49,422 nt of DNA from an uncultured Schlesneria sp. (lineage in GTDB: Bacteria > Planctomycetota > Planctomycetia > Planctomycetales > Planctomycetaceae), in assembly GCA_903904835.1 (NCBI GenBank), contig CAIVEI010000033.1:1-49422 (forward strand), given 5' to 3'. Within the stretch, counting starts at the first letter, position 1; every line of letters begins with the position of its first letter. The position numbers and the translations under genes were made by a program. Below, one piece after another: positions 1 through 49,422 of the stretch. A model generated the notes under the pieces. That model did not search any database. It saw only the letters and a program-made list of their open reading frames with translations, and was not told where the DNA came from.

Positions 1-137
1 GCAGCGCCAAGCCCGGTTTTGAGTCGTGGTTGTGCATGTGTCTCCTCTCGCAACATACGACCAGCATACAACATACACACGACATTGGCGGATTAGATTT
101 CAGTGAATTTTGGGCTAATCAATGATGGAAACGGTAG

Positions 138-863
<726 letters not shown>

Positions 864-892
864 ATCTGTCCGATCGATGAAAGATCTCTGGT

Positions 893-926
893 CTATTCAG
901 AAAAAGATTCGGACGTGTCGTCCGAA
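893..926 (-). terminator. Rho-independent terminator for the large secreted-protein gene
   Basis: A perfect 8-bp stem (908-915 pairing with 919-926) has a 3-nt loop. On the minus strand it is followed by a T-rich run (complement of 901-907). It lies just past the stop codon of the minus-strand gene ending at 948. Confidence 0.7.
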
Positions 927-939
927 CTTCAAAGCCTTC

Positions 940-969
940 AATAGAGCTCATCGTTCGATGAGCTCTATT
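940..969. repeat. Perfect 14-bp hairpin spanning a stop codon
   Basis: Positions 940-953 are perfectly complementary to 956-969 with a 2-nt centre. The hairpin contains the last codons (RIELIER) and the TGA stop of the minus-strand gene ending at 948. There is no T-tract on either side, so it is not a classical terminator by itself. It may protect the 3' end or help separate the two convergent transcripts. Confidence 0.6.
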
Positions 970-3803
970 CGTTTCCAGAACGCCGTTTCATTCTGCCAGT
1001 TGTTTGACTGGTTCAGCACTTCCAGCACGACCTTCTGGCCGGCAAATTTTTCCAGATCAATCTGAATGGTTGCCCATCCCTTTTGAGGTGTGGTCAGCGT
1101 CTCATCAATCAATTGATCATGGATGACCTGCCCATTCGCGCGAACGACAAGTTGCCAATCGCACTGCGCCTGATGCGAGACGTGCAGATCGAGCAGCATG
1201 GGCCGATCCTTGGGCAGAACCGCAGCCCCGCGAAGGATCAGCGGTTTGTCGGCGGCATTGGCATGAGTCCTGAAAATATCAGTCTGACCATTTTGCGCGG
1301 TATGCCAAACCAGCCCATGAGCCATATCGAGCGACGAAAACAGCGGTGCAATTCGCGAAAACTCGGCGGCGTAATCTTCGCGGCGGGCAATCGGCATCAT
1401 GCCGTTCCCGTCTGGCTTTGATGGAGCGGGTTGCGGGTTCACGAGCAGCCTGGAGGCGTACTCCAGATCCACATTTGTTCGAGCTAGATAAAAATGATCA
1501 AACCACGCCGCATCACCGTCAACGCAGTTCAGTGACAGACCCGTCACATTGAACAGGCCGAAATCACCAAACAGATCACGTTGAACCAACTGCCATTCGC
1601 GCGGCAAATCCCCTTGCAGCCACAGTGGAAACGGAGCCTGCGCTGTGACCACGCCTCTTTCGTAGACGTAGCCATATTTCTGTCCTCTTTCATCAGCGAC
1701 GGTTGTTCGACGCCGGCCTCGATTCGTTCCGCTGAAAAACGGTCCTCCGTCCCCCAGCCGCCCTCGATTGGCAAACTGCACTTGAATCCGAGTTCCCGTC
1801 TGCTTTTTCCAACTGAAAACAACAAATCGATACTGCCCAAGTTGAGGATGTTCGCAGATCATGACGTCGAGACGTGGGATGGATGGATTCTCGACAGAGG
1901 GGGGGGAGACTTTCAGTGAACGAGAGCCAGAATAGGGTTTATCGGTATCTGTGACGACCTTTCCGGCCCCTCGATTCAGCAGGGCTTTAAACTTTTCGTC
2001 GTCCTCAAATACGGTTAAGAGTCCAGGCCGTTCAGCCCCTGATGAAAATCCGCGCCAGTCAACCCAGGATTTTTCGTCGGTCGGATAAACAACGACTTCA
2101 ACTGTCGCGGTTTTCCCTTGAAATCGCTGGACGTTTACCAACATCGGTTCTGGATCGGTCATTGACTGCCTGATCGGCACATCGAACTCCCCGAAAACTC
2201 GACCGTCGATACGAACCTGAACTGTTGACGGTGACGTATTGTCGGCAAATCGACTGCCAACCAACGACAACCAAGTATCACCAGCACCGATCTTGACCTT
2301 GCGAGACAGAACTGAAAACACATCTGTCGGACGTGTGGTCAGGCGAAATTGTGGATCTCGAACATCCGTCACATCGATCACATTTGCCACGTTCATTGAG
2401 GCTGCGTCGGCAGGCGAAAGCGTCCAGCCAATCAGCCCTGGCAATCGAGCCATTCGCCGCGTGGATACCTCGGACTCAAGCGCGAGGGGGTCCAGTCGCA
2501 GTTCTGGTTCGTACCAGTTCAAAACATCGCGAACATCAAACGGATCTGCCCCGGCGGGACGCCCGTCATGAGCCATCTCGGTCCGAAATGAGATCCGACG
2601 CTGTTCGGCTCGACCCGCTGGAAGATCCTGCCAGGCGACATTCCCAACAAGTGACGAACCAATCAGGTTCGTCTGTTTCATCACGGATTGGCCGTCCGCA
2701 ACCAGAACCTCAACGTTGATGCAGCCACCGCTCTCAGCGATCCGGTCCAACCCGAATTTCGTTCGCACGGCACGGGCCGTCTCAGGGTATTCAAACACCA
2801 GTTCTGAAGTTCCCTGGACTCCAAAACCCCAGCCAAACTCTTTGTCGGACGATCGAAGCGGACCTCGCACGATGTTTTGATCCAACTGATAGTCCCACAT
2901 CCCGCCGAACACCGCTCGATGCGTTGTTTGAATCGGCATCAGATTAGACATAGGAACCTCGTTCGGCGCGAAAAATCGCCAACTGCGAATGGTACGGTAC
3001 CGAATCCATACCGAATCAAGACTCCAAGCCGGCTGAATCAATTGATAACAATGATCGTACCGATTCTTGTCGCCATGATGTCGCGACTGAAAGCGTTCCA
3101 GTGAAGTGGTCAACCGGCTTCCATCCGTGGCAATGACTTGCATCAACCGAGACTTTAAATGAGGTGAAAGTACGGCCAACTGTTCGTAATAGGCATTCCA
3201 GGGATTCACTTTAAGGAGATGAATTTCGCCAAGGTCCGAAAATGAAAACTGTTTGACACCGTCGTTCGTCACCAGAATGATTCCCTGCGCCGACCAGCGA
3301 AGCGACCGATATATGATCGACGCACCGGTTCTCAGCCAGACCGTTCCCGGCTGCAGTTCTTCAGAGCCAACGTGTTCCCAGACGATCTTCCGCACCCATT
3401 CGGTCGTCACTCGCAGCTCTGCGGAGATGTTCACATCCGGCGGTTGAACTTCCAAAACGGGTTTCACGACAAGAAAGGGAGGCTTCGTTTCATACGGGTT
3501 CTCACCCCCTTCGAAGTACGCAACGACTTCGCCAGCCAGTCTGTCGCCCCCTTCGAATTCGACGTATGTCCCGGGCTTTACGTTGGTCGTTTGCTGTCGA
3601 TCAATGATCCACCGGACTGGAGCACCCGGATCAAAAAGTGCTCGCCCCCCGATTTTGGGCTGCGAGTTTGGTTCGTTCCATTCACGGATTTCTGCTTCTT
3701 CGGCACGAGTACCGTCCGCAAACATCGCCACAAATCGCTCAGCCGCGATGCAGAAAGACGGAACGAAAAGCAGCAAAACAGAAATCAGCCAAAATCGAAT
3801 CAT
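948..3803 (-). CDS. large secreted protein with NPCBM-like domain, function unknown
   Basis: A 951-residue protein with an N-terminal signal peptide (MIRFWLISVLLLFVPSFCIA, cleavage likely near AA-ER), so it is exported. The ATG at 3803 has GGAG six bases upstream; a TTG one codon earlier is a less likely start. Residues of roughly 310-430 (GFGVQGTSELVFEY... FGLDRIAESGGCINVEVLV) resemble the NPCBM carbohydrate-binding module, which suggests sugar or polysaccharide binding. The rest is beta-rich with no catalytic motif I recognise. The C-terminal 150 residues could be a second jelly-roll-like module. It stands alone, with a terminator immediately downstream. A cell-surface carbohydrate-binding role is inference only. 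Confidence 0.8.
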   Translation of the reverse strand: MIRFWLISVLLLFVPSFCIAAERFVAMFADGTRAEEAEIREWNEPNSQPKIGGRALFDPGAPVRWIIDRQQTTNVKPGTYVEFEGGDRLAGEVVAYFEGGENPYETKPPFLVVKPVLEVQPPDVNISAELRVTTEWVRKIVWEHVGSEELQPGTVWLRTGASIIYRSLRWSAQGIILVTNDGVKQFSFSDLGEIHLLKVNPWNAYYEQLAVLSPHLKSRLMQVIATDGSRLTTSLERFQSRHHGDKNRYDHCYQLIQPAWSLDSVWIRYRTIRSWRFFAPNEVPMSNLMPIQTTHRAVFGGMWDYQLDQNIVRGPLRSSDKEFGWGFGVQGTSELVFEYPETARAVRTKFGLDRIAESGGCINVEVLVADGQSVMKQTNLIGSSLVGNVAWQDLPAGRAEQRRISFRTEMAHDGRPAGADPFDVRDVLNWYEPELRLDPLALESEVSTRRMARLPGLIGWTLSPADAASMNVANVIDVTDVRDPQFRLTTRPTDVFSVLSRKVKIGAGDTWLSLVGSRFADNTSPSTVQVRIDGRVFGEFDVPIRQSMTDPEPMLVNVQRFQGKTATVEVVVYPTDEKSWVDWRGFSSGAERPGLLTVFEDDEKFKALLNRGAGKVVTDTDKPYSGSRSLKVSPPSVENPSIPRLDVMICEHPQLGQYRFVVFSWKKQTGTRIQVQFANRGRLGDGGPFFSGTNRGRRRTTVADERGQKYGYVYERGVVTAQAPFPLWLQGDLPREWQLVQRDLFGDFGLFNVTGLSLNCVDGDAAWFDHFYLARTNVDLEYASRLLVNPQPAPSKPDGNGMMPIARREDYAAEFSRIAPLFSSLDMAHGLVWHTAQNGQTDIFRTHANAADKPLILRGAAVLPKDRPMLLDLHVSHQAQCDWQLVVRANGQVIHDQLIDETLTTPQKGWATIQIDLEKFAGQKVVLEVLNQSNNWQNETAFWKRIELIER

Positions 3804-3943
3804 CAATCACTCCAGAAACGACGTCCGCTCAGTACTCGATGACATCTGACCCATGATGTTTCCACACGTCGAATCGAAATCTTCGCGAAACAAACGAGTC
3901 CTTGTCATGTTAAACCAAATCGAATCGTTTTGCCGTTCGGCGA

Positions 3944-4732
3944 TCATTCCGCGTGACAAGATCGGTCAAGATGTACGTATCCTCCATCAACATGGATCAA
4001 CTGACCCGTCGTATGGCTGGAACATTCAGAGAGCAAAAAGGCGACCGTATTGGCAATCTCGGTGCAGGTCGTCATTCGTTGTCCGAAAGGGATGCGCGAT
4101 TCGACTTTGCGACGAGTTTCCTCGGGATTGGGAACAGTGGCCAGCCACGTCGCATACATCGGCGTCCAGCACTCTGCGACGATGACGGCATTCACTCGGA
4201 TACCGTATTTTTCCAATTCGATTGCCCATTCTCGCGTCAAAGCGTTTCGCCCACCGTTCGCCGCAGCGTAAGCGGATGTCGCTCCTTGTCCTGTCTCGGC
4301 AACCTTCGAACCGACGTTAACGATCGCTCCTCGCGACTTCTTTAATTCAGGGAAGGCGAACTGAGCCATCTCATAATAATGGACCAGGTTCTTTCGGAGT
4401 GACGCGAGAAACCGTTCCGTGTCGCCGTTTTCCAGGCTGACCCCATCGTTGATCCCGGCGTTGTTAACAAGTCCTTCGATTCTGCCAAACTTTTCGATCG
4501 TCGCATCAACTGCATGTCGACAATCCTCGGTTCGATTCAGTTCTGTCACGACCGACCAGGCTCGATGCCCGGCGGTTTCAATGGCCTTCACTGCACGGTC
4601 GTTATCGTCCGAGTTTCGGCCGATGATGACCGGGATTGCCCCTTCATTAGCGAGTACCTCGGCAACCCCCAGTCCGATCCCCTTGGCCCCGCCGGTGACG
4701 AGAATGACTTTTTCTTTCAGTTGAAGATCCAC
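3944..4732 (-). CDS. SDR-family oxidoreductase, L-fucose dehydrogenase-like
   Basis: A classical short-chain dehydrogenase of 262 residues when started at GTG 4732. That start gives the family N-terminus (MDLQLKEKVILVTGG) and has AAGGA about 10 bases upstream; ATG starts at 4780 and 4840 would add unsupported tails. The nucleotide-binding TGGAKGIG is at 13-20, NNAG near 90-93, and the C-terminal SSHTTGQLIHVDGGY block closely resembles sugar (L-fucose) dehydrogenases as I remember them. It probably oxidises an aldose or polyol with NAD(P). An oddity is that the active-site motif reads Tyr155-Ala-Ala-Ala-Asn159 instead of YxxxK; the AAC codon is unambiguous. A KDPG/KHG-type aldolase gene 7.5 kb away could act in the same sugar-acid route, but no operon links them. 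Confidence 0.85.
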   Translation of the reverse strand: MDLQLKEKVILVTGGAKGIGLGVAEVLANEGAIPVIIGRNSDDNDRAVKAIETAGHRAWSVVTELNRTEDCRHAVDATIEKFGRIEGLVNNAGINDGVSLENGDTERFLASLRKNLVHYYEMAQFAFPELKKSRGAIVNVGSKVAETGQGATSAYAAANGGRNALTREWAIELEKYGIRVNAVIVAECWTPMYATWLATVPNPEETRRKVESRIPFGQRMTTCTEIANTVAFLLSECSSHTTGQLIHVDGGYVHLDRSCHAE

Positions 4733-4957
4733 GTGGGTGTTTTCCTTGAGTAGTAAGTGATCTGGATCGAGTGAAGGCATCTTTGGATTCTTCTTTTCGC
4801 CGATCGGTTCAAACTCTGCAACGATCCTATAGCGTTTCAACTGGTAGAATTCCGGCAGACCGCCAAAAAGATGCGTGACTTTTATTCGTTCGCATTTTAC
4901 CTTGTTTTAGTGATGCAATGCGACGGGCTGGCTCGTTCACAACGAAAGGCTTCATCG

Positions 4958-5731
4958 GTGAATAACCTCCGCTCTTTCACCGTTCTTCTGGCGGTCATGA
5001 CATTCGTAAACATCTCTTACGGTTTTGCTGTGGAAACGAAATGGGGAACCCTCCAGGGCCAGATAGTTCTCGATGGCGACGTTCCCAAGTTGCCGCCGCT
5101 GGTTACTGCCGTCCCTGGTATAGTTAATCAGGATGTGCCGGACGAACGTGTTGTTGTCGACCCCAAGACGAAAGGGATCGCCAATATCATCATCTATCTC
5201 CCAAGTCGCCCTCTTTCTGTTCATCCCGATCTCGAAAAGTACGGCAACGTCGACGGAAATGATAAGACCGATGATGAAGTCGTTTTCGACAGAAAAGACG
5301 GTCGATTTGTTCCGCACGCAATGATTGTTCGCACCAACCAGAAAATTCGGTTCCTGAACAACGACGCAGTGGTACACAATGTCAAAGGGCTTCCTATGAG
5401 AAATAACCTTTTTAACTTCCACGTGAAGGCGAACGATCGAGAGGGCGTCGTGGCGCAGCCGATGTCGAAACCGGAGAAGCTTCCATTCGATGTAAGGTCT
5501 GACATTCACCCGTGGATGCGTGCGTCCATGCTCATTGTCGACCATCCTTATGCCGTCGTGACTGGCAAAGACGGGCGATTCGAGATTCTGAACTTGCCCG
5601 TCGGTAAGCATGAATTTCGCATCTGGCATGAGGCTGCCGGTTTTCTCGAAAAAAAATATGTGGTTACGATTGAAGAGGGTGTGAATCCTCAAGAACCAAT
5701 GAAAATCACACCGGAAAGGATCTTGAAGTAA
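4958..5731 (+). CDS. secreted cupredoxin-like protein with regulatory-like C-terminal domain
   Basis: About 257 residues from the GTG at 4958, which has AAAGG eight bases upstream and begins directly at a signal peptide (VNNLRSFTVLLAVMTFVNISYGFA). The further-upstream ATG at 4871 would put 29 odd residues before it. The middle part (HAMIVRTNQKIRFLNNDAV, VHNVKG, DIHPWMRASMLIVDHPY) matches the pattern of cupredoxin-like domains common in planctomycete exported proteins. The end (VTGKDGRFEILNLPVGKHEF) matches the carboxypeptidase-regulatory-like beta sandwich. In relatives the segment before HPWM usually carries a Cys copper ligand (CDIHPWM); here it is Ser (RSDIHPWM). Periplasmic copper or electron-transfer function is therefore doubtful. 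Confidence 0.7.
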   Translation: MNNLRSFTVLLAVMTFVNISYGFAVETKWGTLQGQIVLDGDVPKLPPLVTAVPGIVNQDVPDERVVVDPKTKGIANIIIYLPSRPLSVHPDLEKYGNVDGNDKTDDEVVFDRKDGRFVPHAMIVRTNQKIRFLNNDAVVHNVKGLPMRNNLFNFHVKANDREGVVAQPMSKPEKLPFDVRSDIHPWMRASMLIVDHPYAVVTGKDGRFEILNLPVGKHEFRIWHEAAGFLEKKYVVTIEEGVNPQEPMKITPERILK

Positions 5732-5820
5732 CGAACTTCGATTAATTCAGGTTGGGTACTAAAACCGGAACAGGCGACTTCAGGATTGGATTTGAATTCG
5801 AAATTCCTTCGACGCCAAAT

Positions 5821-5845
5821 TCAAGATCCAAATCTTGGATCTTGA
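5821..5845. repeat. Perfect 11-bp stem-loop between two genes
   Basis: Positions 5821-5831 pair perfectly with 5835-5845 around a 3-nt loop. It sits between the cupredoxin-like gene (ends 5731) and the DUF4058 gene (starts 5884). It has no T-run, so it may be an mRNA-end hairpin or an operator rather than a standard terminator. Confidence 0.5.
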
Positions 5846-5883
5846 CTGCAAGTCGGGTACGATGTCGGCGAAGGGAGCTTTTT

Positions 5884-6621
5884 ATGCCGCTTCGCGACCA
5901 TTTTCGGCCGCCAGTTGAGTCACGCCACTCCTGGGATGAATTGCATGGCGGTTGGCCGATGGTCATCGTCCAGCAGATGTTTCCATTGTTACCAGAAGGA
6001 TTCGTTGCTGCGCCCAACGTCCATCTTGGATCTGCGTTTGAGATTGATGTATCAGCGTATGAGCAGGATGGGCGGGACGAATTTCCATTTCAAAGAACGA
6101 TCGACAGCGATGCTGCTGTCCTTGCTGAATCGCCACCGCCGCCGACTCTCACACTTGAAATGGAAGTGCCCGACCAGGACGAATACGAGGTGCGGATTTA
6201 CGATGAGCGTCATGGACGCCGGTTGGTTGCGGCGATCGAATTGATCAGCCCGTCGAATAAAGATCGTCCCGAAAGTCGGCAGGCATTCGCCGCCAAGGTT
6301 GCAGCCTTGTTACAACGAAATGTATGCGTGTCGATAGTAGATGTTGTCAGCGTTCGCCAATTCAATCTCTACGCGAATGTTCTGGAACTTCTTGGCGGCA
6401 ACGATCCCGCGTTGGGGTCATTGCCGCCGTTTCTTTACGCTGCGACCATCCGTGGCCGGAAACGTACGCGGCAGCCATCCTTGTTGGAAACATGGTTTTA
6501 TCCAATGGAAATCGCCAAACCATTGCCAACTCTTCCGATCTGGCTGGATTTGGACTTGAGTATTTCCGTCGCTTTGGAATCCAGCTACGAAGAAACCTGC
6601 CGAGTGTTGCGAATCGTTTGA
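5884..6621 (+). CDS. DUF4058 family protein (copy 1)
   Basis: A 245-residue protein starting at the ATG at 5884 with AGGGAG just upstream. The open frame extends further 5' but without family similarity. It begins MPLRDHFRPP and carries the family blocks ELHGGWPMVIVQQ, LLPEGFVAAP, EYEVRIYDE and IELISPSNKDR, which are shared with the second copy at 16392-17114. DUF4058 proteins are uncharacterised and are often multicopy in planctomycetes and cyanobacteria. There is no signal peptide, so it is probably cytoplasmic. It is not in an operon. Identity with copy 2 is moderate, so the pair is an old duplication. Confidence 0.85.
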   Translation: MPLRDHFRPPVESRHSWDELHGGWPMVIVQQMFPLLPEGFVAAPNVHLGSAFEIDVSAYEQDGRDEFPFQRTIDSDAAVLAESPPPPTLTLEMEVPDQDEYEVRIYDERHGRRLVAAIELISPSNKDRPESRQAFAAKVAALLQRNVCVSIVDVVSVRQFNLYANVLELLGGNDPALGSLPPFLYAATIRGRKRTRQPSLLETWFYPMEIAKPLPTLPIWLDLDLSISVALESSYEETCRVLRIV

Positions 6622-6782
6622 CGGATGCTTTGGGGCGCGCGGATTGATCTTGAGCAAGATTTGCCGGTTCAGTACAAACCGTTCTCATCTCTGAAGGTCG
6701 GTCTGCGGCATGCCGGTCGCTGGCGACATTCTGGCATTTTTGGTTTCGAACTTTCGATCGACTCGGCATGGAGGCCTCGCCG

Positions 6783-8159
6783 ATGCGTTTTCTGTTGCTG
6801 ATTGCCGGTGCAGCGGTGTTTGCAAACGGTATGGTCGTTCGTGCCGACGACCGTAAGTTTCCGTATGAAGCGATCGTCGAAGCAGAAGATGGTGAAAACG
6901 TTCGCAGCGGGCCGGGGCCTAAATACTATCCCACCGACAAGCTGCAGAAGGGGGATCGAGTAACGGTTCATCGCCACGATCCGGGTGGTTGGTGCATGAT
7001 TTCTCCTCCGCCAGGAAGCTTCAGTTGGATCCGCGCTGAGCATGTGCAAAAGAGTGGCAAGGACAGTGGTGTCCTGAAAACCAATGGCGTCGTTGTTCAT
7101 ATCGGCAGCACAATAAATCCTGACGAATTCACGACCGTTCAAGCGAATCTCTCGAAGAGCGACGCGGTTGAGATCCTCGGTGAGAAAAACTTCCAGTTCG
7201 AGGATGGCCCTCGCTTAATGTACAAGATCAGCCCCGTAAAGCGGGAATGGCGTTGGATTTCTCGCAAATCGATCGTTGCAGTGGACTCATTACGCGCCGA
7301 CCCCTTTCCGTCGGATCAACCACAACGAAAAAAACGAACCGGGCCTGTCGCGAACGCAGAAGACGAGTCGTTTGCGCAACCGATCTCCACGGGATCAAGT
7401 TCAAATGAAACTGTCGTCGATGCAACGGCTCGCACTGAAAAGCGAGCATCAGAGAACGCTGGAGTGCGAAGGACTGGTCCAGATCCCGAGCAGATGACTG
7501 CCGGGCGAACCAGGCTCAATGAAATCGATGAACACTTCCGTGAAATGATTCGACAGGAGCCACCAACCTGGGATCTCGATTCGCTGGAAACCCTTTACAA
7601 GGAACTCGACGAAGACATTGGAGTCGCATCAATGACTTCGACAATTGCCCTGCGCTTAGATGCCGTTAAAAGATATCGAGGAATCCAAAAGAACTATTTG
7701 GAATTTTCTCAAATCTCAGCCGAAACAAAACAACGCGATGCACAATTGATGGCATTACAGACGCAGCCTGGAGCCGCACTGCAACCGGTTGAAGTTCAAA
7801 ATACCATTCCTTCGAATGTGCCTCCGAACGTCATGGCAACTCCTCAACCAAACATGCCACAACCGACGCCAGCACAACGACCCGCTCAGCCTCAGACACA
7901 ACCCTCAGCACCGGCGTTCGACGGTGCTGGGATCGTACAGAAGATGGCAAAAACATTCCCTGGCGGGCCGCAGTTTGTGCTGATTGCCCCCGATGGTCGG
8001 ATGTTGTCCTTTCTAACCCCTTCGCCTGGAGTTGACCTGAATCGTCATGTCGGACGAGCGATGGGTGTCACCGGCCAACGCGTCCATCGAAATGACTGGA
8101 ATGCCGATACGATCACGGTTCAAAGCCTGCAACCCGTGCAGTTGAAGGGGACTCGCTGA
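6783..8159 (+). CDS. exported protein with tandem bacterial SH3 domains
   Basis: 458 residues from the ATG at 6783; the upstream ATG at 6768 overlaps the likely ribosome-binding GGAGG (6770-6774), which favours the later start. A signal peptide (MRFLLLIAGAAVFANGMVVRA) is followed by an SH3b module (EAEDGENVRSGPGPKYYPTD... GDRVTVHR... SFSWIRAEHV, residues about 30-85). A second, weaker SH3b-like module (VVVHIGSTINPDEFTTVQ... WRWISRKSIV) follows. Next come a helical region and a long Pro/Gln-rich linker (about 335-380). Such modules usually bind peptidoglycan or peptide ligands in the periplasm. There is no catalytic domain. It appears monocistronic. Confidence 0.75.
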   Translation: MRFLLLIAGAAVFANGMVVRADDRKFPYEAIVEAEDGENVRSGPGPKYYPTDKLQKGDRVTVHRHDPGGWCMISPPPGSFSWIRAEHVQKSGKDSGVLKTNGVVVHIGSTINPDEFTTVQANLSKSDAVEILGEKNFQFEDGPRLMYKISPVKREWRWISRKSIVAVDSLRADPFPSDQPQRKKRTGPVANAEDESFAQPISTGSSSNETVVDATARTEKRASENAGVRRTGPDPEQMTAGRTRLNEIDEHFREMIRQEPPTWDLDSLETLYKELDEDIGVASMTSTIALRLDAVKRYRGIQKNYLEFSQISAETKQRDAQLMALQTQPGAALQPVEVQNTIPSNVPPNVMATPQPNMPQPTPAQRPAQPQTQPSAPAFDGAGIVQKMAKTFPGGPQFVLIAPDGRMLSFLTPSPGVDLNRHVGRAMGVTGQRVHRNDWNADTITVQSLQPVQLKGTR

Positions 8160-8270
8160 TTTCGTTTTGATGCGCCTGAAGCGAGTCCAAAGGTTGTTTG
8201 ATCTTCCTTCTTGACGACCCCGGCTTTAGTCTGTCATGAATAACGGTAACACCTTAAAGAGTAACGTTTC

Positions 8271-9233
8271 ATGACAACGATTCCATTCATTCCGCGACAT
8301 CCACGTGCTGCAGCCGTCCTCTCGCTGATCGGCAACACCGCACTCGTTCCATTACGGTTTGAGGCGGAAGGTTTAACGATTCACGCCAAGTGCGAGTTTC
8401 TCAATCCGAGTGGAAGCATCAAAGACCGGCTGGCAAAAACCGTGCTTGTGGATGCCGAGCGGCGAGGTCTGTTGCAACCCGATTCTGTGATCCTCGAATG
8501 TTCCAGCGGTAATACGGGGATCGCCTTATCGATGCTCGGTGCCGCGATGGGGTATCGAGTGACAATCCTGATGTCGCAAGGGGCGAGTGTTGAGCGGCGG
8601 CACCTGATCCAGCAACTCGGAGCAAAACTGATTTTGTTTGAAAGCGAAGGACGCTACCAGACAGGGATCACGATGTCGCGAGAAATGGCTGCGGAGGACA
8701 GTAAATACTTTTTGCCCCGTCAGTTCGAAAACGTCCTGAATGTGGAAGATCACGAACTGCATACGGGGCGTGAGATCATTGAGCAACTGGATGGACCCGT
8801 CGATGCATTTGTCACCGGATACGGTACTGGCGGCACATTGGCTGGAATTGGCAAGGCACTCAAGTCGCGGTATCCCAATGCGAAGGTCTACGCAATGGAA
8901 CCGTCCGAAGCCGCGCTGCTTCTCGGGGAAATGCCCTGCTGTCACCAGATTGAGGGGATCGCGGACGGCTTTATTCCACAATTGCTTAAGGATGCTCCGC
9001 TGGACGGTGAAGTCAAAGTGACCAGCCGCGATGCAATGGCGATGACAAAACGCCTGCACCGCGAGTTCGGTTTGCTCGTCGGCACTTCATCCGGTGCCAA
9101 CGTTGTTGCAGCTCTGAAACTGGCTCGTGATCTCGGCCCGGAAAAACGGGTTGTCACCCTGTTGTGCGATCGAGCTGAACGATATTTCAGCACATCCTTG
9201 TTTGATCACTCAACTAACCCATCGCCTCACTAA
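8271..9233 (+). CDS. PLP-dependent cysteine synthase-family enzyme
   Basis: A 320-residue fold-type II PLP enzyme of the cysteine synthase / cystathionine beta-synthase group. The PLP lysine is K51 in NPSGSIKDR, the substrate-binding loop is SSGNTG (78-83), and the phosphate-binding glycine loop is GYGTGGTLAGIG (about 179-190). It likely makes cysteine or a related amino acid from O-acetylserine, O-phosphoserine or a similar donor in the cytoplasm. Length fits CysK/CysM without a CBS domain. I cannot separate CysK, CysM or a specialised homologue (for example siderophore-type SbnA), so no gene symbol is given. Its 3' side holds a palindromic repeat and a terminator shared with clpX. Confidence 0.88.
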   Translation: MTTIPFIPRHPRAAAVLSLIGNTALVPLRFEAEGLTIHAKCEFLNPSGSIKDRLAKTVLVDAERRGLLQPDSVILECSSGNTGIALSMLGAAMGYRVTILMSQGASVERRHLIQQLGAKLILFESEGRYQTGITMSREMAAEDSKYFLPRQFENVLNVEDHELHTGREIIEQLDGPVDAFVTGYGTGGTLAGIGKALKSRYPNAKVYAMEPSEAALLLGEMPCCHQIEGIADGFIPQLLKDAPLDGEVKVTSRDAMAMTKRLHREFGLLVGTSSGANVVAALKLARDLGPEKRVVTLLCDRAERYFSTSLFDHSTNPSPH

Positions 9234-9236
9234 CGC

Positions 9237-9318
9237 GGATAATCCTTTAGCCCGACGCGCAAGCGAGGGATCTTCTCTTTTCTTACGGAAATAAAATCCC
9301 TCGCTTGCGCATCGGGCT
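9237..9318. repeat. palindromic intergenic repeat, family 1, copy 1
   Basis: Arms of 22 bp at 9249-9270 and 9297-9318 are complementary with one mismatch, around a 26-nt loop. The same element, including its leading GGATAAT, recurs at 12895-12976. Core arm: AGCCCGACGCGCAAGCGAGG. It is a REP-like element between cysteine synthase and clpX. Confidence 0.85.
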
Positions 9319-9344
9319 GCCGATAAACGTTGCTCCAAACAACG

Positions 9345-9381
9345 AAAAAGCCCGACCAGGTTTCTTGGTCGGGCTTTTTTT
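9345..9381. terminator. bidirectional Rho-independent terminator
   Basis: A perfect 14-bp stem (9345-9358 with 9366-9379) has a 7-nt loop. It carries an A-run on the left and a T-run on the right, so it can end both the plus-strand cysteine synthase transcript and the minus-strand clpX transcript. Confidence 0.9.
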
Positions 9382-9401
9382 ATCTCTTGTGCTATCTGCG
9401 A

Positions 9402-10697
9402 TTACGCGGCTGTTGCGGAATCGTCGAGCGGCCTTAGCGACTTCTCGCCACGAATCACTTCCGGAGTCAGAACGTACTTCTTGCCAGGAGCCTGGTCAGG
9501 AAGATCGTACATGACTTCGAACATCGATTCTTCGACGACAGACCGAAGTCCGCGAGCACCCGTGTCTTTTTCCTTGGCGATGCGAGCGATCTCACGCAGT
9601 GCATCTGGAGTAAACTCGAGTTCGGCATTCTCCATCTGGAAGAATTTCTGGTATTGCTTGACCAGCGAATTCTTCGGCTCGATCAGAATCTTGACCAGGT
9701 CTTCTTCTGCCAGTGGCAACAGGGCACTCACGACTGGAAGACGACCGACCAGTTCTGGGATCATTCCGTACTCGATGATGTCATCGGTACAGGCCTGGCT
9801 GAGCAGTTTGCCGGAACGGGTCTTATTATCTTCTTGTTCAGCCTTGTTGGATGCACCAAAGCCGATCGTTCGTTTCCCCATCCGTTTGGCGATGATGTCT
9901 TCGAGTCCGACGAACGTTCCACCGCAGATGAACAGGATGTTGGTCGTGTCGATCTGAATATACTGCTGTTCAGGATGCTTGCGGCCTCCTTGTGGCGGTA
10001 CGTTGGCGACCGTCCCTTCGAGCATCTTCAGCAAAGCCTGCTGAACACCCTCACCGGAAACGTCACGAGTGATCGAAACGTTCTGCGACGTTTTGCCGAT
10101 CTTATCGATTTCGTCGATGAAGACGATTCCTCGCTGTGCCGTTTCGATATCGAAATCAGCGGCGTGTAGCAGCTTTAGTAGAAGGTTTTCAACGTCTTCA
10201 CCAACGTACCCTGCTTCGGTCAGCGTCGTTGCGTCACCGATCGCAAAGGGGACCTGCAAAAGGCGGGCAAGCGTTCTGGCCATGAGCGTCTTGCCTGATC
10301 CAGTCGGACCGATCAGCAGAATGTTCGACTTTTCGATTTCGACTTCGTTATCGATGTCGGCCGTTGCCATCAATCGCTTGTAGTGATTGTGGACTGCCAC
10401 GGACAGGATCTTCTTTGTCCGGTCCTGGCCGATCACGTATTGATTGAGATGTTCTGTAATCTCACGCGGGCTGGGGACCCGGTTGAACAGTTTGGTCGAG
10501 CCACCACGGCGACGCTTTTCCTGATCCAGAATATTCTGGCACAGTTCGATGCATTCGCCACAGATGTAAACTTCATCCGGTCCTTCGACGAGCGGACCGA
10601 CTTCTCGGTAGCTCTTTCGACAGAACGAACAGTTTGCATTTTTTTTGCCGGTTGAGCCGCGCTTACCGGTTGACATGAAATCGCGTCCTGAGGCCAT
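9402..10697 (-). CDS. clpX: ATP-dependent Clp protease ATP-binding subunit ClpX
   Basis: A 431-residue AAA+ unfoldase that feeds substrates to ClpP. The N-terminal zinc-binding domain has C23, C26, C46 and C49 (CSFC ... CGEC). The Walker A GPTGSGKT is at 130-137, the Walker B FIDEIDK follows, and the C-terminal [11 protein letters not shown] sensor-2 region is intact. Length and order are those of normal ClpX. The ATG at 10697 has AAGGA seven bases upstream; a second ATG at 10676 is also usable. No clpP lies beside it in this window; the gene stands alone between a bidirectional terminator and a small membrane-protein gene. Confidence 0.97.
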
Positions 10698-10878
10698 CAG
10701 CTATCCTTCAACGCTGCCGATTGAACTTCTTCAGTGAGTGACACAGTGGTGAAAGCTGGCGGCGCGTCCGTGGCCTTTGTGTTGCAAGTGAATTTTGCAC
10801 GCTTATCCTTCGCTCGTCCATCATCCATGAGGACGTTCCAACTTCTTCTACAGTTGCGTGTATCGCTGGTGTCTTTTG

Positions 10879-11217
10879 TCAGTTGTCTCGCTCGTCATCA
10901 GTCTGTTTTTCGGGTCCGGTTTCGGCAGAAATTGCTTCTGGCTTTGCCTTTCCCGCGAGTAACGTCTTTTGGGTGCTACTCGCTAACCGACTTCTGATTA
11001 ATCGGAACTCGTCGTCCGAGAGGCCACCCTCCTGATGTAATTCGCGGAACTGCGAGAGCATTTCTAGCGTTCCATCGGCATTCTCGGAATCTTCGCGAAA
11101 GTACGACCTCAACCAAAAAATCAACCAGATTGATGCAACGACCCCAACCACGAGCACTCCCCATTGCCATGGAGACATTGCCTGCTGATAGAGATGCCAT
11201 CGATTCCAGTCAACCAT
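10879..11217 (-). CDS. small single-pass membrane protein with SHOCT-like tail
   Basis: 112 residues from the ATG at 11217, preceded by GGGAGAGG; the longer frame to 11307 lacks support. One membrane helix (WQWGVLVVGVVASIWLIFWL) is followed by a charged linker and a C-terminal helix pair (LEMLSQFRELHQEGGLSDDEF) of the SHOCT kind, then a low-complexity tail. Function is unknown. SHOCT-like tails are generally thought to mediate oligomerisation. It lies upstream of clpX on the same strand with a 181-bp gap, so co-transcription is possible but not evident. Confidence 0.7.
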   Translation of the reverse strand: MVDWNRWHLYQQAMSPWQWGVLVVGVVASIWLIFWLRSYFREDSENADGTLEMLSQFRELHQEGGLSDDEFRLIRSRLASSTQKTLLAGKAKPEAISAETGPEKQTDDERDN

Positions 11218-11623
11218 TTTCGCCTCTCCCGGTCGTTTTCGCCGATTCCCTTTCGCAAACGTGTTCCTTAACGAGTTTTGATCAACATAACTCCATTCAT
11301 CAGTCACGCAATCTGGCTGCTTTCAACGAAGGATATGCAAAAGCAAGAACTGTGCCAATCAGTGTTACGCCATGAATTCTGCCCTGCGACGACCAGCGTC
11401 GGCGTTTCCTGCCGCTCCCGTTTGTACTGCTTACACGCCACGTTGTTGTCAACCACAATGAAGTTGTAGATTTGGATCGCTCTCAGGTCCAGCCCTGACC
11501 GTGTCCGGCGGAGTATCTTCCGGGTGATGTTTTGAAAATCCGATGAAGACGAGGTTCAAACTTGACGCCCAGCGGAATAGAATTGCAGGGATGCCCCCCT
11601 TTTTTGGCTGCGAGAAACCATTT
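11218..11623. other. divergent intergenic region
   Basis: This 406-bp gap separates the divergent small membrane protein and the helical protein starting at 11624. I see no convincing ORF, RNA gene or long repeat. It should contain two promoters facing outward, but no strong consensus boxes stood out. Confidence 0.5.
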
Positions 11624-12115
11624 ATGAACTTTGATCAAAGACTTGAGCGAGCCATTGAACGCGGCCAGCGACAACGCGATGCCGAATCTCGCGAGCGGGC
11701 GCAGCAGGCGTTAACTGAAGAGGAATGTCGTAATATTCACTCGAAGGCCCGTCTTGAACTCTCAGAACATGTTGAGGCAGGGCTGCATAAGCTGGCCGAC
11801 TATTTTCCCGGTTTCGACTATGAAACGTTGATGTCAGCCGATGGATGGGGAGCTCGAATTCGCCGCGATGACCTCGCCCCAGGACCGGCAGGGACAAAAG
11901 GCCTGATTCATTTTTACAGTCATATTGAAATGCTTGTCCGGCCGTATTCGCCGACTCGAATCGTCGAACTCGTCGCTCGCGGGGCGATTCGCAATAAAGA
12001 AGTCCTTAGCCGGTCACACTTTCAGCAGTTAACCCAGGTCGACATCGATGGATTCCGAGATGTCGTCGATCAATGGATTCTTGAATACGCCGAGAAATTT
12101 TCGGCCCGTGCATGA
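11624..12115 (+). CDS. conserved hypothetical helical protein
   Basis: 163 residues from the ATG at 11624 (MNFDQRLERAIERGQRQRD). The in-frame extension back to 11543 is unlike coding sequence. The protein is charged and mostly helical, with no signal peptide or membrane segment. I recall similar sequences in planctomycetes but know no function. It ends 22 bases before the aldolase gene, so the two are probably co-transcribed. Confidence 0.7.
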   Translation: MNFDQRLERAIERGQRQRDAESRERAQQALTEEECRNIHSKARLELSEHVEAGLHKLADYFPGFDYETLMSADGWGARIRRDDLAPGPAGTKGLIHFYSHIEMLVRPYSPTRIVELVARGAIRNKEVLSRSHFQQLTQVDIDGFRDVVDQWILEYAEKFSARA

Positions 12116-12137
12116 GTATTACGGAAAGGTTTAACGA

Positions 12138-12782
12138 ATGAGTCGACACGATGATCTGCAACGAGTTTTAGATGGCGGCATCGTGGCCATTATTCGTGCC
12201 ACTTCTGGCGAACAGTTGGTGAATGTCGCCCGCGCCCTGTATGAGGGAGGAATCGATATTATCGAAGTGACCTTCACCACCCCAGGTGTCGTTGATGTCA
12301 TTTCGGCAGTGCGAAAGGAATTTGGCAGCAAGATTCTGCTTGGTGCAGGAACGGTTCTCGATCCGGAAACGGCGCGAGCGGCAATCCTGGCCGGAGCCGA
12401 ATTTCTGGTCTCGCCGTGTGTCAATCTGGAGATCATTAAGCTTGGACTCAGGTACGACAAACTGGTCATGCCAGGTGCCTACACCCCAACGGAAATCGTG
12501 ACTGCATGGGAAGCGGGTGCCGACGTCGTCAAGCTTTTTCCTGCTGACATCGGTGGCGCACCCTATCTCAAAGCCCTGAAAGGTCCGCTGCCTCAAGTCC
12601 GATTGATGCCCACGGGCGGCGTCAATCGCGAGACACTGAAAGATTTTGTCAAAGCGGGAGCGTGTGCTGTCGGTCTGGGTAGCCAACTCGTCGAGAAAGA
12701 AGCTCTCGAACGAGGGAATTTTGGACGGATCCAAGAACTTGCAGCGGAATACGTACAACTCATGCGACAAGCCAGGTTGTGA
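12138..12782 (+). CDS. eda: bifunctional KDPG / 4-hydroxy-2-oxoglutarate aldolase
   Basis: A 214-residue class I aldolase with a TIM-barrel fold. The catalytic Schiff-base lysine is K132 in DVVKLFPA, the general acid/base is E43 in IIEVTFTTP, and the phosphate-binding PTGGV loop is near 156-160. The family cleaves 2-keto-3-deoxy-6-phosphogluconate to pyruvate and glyceraldehyde-3-phosphate, or 4-hydroxy-2-oxoglutarate to pyruvate and glyoxylate. GGAAAGG lies nine bases before the ATG. With no edd or kdgK next to it, the actual keto-deoxy sugar acid is uncertain. Confidence 0.93.
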   Translation: MSRHDDLQRVLDGGIVAIIRATSGEQLVNVARALYEGGIDIIEVTFTTPGVVDVISAVRKEFGSKILLGAGTVLDPETARAAILAGAEFLVSPCVNLEIIKLGLRYDKLVMPGAYTPTEIVTAWEAGADVVKLFPADIGGAPYLKALKGPLPQVRLMPTGGVNRETLKDFVKAGACAVGLGSQLVEKEALERGNFGRIQELAAEYVQLMRQARL

Positions 12783-12846
12783 CGGCCCCCTTTAAACGGC
12801 AAACGACTGGGTTCTCAGGCGACGCCGCAACCAAGCCAATTGGCAA

Positions 12847-12890
12847 CACACCCCCCCCTCCATGGGGGTGGTTACAGGGCCTTTGCACCA
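12847..12890. repeat. palindromic intergenic repeat, family 2, single arm
   Basis: A C-rich/G-rich mini-hairpin followed by GGTGGTTACAGGGCCTTTGC. The same unit occurs at 27755-27796 and as a facing pair at 31221-31349. It lies 65 bp after the aldolase stop. Confidence 0.75.
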
Positions 12891-12894
12891 GCCT

Positions 12895-12976
12895 GGATAA
12901 TTCGTTAGCCCGACGCGCGAGCGAGGGATCGTCTCTGAATTGAAGACAAGATCCCTCGCTTGCGCGTCGGGCTAGC
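12895..12976. repeat. palindromic intergenic repeat, family 1, copy 2
   Basis: Arms at 12904-12930 and 12950-12976 are about 27 bp each with only a few mismatches and a 19-nt loop. It shares the leading GGATAAT and the core AGCCCGACGCGC with the copy at 9237-9318. Confidence 0.85.
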
Positions 12977-13816
12977 GTTTGTGGCCGTTTTTGCGTCGAA
13001 GACTTAACCCACTATCGAAAAACACCTTGCGTCGAATCAAAGAGAATGCATGAATAATCCGGGCGAGGATCATCTGCAATGAGAGTGTCGGATTTCAGCA
13101 TCCGATTGTGATTGGCGGGGTTGGGCGGGAAGTTCTGTAGGCCCGCCTGGCTGATTTAAGTGGCTTCAGCGGGGATCATAAACAGCATCAAAGCAACGCA
13201 TATTTTTTCAATCGCTTTTGCAAATCTTTCACATAAGCTCAGGCCCACGGAAGGCTGACAGCGTCTCGAAAGCTCTCCTCAACCCCGTCTCGGTACAACT
13301 CGCGAATGGAGTGCCATCGAGCTTCCTTGCTGGCGAGGTAAGTTGCCAAACCACTTCGGCAGAAATTGCTCAAGGCAATAATTGGTAGCTTTCCATTGGC
13401 GAAAATAAGCGTTGATTTCCCTGATAGCCAATTTCGCAGGTCGAACTTTGGTATCGACTTTGCTCCATACCATGCCGTCCAGTTTCCCGAAATTCTGCGT
13501 TTTTCGGATTGTGCAGGCCCGTTGATCCTCGTCATCATGGATGAAGCGAATTGTCAACGAACGGCGTTAAAATAGGCGGATTCGTCCGTAGTGTAACGAA
13601 TTTTGGACAGATAACAGTTTGCGGACTTTGCGGACTGTATATGGCGATGACTGATGTTTGTTCGAGTTTTTGTGATTTCAAAGATTTGATTAAAGCCTCT
13701 CTTTGACCTTCGGCTTATCATAATTGACGGAATCCCGGCAAATTGCCACACGTGGTTGCCGGACGAAAATTCGACCGAAATGGCTTGGAAACAGTTTTAT
13801 TGAGGGGGGCTCAATT
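12977..13816. other. gene-poor region upstream of the YTV gene
   Basis: This 840-bp stretch has no gene I can support. Three short overlapping open frames occupy 13239-13575: minus 13239-13538, minus 13279-13557 and plus 13366-13575. None has a recognisable motif or a good ribosome-binding site. The base composition is more AT-rich than the flanks near 13570-13740. It may hold regulatory sequence for the YTV protein or a decayed gene. Confidence 0.45.
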
Positions 13817-15169
13817 ATGAAGAATGCGATGGTCAGTGCTTTTGCAGCGCTGGTGATCGCGGTTGCTGCATCACCAGGTACGGCTTTGGCCGGGTGCTAT
13901 TGTGGTGCCGCAACTTACCGGTGTTGCCCAACGGCTTCGTGTCAGCAGTCGTGCTGTTACACGACTCACCGTGTTGAACGGCAGACATGTCAACGAACGG
14001 TCTACGAAACGATTCAGGAGCCGCAGACATATACGGTCAATCGAACCGTCTATGAAACGGCGTACGAGGATGTGACGGAAACACATCAGCGGATGGTCAA
14101 TGAAGTGGCCTATCGAGAACAGCAGTACCAGGTCGCAAGACAAGTCTACGAAACGGCCGATCGTGAAGAACGTTACACCGTCATGAAACCTGTCAGCGAA
14201 ACGTTGTACCGCGATCAGACCTACACGACGCAAAAACAAGTCTGGGAAGAATCGTGTCGCGAAGTCCGCCGTTGCGTCCAGCGACCAGTCACCGAAACGC
14301 TCGAACGGGAATGCCGACAGACCGTCATGCGTCAGCAGACAGAAGTAATTAATCAGGAGCGTTGTTACACGGTCATGCGACCGGTCACGATGTATCGCAC
14401 GGAAAAACAAGATTGCGGCCAGTGGACTCAGCAACAGGTCTATCACCAAGGTCCTTGCTGTCCAAAGATGGTTTGCGGCCCTTGCGGTCCTCAGATCTGC
14501 ATGGTTCAGATGCCCGGCTTCTACACCTGTAAACGAGTCTGGTGCCCGAACATCGTCGAACGACAGATTCCCTGCACGACTTATCAGCCACAAGTTGTGC
14601 GTCAGTCCTGTCCGGTGACGGTCTGCAAGATGGTTCCCGAAACCATCGTGACCAAAGTACCGTACACGGTCTGCCGGATGGTGACCGAGCAGGTTGTCGA
14701 AAAGGTTCCATACAAGACCTGTCGTATCGTCTGCGAACAACACGTGCAGAAGGTTCCGTATCAGGTCTGCCGCATGGTCGCCGAAGAATGTGTTCGCAAG
14801 GTACCTCATCAGGTCTGCCGCACAATCACGGAAACAAAGACCTGCCGAGTTCCTTACACGGTCTGCCGACAAGAACCCTTCACGGTGACCAAGCGAGTCG
14901 CTCGATGCGTACCACGTGAAGTTCAGTCAACCTGTACTCGCATGGTGTCGAAGTGTGTGCCACGCGTAGAAAACTACGAAGTCTGTCGCCTCGTTCCTGA
15001 AACCGTCTGCCCGTCAACCTGCAATTCCTGCGGTTCGGGTGGTTGTGCCTCAGGAAATTGCGGTGTCCCCAAGGACACTCAAGTCGACATGAAGCCCATT
15101 CCCGAGGAATCGGTGCCCGCCTCCGGTAGCCCGATTTCCCACTTCACTCGTCGCCGATTGAGCATCTGA
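13817..15169 (+). CDS. cysteine-rich YTV-type repeat protein, exported
   Basis: 450 residues from the ATG at 13817, which follows a strong GAGGGGGG; the 31-residue upstream extension is spurious. A signal peptide (MKNAMVSAFAALVIAVAASPGTALA) leads into about 20 short repeats. First come Tyr/Glu/Thr-rich ones of the kind YTVxxxVYET, then Cys-rich ones of the kind KVPYxVCRMVxE at about 12-16-residue spacing. A Cys/Gly cluster near 240-270 separates the two halves. Proteins of this type are known from planctomycetes and have been linked to the proteinaceous cell wall, where Cys pairs could cross-link. It is monocistronic with its own terminator. The structural role is inferred from the family, not shown here. 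Confidence 0.85.
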   Translation: MKNAMVSAFAALVIAVAASPGTALAGCYCGAATYRCCPTASCQQSCCYTTHRVERQTCQRTVYETIQEPQTYTVNRTVYETAYEDVTETHQRMVNEVAYREQQYQVARQVYETADREERYTVMKPVSETLYRDQTYTTQKQVWEESCREVRRCVQRPVTETLERECRQTVMRQQTEVINQERCYTVMRPVTMYRTEKQDCGQWTQQQVYHQGPCCPKMVCGPCGPQICMVQMPGFYTCKRVWCPNIVERQIPCTTYQPQVVRQSCPVTVCKMVPETIVTKVPYTVCRMVTEQVVEKVPYKTCRIVCEQHVQKVPYQVCRMVAEECVRKVPHQVCRTITETKTCRVPYTVCRQEPFTVTKRVARCVPREVQSTCTRMVSKCVPRVENYEVCRLVPETVCPSTCNSCGSGGCASGNCGVPKDTQVDMKPIPEESVPASGSPISHFTRRRLSI

Positions 15170-15208
15170 TCGCGGAATTCATTTCGGCCTTGAGCACCCT
15201 CCCTCAAC

Positions 15209-15248
15209 AACGGGACGCAACCACCTGGTTCGCGTCCCGTTTTGTTTT
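15209..15248 (+). terminator. Rho-independent terminator of the YTV gene
   Basis: Stem 15209-15223 pairs with 15226-15241 with one bulged base. The outer ten pairs are perfect (AACGGGACGC), and TTTGTTTT follows. Confidence 0.88.
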
Positions 15249-15377
15249 GAGGCTCACCTTTGAGCGAGAAGCATTTTCGCCGCAGGTGCTTCTAATTTGG
15301 TTTAAATCTCAGAGACTTGCCGAAGTCCGAGCAGATTGCACCTCGAGCAACATTTTAGAAGACGCAGAATCCAGATC

Positions 15378-15405
15378 TTGCTGTTATACCAGTGGCTGGT
15401 ATGAT
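15378..15405 (+). promoter_or_regulatory. higBA promoter with embedded operator
   Basis: A -35-like TTGCTG (15378-15383) and a -10-like TATGAT (15400-15405) are 16 bases apart. Between them and overlapping the -10 lies the inverted repeat ATACCAG-TGG-CTGGTAT (15386-15402). It is 33 bp before the toxin start. The layout is that of an autorepressed toxin-antitoxin promoter where the antitoxin HTH binds the palindrome and blocks RNA polymerase. This is inference from sequence only. Confidence 0.65.
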
Positions 15406-15435
15406 TCTGTCGACGTAGATTGTTGGGAGCATTCG

Positions 15436-15807
15436 ATGCCAACGCCGCCGGGAATCATTGAGACGAGGCCATTTACCCGGATCTGGGACCATTTAGGACT
15501 CAAGGTTGAAGACCTGCTGGCAATGCAAAATGAATGCTTCCTCCAATTGAAATCGGCTCCCGTCATTTCCGGGTGTGCTGGTGCCAGAAAAATGCGTTTT
15601 TCCCCGAAATCAATTGCCTCGGGTAAGAGCGGGGCATTGAGGGTCGTTTTCAAATACTTCGAACAATTTCAGATCGTAATTCAAATTCTCGTGTATCCCA
15701 AAGGTGTGAAAGAGAGCATTACCTCCGAAGACAAGAAAGGGATCGCTCAGGCAATGAGCGTGATCGAATTTGAACTGGAAAGACGCTTCAAGAGGAATTC
15801 GGTTTGA
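15436..15807 (+). CDS. higB: HigB-like RelE-superfamily toxin
   Basis: 123 residues from the ATG at 15436, with GGGAG six bases upstream; the much longer frame from 15190 runs over the terminator and operator and is rejected. The sequence (IIETRPFTRIWDHLGL... LRVVFKYFEQFQIVIQILVYPK... ITSEDKKGIAQAM) resembles the HigB/RelE-type mRNA interferases that I know as the partners of C-terminal-HTH antitoxins. Such toxins cut mRNA in the ribosome A site. The toxin-first gene order and the antitoxin 76 bp downstream fit higBA. The conserved Arg-Lys (ARKMRF) and the late aromatic/basic residues are present. Activity is untested. Confidence 0.8.
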   Translation: MPTPPGIIETRPFTRIWDHLGLKVEDLLAMQNECFLQLKSAPVISGCAGARKMRFSPKSIASGKSGALRVVFKYFEQFQIVIQILVYPKGVKESITSEDKKGIAQAMSVIEFELERRFKRNSV

Positions 15808-15883
15808 CGGTTTCACTGTTCGCTGAAAAAACGGCTGGTTCAATTGTTGAATAGTGAATGCATCAGTGCAAATGGGAGGAATG

Positions 15884-16330
15884 ATGGGTACGAAGAAAGT
15901 GAAAATAACAAACGATGGCGATGTTGTTTTTGAGGGCAAGACCGTAGGTCAACTCATGGTCGAAGGTCTGGCGGAGTTGGCGGGCGATTTCCAGGCGGGC
16001 ATCGATTTGACGGAAAAATACACCTGCCGACAAATTTCGTTAAGACCGGCTGAACAGGTTTGTACGCCCGAGCGAATTATTGCGGCAAGAAAAATCCTCG
16101 GGGCTTCTCAATCATTGTTTGCCAATTTTCTTGGATTTTCAGCGAATACCGTTCGGTCGTGGGAACAGGGGACCTACGAACCGCAACGAGTGGCTCGTTT
16201 GCTGATCGAATACATTCATGAAGATCCAACCTATTGGCGGAAGAAATTTAAGGCTCGTGTCGTTCCAAAGACGCCGAATGCACTCGCGAACAGAAAGCGT
16301 AATCGACCCGGTCAGTCGATGGCGAAATAA
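15884..16330 (+). CDS. higA: HigA-like antitoxin with XRE-type HTH
   Basis: 148 residues from the ATG at 15884, chosen for GGGAGGA four bases upstream; alternatives are ATG 15881, ATG 15872 or GTG 15854. The C-terminal half carries an XRE helix-turn-helix (IIAARKILGASQSLFANFLG, then FSANTVRSWEQGTYEP, about residues 66-105). The N-terminal half probably wraps the toxin. It should neutralise the upstream HigB-like toxin and repress the shared promoter through the palindrome at 15386-15402. The basic tail (NRKRNRPGQ) may add DNA contacts. Confidence 0.82.
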   Translation: MGTKKVKITNDGDVVFEGKTVGQLMVEGLAELAGDFQAGIDLTEKYTCRQISLRPAEQVCTPERIIAARKILGASQSLFANFLGFSANTVRSWEQGTYEPQRVARLLIEYIHEDPTYWRKKFKARVVPKTPNALANRKRNRPGQSMAK

Positions 16331-16391
16331 ACCGATCGCGAAAACCGTCATCGCCCAAGTCTTTTGGCCGTTCCCGCTGGTCGCCGCCATC

Positions 16392-17114
16392 TCAACGAAT
16401 CCGTAACGAGCGACACGTTTCCCCGTAGGTGAATTCAAGTTCGAAAGGAATCATCAGTTCATTCGGCAGGCATAGCGGCAATGTCGGCAGCGCGGCACCA
16501 ATGGCAAGCTCATGTTCCCATGTTTCGAGCCGCCAACGCTGACCGGTTCTCCGGCCTCGACAAGTGGCAGCATAAATCGGACTCCGCGAAATGTCGGATC
16601 GTATCGCGTCGAGTTCACCCAACAGCTCGCCATACAGGTTGGCAGTCCGGTTGGTCACAACATCGACGATCGTGACACGGACATCTTTTTTCAGTAGCGA
16701 TTCACATTTGTTAACGAAAGATTTCCGATTTTCCGTTCGGTCCTTGTTCGATGGACTCACAAGTTTGATTGAGGCCACCAGTCGGAATTCATCCTGAGTG
16801 TAGACGTTGACTTCATACTCGGACGGTTCTGGGAATTCGGTATCGACCAGAATGTTTGGCTTTGCAGGTGTCCATGAGGCGAGCGTCAGGTTCCCCTCAT
16901 CCTCCGAATCGCTCGTCGGACGAGAATCCGATTCTCGCTCGAACGCTGCGATGTCGATCTCCATGGTGCCCCCCAGACGAACACTAGGCTGGGCAATGTA
17001 TTCCTCAGGCAAAAGCGTATTGAGCCTTTGAGCAATCATCATCGGCCAGCCACCGTGAAGTGCTTCCCATTTCAATAACGTCGACGAAGAATGGAAATGA
17101 TCACGGAGCGGCAT
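16392..17114 (-). CDS. DUF4058 family protein (copy 2)
   Basis: 240 residues, ATG at 17114, beginning MPLRDHFHSS like copy 1 (MPLRDHFRPP). Shared blocks are ALHGGWPMMIAQ, LLPEEYIAQP, SEYEVNVYTQ, IKLVSPSNKDR and the C-terminal SYGETCR-like end (here TYGETCRSLRIR; copy 1 has SYEETCRVLRIV). No signal peptide or known catalytic motif. It converges on the antitoxin gene with a 61-bp gap. Function is unknown; the two copies are clearly homologous but well diverged. Confidence 0.85.
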   Translation of the reverse strand: MPLRDHFHSSSTLLKWEALHGGWPMMIAQRLNTLLPEEYIAQPSVRLGGTMEIDIAAFERESDSRPTSDSEDEGNLTLASWTPAKPNILVDTEFPEPSEYEVNVYTQDEFRLVASIKLVSPSNKDRTENRKSFVNKCESLLKKDVRVTIVDVVTNRTANLYGELLGELDAIRSDISRSPIYAATCRGRRTGQRWRLETWEHELAIGAALPTLPLCLPNELMIPFELEFTYGETCRSLRIR

Positions 17115-17321
17115 TTCATAGCTCTCGATGTTTTTTATTCGGATACAAGCTTCGTTTTATCCTAGCTTAAATACGTTTCCGAGGCACCGAAAAGAAATGA
17201 AGTGACGGACAATTGCTTTTTCAGACCTCGCGATTGAGATTCTGTGCCTTTGCATTGGATTTATTCGCAGAAGCCGTTTTCTATATCCGCTAGTCAAACA
17301 GCACTCCATAGCCGAAGACGG

Positions 17322-18218
17322 TCACGAAATTGCAACTTGATTCAGCGAATCGCAGGCTGGCACAACTAAACCACCAGGATTCTGGAGGGTGTTTCTAAGA
17401 GTACCGACAAATTCGCCGGCTTGATATCCGTTGACCAGGCGATGATCGAGTCGAACGAACAAGGGTGCCACGCTTCGAATCACGATCGCGTCCCCTTCGG
17501 CCACTGGACGCATCTCAGCAGGTCCCAGCGTGACGCTGACTCCATACGAGTTTGTTGGAAGACTGCTTGGTTTAAACGAGATCATGGGTGGTGCGTTTGC
17601 AAATCCGAGGTGATTAACAAACGCCCCGCTGCCGTTGATCTCTTCCAATGTCGTGGTGGGAAGCCTGAAGCGATTTGTCAGGAAGAAACCGATTTTTGCC
17701 ATCCGATACACCCATTGCGACCGGAACCATTTCTGCCAGCGGTATCGCCTGTTTTCAGCAGGATTTCCCTTCTTCTGGAGGTTCGCTTCCGTCGCTGCCC
17801 GGACAGCGACGTCTCGCGCTTTTCCCATGAGATAACGGGAAATCTCAACCAGTGACATCTGTTCCGCATGGCGCAAATAGATAACGTTGACTTCGCCCGA
17901 CCGAGTTTCCAGCATTGGCATGGTGATGTGGATGCCGTCATAGGGATGGACGCGTCGACCGACGACGCGACGATTGACCGCAGGATGCTTGTGCATGGCT
18001 TCGACCACAGCTCGGATCAGTACGTGGGCTGTCGAAATAAAAGACCCCGTCTGTCGCTTCTGGTCCGCGACGAATTGCGTCAACGCCTCGGTCTGGATTG
18101 TTGTCCCCCAGATCATTGTCGGATCACAATACGCCGATGCGGTCGCCAGGTAGGTTGTATTGACCCAGCCCAAGTCTTCCAGCGGAACGGAACGGGATTC
18201 TGTCGGCCAGTAATACAC
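17322..18218 (-). CDS. E2/CAT-fold acyltransferase-like protein with HxxxN motif
   Basis: 298 residues from a GTG at 18218 with GAGGAG eight bases upstream. It resembles the catalytic domain of 2-oxoacid dehydrogenase E2 subunits: HVLIRAVVEAMHKHPAVNRR near 65-84, a TMPMLETRSGEVNV stretch, and the active-site block RLDHRLVNGYQAGEFVGTLR at 256-275. There is no lipoyl or peripheral-binding domain, so it is not a normal complex subunit. Catalysis in this fold (E2, CAT, NRPS condensation domains) uses HxxxDG; here it is H259...N263. It is the last gene of a four-gene operon with an ACP and an AMP ligase, so a carrier-bound acyl group is the likely donor. The acceptor is unknown. Confidence 0.8.
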   Translation of the reverse strand: MYYWPTESRSVPLEDLGWVNTTYLATASAYCDPTMIWGTTIQTEALTQFVADQKRQTGSFISTAHVLIRAVVEAMHKHPAVNRRVVGRRVHPYDGIHITMPMLETRSGEVNVIYLRHAEQMSLVEISRYLMGKARDVAVRAATEANLQKKGNPAENRRYRWQKWFRSQWVYRMAKIGFFLTNRFRLPTTTLEEINGSGAFVNHLGFANAPPMISFKPSSLPTNSYGVSVTLGPAEMRPVAEGDAIVIRSVAPLFVRLDHRLVNGYQAGEFVGTLRNTLQNPGGLVVPACDSLNQVAIS

Positions 18219-18232
18219 CTTGAGACTCCTCG

Positions 18233-18487
18233 TTACCGCTGTTGACCCGCGATCCGACTCTCAATCAGCCGTGAAATCGTGGCTGGCGTTTCGAAGACAT
18301 CGGGTGTGATGTCTTCGAATTCCAGGCGGAGACCTAACTCCGTTTCGACAAACACGAGCAGGTCCATCATCATCAACGAATCAATGATGCCTGACTCCTG
18401 TAATTCCGTGTCACCCGCGATAGACGTCTGGCCTGTTGCGGAAACGAGAAATCCGACGATTTTCTGCTGTATCTCGGCGGCGTTCAT
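18233..18487 (-). CDS. stand-alone acyl carrier protein
   Basis: An 84-residue acidic protein of carrier-protein size. The phosphopantetheine serine is S37 in GIIDSLMMMDLLVFVE, followed by the helix III region LEFEDITPDVFETPATI typical of ACP/PCP. Its ATG overlaps the ligase stop (ATGA), which indicates translational coupling, and the acyltransferase begins 14 bases downstream. It probably receives the acyl or aminoacyl group from the ligase. Sequence resembles ACPs of D-alanyl- or fatty-acyl-type ligase systems more than FabD-type fatty acid synthase ACP. No phosphopantetheinyl transferase is in the window. Confidence 0.9.
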   Translation of the reverse strand: MNAAEIQQKIVGFLVSATGQTSIAGDTELQESGIIDSLMMMDLLVFVETELGLRLEFEDITPDVFETPATISRLIESRIAGQQR

Positions 18488-20148
18488 GGATTGCCCCCTT
18501 TCGTAATGGAAGGGACGACGACTTGTCCCGCTCCTGTCATTTTCGATTCTCGTTCGGCGACCTGTGTTAACAGGGGCCGATCGACTTTTAATGAGGAATT
18601 TAACGGCATTGAGTCCAGCAAACGGACGAAACCCGGAACCATGTGTCGTGGCAGTGCCTCACGGCATCTTGAAATGATTTCCGCATGCGTCAGGACATCC
18701 GCCCCAGTCAAAAACAGCGCCAGGCGGGTACCGACCTGGGGGGCTTCGAATGCCACCGCGACCGCCTGGCTGGCCGATAAGACTCGGACCGCAAACTCTT
18801 CCAGGTCGGCTGGATGAACTCGAAATCCCGCAATCTTGACGATCGCGTTTTGACGGCCTCGGTGATAGATCCAGCCTTCACTATCGGTTTCCGCCAGGTC
18901 TCCTGTCAGTAGCCACCCATTGCTGATTTTCTCAGCGGTCGAGGCTTCATCCTGCCAGTAACCCAGCATGACATTCGAACCACGTGCCCGAAGCTCACCT
19001 GTCGTTCCGGTGGCGACTGGATTGCCTGTTTCGTTGACCACTTCCAACTCGACCCCAGGTATGGCCTTGCCGATGCAGCCAGACGGCAGGTTCTGAAACC
19101 GGTCTGGAGGAACATACGCGAGCCGTGCTGTCGCTTCGGTCTGCCCGTACATGAGAAATAGACGAGCCGGCGAAATCCGTTTGGCCAACTCGACTGCCAG
19201 ATCATAAGGTAACGCCCCTCCGGCGACGGCCAGATATCGCAGTGATGGCAATTCGCTTCGGTCGAGCGACGTGCGATCAAGTAACACACGCACGAGGTCT
19301 GGAACGGCGGAAAGGCTCGTCGCCTGGTAAGACTTGATGGCGTTAATCAGGGTTTCAGGGAACAGAGTCGAACCATCGAGAATCAAAGTCGCACCTGCCA
19401 GAAGATGCGACTGTAGTACCGAGTTTCCAAACGCGTGGTAGAACGGCAGAACGCACAGTGGTCGATCCTGCGAATTGATCTCGAGATATTGTTGAATCGA
19501 GGCGGCGTTTGAAATCAGGTTTTGATGGCTGAGCATCACCCCCTTGGGGTCACCAGTCGACCCGGACGTGAAGAAGATCGCAGCCAGACCATTTCCACCC
19601 ACGTTTTGTGCGGGCAATTGATTTATTGAATCGCTGAACGTTCCGTTGAGCGTCACTGAATATGACGGAATCTGTTCGTCCAATGAGGCGGGACGTTTCG
19701 CCGCCGACGCAATCACAACAGTCGACGCTTCTGTCGACTCAATAATTCGCTCCAGCGCCTGACGCTCCATTTTGGGAGGCACAGGAACGACCACTCCGCC
19801 TGCCAGCAATGTCCCGTAGAATGCTGCGATATACTCGAAGCAGTTAGGAAGCACGACCACGACGCGTGCGCCCGGAATAAAGCCGGGACTGGATTGGAGG
19901 GCGATGGCAACTCGCAATGCCGCGATCGACAGGTCGCCGTAGCTCGATTCTGCACCCTTGGTCAAAATGGCCGACTGGTCGACATTCCGACTCGCTGCAC
20001 TCAGAAACTGCATTCCAAGATGGTCAGTCTGGCGCTCGCTGAATTCTATGAAACCTGTCGAGAGACTGGACGTTCTGGTTCCGTCCGCCTTCAGAATCAG
20101 CAGATTTGCAGGAAACCGACGTCCGGTCGACATGTTCGGTAATTCCAT
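18484..20148 (-). CDS. AMP-forming acyl/aminoacyl ligase (ANL superfamily)
   Basis: 554 residues from the ATG at 20148; a second ATG at 20133 is equally plausible. The adenylation motifs are in order: TSGSTGDPKG at 194-203, MYGQTEA at 333-339, TGDLAE at 415-420, the hinge GRQNAIVKIAGFRVHP at 431-446, and the catalytic A10 lysine K521 in SSLKVDR. It activates a carboxylate with ATP and, given the overlapping ACP gene, most likely loads it onto that carrier. I cannot tell a fatty acid from an amino acid substrate by eye. It starts 15 bases after the hydrolase stop, so all four genes form one transcription unit. Confidence 0.9.
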   Translation of the reverse strand: MELPNMSTGRRFPANLLILKADGTRTSSLSTGFIEFSERQTDHLGMQFLSAASRNVDQSAILTKGAESSYGDLSIAALRVAIALQSSPGFIPGARVVVVLPNCFEYIAAFYGTLLAGGVVVPVPPKMERQALERIIESTEASTVVIASAAKRPASLDEQIPSYSVTLNGTFSDSINQLPAQNVGGNGLAAIFFTSGSTGDPKGVMLSHQNLISNAASIQQYLEINSQDRPLCVLPFYHAFGNSVLQSHLLAGATLILDGSTLFPETLINAIKSYQATSLSAVPDLVRVLLDRTSLDRSELPSLRYLAVAGGALPYDLAVELAKRISPARLFLMYGQTEATARLAYVPPDRFQNLPSGCIGKAIPGVELEVVNETGNPVATGTTGELRARGSNVMLGYWQDEASTAEKISNGWLLTGDLAETDSEGWIYHRGRQNAIVKIAGFRVHPADLEEFAVRVLSASQAVAVAFEAPQVGTRLALFLTGADVLTHAEIISRCREALPRHMVPGFVRLLDSMPLNSSLKVDRPLLTQVAERESKMTGAGQVVVPSITKGGNP

Positions 20149-20163
20149 CGATTTGACAGAGAA

Positions 20164-20892
20164 CTACCTGCGCACTGGCAGAGGGGGAAGGGTGCCGATC
20201 ATTGTGGCATCGGAAGATGAAACCATCGCAGGCTGACGCGAAACGACCGCTCCCGTCGCCATCTCACGCATGGCGGTCGTGCTGCCGATTGCAAAATGGT
20301 TTCGCTTTAATTGACTGGCGAACTCGGGAAATTCTTTGACGTCGATGTTGTGGATGATCGTACAAGGACTTTCGGCTTCGACCGGAATTCCTCGAAACAT
20401 GGGGATCATATCGAGCTTGCGTGACGCATAGTAGTTAATGCAATAGTCGACATTTCCGGGTACCGGCGTCCCAAGTGTCGATTCGATCAAGACCATCGTC
20501 TGCACTCCGATACCATACGTCTCGAGTCGTTGGGCAAGTACGCAAGCGGCATCAGCCCCGCTGCTATATCCAACGATGATGACACCACCAGCCATTTTAC
20601 ATCGCTGATGAGCACATGCAATTTTCCTCGCTGTGGCGCCCGCTTCCCAGCCGTAGATAATCGTGGGAGCATATCCGAGGCAGCGAAACTCGTCCGCCAG
20701 CGCATTCGCCCCTGGCCAATATCCAAGTCCCCCCCGAATCAAAATGACGTCTTGTCGACCGCAGCAGTCGGAATGACCGATCGTTCCCTGTGCCTGAGCA
20801 CTGGAAGAGACACAAATCGCTAAAATCGCCAAAAGCAGGAGCCGCCTTAACCTTCCTTCTGTCCGTAAAATCCGGCAAATTAATTCGGCCAT
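20164..20892 (-). CDS. exported alpha/beta hydrolase (VirJ/thioesterase-like)
   Basis: 242 residues from the ATG at 20892; the TTG three codons earlier is less likely. An N-terminal signal peptide (RRLLLLAILAICVSSSAQA) sends it to the periplasm. The nucleophile elbow is GYSSG (108-112, S110), followed by GADAACVLAQRL. An oxyanion-type strand (DVILIRGGLGYWPGAN) and a late HNIDVKEF / RNHFAIG histidine complete a serine hydrolase pattern, similar in style to VirJ-type domains. It is the first gene of the ligase-ACP-acyltransferase operon. Cleavage of an ester or amide of the final product outside the cytoplasm is one possible role (inference). Confidence 0.78.
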   Translation of the reverse strand: MAELICRILRTEGRLRRLLLLAILAICVSSSAQAQGTIGHSDCCGRQDVILIRGGLGYWPGANALADEFRCLGYAPTIIYGWEAGATARKIACAHQRCKMAGGVIIVGYSSGADAACVLAQRLETYGIGVQTMVLIESTLGTPVPGNVDYCINYYASRKLDMIPMFRGIPVEAESPCTIIHNIDVKEFPEFASQLKRNHFAIGSTTAMREMATGAVVSRQPAMVSSSDATMIGTLPPLPVRR

Positions 20893-21520
20893 TTGTCTCA
20901 AACCTTTTTCAGCTCTTTTTTCATCTTCGGTGGAATCTGCCGACCACCACCGGCAAAATCCGCTCGCCCTTGTTCATTTTGATGCCAGCGATTCACGTCA
21001 GTACCGGTCGATGACCTGAAAACACCGCAAAAACGGAATATCTGGTAGTCAATATCATCGGCACTTTAAGCACCTTGACGCGAGACTCATTGTCGCACCA
21101 GACACCGCATCCTGAAAATTCGCTTCAACTTCACGCTTAATCAGTTGGATCTGCTTATTCGGAATGGCAGGAAAACCGGGAGTGATTGCCGCAATGCGTC
21201 CGACACGACCGGATGTTGGATTGATTTCTGGCGGATTAACAGGACCAGACCTCCAAATTCCGCAGAAAAGAGGTGGGTTAATGAGGCGTGCGCCCTTTCG
21301 CCGCAATACATTACGATTGTTGACGAACTTGAAATGGTGTTTTATTGAGGTCCGAAGATTCTGGGTCGTGCCGAGCCTGACTTTGGTCTGGCAGTGCTTT
21401 TCGAACGGCAAATCAAAAAAACGAGAATCTGCGAGTCGACGGAGGCCCCGGCTTCAGTAGAACACCGTTTCCAAAGAAATGGCTGCTGCAGTGTTTGCAA
21501 CTTTCGGCGAGGGATCAGGA
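20893..21520. other. divergent intergenic region between hydrolase operon and dioxygenase
   Basis: 628 bp separate the divergent start codons. A minus-strand open frame (21055-21411, 118 codons) and plus-strand frames over the same bases have no motif I know and no clear ribosome-binding site. The gap is long enough to hold two promoters and a regulator site, but I saw no strong palindrome. Confidence 0.45.
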
Positions 21521-22486
21521 ATGGAGATTAATGTTTCAACACTCGAAGGATTCAACGAGCTTCCACTGGTGGTACAGCCCGTCGATGTGGGGCGGTGTTC
21601 CGCAGAAGATCTTGTTGCATTTATTTCGGATCGACACGAGTGGCTGAAATCGACCTTGCATCGGCACGGCGGAGTCCTCTTTCGAGGGTTCGTGGTTCGT
21701 GAAATTGACGAGTTTCAGCGAGTTTCCCAGGCTGCTGTTCCTGAACTGAAGCCGTACGTGGAAGGCCAATCGCCCAGGACAAAGGTTGCTGACAACGTCT
21801 ACACGTCGACAGAATTTCCGCCCCAATATCGGATCACGCTGCACAATGAACTTTCCTATGCCAAATCTCCTCCGAAACGAATCATTTTTCACTGCCATGT
21901 TCAGCCTGTCGACCGAGGCGAAACTCCGATCGTTGATTGCCGTAAGGTCTATCAGAAAATGGATCGAGAACTGCGAGATCGATTCGAACGGCTTGGCGTC
22001 AAATACGTCAAGACGATGCATGGTCAGGAGCGTGGACTCGGGAAATCCTGGATGGACCATTTCGAGACCAATGACCGAAGTGTTGTCGAAGAATATTTGC
22101 ATGAGAACGACATTGAATATGAATGGTCCGCTAATGGGACCCTGCGAACCTGGTCGATTCGGCCTTCTGTTCAACGCCATCCACTTACGGGCGAAATGCA
22201 TTGGTTCAACCAGGCGAATTTATGGCACGTGACGAATCTTGATGAACGGCACCGTCGACCGTTACTCGATCGTTGTGGCATCGACAATCTTCCAACTCAT
22301 GCTTTTTATGGTGACGGCAGCACGATTCCTGACGAAGATCTGGATCGAGTCAGAGAAGTCCTGTGGAACGAATCGGTGATGTTCCCCTGGCTCCAGGGAG
22401 ATGTCCTCGTCCTCGACAATCACCTCGTCGCGCATGGGCGAAACGCTTATTCTGGTCCACGCAAGATTTTGGTGGCGATGGGTTGA
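21521..22486 (+). CDS. TauD/TfdA-family (SyrP-like) Fe(II)/2-oxoglutarate dioxygenase
   Basis: 321 residues from the ATG at 21521, with GAGGG seven bases upstream. The iron facial triad is H108-x-E110 (LHNELSY) and H305 (DNHLVAHGRN), and the 2-oxoglutarate arginine is R314 in SGPRKI. The HNE form (Glu rather than Asp) and the sequence around HGGVLFRGF and ETPIVDCRKVY resemble the SyrP-like branch, whose members hydroxylate amino acids, some of them carrier-bound. It is divergent from the ligase-ACP operon, so it may modify the same intermediate. The 3' end overlaps the convergent gene by 40 bp. Confidence 0.87.
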   Translation: MEINVSTLEGFNELPLVVQPVDVGRCSAEDLVAFISDRHEWLKSTLHRHGGVLFRGFVVREIDEFQRVSQAAVPELKPYVEGQSPRTKVADNVYTSTEFPPQYRITLHNELSYAKSPPKRIIFHCHVQPVDRGETPIVDCRKVYQKMDRELRDRFERLGVKYVKTMHGQERGLGKSWMDHFETNDRSVVEEYLHENDIEYEWSANGTLRTWSIRPSVQRHPLTGEMHWFNQANLWHVTNLDERHRRPLLDRCGIDNLPTHAFYGDGSTIPDEDLDRVREVLWNESVMFPWLQGDVLVLDNHLVAHGRNAYSGPRKILVAMG

Positions 22487-22770
22487 TTTTTGATTTTGCT
22501 GACGGTCAACACGCCCCAATTTAGGTGAATCGGGCTGATCTTCTCGCGATGTTCCAGATTTGACTTCTCTTGGCCGAAACCACTTTTTCGCCATTCCTCA
22601 GTGACATCAAGCGGACTGGAATCCATTGACAGGTTAAACTGCTTGCCCAGTTCCACTTCGATCAATCGCGAAGGCTTGTCGCCTTTATCCTGTGCCTTAG
22701 AATCTCGCCCGAGTGAAATTCCGGACAACAATGCTCCCGCGAAACTGGTGAACAATGTTCGACGTTTCAT
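22447..22770 (-). CDS. small exported protein, function unknown
   Basis: 107 residues from the ATG at 22770, preceded by GGAAAG. An N-terminal twin-residue signal-like segment (MKRRTLFTSFAGALLSGISLG) suggests export, possibly by Tat. The remainder is polar with no known domain. Its last 40 bases overlap the end of the convergent dioxygenase gene. It is the last gene of the run that starts with larC. The longer frame to 22890 is not supported. Confidence 0.55.
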   Translation of the reverse strand: MKRRTLFTSFAGALLSGISLGRDSKAQDKGDKPSRLIEVELGKQFNLSMDSSPLDVTEEWRKSGFGQEKSNLEHREKISPIHLNWGVLTVSKIKNQPIATKILRGPE

Positions 22771-22825
22771 GCTTCTTTCCGTTTCATGTAGCGGACAAAA
22801 GAAACCATCGTATGAAAACTCGTGT

Positions 22826-23188
22826 TCAATGATGTCCTTGGTTCGCAGGTTCGGGCATTTGTGAAACTTCAAATTTCTTGATTCGTTCAACCGCCCAAAG
22901 GTAGGTCACGCCGCTCGTTGTCGTCACGAGCACGTAGCTGGGAAAATATTGAACCCGAGTTGCATTGAATGATAATACCGTCGATTCCTCAGTATTCGCT
23001 GTTTTCGATGTGATCAGATTAAAAGAGACCGTAAGCTTACCGGTGACATCAGTCGAAGCGGCAGAACGGTTACTGTTGCTGGACGTGTAGACCAGCCCAC
23101 CGATGGCCGCGATAAGTGCAGCGGAAAGCGAAACAACACAAATCAAAGTGGCGGAGTTCTTGGGAGCGATAGGGGTTTCATCGACCAT
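22826..23188 (-). CDS. small membrane-anchored protein, function unknown
   Basis: 120 residues from the ATG at 23188, which has AGGGA at good distance; a further ATG at 23227 lacks one. One N-terminal membrane helix (ATLICVVSLSAALIAAIGGLVY) is followed by a Ser/Thr-rich domain of about 90 residues that probably faces the periplasm. No recognised domain. It lies between the TPR-like gene (57-bp gap) and the small exported protein. Confidence 0.6.
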   Translation of the reverse strand: MVDETPIAPKNSATLICVVSLSAALIAAIGGLVYTSSNSNRSAASTDVTGKLTVSFNLITSKTANTEESTVLSFNATRVQYFPSYVLVTTTSGVTYLWAVERIKKFEVSQMPEPANQGHH

Positions 23189-23245
23189 TGAAGTCCCTGA
23201 AAGGTTAATGTTGTTAAACCGCGACATGTCGGCGTGTGTATGCCA

Positions 23246-23737
23246 TCATTCGCCGAGCGATTCGCTGGGGGGAATTGGTACAACTCGTAGCGTCGCGAGC
23301 AAAATTTCTCTGTCTTTTGCGTCATCCAGCGCTGCGATCAGCGACTCTGCTTCCTTGTAAAGTGCTCGATGACCACTTTTGTCGCCAATGCAGGCTGCGA
23401 CGTTGGCTGCGATCGTGCGATACATCGCGACCTCCCATGCCTCGCACTGAGCCGACGCGAAGAATGGATTGGGATCTTGGAGATACTTTGCAGCACGTAC
23501 TGGGTCACCGAGCAATGCGTAGACATGGGCCAGCAAAAGTTCAGCATGAGCCTTGTTGTTCTCGTTACCGACAATAGACCACAAGTGCATGGCAGCATGC
23601 GCGGCATGCAACATCTCATGGTTTTCTGCCTGCGTCCGATCCAGCTTTTCCGACAGTTCCCAAGCTTTGTTATTCGCTCGTGCTGCAATCCGGCGTTGCC
23701 ATGTCGCGAGTTCTTCAGGACTGTATTGTTGAGACAT
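23246..23737 (-). CDS. conserved hypothetical TPR-like helical protein
   Basis: 163 residues, ATG at 23737. It consists of amphipathic helix pairs (AHAAMHLWSIVGNENNKAHA, HVYALLGDPVRAAKYL, AEAWEVAMYRTIAANVAACI-like) that resemble TPR repeats, with no signal peptide. I do not know a function, though I recall such proteins being widely conserved in bacteria. It starts 57 bp after larC on the same strand and is probably co-transcribed. Confidence 0.68.
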   Translation of the reverse strand: MSQQYSPEELATWQRRIAARANNKAWELSEKLDRTQAENHEMLHAAHAAMHLWSIVGNENNKAHAELLLAHVYALLGDPVRAAKYLQDPNPFFASAQCEAWEVAMYRTIAANVAACIGDKSGHRALYKEAESLIAALDDAKDREILLATLRVVPIPPSESLGE

Positions 23738-23794
23738 GAATTCAATCCTCAGTCTTCATGCATCTGCACCTGTCATTTTTCCTGCAGATAACCG

Positions 23795-25129
23795 TCAATG
23801 GTCGTGATCATGGTCATGGTCGTGATCGTGATCATGGTCATGGTCGTGATCGTGGTCGTGGGCACAATCATGATCGTGGTCATGTTCATGTTCGCATTCC
23901 TCGCCGTCATGACCGTGGTCATGATCATGTTCGTCATCGTCGTCATCATCTTCTTCTTCGAGATGAAATGCGAACTGAGCAGCCATATAAACATCCCGCA
24001 ACGGCAGGTCGTGAGCTTTCGCAATTTCGACGCAATCGTCGTATTCGGGTTTGAAAACTGCAGGCTCTTCGTCTCGCCAGCCGACCTTCCCTTTGATCGG
24101 GCCGAAATCGGTTTCGACGGTATAGCCCATCCGCTCACGGATCGAACGTTGGATTCGTTGACGACGGATTCCAAACGTCTGCGTTTCGCTGAACAGGATT
24201 GTTTCGAGCTTCCCGACATCTTCAAGCTTGGAAATCACACTGAGCGTAATCGCAGGGCGGTCTTTCTTCATCTGAATCGGGGTCGTGAAGACATCGAGTG
24301 CCCCGGCGGCGAGCAACTTTCGCTTGGTGTAACCCAGAACTTCTCCTGTGATATCGTCGAGATTTGTTTCCAATAGCATTACGGTGTCGGCCGAACCTTC
24401 GACACCCGTCGTTTCGCCAATAATCAGTCGCAAAACGTTGGCTCGTCCTTCGAGTTCACGCGTTCCTGCTCCATAACCAATCGTTTCGATTGTCATCTCG
24501 GGAAGTGAATCAACGAAGTTACTGACCAGCGTCTTGACGATGGCCGCACCCGTCGGAGTTGTCAGTTCCGCGTCGATCGGAACGTTTGCCAGGGGGACGC
24601 CTTTTAATAGCTCAGCCGTTCCAGGTGTCGGGATCGAACAAACACCATGTGCGATCTTCACTTGTCCTCGGCCGGTCGGAACTCGGCTGCAATACAACTC
24701 TTCCACGTCGAGTAAATCAAAACCGATGGCAGCGGCAACGATATCAACAATTGAATCGATCGCTCCCACTTCATGAAAATGAATCTGATCGACAGTCGTA
24801 CCGTGAACTTTCGCTTCGGCTTCCGCCACAACGTGGAAAATTCGAAGAGCCAGATCGCGCTGATTATCATTCAGCCCTTCCGACCTGTTGATGATCTGAC
24901 GAATATCGCTGAGATGCCGATGAGCGTGCTGTTCGGGATGTTCAACACGAAAATGTTTCGCACGAAATCCACACCGGTCAACTTCCTCAATGTGTAATTT
25001 GACACCAGGGAGACCGAGCGATTCGATGCCGGCATGAAGAATGTCCAGATCAAGTCCTGCATCGATCAGGGCCGCAACCGTCATGTCCCCGCTGATCCCT
25101 GAGGCACAATCCAAATAGGCGATTCGCAT
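23795..25129 (-). CDS. larC: nickel-pincer cofactor biosynthesis protein LarC with His/Asp-rich tail
   Basis: 444 residues from the ATG at 25129 (AGGA nine bases upstream); the open frame continues to 25765 but only as a shadow of argJ. The N-terminal MRIAYLDCASGISGDMTVAA, FHEVGAIDSIVDIV and TTPTGAAIVKTL blocks identify LarC, which inserts nickel into the pyridinium-3,5-bisthiocarboxylate cofactor of lactate racemase-type enzymes. The whole protein is in one frame, unlike the frameshifted Lactobacillus gene. After about residue 390 the tail is E/D-rich and then His/Asp alternating, with about 19 His in all. It may store nickel. LarA, LarB and LarE are not in the window. Confidence 0.93.
   Translation of the reverse strand: MRIAYLDCASGISGDMTVAALIDAGLDLDILHAGIESLGLPGVKLHIEEVDRCGFRAKHFRVEHPEQHAHRHLSDIRQIINRSEGLNDNQRDLALRIFHVVAEAEAKVHGTTVDQIHFHEVGAIDSIVDIVAAAIGFDLLDVEELYCSRVPTGRGQVKIAHGVCSIPTPGTAELLKGVPLANVPIDAELTTPTGAAIVKTLVSNFVDSLPEMTIETIGYGAGTRELEGRANVLRLIIGETTGVEGSADTVMLLETNLDDITGEVLGYTKRKLLAAGALDVFTTPIQMKKDRPAITLSVISKLEDVGKLETILFSETQTFGIRRQRIQRSIRERMGYTVETDFGPIKGKVGWRDEEPAVFKPEYDDCVEIAKAHDLPLRDVYMAAQFAFHLEEEDDDDDDEHDHDHGHDGEECEHEHDHDHDCAHDHDHDHDHDHDHDHDHDHDH
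23798..23860 (-). repeat. (His-Asp)n coding repeat at the larC 3' end
   Basis: 21 codons alternate His and Asp. Both CAT/CAC and GAT/GAC are mixed, so it is not a simple perfect DNA microsatellite. Confidence 0.85.
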
Positions 25130-25406
25130 GCAAAGTTTCCTGAGAAATGATCTGAAAACGGCTGGCGTTGTTTGAGCCAGCATCCGTGGTTGATATTTCG
25201 AGACTGATCGTACCTGGCACAGCCGCGGGCGGAGTCTATCAAGGTTCCCGCGATCCGGTCGAGGGTCACGGTCACGAACTTTTTCGTCTTCTTTACGAAA
25301 CGTCCGTGCACGATAGCCACGAACCATGCCGAAACGGTATTTTAAACGGCTCGTCTCGCACAATCCCTTATCAACATCAAAAACGTCGCAAGGAACGAAC
25401 GCGATT

Positions 25407-26606
25407 ATGACCGATTTGATCCCTCTTCCCGCAGGCTTTTCCACCGCCGGTGTCCGGTGCGGCATCAAGAATAATGCACCCAAACTCGACCTGGCACTCT
25501 TTGTTTCCGATCGCCCCTGCGCTGCAGCCGGTGTCTTCACAACGAACCTGGTGTGCGGAGCTCCCGTCAAGGTGACTCGCGAACGACTTCCACGATCGAC
25601 AGCTCGCGCGGTCGTCATCAATTCGGGCAATTCGAACGCGGCAACGGGAGAACGTGGTATTGCAGACGCAAAGAAAATGACAGCACTGGTTGCCGACCAG
25701 ATTGGAGCAGTGCCCGAAGATGTCCTCGTCGCTTCCACAGGCGTCATCGGACGGTTCTTGCCCATGGATGTGCTGGAAGCGGGAATACCAGACGCCGCGA
25801 AACACCTGTCACATACGCCAGAATCATTCCGCCATGCCGCTCAGGCCATGATGACGACCGACACGTTTCAGAAACAGGCGACGTCAACGCTCGCACTTCA
25901 TGGCAAAGTGATCCGGATCAGTGGTGCATGCAAAGGAGCCGCAATGATCGCTCCAAACATGGCAACAATGCTGTGTGTGATCATGACCGACGCCAAGCTG
26001 AGCCAGGACGACGCAACGACCATGCTGCGACACAGTATTCAAGACTCGTTCAATTGCATCAGTGTCGACGGACACGAGAGCACCAGTGATTCAGTCATCC
26101 TGCTGGCAAACGGGGCATCGGGAGTCACCATCACCACCGCCGAAGAGAAACAGGCGTTCCAACACAAACTCGATGAAGTCGCGATCAAGCTGGCGACAGA
26201 CATCATCCGCGACGCGGAAGGGGCTCATCACTTCGTCGAATTGAACGTCACCGGCGCACGGACGAGAGACGAGGCGTTCAAAATTGCCAAAGCGATTGCC
26301 GACAGTCCCTTGGTAAAAACCGCGATTTGCGGAGCTGATCCAAACTGGGGCAGGATCGTATCGGCAGCCGGTTACGCTGGCGTGCCATTGCTGGAATCGG
26401 ATATGTCGCTCGTTGTAAACGGCTTTTTGCTTTACCAGTCAGGAACGCCGGTTGACTTCGACGCGACTCAAGTTTCAACAAGTCTTCGCGACAATCGAAA
26501 CGTTACCATCGATCTGAAGCTGACTCACGGTCACAAAAACGTCCGATTCTGGACGTGCGACCTGACGAAAGAATATGTCGAATTGAACGCTGATTATACG
26601 ACGTGA
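25407..26606 (+). CDS. argJ: bifunctional ornithine acetyltransferase / N-acetylglutamate synthase ArgJ
   Basis: 399 residues from the ATG at 25407 (AAGGA 11 bases upstream). The autoprocessing site is intact: KGAAMIAPNMATML with Thr187 as the expected nucleophile that splits the alpha and beta chains. The VASTGVIGRFLPM block and the ADPNWGRIVSAAGYAG block are present. The enzyme transfers the acetyl group of N-acetylornithine to glutamate in arginine synthesis; some members can also use acetyl-CoA. No other arg gene is next to it. It is divergent from larC with a 277-bp gap. Confidence 0.95.
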   Translation: MTDLIPLPAGFSTAGVRCGIKNNAPKLDLALFVSDRPCAAAGVFTTNLVCGAPVKVTRERLPRSTARAVVINSGNSNAATGERGIADAKKMTALVADQIGAVPEDVLVASTGVIGRFLPMDVLEAGIPDAAKHLSHTPESFRHAAQAMMTTDTFQKQATSTLALHGKVIRISGACKGAAMIAPNMATMLCVIMTDAKLSQDDATTMLRHSIQDSFNCISVDGHESTSDSVILLANGASGVTITTAEEKQAFQHKLDEVAIKLATDIIRDAEGAHHFVELNVTGARTRDEAFKIAKAIADSPLVKTAICGADPNWGRIVSAAGYAGVPLLESDMSLVVNGFLLYQSGTPVDFDATQVSTSLRDNRNVTIDLKLTHGHKNVRFWTCDLTKEYVELNADYTT

Positions 26607-26683
26607 AAACGAAGACCGGCGCAGCCGGTTCGCTCGCGTCGGACGATGGGTTCAGAATAGGATCATCGTTTGCGCGTTGACCA

Positions 26684-26713
26684 CGCGAGCCAGGAGGCGT
26701 AAGCCCCCGGATT
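26684..26713. repeat. short intergenic repeat-like hairpin
   Basis: The sequence around GGAGGCGTAAGCCCCC can form a short hairpin with one mismatch. It resembles a motif I recall as common between planctomycete genes, but only one copy is seen here. Confidence 0.35.
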
Positions 26714-26769
26714 CTTAGTTTGTATTGTCGGCGAAACGAGTGCCGCATCTATTTTCAATAGGAGTCATA

Positions 26770-27705
26770 ATGAATCTGCATCGACTACGTTCGATTTGTG
26801 TCGGACTTCTGACGGCCGGGATTTTGCTGGGAGTTTCCGGATTTGCCTTGGGCTTGCTAGTCCCAACTGAGACAACCGTGACCGAACTTGCGCCGGGAGT
26901 TTATTTCCGGAAGGCGCAATGGGAACCGCAATTTATTGGCTGTAATCAGGGCTGGATTGTCTTCGACGATTTCGTGCTCGTCATTGAAGCCAGCTTTCCG
27001 AATCAGGCCGAAGAATTGATTAAGGAAATCCGTAAGACGACGGACAAGCCGATTAAGTACGTCTTTGATACTCACTGGCACGGCGATCATGCCGACGGCA
27101 ATCCGGTTTTCATCGCTGATGGGGCGAGTGCCATCGCGGCCGAATCAAGTCGAGAACAGTTTGTGAATAAGGGAATCGCCTCATTCGACAAACAGAAACA
27201 GGAAAAACCCGACGAATACGGCAAGCTGAAATATGGCATCCCTTCTGTTTACTTTCCGAAGAAAATGATCATCGAAGATTCCAAGCAACGAGTCGAACTG
27301 ATTCACATTGGCCACGGTCACACCCCTGGCGATGCCGTCGCCTGGCTGCCTAAGCATGGTATTCTGTTTACCGGAGACAGTTGCGTGAATGGGGCTTTCA
27401 ACTATACCGGCGAAAGCAATACGTCGAGCTGGATTTCAGTTCTAACCGAAATGTCGAAAATGCCCATCAAGATGGTTTGCCCAGGTCACGGCGAGCGAAG
27501 CGATTCAAAACTCGTCGAAACTCAAAGGCGGTATTTCGTCGAACTCCGTCATGCGGTGCAGGAAGGGATCACCGCCGGAAAGAATCTTGACGAAATCAAG
27601 AAAACTATCGACCTGCCGTGGTATAAAGAATGGGCAGGAGTTTCTGTTCGCGAACGAGCAGAAAATATCGAACACGTCTATAAAGAATTGACGCACAAGA
27701 CGTGA
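26770..27705 (+). CDS. exported MBL-fold metallo-hydrolase
   Basis: 311 residues from the ATG at 26770, with TAGGAG five bases upstream. An N-terminal hydrophobic segment (LLTAGILLGVSGFALGLL) acts as a signal or anchor. The zinc motif HWHGDHADG is at 102-110, with the second set in HIGHGHTPGDA, FTGDS and CPGHG, giving a complete dinuclear site. Members of this exported group include beta-lactamase-like and quinoprotein-associated hydrolases; the substrate here is unknown. It is monocistronic. Confidence 0.87.
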   Translation: MNLHRLRSICVGLLTAGILLGVSGFALGLLVPTETTVTELAPGVYFRKAQWEPQFIGCNQGWIVFDDFVLVIEASFPNQAEELIKEIRKTTDKPIKYVFDTHWHGDHADGNPVFIADGASAIAAESSREQFVNKGIASFDKQKQEKPDEYGKLKYGIPSVYFPKKMIIEDSKQRVELIHIGHGHTPGDAVAWLPKHGILFTGDSCVNGAFNYTGESNTSSWISVLTEMSKMPIKMVCPGHGERSDSKLVETQRRYFVELRHAVQEGITAGKNLDEIKKTIDLPWYKEWAGVSVRERAENIEHVYKELTHKT

Positions 27706-27754
27706 TCCCCATGGACCAATATCGCGAAATATTCAACCGAACATCGAGAACGAA

Positions 27755-27858
27755 ACCTCACCGCCCCTGTGGCGGTGGTTAACGGGCCTTTGCCCTAAGA
27801 ATTCGATTTTTGTCGTATGATGAATCTAGGCTCGCGCAGGTGCAAAGGCCCGGTCACG
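27755..27858. repeat. palindromic intergenic repeat, family 2, paired halves
   Basis: The left half at 27755-27796 (mini-hairpin plus GGTTAACGGGCCTTTGC) faces a shorter inverted half at 27838-27858 (GTGCAAAGGCCCGG). It lies just upstream of the phosphatase gene, ending 39 bp before its start codon. Confidence 0.75.
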
Positions 27859-27897
27859 AAGTTGCCCTGAGGTGCTCACCACGGAATTGAGATCGCT

Positions 27898-28878
27898 ATG
27901 GCCGAAATACTCTCTGAAGCGACAGACCCGGCTCATTCCATGACCTGCATGGAGATTTGGGGCGGTAATAGAGCGACCTTTCGCAATGTCACGTTGCCGG
28001 GACTGGGTGCCTGGGTTTATAGCCGGCCCTATCAGCAGGCAGAGAGTGGCGGCGATGTTTATTACGTTTCCAATTGTGCAACGGGACGTATTACCCGGTT
28101 GATGCTGGCGGATGTCAGTGGACATGGTTCGGCCGTGGCGAAAATCGCGAACGACTTGCGAATGCTGATGCGCCGTTACGTGAACCACATTCAACAGGTC
28201 AAATTCGTTTCATCAATGAATAACGAATTTGCGAGTCTGGCAAGTTCCGGAGGGTTTGCAACGGCCGTGGTGGCAACATTTCTCGCACCCACTCGGCGTT
28301 TAACATTCAGTAATGCAGGCCACCCTCATCCATTGATTTATACGGCGAGTGACCGTCGCTGGAGATTGCTGGAAACCCTTCAGGATGAAGAAGGCCATCT
28401 CTGCGGCCCCAGCGACCTGCCATTGGGTATCTTCGAAGACGGGGATTACGGCGAACTCGAATTAATGCTCGACGTAGGTGATATCGTGTTATTCCACACC
28501 GATGCCTTCATTGAGTCGCGTGATTCGCAAGGCGAGTTGCTTGGTTCACAGGCGTTCCTCGATATCGTTTCCAAATTTGAGGGAGACCACCCCGAAACAT
28601 TGCTGGAAAAAATCGTGACCAAAGTCACATCACTTTATCCGGGCAATCTGACCGACGACGACGTGACGTTACTGCTGTTTCAAGCAACGGGAGAAGAGGC
28701 TCAGGTTCCCATCGGAAAAAGGATTCTCGCCCCATTCCGATTCCTCAAAGGAATGTCCGCCTCACTGCTGAACGGAGGACGCGGAATGCCTCTACCAGAA
28801 TTCAGTCTGGCGAACCTGGGCGGCGCAATGTTTGAATCACTAACCCATCGTGCGACCCGTGTCCAGAAGCCAAAATAG
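27898..28878 (+). CDS. PP2C/SpoIIE-type serine phosphatase
   Basis: 326 residues. Metal-binding motifs of the SpoIIE family are in order: SGGDVYYV near 50, LADVSGHG near 70-77, NAGHPHPLIY near 140, and DDDVTLLLF near 256-264. It has no receiver, PAS or HAMP domain, so it is a stand-alone catalytic unit, probably acting on a phosphorylated anti-anti-sigma factor or similar protein. The C-terminal tail of about 50 residues is extra. No partner kinase or STAS gene is adjacent. Confidence 0.88.
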   Translation: MAEILSEATDPAHSMTCMEIWGGNRATFRNVTLPGLGAWVYSRPYQQAESGGDVYYVSNCATGRITRLMLADVSGHGSAVAKIANDLRMLMRRYVNHIQQVKFVSSMNNEFASLASSGGFATAVVATFLAPTRRLTFSNAGHPHPLIYTASDRRWRLLETLQDEEGHLCGPSDLPLGIFEDGDYGELELMLDVGDIVLFHTDAFIESRDSQGELLGSQAFLDIVSKFEGDHPETLLEKIVTKVTSLYPGNLTDDDVTLLLFQATGEEAQVPIGKRILAPFRFLKGMSASLLNGGRGMPLPEFSLANLGGAMFESLTHRATRVQKPK

Positions 28879-28888
28879 CAAAATCGAT

Positions 28889-29113
28889 CCGTAGCATGGG
28901 CTTCAGCCCGTGCGCCACCTCTTCGCAGGATTTTCCAACAGGAGAATGTAGCTGCCCCAAACTCGTTTGAACCAACCTGATTTCAAGCCGCAGAGCGGCG
29001 GCCGGTCGCAGGCCTGCGGCTAAAAGAGATTGGCCTCAGGTGCCTGCGAGCTCATTGAAGTCCGGTCAAATGCCTAAATGGCGTTTTCGCACGGGCTGAA
29101 GCCCATGCTACGG
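28889..29113. repeat. 26-bp perfect inverted repeat flanking a 173-bp spacer
   Basis: Positions 28889-28914 are perfectly complementary to 29088-29113 (core TAGCATGGGCTTCAGCCC). Each arm also holds the self-complementary GGGCTTCAGCCC. Inside the spacer a second small inverted repeat (28986-28993 with 29014-29021) appears. The core recurs at 47226-47246. No ORF or transposase is inside. Confidence 0.85.
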
Positions 29114-29124
29114 CTAAAGACACG

Positions 29125-31077
29125 CTACTCGACCATCAGGATTGGTTCGACGTCGCCGTTTCCGTCGAATTTGGCGATGACCGTTTCGTTGAAAGTGTGG
29201 TGGCCCAGGCAGGCTCGGGAAAAGCCGGTTTTCTTCAGGCTGCGTGAGATCATCAGTTGGAAATCACCCAGCTTTAGACGATAGCCGACACCGACATCCG
29301 GGCCGACGACCTTGCCGTCTTCGGTGACGGTTAGCGTACGCCATGTGGCATCGACGCGGGTCCGTTCTGGATGCCAGACGAATAACAGCGGCGCAAACAA
29401 TCCTTCCCCTTCAGCCACTTGCTTTAAAACGATCTCGTTTCCTTCGACCGATAACTGGTGTGGTGTGCTAAGGACGCGATCTTGTGGAATGCCAAGTGGA
29501 AACACTCGAGCCTTCATCCGGTGGCCTGTGATCTTTCCTTCGCGAGTCGTCCCTTCACATGAGCCAACCATGCCATCACAGAGAGATAAACGCGATTCGT
29601 ATTCAATACGTTGACGGTTTGACTCGGCGGATTTCTTCGCTCCCGTGGCAGTATCGGTTCCCGTCGAACGTGACTTCGCTGAGTTCGAGAGAAGCGGGAT
29701 GCCGCTGATCGAGTCCGCAACAAACAGGAATCGCTCTTTTCGTGACAACATCACGAGGCGTTCGACACTTAATTTTCCAGGTCCCGCCATTTGAAGTTCG
29801 ATGTAATCGGCGTCGGGGTCGGATTGCCAGCAAACGCATGACCATTCTTCCGCCAGTTCGACGGCAGCATCGCCGATTTTCAGTTTCAGGTTCCAGTCGC
29901 CATGAATCAGCGCCCGTCCCAAGGCTGTGACATCGAGCTGCGGAAGCGGCTGATGATGTGTGATCGCCACGCTATCGGCATCGACGCTCCAGTCGCTTCT
30001 CAACAGTGCAAACCTGGCCCAGTCTGACTGATTCGACGGCATCGTGGCGATTTCGGGTCGGTTACGCTTCGGCGGTTTTCCGTCGACGGCTCGCTGGATC
30101 GCCTCGAGGTAGGCTCCTGTTGATCCGACGAGACCCAAACCAAATAAGTCAGCAGCGGCAGTCAGCATGGGGAGTGGATCGAGCTGAGCTCCGTTCGCTA
30201 ATGCGGCACGTCCGTCAGGGCGGCACAAGAGAATGGCTCGGTCGACGACGTTCGTCAGCAACTGACGCTGCTCGTCCGTCCAAAGATTCCCTTCGTACCG
30301 ATCGCTGACGATGGTCGCTCGAATAAACGGGGCCAGCCACAATGACAGCCTCGCCACAATATCGGCATGCGGCGTTCCGTCCGTATCAGTCTTGTCGACC
30401 AGTTCCTTGGCAAGCAGCTTGCGACCCGACTTGATCAGATTGGCCGAGCTGGCGATTTCGCGAAATACGAGGCCTCCAATGAATGGGATTTCGCCGTGTT
30501 CGAGGGTTGTCACGTCGGCAGGCACGGTCGGGTCCGCATGGATGACGGTCGGCCACATCATCAGTTCTGAGAGCGTATGTCGCCAAAGCGTAAAAAAGTG
30601 ATCCGTTGAGAGGCGATGTCCTGACCGATCAAGAAATTCGAGTGCCGCCAATAAAGCTAACGGACGGACTTCCTCGGAACTGACCGCATGAGTCAGTTCG
30701 GTGACCAGCGGCTGAACTCGCTGAGTCCAGTTCATCGCCGGCTTGTTGACCGGTCGCCCAGCCTTTGAATTCAGTTTTTTCGCGGGAAGACCAACCGTCT
30801 GAGCAATGACTCGAACCAGTCCTGCTTCTTCCGGATAAGCAGTATGGGACCAGAGAGATCGTTCACCAAGACCTTCGCCAGACTTTGCTGCCCCGTCGAC
30901 GGTACGACGAGAGGCCTGCCACGCTTTGCAGAAGGCTGCCACGTTTCCGCTCGTCGCGGCTGATTTCAAATCGTCCGGGGCTGACCGATCCCATGTGAGC
31001 GCTTTCAGAAAATCCGAATTCGTGTACCCCGGAAGATCGGTAATTTGATTGGCGAATGAAAGGGAGTGCATCGACAT
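29125..31077 (-). CDS. large conserved protein, possibly heparinase II/III-like fold
   Basis: 650 residues, ATG at 31077 with no obvious ribosome-binding site. The first 330 residues are helical, like an alpha/alpha-toroid. The last 300 are beta-rich with repeated strands, including LGRALIHGDWNLKLKIGDAA and VELAEEWSCVCWQSD. That order resembles heparinase II/III-type lyases, but I cannot find their catalytic Tyr/His pattern with certainty. No signal peptide. It is downstream of the amidohydrolase gene with a 297-bp gap that holds a large palindromic repeat. Treat the enzyme idea as tentative. Confidence 0.6.
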   Translation of the reverse strand: MSMHSLSFANQITDLPGYTNSDFLKALTWDRSAPDDLKSAATSGNVAAFCKAWQASRRTVDGAAKSGEGLGERSLWSHTAYPEEAGLVRVIAQTVGLPAKKLNSKAGRPVNKPAMNWTQRVQPLVTELTHAVSSEEVRPLALLAALEFLDRSGHRLSTDHFFTLWRHTLSELMMWPTVIHADPTVPADVTTLEHGEIPFIGGLVFREIASSANLIKSGRKLLAKELVDKTDTDGTPHADIVARLSLWLAPFIRATIVSDRYEGNLWTDEQRQLLTNVVDRAILLCRPDGRAALANGAQLDPLPMLTAAADLFGLGLVGSTGAYLEAIQRAVDGKPPKRNRPEIATMPSNQSDWARFALLRSDWSVDADSVAITHHQPLPQLDVTALGRALIHGDWNLKLKIGDAAVELAEEWSCVCWQSDPDADYIELQMAGPGKLSVERLVMLSRKERFLFVADSISGIPLLSNSAKSRSTGTDTATGAKKSAESNRQRIEYESRLSLCDGMVGSCEGTTREGKITGHRMKARVFPLGIPQDRVLSTPHQLSVEGNEIVLKQVAEGEGLFAPLLFVWHPERTRVDATWRTLTVTEDGKVVGPDVGVGYRLKLGDFQLMISRSLKKTGFSRACLGHHTFNETVIAKFDGNGDVEPILMVE

Positions 31078-31220
31078 GTTAAACCGTTCGAAAAAATGCG
31101 AAATTGTCGGTGAAGAAGATTAACCGAACCCATTTCAATTGACTAATCTCGACGGATAAATCTCACGTTTTTTTCTGTGAACACCAGTTGTGCGGTGCCC
31201 GCATCGGCGCCATTCGCCCG

Positions 31221-31349
31221 AACCCCATCGCCCCCGTGGCGATGGGACGCGGGCCTTTGCACCAAAGCCTGCCGACATTCATCGATCTGACAAAATTTCA
31301 ATTCCTGGGGCAAAGGCCCGTTAACCACCTCCGCAGGGGAGGTGGGGTT
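31221..31349. repeat. palindromic intergenic repeat, family 2, complete facing pair
   Basis: Two 44-bp units (31221-31264 and 31306-31349) face each other around a 41-nt spacer. Each has its own mini-hairpin and the GGGCCTTTGC core. It can fold into a long stem and lies just after the amidohydrolase stop, where it may also end transcription. Confidence 0.85.
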
Positions 31350-31374
31350 TCGTTTTTGCACCAGACAAATTCCT

Positions 31375-32550
31375 TTAAGGCGCTGCCGGTCCTGGCTTGG
31401 GCAGCACACCGAATTGTCGTCCTGATCGGAACACGTGGGTCGGTTCCAGGTGCTGACGACCGATTTCGACCCGGCCTTCGGAGTCGACGAGCGGAAACTC
31501 GCCTTCCTGAAGTTCGAGGATCGTGATGTCGGCGATCGCACCCGGTTTCAGTGTACCGAGGTCGTTTTCGCGTCCAAGAAACTTCGCTGGGATGTGTGTC
31601 GTGCGCCGGATCACCTCAGGAAGGGACATTCCGAGGTGCAGAAATTTATCCATTGTTGTCACCAGGTCGAAAACCGGCCCGTGCAAATTGTAATAATGAA
31701 TGTCACTGCTGATAAAATCAGGGAGAATTCCTTGATCAATCAGGCTTCGTGCCACTTGAAAATCAAAGCTCGCAAAGCCGTGGCCGACGTCCAGTAGCAC
31801 GCCCGTTTCCAGTTTCTTTCGAATTGCTGTGGGGATGCGGTAATCGCCGTCGACCAGCCCGCAGTTTTTTCCGTGGTAACAGTGCGTCAGCACATCACCC
31901 GGCTTCAGCCGATCGAGGATATATTCCATCGACAGGGTCGAATTCGGACTGTGAACAACGAGCGGTAAGCCGACGAGATCCGCCGCTTCGCGTGCACGAT
32001 CAAGCCCGCCCGCTTCGTTCCGCCCACCCTCTGCCAGGTTCGCGGTCAACCGGATCTTGATCCCGGAGATCACATCGCGATGAGCGGCAACGGTCCTTTT
32101 CACTGTTTCGACGTCGCAATAACGAAGATCATGCAGTTCACCCAGCAGGGGTGGGTTGCCGACGCTACCGATCAATCCTTGACCAGCGATGTGCAGCAAT
32201 GCCAGAACTCGCGTTTCGGCTTCGTCGATGACATACCGACGAAAGCCTTCGAAAATCAATCCCCCCGCAGTACCGAAATCAAGCACTGTGGTGACGCCGC
32301 GAGATAAACAGGTCGGATCGGGTTCAATTCCAAAATGACTGACGCCAGGAAAAACGTGCACATGAAAATCGATTAACCCCGGTACGACGATCTTCCCACT
32401 CACGTCGATGACGCGCCGGGCTTCGACCGAAGTTGTCATGTGGGGCAGTATTGAAACAATTTTTCCATGACTGACGACGACGTCGTACAGTCCGTTCAAG
32501 TTCTGGGACGGATCAATCACTTGCCCGCCGCGAATCACGAGATCGTTCAT
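31375..32550 (-). CDS. amidohydrolase/deacetylase-family metallohydrolase
   Basis: 391 residues, ATG at 32550. The binuclear-zinc amidohydrolase set is complete: H63-x-H65 (DFHVHVFPG), the bridging lysine K165 (GIKIRLTA), H200 (VVHSPNS), H223 (LTHCYHG) and D283 (SSDIHYYN). The closest remembered group is the dihydroorotase-like 'amidohydrolase/deacetylase' family that acts on N-acetylated or carbamoylated amino acids or sugars. It starts 6 bases after the DUF5009 gene stop, so it belongs to the DUF1080-DUF5009-amidohydrolase operon. Confidence 0.88.
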   Translation of the reverse strand: MNDLVIRGGQVIDPSQNLNGLYDVVVSHGKIVSILPHMTTSVEARRVIDVSGKIVVPGLIDFHVHVFPGVSHFGIEPDPTCLSRGVTTVLDFGTAGGLIFEGFRRYVIDEAETRVLALLHIAGQGLIGSVGNPPLLGELHDLRYCDVETVKRTVAAHRDVISGIKIRLTANLAEGGRNEAGGLDRAREAADLVGLPLVVHSPNSTLSMEYILDRLKPGDVLTHCYHGKNCGLVDGDYRIPTAIRKKLETGVLLDVGHGFASFDFQVARSLIDQGILPDFISSDIHYYNLHGPVFDLVTTMDKFLHLGMSLPEVIRRTTHIPAKFLGRENDLGTLKPGAIADITILELQEGEFPLVDSEGRVEIGRQHLEPTHVFRSGRQFGVLPKPGPAAP

Positions 32551-32556
32551 GGCAAT

Positions 32557-33906
32557 TCAAATTCGGACAAAGATACGCTGACGGTAAAGCCAATAGACGA
32601 ACAACCAGAAACAGACCAGAACCAGATTCGCCTCGACCATCGGTGCGTAGTTACTGCCGAACATCTGGAAAATGTCTGTATTGATGTGGCGTTTCAACAA
32701 ATCTGCCGTCCAGCCCCGCAGTAATTGGCCCGACATATAAAGCACCATCGAATTCATCCCAGCGACAATTAGTGGAAACGACCATGCTTTCCATCGAAGA
32801 CCGTCAATGATTCCATAGAAACCGGCCAGCATCAGCAATGTCCAACCGGTGCTGAAGAGTGTCCAGCTTGGGGTCCAGATCCGTTTTACGAGTGGGCAAT
32901 AGCCAAGTGCATTCCAACCCCATCCGAGCCCCAGGAGAAGCAAGCCAGCGATCAGTAGAGTGATAAAAGTCTTGCGGCGATCGACGCTTGATCGTCGAAT
33001 GAATTCGCCTGCCATCAATCCAAACAGCATCGTCACAAACGCGGGGATGAAATTGGTTGTTTGATATCCACCACTATTGAAAACATAAGGTTCAGGACGG
33101 GTCATCAGGCGACGGGCGATTTGACCGAGCCGGGTGATCCAATTGGGAGATTCGACTTCCTTTGGCTTGCTGGCGTCATCCACATCTGCTTTTGGGTTTG
33201 GCGATGCGGGGGCCTGAACTTGTTCGGCAGGTCCAGGCGTAGCAGCAGGAAACAGGTTCAGCAGCCAGCGGTCAAAAGTGGCAGCCGGGTTCGCGTTCTT
33301 CTGCCAATGGGCTTCGAACCCTTGCAAAAGTTCCCAGTTTTCCGGCAGATTGATGTCTTTGGGATTCTCGACGACCACGGCGGGCGTCAGGGCAAACCAG
33401 GCCCAATATCCCCCGAGGATCAATACCGCCGCAGCGAGCTGCACGGCAAACTTTCGGTTTCTGAACAGGAATAAGAAAGGGTATCCAAGTCCGATTTGCG
33501 TCAACACGTTCATGAACGCAAAGTTCGTGGTGGGTTTACCCCCTGAAGACAGAAATATCCCCAGGAGGATCAGTACCAGTGCCCGAAGCAATACATGCCG
33601 TGCCAATTTGTCAGGCGATTGGCCTTCGACTTCCCGACGACTGAATGAATAGGGGACCGCAACCCCAACAAGAAACATGAACGATGGCTGGATCAGATCC
33701 CAGAATGCACAGCCGACCCAGGGGACATGGCTGAACTGATATCCCAGGGCCTGCATGATCGAACAATCACGAAACTTCTCCGACGTCGCAGCAAGGCCAA
33801 ACCCGTTTGCGGCCAGGCAGACCATCACAAACCCGCGATAGGCATCCATCGACGCCAGTCGGGGGTTTGGCGTCGCCACGGAACTTGCTGCTGTCGTCAT
33901 TGTCAT
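32557..33906 (-). CDS. DUF5009 / HGSNAT-like membrane acyltransferase
   Basis: 449 residues with about ten membrane helices. The N-terminal RLASMDAYRGFVMVCLA and PSFMFLVGVAVPYSFSRR blocks match the DUF5009 group related to heparan-alpha-glucosaminide N-acetyltransferase and acyltransferase-3 proteins. These move acetyl groups across the membrane onto sugars. A soluble loop of about 100 residues lies near 190-280. Its ATG overlaps the DUF1080 stop (ATGA), showing coupling. The natural acceptor is unknown. Confidence 0.82.
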   Translation of the reverse strand: MTMTTAASSVATPNPRLASMDAYRGFVMVCLAANGFGLAATSEKFRDCSIMQALGYQFSHVPWVGCAFWDLIQPSFMFLVGVAVPYSFSRREVEGQSPDKLARHVLLRALVLILLGIFLSSGGKPTTNFAFMNVLTQIGLGYPFLFLFRNRKFAVQLAAAVLILGGYWAWFALTPAVVVENPKDINLPENWELLQGFEAHWQKNANPAATFDRWLLNLFPAATPGPAEQVQAPASPNPKADVDDASKPKEVESPNWITRLGQIARRLMTRPEPYVFNSGGYQTTNFIPAFVTMLFGLMAGEFIRRSSVDRRKTFITLLIAGLLLLGLGWGWNALGYCPLVKRIWTPSWTLFSTGWTLLMLAGFYGIIDGLRWKAWSFPLIVAGMNSMVLYMSGQLLRGWTADLLKRHINTDIFQMFGSNYAPMVEANLVLVCFWLFVYWLYRQRIFVRI

Positions 33907-34922
33907 GGTTGTCTTCCACTCATTTCAATTCGGTCGTGATCGATCAGCCAGATATTACGATAATTGACAGGATTTCCGTGATTTTGGAGCAGAGTTGGCA
34001 AGGGATTAGGGCCTTCAGCACTGCCGCCGCCAGTTTTGTTTTCCAACTCCAATCGATCGTGAATCACAACACCATTATGTCGAACAGTGATCCTTGCTTT
34101 GGCAAGTCTTTTTCCGTCTTCAGAGAATTTGGGTGCTCTAAAATCGATGTCATACGTTTGCCATCGGAGTGGTGGAAAGCTCATGTTCATATCAGGGGCT
34201 TTGAACTTATAGAGCGAACCACAATCGTTGAATTGCGGTTCCAGTCCGAACGAATCGAGGACCTGTACTTCGTATCGTTTTTGCAGATAAAAGCCACTGT
34301 TACCACGTGCTTGACCGCGTGCGAGTGGCATATACGGAGTACGGAATTCTCCGTGCAGCGTGAAGTTCTGGTAAGCGTTTGTCGTTTCGCAGCCAATTTC
34401 CAGCAGACCATCGGCAGTGATTTTGGCATTTTTCAGCAGGTCGGTGTTCTTGCCATCAAACAGCACAATTGCGTTCGCAGGTGGCTTCGCACCGAGTGTC
34501 GTACTGAGTCTCTTCACCGGCTGCAGGCAGCTCAACCGTTGACCTGCAGTGTTTGTAACGACGGCCGCATAAGATGGTTGCAAGTAAATGACAAGATCTT
34601 CGCCACCGAGGATGACTCGATTATCAGCCCAGCTTCCGACAAGTTTCAGTCGCGGAGAACCGTCAAAACCGTTTCCTGGGAGACCGCCGCGATAAATGAG
34701 GGCACTAAAATTCCCTTCTCCCAGAGCCACAACTTGCAAACCGATCGGTCGACAAACTCCATACAGAGGGATCGAACCGATATATTCGCCCTGAACATGA
34801 TAATCGACATCGACCTGAGCGAGATCCGTAATACCCTTGGACAAATCCTCGCCGTAAGCGGTCGTGGCACCAGCGAGCATACTAAGGACGACAATCCAGA
34901 ATTGAGACGCAGAACGTAACAT
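33903..34922 (-). CDS. exported DUF1080 (3-keto-disaccharide hydrolase-type) protein
   Basis: 339 residues with a signal peptide (FWIVVLSMLAGATTAYG). The C-terminal two thirds carry DUF1080 blocks: IVLFDGKNTDLLKNA, YQNFTLHGEFRTPYMP, RGNSGFYLQKRYEVQVLDS and NYRNIWLI. This jelly-roll family was named for hydrolysis of 3-keto-disaccharides and is abundant in planctomycetes. The N-terminal 140 residues are a separate beta-rich part I do not recognise. First gene of a coupled three-gene set; the PKS gene ends 95 bp upstream on the same strand. Confidence 0.85.
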   Translation of the reverse strand: MLRSASQFWIVVLSMLAGATTAYGEDLSKGITDLAQVDVDYHVQGEYIGSIPLYGVCRPIGLQVVALGEGNFSALIYRGGLPGNGFDGSPRLKLVGSWADNRVILGGEDLVIYLQPSYAAVVTNTAGQRLSCLQPVKRLSTTLGAKPPANAIVLFDGKNTDLLKNAKITADGLLEIGCETTNAYQNFTLHGEFRTPYMPLARGQARGNSGFYLQKRYEVQVLDSFGLEPQFNDCGSLYKFKAPDMNMSFPPLRWQTYDIDFRAPKFSEDGKRLAKARITVRHNGVVIHDRLELENKTGGGSAEGPNPLPTLLQNHGNPVNYRNIWLIDHDRIEMSGRQP

Positions 34923-35017
34923 CGTAAGTACTTCTTAAAGTGGGTTAGTAACCATCGTTCACTTTTTGTGTTCGGACACCGCGTCCATACGAACATGACG
35001 CTCGACCGATGTCATGA

Positions 35018-38000
35018 TCAAACCGGTAACATTTCAATTTTTTTTCTCTGAAAAGCGGCAGCCAGCGAAGCATCGGCGACACTTTCACAGCCTTCCATAC
35101 GCGCCACAAGAACCCCGTTCAGATCAATGAACTCAACGTCACACCGAATCATCTGCTCTGGTGTCTCATGCATCCGGATGACAATCCGAACACCGTCTTT
35201 GGGGAATGTTCGCCGGTACTGACGGTAGCTCGCAACAGCACACGGCAGGCACGGCTTGCCACGGAATTCTTGCGACCAGAGGATGATCGCCTGCAATGCC
35301 GAGTCGATGGCAAGGGGATCGGCGAGCCAGCTTCCACGAGCAGGTTCAGACATCCATGACCACGGGCTCGGCGCGGAACGCGAGGTGACAACAATCCCCT
35401 CCGCCGAACACGCTTCGATTGCCGTAATTCCATGTAGCATCGGCCCGTGAAACAACCGCGTTTCATAGGCGGTAGAAACGTTCAGGGAATATCGTCGTTC
35501 GGCCACATGCAAGCTGGGCCGGGGGACCGTGGGATATGACGGAGCCAGTTCCACAAAGCCGCCGGCATGAAGGACGTCGCGTCCGTGGTTTGTTCCGACA
35601 AGTTGAACACGCGCGGTGAAACAGTCGGCATTGCGTACGGATTTTCCAGTCAGCACCTTCAGCAAAATCTGATCGTGACTTCCCAATCGCACCCCTTGAT
35701 ATACCCGCAGGTCATTAAACCCTCGCAATTCAAGGCCGGGGTTTCGATGGATGGCACCGTGTGACAGCCACTCCAAAATCATCGCCACCGGAAAAACGGC
35801 TTTACCTCCAATGACGTGGGATTCGAGGAACGAATACTGGTCCACATCGAGAACTCGTTCAAATGCAAGCTTGAGATCCCCCACAGGCTCATGCTCGTGA
35901 CTTGACTCGGTGACCGGGATGAAAACCTGAGGTGTCACGGCCGCATTGGCTTTTCCTGGAATTGATGCTGGTCGCGATACTCCGTTCGCAGCATGGGTCT
36001 GCGTCGCTGAAGAGCCTGATGGTTTGCTGGTGGCCAGGACAAGCACTTCGACTGGATGGCTATTGGCTTGTTCAAACTCCTGCACCAGCGTTTCCGCGCC
36101 GGCGTCGAGAGGAATCAAACCAACCCCCTCCGAAGCAAACAGTTTCTTCAGCCCACCTTGAACCATTCCTCCATCCCACGGCCCCCAATTGAACGATGCG
36201 ACGCGACATTGCGGATATTCGTTGGCGAACTGCCGAGCCTGTTTATTCAGAACTTCGTTAGCGATCGCATAATCCATTTGACCAACTCGACCGAATCTCG
36301 CCGTATACGAAGAAAAAAGTCCCAGGACTTTCAGTTGTGTCGGATCGACACTATCCAGTAGCGATTTCAGTCCGGAAATCTTGGTTTGATAGACACGTTC
36401 AAACTGTTCCCGTGTCTTGTCTTCGATCTTTTGATCGGCCAATACGCCCGCGCCATGGATAATACCACGGATCGGTCCGTGTTCGCGTTGAATTGGAGCC
36501 AGCAGCGTTCGAACCGCATTGGAATTTCGAACATCGACCGAATGGTAGGAAACGGAAATCCCCAACGAATAGAGTCGATAAAGCTGCCGTGCAATGTCCC
36601 GACCCGCCGTAATCTGCTCTAACTGGATGGCAATCGATTTCGGTGTCGTCCCGGCTGGCGCCCGTGCGATCAGGCCCTGCTTGATTTCAGCGTCGTTTGT
36701 CAGGCAGGACATCCAGTCAGGTTCTGGGGTCGGTTCAGGACTTCGGCCAAGAATGACCAGCCGCGGACGCCATGCTTTGGCAATGGCAAATGCCGCTTCG
36801 GCGGTGACTCCACGCGCTCCGCCGGTGATCACTACGACGTCTCCGGGAGCGATCGGAAGACTCCCTTGCTGACCTGCCAGCGGAACTTCGATCGATTCCA
36901 AACAGGAGCTACCACTTGGAGTGATCCCTACTTCGACAGGACCTTGATGAAGAAGTTCTTCGACGAACATCGCTGCGGCAACGTGGCTTGCAGTCCAGTC
37001 AGGGCTGATATCAAACGCTCTGGAAATGACTTCTGGCCATTCGAGCGCTGCACATTTTGCCAGACCAGCAAGCCCCCCAGAAACAGGGTCTTCCAACTGT
37101 CGATTCGTTTCGAAGCCGAAGTGGCCATCCAATCGCGACAAGGTTGCAAACAACGTCGCCGTCGACTGGCTATTGCGACGTAGGGTCGGCCCAACGTTTT
37201 GCAGCCATTCAACCGATTTCCAGAGTTGTTGCTCAGACATTCCTTGAATGGCAGAAACAACAATCAACCCGGCTAACTTTGACGACTCCTGCGGCGGCAC
37301 GGGGTCCGTGAGATTGACGATTCGCGCTTGAAAACCACGATCAGACAATTCGTTCGCGATCTGGCTCGAAAGATCAGAGCCATCCGCTGTAACCCAGATC
37401 TCGCTACCTGGCATCAGGCGAATCTTCGCACGGTTCGCGGCGATGGCGATCGGCGCACAACGTACGATGCTGCGATTGATCCGGGTATCGGTGGTTAATG
37501 TGCGAGACGCTTGAGAATTGGTTGCAGGCGGCGTTGTATGCTTCGAGGTTTGCAATTCGGAATTGGAAACGCGAGCTGCGGAAGCGGTCGGTGTTTTTGT
37601 CGTTCTGGCATCTGCAAGCGTAACGACGTCTCTTAACGTGTGCAGCGCACCCAGCTCTTCCGGCTGGAATGCGGGAAGATTGGGAACCCGTTCCTGTAAC
37701 GCAGACAAGATCTCGACCCGTTTGATCGAATCGATTCCAAGATCATGATCGAGGCTCATGTCGAGATTCAGCATTTCCGTTGGATAGCCGGTCTTCTCGG
37801 AGACCACTTCCAGGACGACTGGTCCCAATTCGCTGCGGCCCTGGCTGACGGTGTGGGCCTGACTCTGGTCAGGAGTATTATTAACAACACTCGGAACGTT
37901 ATTAGCAAAGGAGTCCGCCGCAGCAGCGTGTGATGCTCCTGAGGAACGGGCATCCGCCAGAGTGACGACATCCTTCAGCGTGTGTAACGCCCCCAGTTCT

Positions 38001-41000
38001 TCCGGTTGGAATGCTGGAAGGTTCGGCACACGCTCTTGAAGGGCTGACAAAATTTCAACACGTTTGATCGAATCGATTCCAAGATCATGATCAAGACTCA
38101 TCTCGAGATTCAGCATTTCCGTCGGATAGCCGGTCTTTTCGGAAACCACTTGAAGGACGACTGGTCCAAGCTGGCTACCGTTTTGACTGTTGGAAGGAAC
38201 CGACATCGCTGGAGCGGGATTCACGGGGGCTGGCGAAGCGATTTGGATCGAAGCACTTTGAGGCGCAACGAGAGTTCCCGCAGATCGGGCATCCGCCAGC
38301 GTCACTACGTCTTTAAGCGTGTGAAGCGCTCCAAGCTCTTCCGGCTGGAACGCTGGAAGATTGGGAACGCGTTCTTGAAGAGCGGACAGAATTTCAACAC
38401 GCTTGATCGAATCGATCCCAAGATCGTGGTCGAGACTCATGTCGAGATTCAACATCTCGGTAGGATAGCCCGTTTTCTCTGAGACAACCTCGAGCACGAT
38501 TGGCCCCAAGGCGCTCTGTTTGAGGGCAGTCACCGCAGGACTCACCTGAACCGACGGCGCAACGACATTCTCTTGAGATCGTGTTGGCGATATTGCAGCG
38601 TGAACGGAATGCTCAGAAGTCGAGAGTCGCTTCGACGAGCGGGCATCCGCCAGCGATACCACGTCTTGCAGCGTATGTAACGAACCCAGTTCGTCAGGTT
38701 GGAATGCGGGAAGATCTGGTACGCGTTCCTGAAGAGCAGACAGGATTTCAACCCGTTTGATCGAGTCGATTCCGAGATCATGATCAAGACTCATTTCGAG
38801 ATTGAGCATTTCCGTCGGATAACCGGTCTTCTCGGAGACGACGGCGAGCACGATCGACCCGAGCGATGTCCGGGACGCAGTGACTTTTGCGTCCATTGCT
38901 GGCACGGGCGCTGGCTGACGGGATTGCGGAGGAGTGGCAGGCAAAGTCAATCTGGCAGGTGTAGGACTTTGAGGAGCAACCGCTGTCGATGCCACCCTCA
39001 CCGGTGCAGGCGCAGGTAACGGTGCTGGCATCGCAACCGCTTTCTGCGCGACCTGCGGTACAGATGCTGGAACAACATCAGGTACCGCCGCAGGACGATA
39101 AGGTTGCGGGCGAGTGGCTTCCCGGAATTGATTCGACACGGGGGGCATGACTGGAGGTGTGTTTTCCGCTGCGGGATTGGCCTCTGTCCGGGGCGTTGTC
39201 AGAAATGCACTCAAATGCGTGTCCGGTGAAACAGTCTCTTCGATAACATCGGTTAGCCCAATACCGAGTTGCTTTCCTGCGAGCCGTTCAAAGGTTTTAA
39301 ATGCGGCTTCCTGTCCCTCAAGAAACTGCTGATGCAAGCGAGTTGTCTCGTGTTGCATCCGCTGTAATGCCGCCAATGTCTGGCGGATTGTTTCAACGGT
39401 ATTGGAATCGAGTGTTCGCTCGGCGGAAACAATTGGTAGCGGATCTGGCTGAACTGCAGTTGTCGTCATCATCGGCCGAATGTCTTCTAATTGCGTGGTA
39501 GTTGATGGAATTACTGATTTCGGCGTGCTGGGCATGGCGATTATGGATTCGGCTGAACTCACCGCTTCCCTTTGATTCTGCGGGACATTGATCGCGAAAG
39601 AGGCGTCGGTTGTCGTCGTCGTGGAAGTGGTGTTGGACGACGCGCTTGGCACTTTCGGCTTTTGAGCGGGACGAGGTGGAATTGGCGGACGAGGCTTCAC
39701 GTAGTTTGCGCCGCAAATGGGAATCCGCAACCGTTTGTCTTCTGAGGCCGCAGGAACGCCACTTGACGGGTCCCATTGAGGCAAATGAACAGAATGACCT
39801 GCCGCTGATAACTGGGCGAACGCATTCGCGAGATCAATGAGACCACTTCGTTTGCCACTGGAAGAATCGACGGCGATCGCGCGATATTCTCGTCCATTCA
39901 GGATTGAATTGACCAGGCCGGTCAGAACACCACTGGGACCGACTTCGAGGAATGTCCTGACTCCATCCGCATACATCCGCTCGACTTCGCTGACGAAATT
40001 GACTGGTCGGGCAAGCTGCGTCGCCAGGAGATCGCGAGCGGCAACCGGATCAACGGGATATTCCGTTGCCGTGCTGTTTGCATAGACCGGCATGCGAGAC
40101 GGAGCGAACTCAACTTCATCCAGAACGGGACGGAAAGCACGGCTGGCAGTCGCGACCAATGGACTGTGAAACGCTGCGGCGACGGCCAGCTTCTTGCCTC
40201 GGATGTTGCGGCTGGCGAACAATTCGGTCGCTCTGTCGATTTCCGGAAGGCGGCCGGACAACACCACTTGTGTTGGACTATTGTGATTCGCCACCACAAG
40301 ATCGACAGACAATTCCTTGATCGCGGCTTCGATTTGAGTGAGTGGTGCCCCCAAGGCGAGCATGCCACCTTCAACGTCTTGTGCGGCCGCCATCAATTGT
40401 CCGCGTAACATCGATAATCTGTAGAGCACCCGCGGCGCAAATCGGCGCGACGCGCAAAGAGCCGTCAATTCGCCATAACTGTGTCCTGCGACCGCTTCCG
40501 GCTGAACACCAAATTGATCCAGCACTGCCAGAACCGCCAGGCTGATTGCTCCAATCGCCGGTTGTGCAATCTGGGTGGCTCGCAATGTTGTTTCGTGCTG
40601 TGTGCGTGCTTCAGGCGAAAACGACGGGTGCGGATAAATGTAGTCGCTCAACCGGCTTGGAACTGATGCGTTTCCACCAGACGTCATGGCGCTAGCAAAA
40701 ACTTCATTGGCTTCGCCAAGTACATCGAGCATCACAGGGAATCGACACGTCAGTTCGCGCAACATACCAACATATTGTGCCCCTTGACCCGGGAAGAGAA
40801 CTCCCAACTTTCCGTTCAGTCCGCCGCGACCGTAATAGGCTCCGTCCGGCGTCGACCATGTTCCCTTTTCCGGATAACGATCGAACATCGTCATCGCCCC
40901 GGCAACGAGTTTGCCAAGATCGGTCTTTTCTCGTTCGACGACCAACAGCAGACGATGCGGGTGCTCGGCACGGAACTGGTTACGGCTGTGAGCGGCGAAA

Positions 41001-42553
41001 CTCCGAACGTCACCCCATGTCGATGAGGCCAGTGGTACCAGTTTCGACTGAACATCGACGATCAGATCGTTCAGCTCCATCCCTGACAATGAAATGATCT
41101 GTACGTCGCCGTCCCAGTCAGGCTGATCAAAAGACTGAGGCGACTCTTCCAGTACGCAGTGAAAATTACTCCCTCCGAAACCGAAAGCACTCACCGCCGC
41201 ACGACGTGGATAGCCGTTCGGCTTCACCCAGGGTCTGGCTTCCGTATTCACGTAAAAAGGTGAATTGTCAGCCAAAAGCGCTGCGGGCGGCCGATTCACT
41301 TTGATGGTCGGAGGGAGAACGCGATGCTGAAGTGCGAGAATCGCTTTCAGAATCCCGGCGGCACCGGCGGCGGCTTTTGTATGACCAATTTGTGACTTGA
41401 TCGATCCGACGGCACACCATGCTCCACGACGGCCCGATGATTTGTAAACCTCCATCAAACCTGTGACTTCGGTCGCGTCACCAACCTTTGTTCCGGTTCC
41501 GTGCGCTTCGACGAGTTCGATTGTGTCGGGTGTGACACCGGCAACACGATAGGCGTCGTTAAGACAACGGATTTGTCCTTCGGCCTTCGGTGCATAGACC
41601 GCGTTGCCGGCTCCATCACTGGAGGTGCCGATCCCTTTCAGAATTGCATAAATCTTGTCGCCATCACGTTCGGCATCAGCTTGCCTTTTGAGGACAAGCA
41701 TCCCGACTCCCTCACCCAGAATCGTCCCATCCGCTTCGTCAGAAAATGGCCTCGAGTCTCCTGACGCCGACAACGCCGGAGTCTTGCTGAAGCACATGAA
41801 CATGAAGATGTCATTGAAGGTGTCGATCCCTCCAGTGACAACCATGTCGCTGCGTCCCGTCCAAAGCTCCAAAGCGGCAAGATGAATGGCCGATAGCGAA
41901 CTGGCACACGCGGCATCGACAACGCAATTGGTGCCGTGCAAATCGAGCCGGTTAGCGATCCGTCCCGCCACGACATTGCCGAGCAAACCCGGAAATGAAT
42001 TTTCCTGCCAGGGGACATAACTTTCTGAGATACGATTCACAACATCGTCGGCCACGTCGTCCGCGACCCCGGCATCCTTTAAGGCTTTTCGCCACTTGGG
42101 ATGTCCAAGTCGGGCACCGAGCGGGATGACCATTTCGAGTGTCCCGGTCACGCCGAGAATACATCCGACCCGCGAACGGTCAAACGAACGGCCCGCACCG
42201 TAGCCTGCATGCTCCAGTGCTCGCTTGGCACCGACCATTCCCAGCAATTGCGATGTGTCGATCGCCTCCAGGTTATTCGGCGAGATTCCAAATTCGAGCG
42301 GGTCAAACGGAAGCGGCGAAAGAAAACCACCGCGACGCGCATAGGTCATATCGGGGGCTTTTTGGTTCTGATCGAAGTAATCGTCTGGATTCCAGTGTGA
42401 TGCCGGAACTTCCGTAATGGCGTCGACGCCACGTCGTATGTTCGACCAGAACTCTTCGGTATTTGCGGCCTTTGGGAACAAGGCGCTAATCCCGACCACA
42501 GCCAACGGTGGCTGAGTGCTTGTTTTATCCGAGGATTGGTGTTGTGAGCTCAT
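35018..42553 (-). CDS. PfaA-like iterative polyketide/fatty acid synthase (KS-AT-4xACP-KR-DH)
   Basis: 2511 residues. KS: Cys216 in VDAACASS, EAHGTGTKVGD and IGHTKAAAG all present. AT: FPGQGAQYVGML and GHSYGE with Ser692. Linker rich in Pro/Ala/Thr. Four tandem ACPs with phosphopantetheine serines 1264, 1382, 1495 and 1609 in LGIDSIKR. KR: VVITGGARGVT near 1909 and YAIAN with Tyr2095. C-terminal hotdog DH: HVIGGKAVFP with His2246 and DSALQ with Asp2417, so both catalytic residues are kept. No ER, thioesterase or CLF. The layout is that of PfaA of PUFA/secondary-lipid synthases, with the ER supplied by the neighbouring PfaD. It likely builds a reduced or partly reduced acyl chain; the product is unknown. 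Confidence 0.92.
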   Translation of the reverse strand: MSSQHQSSDKTSTQPPLAVVGISALFPKAANTEEFWSNIRRGVDAITEVPASHWNPDDYFDQNQKAPDMTYARRGGFLSPLPFDPLEFGISPNNLEAIDTSQLLGMVGAKRALEHAGYGAGRSFDRSRVGCILGVTGTLEMVIPLGARLGHPKWRKALKDAGVADDVADDVVNRISESYVPWQENSFPGLLGNVVAGRIANRLDLHGTNCVVDAACASSLSAIHLAALELWTGRSDMVVTGGIDTFNDIFMFMCFSKTPALSASGDSRPFSDEADGTILGEGVGMLVLKRQADAERDGDKIYAILKGIGTSSDGAGNAVYAPKAEGQIRCLNDAYRVAGVTPDTIELVEAHGTGTKVGDATEVTGLMEVYKSSGRRGAWCAVGSIKSQIGHTKAAAGAAGILKAILALQHRVLPPTIKVNRPPAALLADNSPFYVNTEARPWVKPNGYPRRAAVSAFGFGGSNFHCVLEESPQSFDQPDWDGDVQIISLSGMELNDLIVDVQSKLVPLASSTWGDVRSFAAHSRNQFRAEHPHRLLLVVEREKTDLGKLVAGAMTMFDRYPEKGTWSTPDGAYYGRGGLNGKLGVLFPGQGAQYVGMLRELTCRFPVMLDVLGEANEVFASAMTSGGNASVPSRLSDYIYPHPSFSPEARTQHETTLRATQIAQPAIGAISLAVLAVLDQFGVQPEAVAGHSYGELTALCASRRFAPRVLYRLSMLRGQLMAAAQDVEGGMLALGAPLTQIEAAIKELSVDLVVANHNSPTQVVLSGRLPEIDRATELFASRNIRGKKLAVAAAFHSPLVATASRAFRPVLDEVEFAPSRMPVYANSTATEYPVDPVAARDLLATQLARPVNFVSEVERMYADGVRTFLEVGPSGVLTGLVNSILNGREYRAIAVDSSSGKRSGLIDLANAFAQLSAAGHSVHLPQWDPSSGVPAASEDKRLRIPICGANYVKPRPPIPPRPAQKPKVPSASSNTTSTTTTTDASFAINVPQNQREAVSSAESIIAMPSTPKSVIPSTTTQLEDIRPMMTTTAVQPDPLPIVSAERTLDSNTVETIRQTLAALQRMQHETTRLHQQFLEGQEAAFKTFERLAGKQLGIGLTDVIEETVSPDTHLSAFLTTPRTEANPAAENTPPVMPPVSNQFREATRPQPYRPAAVPDVVPASVPQVAQKAVAMPAPLPAPAPVRVASTAVAPQSPTPARLTLPATPPQSRQPAPVPAMDAKVTASRTSLGSIVLAVVSEKTGYPTEMLNLEMSLDHDLGIDSIKRVEILSALQERVPDLPAFQPDELGSLHTLQDVVSLADARSSKRLSTSEHSVHAAISPTRSQENVVAPSVQVSPAVTALKQSALGPIVLEVVSEKTGYPTEMLNLDMSLDHDLGIDSIKRVEILSALQERVPNLPAFQPEELGALHTLKDVVTLADARSAGTLVAPQSASIQIASPAPVNPAPAMSVPSNSQNGSQLGPVVLQVVSEKTGYPTEMLNLEMSLDHDLGIDSIKRVEILSALQERVPNLPAFQPEELGALHTLKDVVTLADARSSGASHAAAADSFANNVPSVVNNTPDQSQAHTVSQGRSELGPVVLEVVSEKTGYPTEMLNLDMSLDHDLGIDSIKRVEILSALQERVPNLPAFQPEELGALHTLRDVVTLADARTTKTPTASAARVSNSELQTSKHTTPPATNSQASRTLTTDTRINRSIVRCAPIAIAANRAKIRLMPGSEIWVTADGSDLSSQIANELSDRGFQARIVNLTDPVPPQESSKLAGLIVVSAIQGMSEQQLWKSVEWLQNVGPTLRRNSQSTATLFATLSRLDGHFGFETNRQLEDPVSGGLAGLAKCAALEWPEVISRAFDISPDWTASHVAAAMFVEELLHQGPVEVGITPSGSSCLESIEVPLAGQQGSLPIAPGDVVVITGGARGVTAEAAFAIAKAWRPRLVILGRSPEPTPEPDWMSCLTNDAEIKQGLIARAPAGTTPKSIAIQLEQITAGRDIARQLYRLYSLGISVSYHSVDVRNSNAVRTLLAPIQREHGPIRGIIHGAGVLADQKIEDKTREQFERVYQTKISGLKSLLDSVDPTQLKVLGLFSSYTARFGRVGQMDYAIANEVLNKQARQFANEYPQCRVASFNWGPWDGGMVQGGLKKLFASEGVGLIPLDAGAETLVQEFEQANSHPVEVLVLATSKPSGSSATQTHAANGVSRPASIPGKANAAVTPQVFIPVTESSHEHEPVGDLKLAFERVLDVDQYSFLESHVIGGKAVFPVAMILEWLSHGAIHRNPGLELRGFNDLRVYQGVRLGSHDQILLKVLTGKSVRNADCFTARVQLVGTNHGRDVLHAGGFVELAPSYPTVPRPSLHVAERRYSLNVSTAYETRLFHGPMLHGITAIEACSAEGIVVTSRSAPSPWSWMSEPARGSWLADPLAIDSALQAIILWSQEFRGKPCLPCAVASYRQYRRTFPKDGVRIVIRMHETPEQMIRCDVEFIDLNGVLVARMEGCESVADASLAAAFQRKKIEMLPV
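37640..38870 (-). repeat. four tandem ACP-coding repeats inside the synthase gene
   Basis: Units repeat every 113-118 codons. ACP2, ACP3 and ACP4 are nearly identical at the protein level across about 65 residues (ending LPAFQPEELGALHTL), while their codons differ at many synonymous sites. ACP1 is slightly more diverged (DLPAFQPDELGSLHTL). Boundaries are approximate. Confidence 0.85.
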
Positions 42554-42625
42554 GCGATTTTATGTGACTTAAAGGACTTATGTGACTTCGAAAAATGGTC
42601 CACTGGAACTCAAATGTCGTTGAAA

Positions 42626-44308
42626 TCACCTTTCGAACATCGAATGCATTGCTGCCGGTTCCAACGGGACAATCCGTCCGACGTCCACCGGGACAGGAAA
42701 ACCCTGACTGCGCAAGACGTTCAGACGCTGCATGACCGCTGCCCCGTAAAGTAAGTTCTGGGCCACCGTGGCGACCCGTCGGTTTTGAGGTTGCGCAAGA
42801 AAGGTGCCCCGAGTCCATTCGTTGAAGGCTCCCATCGCCGGCCCACACCAGATTTGATAGTCCAGCCTTCGCGACGGCTCACCGGAATTGGCCCAGCGTG
42901 ACGATTGACCAAGATACCAGCGAAAGACCAGCGCCATCTGATGCTTAGGGTCTTTTTCACCCTTCTCGATTTGAGCCGGATCGCGTGTCGAGAAATAATC
43001 GACGGTCTGTCGCCACACCTCGTGAAGTGACATCCGAAACAGATTCTTTTCCAGCCACTCTCGTTCTGCTGACGGGATATTCTCGATCCCCTGGTAATTT
43101 CTATAGGTTTCGTACAGCTTGGCAGCTCGCATGGGAAACATCGTCCCACGTTTCAGGACCTGAACTTTGACACCCATTTCGAACATGTCGGCACACGGAC
43201 ACATCGTGACGTCCGCCTGTTCAGCCTCGGCCAGCATTTGCCTGACCGCGTCGCAAGTCCCGGATTCAATACACGCCTGTTGAACCGATCCAACCAGGAT
43301 GTACGCGGCCCCCATCGCGAACGCTGCAGCCGCCGACTCCGGTGTGGCGATCCCTCCTGCGGCTCCAACGCGTAAAGGCTGAGCGAATCGATACTGTGCC
43401 GCAGCACGGTCGCGAAGAGCCATAATCGTCGGGAGTAATGTCAGAGCAGGGCGGTTATCCGTGTGTCCGCCGGAATCCGCTTCAGCCGTGATGTCCTGCG
43501 CGACGGGAATTTCTTCGGCGAGTTTTGCCTGTTCGGCTGTGATTTCTCCCCGCTCAATCAAAGCAGAAAGAATCTTTGCGGGAGCCGGGGCAAAGAATTT
43601 CGATCCGACCTCAATACGGGAAACTTTCGCAATGATTCGATTCGGTGTCTGAATTGTGCCATCCGCACCACGATGAATACCATGCAGGCGATAGCGGACG
43701 ACATGCGGAGTCAAATCAAGAAATGCTGACGCCTCGATCAGCCGCACACCGCGTAGCAGATACAAATCGACCACAGATCGCTCAAGTGACTGATCGTTCG
43801 GGCTGTGGATCAGATTAAACCCGTATGCAGGTGTCGTGCGATCTTCGCCAGGCGAACCCGGTATCGGATTAACACAGTGATCCAGCTTCTGCAGCCGATC
43901 GATGGCCGCTTCAACGCGAGAAAGACTCAGTCCTGCGGCTCCAAAGATTCCCAGCATCCCTTGCTGAAACATCTCTTCTACAATTCGCTCGGACCCGATC
44001 CCTGCCGCCATAGCGCCAGAGACGTAACTGAAACGAAGTCCATGATCGTGTCGAAACGACTGATCCCCTAATTCGACCAGGCGAACCGGCGGAACGACCC
44101 CCACGATGGGATACGATTGTGAATCCTGGCCCGACGAACCGAGTATTCCCGTGCCGCCACGCGCCAACCCCAACCCTTGCGACGTATTGACGACCATCAA
44201 GGGAGACCTGAGATCGCGCACCGCTTCGGCGATGGAAGTCGAATCAATCGACAGTGAGCCGCCTGTCGCGGACCACCAACCGAGCAGCGTCTGGGTCGAA
44301 GAATTCAT
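42626..44308 (-). CDS. pfaD: PfaD-family trans-acting enoyl reductase
   Basis: 560 residues, ATG at 44308. It begins with the family's WW/GG region (LLGWWSATGGSLSID), followed by a 2-nitropropane-dioxygenase-like flavin TIM barrel with RVGAAGGIATPESAAAAFAMGAAYILVGSVQQACIES-type glycine loops (near 345-385) that bind FMN. The C-terminal half (KLYETYRNYQGIENIP, EVWRQTVDYFSTRDP) is typical of PfaD proteins. In PUFA and trans-AT systems PfaD reduces enoyl-ACP in trans. It precedes the PKS by 72 bp on the same strand, so both should act on the same ACP-bound chain. Confidence 0.92.
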   Translation of the reverse strand: MNSSTQTLLGWWSATGGSLSIDSTSIAEAVRDLRSPLMVVNTSQGLGLARGGTGILGSSGQDSQSYPIVGVVPPVRLVELGDQSFRHDHGLRFSYVSGAMAAGIGSERIVEEMFQQGMLGIFGAAGLSLSRVEAAIDRLQKLDHCVNPIPGSPGEDRTTPAYGFNLIHSPNDQSLERSVVDLYLLRGVRLIEASAFLDLTPHVVRYRLHGIHRGADGTIQTPNRIIAKVSRIEVGSKFFAPAPAKILSALIERGEITAEQAKLAEEIPVAQDITAEADSGGHTDNRPALTLLPTIMALRDRAAAQYRFAQPLRVGAAGGIATPESAAAAFAMGAAYILVGSVQQACIESGTCDAVRQMLAEAEQADVTMCPCADMFEMGVKVQVLKRGTMFPMRAAKLYETYRNYQGIENIPSAEREWLEKNLFRMSLHEVWRQTVDYFSTRDPAQIEKGEKDPKHQMALVFRWYLGQSSRWANSGEPSRRLDYQIWCGPAMGAFNEWTRGTFLAQPQNRRVATVAQNLLYGAAVMQRLNVLRSQGFPVPVDVGRIVPLEPAAMHSMFER

Positions 44309-44551
44309 TGTGAAATCAAAAACCGTGAATGCGTTAACGTCTGAAATCGAAGATGCATAGTATAGAAGTCAACGTCAACGGTTGCACGCGGTGAACCACG
44401 AGAATCGATCAGAGAACCCGCACGGTAGGCGGAGTTTGCGCCGGTAATGCCTTTGACGAGACTCAATTCGGCTGATTTACCGGGAAAATCACTCCTGCAA
44501 CGCGCCAATTCTCCCGAAAAGTCTGCCCAATCCCTTTAATCGGAATTGTCG

Positions 44552-45832
44552 TCATTGAGCAATCGCCCACAAATGTTGGAACGACCGCAGGTAAATCACG
44601 CCGTTCGAGATCGCCGGAGACGCCGAAATGTCTTCACCCAACTCATTTTCTGCAACGATTTCGACTTTTTCCGAAGCTTTGACCACGGTGACTTTTCCAT
44701 CGCGAGCGGTCAAATAAATTCGACCGTCGGCATAGACCGGTGAAGCGCGGTGCCGTTGACGATGAGTTCGTTGATAATCGAGTTGTTCCCCGCTCTTAGC
44801 TCGAAGAATCGCCAGATCGCCGTTTTCCATGCACAGGTAAACCAGTTCGCCCAGGATCAGTGGCGAAGGGACATCAGGAGTTTTGGGCGACGACCACCAG
44901 TGAAGGTCTTTATTCTGAGTGATATCGCCGCTTCCATTGGGCTTCAAAGCGATAATCGGCCCCTTTTTAGCGCTCGGAACCACGATCAATCCTTTGGCCA
45001 CCGCCGGTGAAGCAACAAACCGGAGCGTGGGGTCGTAGTTTGATTTCTTATTGAGTTCGCCACAGCGCCAAAGTTCATGACCATCTTTCAGATCATGAGC
45101 GACGACAAAATCAGCACCGTGTGACAACAGGAATTTCCGCTCACCGTCATTATAGAGGACCGCGGATGCATAGGATGATTCGTTCTCGGAATGAGCGTCA
45201 CTCGGACGGTCGACTTTCCAGATTTCGCGACCGGTTTTCGCATCCAGCGCGATGACGCACGCTTCACGCGTTTTCGCATCCCCATCGCCATGAATCAACT
45301 GTTGATAGAGCACGCCTTGATCGAGCACCGGTGATGCTGTCAGTCCGAATGCAATTTCCAGCTTGCCATAGCGGTCCTGGACATCGAATTTCCAGACTTC
45401 TTTTCCGTCGACGGTGTAACAGCCAATGATGCCATTGGCAAAAAAGACCCAGACATGCTGACCGTCGGTGACCGGCGATGGCGAGGCCGAATTTCCTTCG
45501 TCGCCACGAACGTCTTTATTCCCCTGGGCGACGACTTGCCGCCAGACTTCTTTACCGTTCCGCCCCACAGCCATCAACAAAAGTTGACCTTCGGAATTCG
45601 TCGACGTGAGAAAAATATAATTGCCCCAGACAACAGGCGAGGCACCTGCCGGGCCGGGAAGGGGTAAACTCCACGCCACATTTTTGGTGCGACTCCATTC
45701 GACAGGCAGATTCTTTTCCTGACTGATTCCGTCACCTGTCGGTCCACGCCAAGTCGGCCACTGTTCAGCGAAGAGAGCGTGGCCCATAACGCCCAGAGAT
45801 AATGTCAAGACAAAAACCAACGAGCGAAACAT
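44552..45832 (-). CDS. exported PQQ-type beta-propeller protein
   Basis: 426 residues from the ATG at 45832, with GAGGG upstream; the 22-codon extension to 45898 is not credible. A signal peptide (MFRSLVFVLTLSLGVMGHALFA) precedes WPTWRGPTGDGISQEKNLPV, the usual start of the planctomycete PQQ-binding-like propeller family. Blades recur with ALDAKTGREIWKVDR and AHDLKDGHELWRCG-type motifs. These proteins lack the quinone-dehydrogenase catalytic residues and probably act as periplasmic scaffolds. Convergent or tandem partners are not obvious; pfaD starts 243 bp downstream. Confidence 0.88.
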   Translation of the reverse strand: MFRSLVFVLTLSLGVMGHALFAEQWPTWRGPTGDGISQEKNLPVEWSRTKNVAWSLPLPGPAGASPVVWGNYIFLTSTNSEGQLLLMAVGRNGKEVWRQVVAQGNKDVRGDEGNSASPSPVTDGQHVWVFFANGIIGCYTVDGKEVWKFDVQDRYGKLEIAFGLTASPVLDQGVLYQQLIHGDGDAKTREACVIALDAKTGREIWKVDRPSDAHSENESSYASAVLYNDGERKFLLSHGADFVVAHDLKDGHELWRCGELNKKSNYDPTLRFVASPAVAKGLIVVPSAKKGPIIALKPNGSGDITQNKDLHWWSSPKTPDVPSPLILGELVYLCMENGDLAILRAKSGEQLDYQRTHRQRHRASPVYADGRIYLTARDGKVTVVKASEKVEIVAENELGEDISASPAISNGVIYLRSFQHLWAIAQ

Positions 45833-46045
45833 TCCTCTACCCTCTACGTGATGATCGGCCTCAGCGCGGAATTCGAAATTCGGTCGCAAGTGTGCCAACG
45901 CCGAGAGGAATCGTCAAACACGCGTCTGTAAAAAAGGGGAAACGAATTCGGATTGGTGACCCGTCAAAATTGAATCATGGGGCCGGGTTCATTAGGATCT
46001 GAGTGATTGAGAAAATTTCCCAGGCACATTTTTAATGGAGTGAGT

Positions 46046-47140
46046 ATGCGTCGTTTGTCTGTTCAACCGTTAGCCGCTTTGTTGGCGCTTCTGGCCTTTG
46101 CACCCATGCCGTCGTTTGCACAAGATGCCACGAAGACGGAAGAAAAACCGGCAGAAACCAAACCCGCAGAAACAAAACCTGCCGAGCCAACCACGAAAGT
46201 GTTGATTATTCACCTCGATAACCCGTCGGGTGTGACTGTACATCCCACAACCGGGCACGTATTCGTCTCGTCGCGCCAAGGGATCTTTCGCTGGGCACCA
46301 ATGACACCGAACAAGGTCTATCTGGAAATCGAAGGATTTCCGACTGACATGTATGGCAAGGGACCAAAATACAACATCGGCCCCCTGGGGGTATCACTGT
46401 GGGGAACGGATCGACTGATCGTTCCAGACGGAAGTCAACCCGACGGCGATGAGCTTGTTCGCATCTACAAGATTGCCGATGACCTTCCTGCGAAACCTCG
46501 TAAAGCGACCGAAACGGAATTCGCATTGGGACCGATCAAGGGCAATCCTGAAGCCAACTACAAGGGGGAAGGAAACTACTACGCTTCAGTTGTCTGGAAT
46601 GACACGATCTACGTAACCGCAAACGGCGACGACACCAAAGGCTGGATCGTAGGTTCGAAAATCGTTGACGGAAAACCAGGGGAACTGGCCGGTTTGATCG
46701 CAACCAAAGAAGCCACCCAGGTCGACGCCCCGGTTGCTATCACCGTCACACCTGATGGAAGCAGCCTGGTCGTTGGCCAGATGGGTGAAGTCAATGTTCC
46801 TGGCGATTCGCTGCTGACCTACTACGACAAAGAAGGAAAGCTGACGAAAAACCTGAAGACCGGCCTGAATGATATTACCGGTCTGGCCTACAGTCCGAAG
46901 ACAGGAAAACTGTATGCGACCGATTTCGCATGGGCTGAAGAAATCAAAGCAAATGGCGGTTTGTTTGAGATCGTCATCGAAGGTGACGAAGTCAAACCAA
47001 AGAAAATTCTCAGCCTGGATCGTCCGACGGCGCTTGCCTTCGACAAGGAAGGGGCACTCTATCTGACCGTTTTTGGTACGGGTAAGGACACCGGCGAAAA
47101 GCCAAGCGGTGGCTTGATTCGGCTGGAACCAGGCCTGTAA
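46046..47140 (+). CDS. exported propeller-like protein (SMP-30/NHL style), function unknown
   Basis: 364 residues from the ATG at 46046, preceded by GGAGTGAG. Signal peptide (LAALLALLAFAPMPSFAQ), then a low-complexity Lys/Glu/Pro/Ala linker with three PAE(T/P) units, then a beta-propeller-like body with repeated HPTTGHVFVSS, TPDGSSLVVGQ, SPKTGKLYATD and DKEGALYLTVF strands. It resembles gluconolactonase/NHL-type propellers but I see no metal-ligand set. Monocistronic with its own terminator; the divergent PQQ protein is a structural relative in style only. Confidence 0.78.
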   Translation: MRRLSVQPLAALLALLAFAPMPSFAQDATKTEEKPAETKPAETKPAEPTTKVLIIHLDNPSGVTVHPTTGHVFVSSRQGIFRWAPMTPNKVYLEIEGFPTDMYGKGPKYNIGPLGVSLWGTDRLIVPDGSQPDGDELVRIYKIADDLPAKPRKATETEFALGPIKGNPEANYKGEGNYYASVVWNDTIYVTANGDDTKGWIVGSKIVDGKPGELAGLIATKEATQVDAPVAITVTPDGSSLVVGQMGEVNVPGDSLLTYYDKEGKLTKNLKTGLNDITGLAYSPKTGKLYATDFAWAEEIKANGGLFEIVIEGDEVKPKKILSLDRPTALAFDKEGALYLTVFGTGKDTGEKPSGGLIRLEPGL

Positions 47141-47171
47141 TCGATCGTTTGAGCTTTTTACGGAAATAACG

Positions 47172-47208
47172 AAAGCCGCAGTCTGGCAATGCCAGGTTGC
47201 GGCTTTTT
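47172..47208 (+). terminator. Rho-independent terminator
   Basis: Outer stem 47172-47180 pairs with 47198-47206, inner stem 47183-47188 with 47190-47195, followed by a T-run. It ends the propeller-like gene 31 bp after its stop. Confidence 0.9.
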
Positions 47209-47225
47209 GTTGGGTCGCTAGGTAA

Positions 47226-47246
47226 CCGTAGCATGGGCTTCAGCCC
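47226..47246. repeat. third copy of the GGGCTTCAGCCC repeat
   Basis: 21 bases identical to the core of the 26-bp inverted repeat arms at 28889 and 29088. Single orientation; no partner arm nearby. Confidence 0.8.
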
Positions 47247-47320
47247 TTGTCTTGACGCTCGATTGCGTTTCCAAAAAGAGCAACCAACGATACTTCGAAA
47301 AGAATTACGAAATCAAAAAA

Positions 47321-47452
47321 TCAGCCACGGATGCACACAGAATTAACACGGAAAAATTCAAAAGAGGCAATCGCAGACAAAGTGTTTTTTTACCGTTCAT
47401 ATTGGGATTTATTCCTCTTTATCTGTGTGGTTCCGTGTGCATCCGTGGCTGA
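47321..47452. repeat. inverted repeat with CCACGGATGCACAC arms
   Basis: Arms 47321-47338 and 47435-47452 are perfectly complementary over 18 bp, with imperfect extension inward. The spacer of about 95 bp is AT-rich and has no gene. Similar palindromes are common, as I recall, in planctomycete and related genomes. Confidence 0.8.
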
Positions 47453-47557
47453 ATGATCTTGTTTTTGTTCGTTTTGAGTTTTGCAACAAGCGATCTTTCC
47501 GCGACCCCTGGATGACGATCGATTTTAAGAAGTATCATCGACTTTGCGTCCGTATCA

Positions 47558-48376
47558 TTAGTGTCCGTCGCGGTCCTTGCACGGCTGATCTTTAATTTCC
47601 TCCGGCTGTAGTCGATCAATGAAATCTGCCGTCATACCCGCTGCGATTCTCGGTTCCCGATGGAAGACGTCGCCGACGGATTTATCAGGCCGTAACGGCC
47701 AGTGCAGATGTTCCAGGTAAGCATCCCACTCGGATTGGTCTGCCGGTTTCAGAATGCGCAGCCATTTCAGCCCGAACGCGACGTGATGAATCTCGTCTTT
47801 ATGGATCGCCTTCATGATCGCGGCACTTTTCGGATCTCCAGCTTTTTCGAAATATTCCTCGAATTCCAGTGTGTGATCGAGGTTTCGCCCTTCAAACGTC
47901 AGGGGAATCCCCGCCAGGTAATCCAGCACCGATTGAAATTCCTGTGATTTTTTCCAGATGTAACAGTTCACAGGCAACTCACCAAAATGGATCCCCAGAG
48001 CTGCGGCATGCTCTGCATGCATTTTCGTGTGGCGCTGTTCGTCTGCCATCACGTCCGCCAGTCCGCGGCGAAATTCGAAGGGCGCATCGGGGAACGCCAG
48101 CAGGACCCAGGCCATGACCTCTAGTGCTTGCAGTTCGTGGTTTGCCAGGATGTGATGAGCGATCGCCCGCTTGCGAGTCTCTGTGAAGGTTGACGGATGA
48201 GGCATCGACGGAGCCGAACGACGTGGCGCGAAAATAAGATTGCCAGGCCGAACTGGTTCCACATACCGACGAGCTTCACCTGGATCATTATCCGTGAATG
48301 ATTCGGTCACTCGCTCAAGTTTCGTTTCCAACGATTCACTGAGGAGTACTCGTTCTGCAAAGATTCGCAGTTCCAT
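47558..48376 (-). CDS. DUF455 ferritin-like protein
   Basis: 272 residues, ATG at 48376. The helical bundle carries di-iron ligand patterns ANHELQALEVMAW near 79-91, ADEQRHTKMHAEH near 110-122 and KDEIHHVAFG near 193-202, which suits the ferritin-like DUF455 family (some relatives are MiaE-like hydroxylases). No signal peptide, so cytoplasmic. The substrate is unknown. It is divergent from the flavodoxin gene with a 149-bp gap, and a flavodoxin could serve as its electron donor (inference). Confidence 0.85.
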   Translation of the reverse strand: MELRIFAERVLLSESLETKLERVTESFTDNDPGEARRYVEPVRPGNLIFAPRRSAPSMPHPSTFTETRKRAIAHHILANHELQALEVMAWVLLAFPDAPFEFRRGLADVMADEQRHTKMHAEHAAALGIHFGELPVNCYIWKKSQEFQSVLDYLAGIPLTFEGRNLDHTLEFEEYFEKAGDPKSAAIMKAIHKDEIHHVAFGLKWLRILKPADQSEWDAYLEHLHWPLRPDKSVGDVFHREPRIAAGMTADFIDRLQPEEIKDQPCKDRDGH

Positions 48377-48525
48377 TTTTATCTCATCGCGTCAGAAAAA
48401 ATTGATTGTTAACCCGTCGGAAGCATTTGCTGCAACCCAATTTGAAACAGAAATCAATATAATCGCCGCGGCACAACAAGTGCGAAATCTTCACAACATA
48501 CATTCTCTCACTCAAAGACATCAGC

Positions 48526-49086
48526 ATGAACAAGATTCTCGTTCTCTTCGATTCCAAGACCGGCCATACTGCAAAAATGGCGGCTCTTGTGGCTGAAGGA
48601 GCAAAGACCATCTCTGACACTGAAGTTCGATTGCGATCGGTCGAGGAAGCGACGGCGGAAGACGTGATCTGGTGCGATGGACTGGCTGTTGGCAGCCCGA
48701 CGAATATGGGGCTGCTGAGCTGGAAAATGAAGCGGTTCTGGGACGAAACCATGATACCGCAGTGGGCCAAAGTCGACGGAAAGATTGCCTGTGCCTTCAG
48801 CTCATCAGGAGGGTGGGGCGGTGGCTCAGAACTGGTCTGCCAAAGCTTATTGACGGTGCTCATGAACTTCGGGTTTCTGGTATTCGGCGTTACCGATTAC
48901 GTGAGCCGAGACTTAACCCTGCATTACGGCGCGATCGCCGCTAAAGAACCTCGGGACGAAGAGACTCAGGCCGCCTGCCGCAAACTCGGTCGCCGACTTG
49001 CCGAATGGACCGCCGTTTACGCTCATGGTCGTCATAACGAGCATCCCTTACGAAAAATGTCCGAACGAATGATGCCGGAAGCCTAG
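48526..49086 (+). CDS. flavodoxin / WrbA-like flavoprotein
   Basis: 186 residues. The FMN phosphate loop is DSKTGHTAKMA at 9-19, followed by CDGLAVGSPTNMGLLSWKMK and CAFSSSGGWGGGSELV, which together form the flavodoxin-like FMN pocket. It could be an NAD(P)H:quinone reductase of the WrbA type or an electron carrier. The final 30 residues are basic and unlike WrbA. Divergent from the DUF455 gene. Confidence 0.87.
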   Translation: MNKILVLFDSKTGHTAKMAALVAEGAKTISDTEVRLRSVEEATAEDVIWCDGLAVGSPTNMGLLSWKMKRFWDETMIPQWAKVDGKIACAFSSSGGWGGGSELVCQSLLTVLMNFGFLVFGVTDYVSRDLTLHYGAIAAKEPRDEETQAACRKLGRRLAEWTAVYAHGRHNEHPLRKMSERMMPEA

Positions 49087-49422
49087 AGCGAAAAAAAGTC
49101 AGGTGCCACGGCCTTGGTCTTCCGGTTTGAAACTTGTCTCAAAGAGTCAAGTTTCAGGATTTCTGCAAAACTAGCCTTCACGCGCCGCGAGAAGAAAGCC
49201 GAATTGCCATTGACCTTATCGTACTAACCGTTTGATTTCTTTGCGGGGCTCAAAGTTTTTTCGTAGGGAGGGAACCTTGCCATTGGCTGATGCAGCGACA
49301 CATTCACATGAGGAAGTTTTGTTGCGCCAAAGAAGGGACCATCTCAATCAACGTCGCATCAAAATGTCTTTTTGCCCAGAATGGGCGTAACATACCAGCC
49401 CAGGGCAAGCTCGTCTTCGAGC
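49087..49422. other. intergenic end of window with one hairpin
   Basis: An inverted repeat (49129-49136 with 49148-49155, plus a 3-bp inner stem) lies 40 bp after the flavodoxin stop. It lacks a clear T-run. The remainder shows no gene, and nothing is truncated by the window end that I can identify. Confidence 0.5.

What the first reader, a model, noticed from the sequence alone, without database searches (positions are those of the whole stretch)
17322..22486. Candidate minimal carrier-protein pathway: secreted hydrolase, AMP ligase, ACP, E2/CAT-fold acyltransferase, plus divergent SyrP-like dioxygenase
The sequence shows four tightly packed minus-strand genes (15-bp gap, ATGA overlap, 14-bp gap). 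Each step fits a role: activate a carboxylate, load an ACP, transfer the group, and hydrolyse outside the membrane. The divergent 2-oxoglutarate dioxygenase is of a branch known to hydroxylate amino acids, sometimes on carrier proteins. E2, CAT and NRPS condensation domains share one fold, so a free E2-like protein could act as a one-domain condensing enzyme. I do not recall this combination as a described pathway.
Basis: partly seen in the sequence, partly recalled or inferred. Interest (0 to 1): 0.7.

Follow-up and report, generated by a model that had tools for sequence, protein, structure and literature searches.

The report
Planctomycete carrier-protein acyl-transfer gene cassette
A recurring set of planctomycete genes appears to activate an unknown acid, hang it on a small carrier protein and pass it on with an enzyme remodelled from the core of the pyruvate dehydrogenase complex; no product is known.

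Summary
All five genes are real at the stated places. Outside the window lies a further likely member, a methyltransferase: 10 of 119 related genomes have it, all 10 are E2-positive, and in five of them, this genome included, it is on another contig. The exported hydrolase is an accessory (5 of 20 loci).

The E2-like proteins form a discrete family apart from true E2s: catalytic His kept, Ser/Thr of FTI[ST]N lost, a helical insertion gained, no lipoyl domain. The ligase lacks the Asp that binds alpha-amino groups, so amino-acid loading is unlikely.

Best reading: a Dlt/Alm-like ligase–carrier–transferase relay with an E2-lineage enzyme as transferase, and hydroxylation and methylation as tailoring. 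Every reaction is inferred; substrate, acceptor and product are unknown. Ten paper searches found no such pathway.

The parts
17322..18218 (-). Free E2/CAT-fold acyltransferase, 298 aa, GTG start; no lipoyl domain; DHR catalytic His259, Asn263; helical insertion of about 47 residues between about 130 and 185
18233..18487 (-). Free acyl/peptidyl carrier protein, 84 aa, DSL serine
   Evidence: PF00550 23.4 bits; DltC, AsbD and AmcB models match below their cut-offs; [DE]SL serine in 19 of 19 aligned
18484..20148 (-). AMP-forming acyl ligase, 554 aa; closest curated model TIGR03098 (below cut-off); Ala239 in place of Asp235 of amino-acid A domains
   Evidence: PF00501 254.8 bits; alignments
20164..20892 (-). 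Alpha/beta hydrolase, 242 aa from ATG 20892; N-terminal hydrophobic stretch ending AQA read by eye as an export signal; Ser113 and His202 (numbered from TTG 20901) invariant in 12 homologues
20893..21478 (.). Divergent intergenic region between hydrolase and dioxygenase genes; no sigma-70-like match in it
   Evidence: 4 promoter-like sites found in 16800-22800 (mean of shuffles 4.4); none lies in this region
21479..22486 (+). TauD-family Fe(II)/2-oxoglutarate dioxygenase (ORF 335 aa; true start may be ATG 21521); HNE...H metal triad
   Evidence: PF02668 143.3 bits; HNELS and DN..VAHGR in 13 of 13

Best explanation
The cassette is an acyl relay. (1) The ligase activates a carboxylic acid without an alpha-amino group as its acyl-AMP and (2) loads it on the holo-ACP. 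(3) The E2-lineage enzyme takes the acyl group from the ACP: the phosphopantetheine arm enters the tunnel that CoA uses in true E2s, the acceptor enters the tunnel once used by lipoyl-lysine, and His259 acts as general base, giving an ester or amide. (4) The dioxygenase hydroxylates, and the methyltransferase methylates, the acyl group or the product; hydroxylation followed by O-methylation is the simplest order. (5) In some species an MprF-like transferase adds an aminoacyl group, and in others an exported hydrolase trims or turns over the product, which would make the product an envelope lipid or a secreted lipid-like molecule. Shown: the genes, motifs, predicted folds and co-inheritance. 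Inferred: every reaction. Least sure: step 5.
For: Ligase and ACP with E2 in 20 of 20 loci of the family. Of 119 relatives, 14 have E2; 8 have a dioxygenase of 61% identity or more, all 8 beside ligase-ACP-E2; 10 have the methyltransferase at E <= 1e-30, all 10 in E2-positive genomes, in 5 of them on another contig. Hypergeometric p 9e-12 for the methyltransferase and 4e-9 for the dioxygenase, not corrected for phylogeny; within the genus (9 of 15 E2-positive) the methyltransferase is in 8, all E2-positive, p 0.0014, and the hydrolase in exactly the same 9, p 0.0002. Dioxygenase and methyltransferase are adjacent on one strand in 6 loci. Gene distances correlate (ligase-E2 0.85, ligase-ACP 0.88, dioxygenase-methyltransferase 0.955). 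DHR invariant in 13 of 13 E2-like proteins. The methyltransferase's best solved matches are S- and O-methyltransferases, weakly (E 7e-5 and worse). An MprF-like gene follows E2 directly in 5 loci.
Against: No reaction was tested. The Ser/Thr before Asn in FTI[ST]N, thought to stabilise the transition state in true E2s (role recalled; cf. the 1dpb title), is Val or Ile in 19 of 19 family members, so the chemistry may be weaker or different. The ligase is as close to acyl-CoA ligase models as to carrier-loading ones. Five more distant E2-like proteins in the phylum have no ligase or ACP match beside them. G051 keeps a nearly full-length ligase with no E2. Seven of the 20 loci lack a full dioxygenase; in the six of these that belong to the 119 relatives none is found elsewhere at E <= 1e-60, and four of the six have no methyltransferase either, so tailoring is optional. 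The dioxygenase family is wider than the cassette (1693 proteins at E <= 1e-10, some cyanobacterial). The insertion is basic but no more amphipathic than helices of true E2s, so it does not support membrane binding.
Confidence: 0.5

Rival explanations
1. Amino-acid pathway: the ligase is a free adenylation domain that loads an amino acid, the dioxygenase beta-hydroxylates it on the carrier as SyrP does, and the E2-like protein condenses it like a one-domain NRPS condensation enzyme.
For: The ligase's best solved relatives are NRPS adenylation domains (LgrA, 232 bits summed over two domains). Among solved carrier proteins the ACP's second to fifth matches are PltL and D-alanyl carriers; its best NCBIfam match is DltC, below cut-off.
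Against: The Asp235 position is Ala in 13 and Ser in 1 of 14 ligases but Asp in 6 of 6 A domains of the same genome. In phmmer's own alignment to LgrA that Asp falls opposite Gly241 instead, but no Asp occurs anywhere in the motif PFYHAFGNSVLQSH. The best NCBIfam model is an acyl ligase, TIGR03098.
Confidence: 0.13
2. CoA route: the ligase makes an acyl-CoA, the E2-like enzyme uses it as E2s and CAT do, and the ACP serves a separate step.
For: E2 and CAT both use CoA (recalled) and are the closest folds; the ligase matches CoA-ligase models well.
Against: The ACP gene lies next to the ligase gene in 20 of 20 loci (4-bp overlap in the window) and its distances follow the ligase's (r 0.88, 19 loci).
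Confidence: 0.17
3. Fatty-acid signal pathway: a long-chain acid is loaded and joined to an amine or alcohol to give a diffusible lipid signal, and the exported hydrolase degrades or matures it.
For: Hydrolase fold close to esterases, lipases and thioesterases; the ligase matches long-chain-acid ligase models.
Against: Chain length was not determined; the hydrolase is missing beside 15 of 20 cassettes.
Confidence: 0.15
4. No joint pathway: the genes lie together by chance or through a shared genomic slot.
For: In genus g38 they share one chromosomal slot; gene order varies between genera.
Against: Orders and neighbours differ between genera while the set persists, and the methyltransferase tracks it even on other contigs.
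Confidence: 0.05

Closest known systems
DltA-DltC-DltB/D (D-alanylation) and AlmE-AlmF-AlmG (lipid A glycylation)
   Same: Separate AMP ligase, free carrier protein and separate transferase (described in passages of PMC12930378); the ACP's best NCBIfam match is DltC, below cut-off
   Different: The transferase is E2/CAT-fold; the ligase lacks the amino-group Asp; dioxygenase and methyltransferase are added
2-oxoacid dehydrogenase E2 catalytic core (PF00198)
   Different: No lipoyl or subunit-binding domain found, Ser/Thr lost, helical insertion, separate clade (support 100/99, with long branches), ligase and ACP as neighbours
NRPS condensation domains
   Same: Share the CAT fold and act on carrier proteins (recalled)
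   Different: Motif here is DHRxxNG, not HHxxxDG (recalled); one domain only; sequence kinship is with E2
Exosortase-A-linked acyl ligase TIGR03098
   Same: Closest curated ligase model, 310.8 bits
   Different: Its cut-off is 592.35; exosortase genes were not searched for
Isonitrile clusters (ScoA-E, Rv0097-0101; recalled)
   Same: Acyl ligase, ACP, hydrolase/thioesterase and TauD-type oxidase together (recalled)
   Different: No NRPS gene seen in the cassette; none of the 12 solved matches to the dioxygenase at E <= 1 is labelled ScoE, which does not settle it
Stieleriacine pathway of planctomycetes
   Same: Planctomycete acylated metabolite
   Different: Proposed genes are N-acyl amino acid synthase, ThiF-family, nitroreductase-family and methyltransferase genes (passages of PMC12479983)

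Membership tests
2-oxoacid dehydrogenase E2 | E2/CAT catalytic fold | tested here: met
   predicted model against solved structures
2-oxoacid dehydrogenase E2 | DHR catalytic histidine | tested here: met
   invariant in 13 of 13
2-oxoacid dehydrogenase E2 | Ser/Thr before Asn in FTI[ST]N | tested here: not met
   Val 18, Ile 1 of 19 family members; Ser/Thr in 10 of 10 alignable canonical E2s (12 loci tried: one gave no ORF over 350 aa, one did not align)
2-oxoacid dehydrogenase E2 | lipoyl and subunit-binding domains | tested here: not met
   298 aa, only PF00198 found
NRPS condensation domain | HHxxxDG motif (recalled) | tested here: not met
   DHRLVNG in the window
NRPS condensation domain | two-lobed condensation-domain fold | tested here: inconclusive
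   not among the 50 rows shown
Dlt/Alm systems | separate ligase and carrier protein genes | tested here: met
   20 of 20 loci
Dlt/Alm systems | transferase of DltB/DltD or AlmG type | tested here: not met
   the cassette's transferase is PF00198; no DltB, DltD or AlmG search of the whole genome was made
Amino-acid adenylation domain | Asp235 that binds the amino group (recalled role) | tested here: not met
   Ala 13, Ser 1 of 14; Asp in 6 of 6 A domains of the same genome
Acyl/peptidyl carrier protein | phosphopantetheine serine | tested here: met
   19 of 19 aligned; the twentieth, L114, was seen by tblastn only
Fe(II)/2-oxoglutarate TauD family | Hx[DE]...H metal triad | tested here: met
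   HNE and distal His in 13 of 13
SyrP-type beta-hydroxylase | grouping with SyrP and action on aminoacyl-carrier | not tested
   no SyrP sequence was at hand
Alpha/beta hydrolase | fold with Ser nucleophile and His | tested here: met
Alpha/beta hydrolase | acid of the catalytic triad | tested here: inconclusive
   no Asp or Glu is invariant; Glu140 and Asp164 nearly so
TIGR03098 exosortase-A ligase | score above 592.35 bits | tested here: not met
   310.8 bits

The most novel reading that the evidence does not exclude
The catalytic core of a 2-oxoacid dehydrogenase E2 has been recruited as a stand-alone, carrier-protein-dependent condensing enzyme, an E2-derived counterpart to NRPS condensation domains, at the heart of an undescribed planctomycete natural-product or envelope-lipid pathway with dioxygenase and methyltransferase tailoring.
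Probability: 0.45. Interest if true: 0.75.

Novelty: new variant of a known kind. Interest (0 to 1): 0.6.

Why it matters
It would show a route by which a central-metabolism enzyme became a synthetic acyltransferase working on carrier proteins, give a small (about 300-residue) condensing enzyme, and define a genome-minable pathway in a phylum whose chemistry is little known. The core is small enough to rebuild in vitro, so the claim is directly testable.

Tried and rejected
Stieleriacine pathway: rejected, different genes. Isonitrile (ScoE) relation: none of 12 solved matches is labelled ScoE; not settled. Ornithine-lipid OlsHI ACP: 20.9 bits against a cut-off of 130; a paper search with OlsH gave none. 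Link to the PfaA/PfaD synthase at 35-44 kb: in the 23 loci the PfaA query gave one weak match (L089, E 1.7e-5) and in the 12 further loci none, so it is taken as a neighbour only. Membrane-binding helix in the E2 insertion: hydrophobic moment not above that of true E2 helices, dropped. MprF-like gene as a core member: homologues in 22 of 119 genomes, 10 of the 14 E2-positive ones among them, so only its adjacency in 5 loci counts.

Rows left out of the counts: the five distant E2-like matches L117-L121 (E 1e-21 to 2e-33), which have no ligase or ACP match beside them; two of the five had a neighbour annotated (kinase in L117, glycosyltransferase in L118). L122 (G039), a 43% dioxygenase without E2, is not counted as cassette. 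L116 has an E2-like ORF whose second half is replaced by the end of the MprF-like gene; it is counted among the 20 loci and was in the distance correlations, but was left out and the tree. In L087 and L078 only pieces of the dioxygenase were seen. The ligase alignment took 14 ligases, L084 of a genome without E2 among them, and left out L071, L076 and those of L111-L116.

Shared contig lengths in the protein listings (capped lists): dioxygenase-E2 10 in common, 0.57 on average when lengths are shifted; only suggestive.

Ten paper searches gave no description of this gene set; the library lacks most subscription papers. Papers: passages seen of PMC12479983, PMC11631085 and PMC12930378; all others only as search listings.
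Full report
Observation. The window is contig C33 of an 8.18-Mb, 211-contig genome; the three nearest loci found in genome contigs carry the name Schlesneria in their record titles. The hydrolase probably starts at ATG 20892 and the dioxygenase possibly at ATG 21521.

Of 119 related genomes, 26 have a ligase match at E <= 1e-60; 15 of these match at 47% identity or more, and 14 of the 15 have the E2-like gene. The profile search for E2 in the same 119 finds exactly these 14. In all 20 loci of the family that were fetched (14 + 6), ligase and ACP lie with the E2-like gene. In L075 the E2 gene comes first, and in L081 it is 1.8 kb away across other ORFs. The five distant E2-like loci have no such neighbours.

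The dioxygenase is beside the cassette in 13 of 20 loci, divergent in ten and co-directional in three. In the 119 relatives it occurs at E <= 1e-60 in nine; eight have 61% identity or more and are all beside ligase-ACP-E2; the ninth, 43%, is without E2. The hydrolase is beside the cassette in five loci (window, L070, L071, L072, L075) and present at E <= 1e-10 in 13 of 119 genomes, nine of them E2-positive.

A hidden member. A methyltransferase lies beside the cassette in ten loci, in six of them as a same-strand pair with the dioxygenase. A search of the 119 relatives finds it in ten, all E2-positive, including all eight dioxygenase genomes; in G000, G001, G002, G005 and G070 it is on another contig than the cassette. 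In the window's own genome it is on C200. These are draft assemblies, so 'another contig' sets only a minimum distance; for G070 the cassette contig is short. Still, a gene that is not a neighbour cannot ride along by position, and this is the strongest evidence for one pathway. Counts are not corrected for phylogeny: p 9e-12 overall, 0.0014 inside the genus. In five loci (L080, L112-L115) a gene of the MprF C-terminal transferase family follows E2 (grouped; two of the five scanned). In G070 such a gene lies next to the methyltransferase. Relatives of that gene are widespread (22 of 119), so only the adjacency counts.

The ligase. It has the AMP-binding motifs and invariant Lys521 and is nearest to TIGR03098, PRK06187, PRK08316 and the amino-acid adenylation model, all below cut-off. 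Aligned with six adenylation domains of the same genome, Ala239 stands where all six have Asp; in 14 ligases the residue is Ala in 13 and Ser in one, the latter from a genome without E2. Pairwise phmmer shifts this Asp onto Gly241, but the motif holds no Asp at all. Amino acids are therefore unlikely substrates; which acid is used cannot be said.

Mechanism. A ligase, a free carrier and a separate transferase make the same three-part relay as DltA-DltC-DltB/D and AlmE-AlmF-AlmG (passages of PMC12930378), but here with an E2-lineage transferase. In true E2s CoA and lipoyl-lysine enter from opposite sides (recalled); a carrier's phosphopantetheine arm is chemically that of CoA, so a switch from CoA to ACP is plausible. 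The pairing of dioxygenase and methyltransferase suggests hydroxylation then methylation. All reactions are inference.

Verdict. A real, recurring gene set for which I found no description. The core is ligase-ACP-E2; dioxygenase and methyltransferase are frequent partners; hydrolase and MprF-like transferase are lineage accessories. It is a new variant of the ligase-carrier-transferase kind; that an E2 core became a carrier-dependent condensing enzyme would be the striking part if shown.

Noticed in passing
35018-44308 (-): PfaA-type iterative synthase (2511 aa; KS, AT, four carrier domains, KR, dehydratase-like domain) with a PfaD-like gene beside it.
   Followed up: partly
23795-25765 (-): LarC-like nickel-insertion protein (named by eye) whose C-terminus is a run of His, Asp and Glu; the ORF also has a long upstream stretch that is probably not coding.
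   Followed up: no
15190-15807 and 15854-16330 (+): Two ORFs that by eye look like a HigB/HigA-type toxin-antitoxin pair; the second has no Pfam match at E <= 0.01.
   Followed up: no
13724-15169 (+): 481-aa Cys- and Tyr-rich repetitive ORF, 97.5-97.9% identical in L070 and L072, more alike than the cassette genes beside it.
   Followed up: no
L085:7581-12082, L087:4928-9480: Ligases only 33-34% identical to the window's in tblastn stand with an ACP and a lactate-racemase (LarA)-like gene, and in L085 with a GNAT gene: another carrier relay, perhaps for hydroxy acids.
   Followed up: partly
L117, L118, L121: Other free E2-like proteins with DHR in different contexts: a protein-kinase gene next door in L117, a glycosyltransferase gene nearby in L118.
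   Followed up: partly
L116:7793-8644: An E2-like ORF whose second half is replaced by the end of the neighbouring MprF-like gene, as if a deletion had joined them in nature.
   Followed up: no
L078:7670-7996: Short piece of a dioxygenase gene near the end of a contig, beside a ligase-ACP-E2 set in G070.
   Followed up: no
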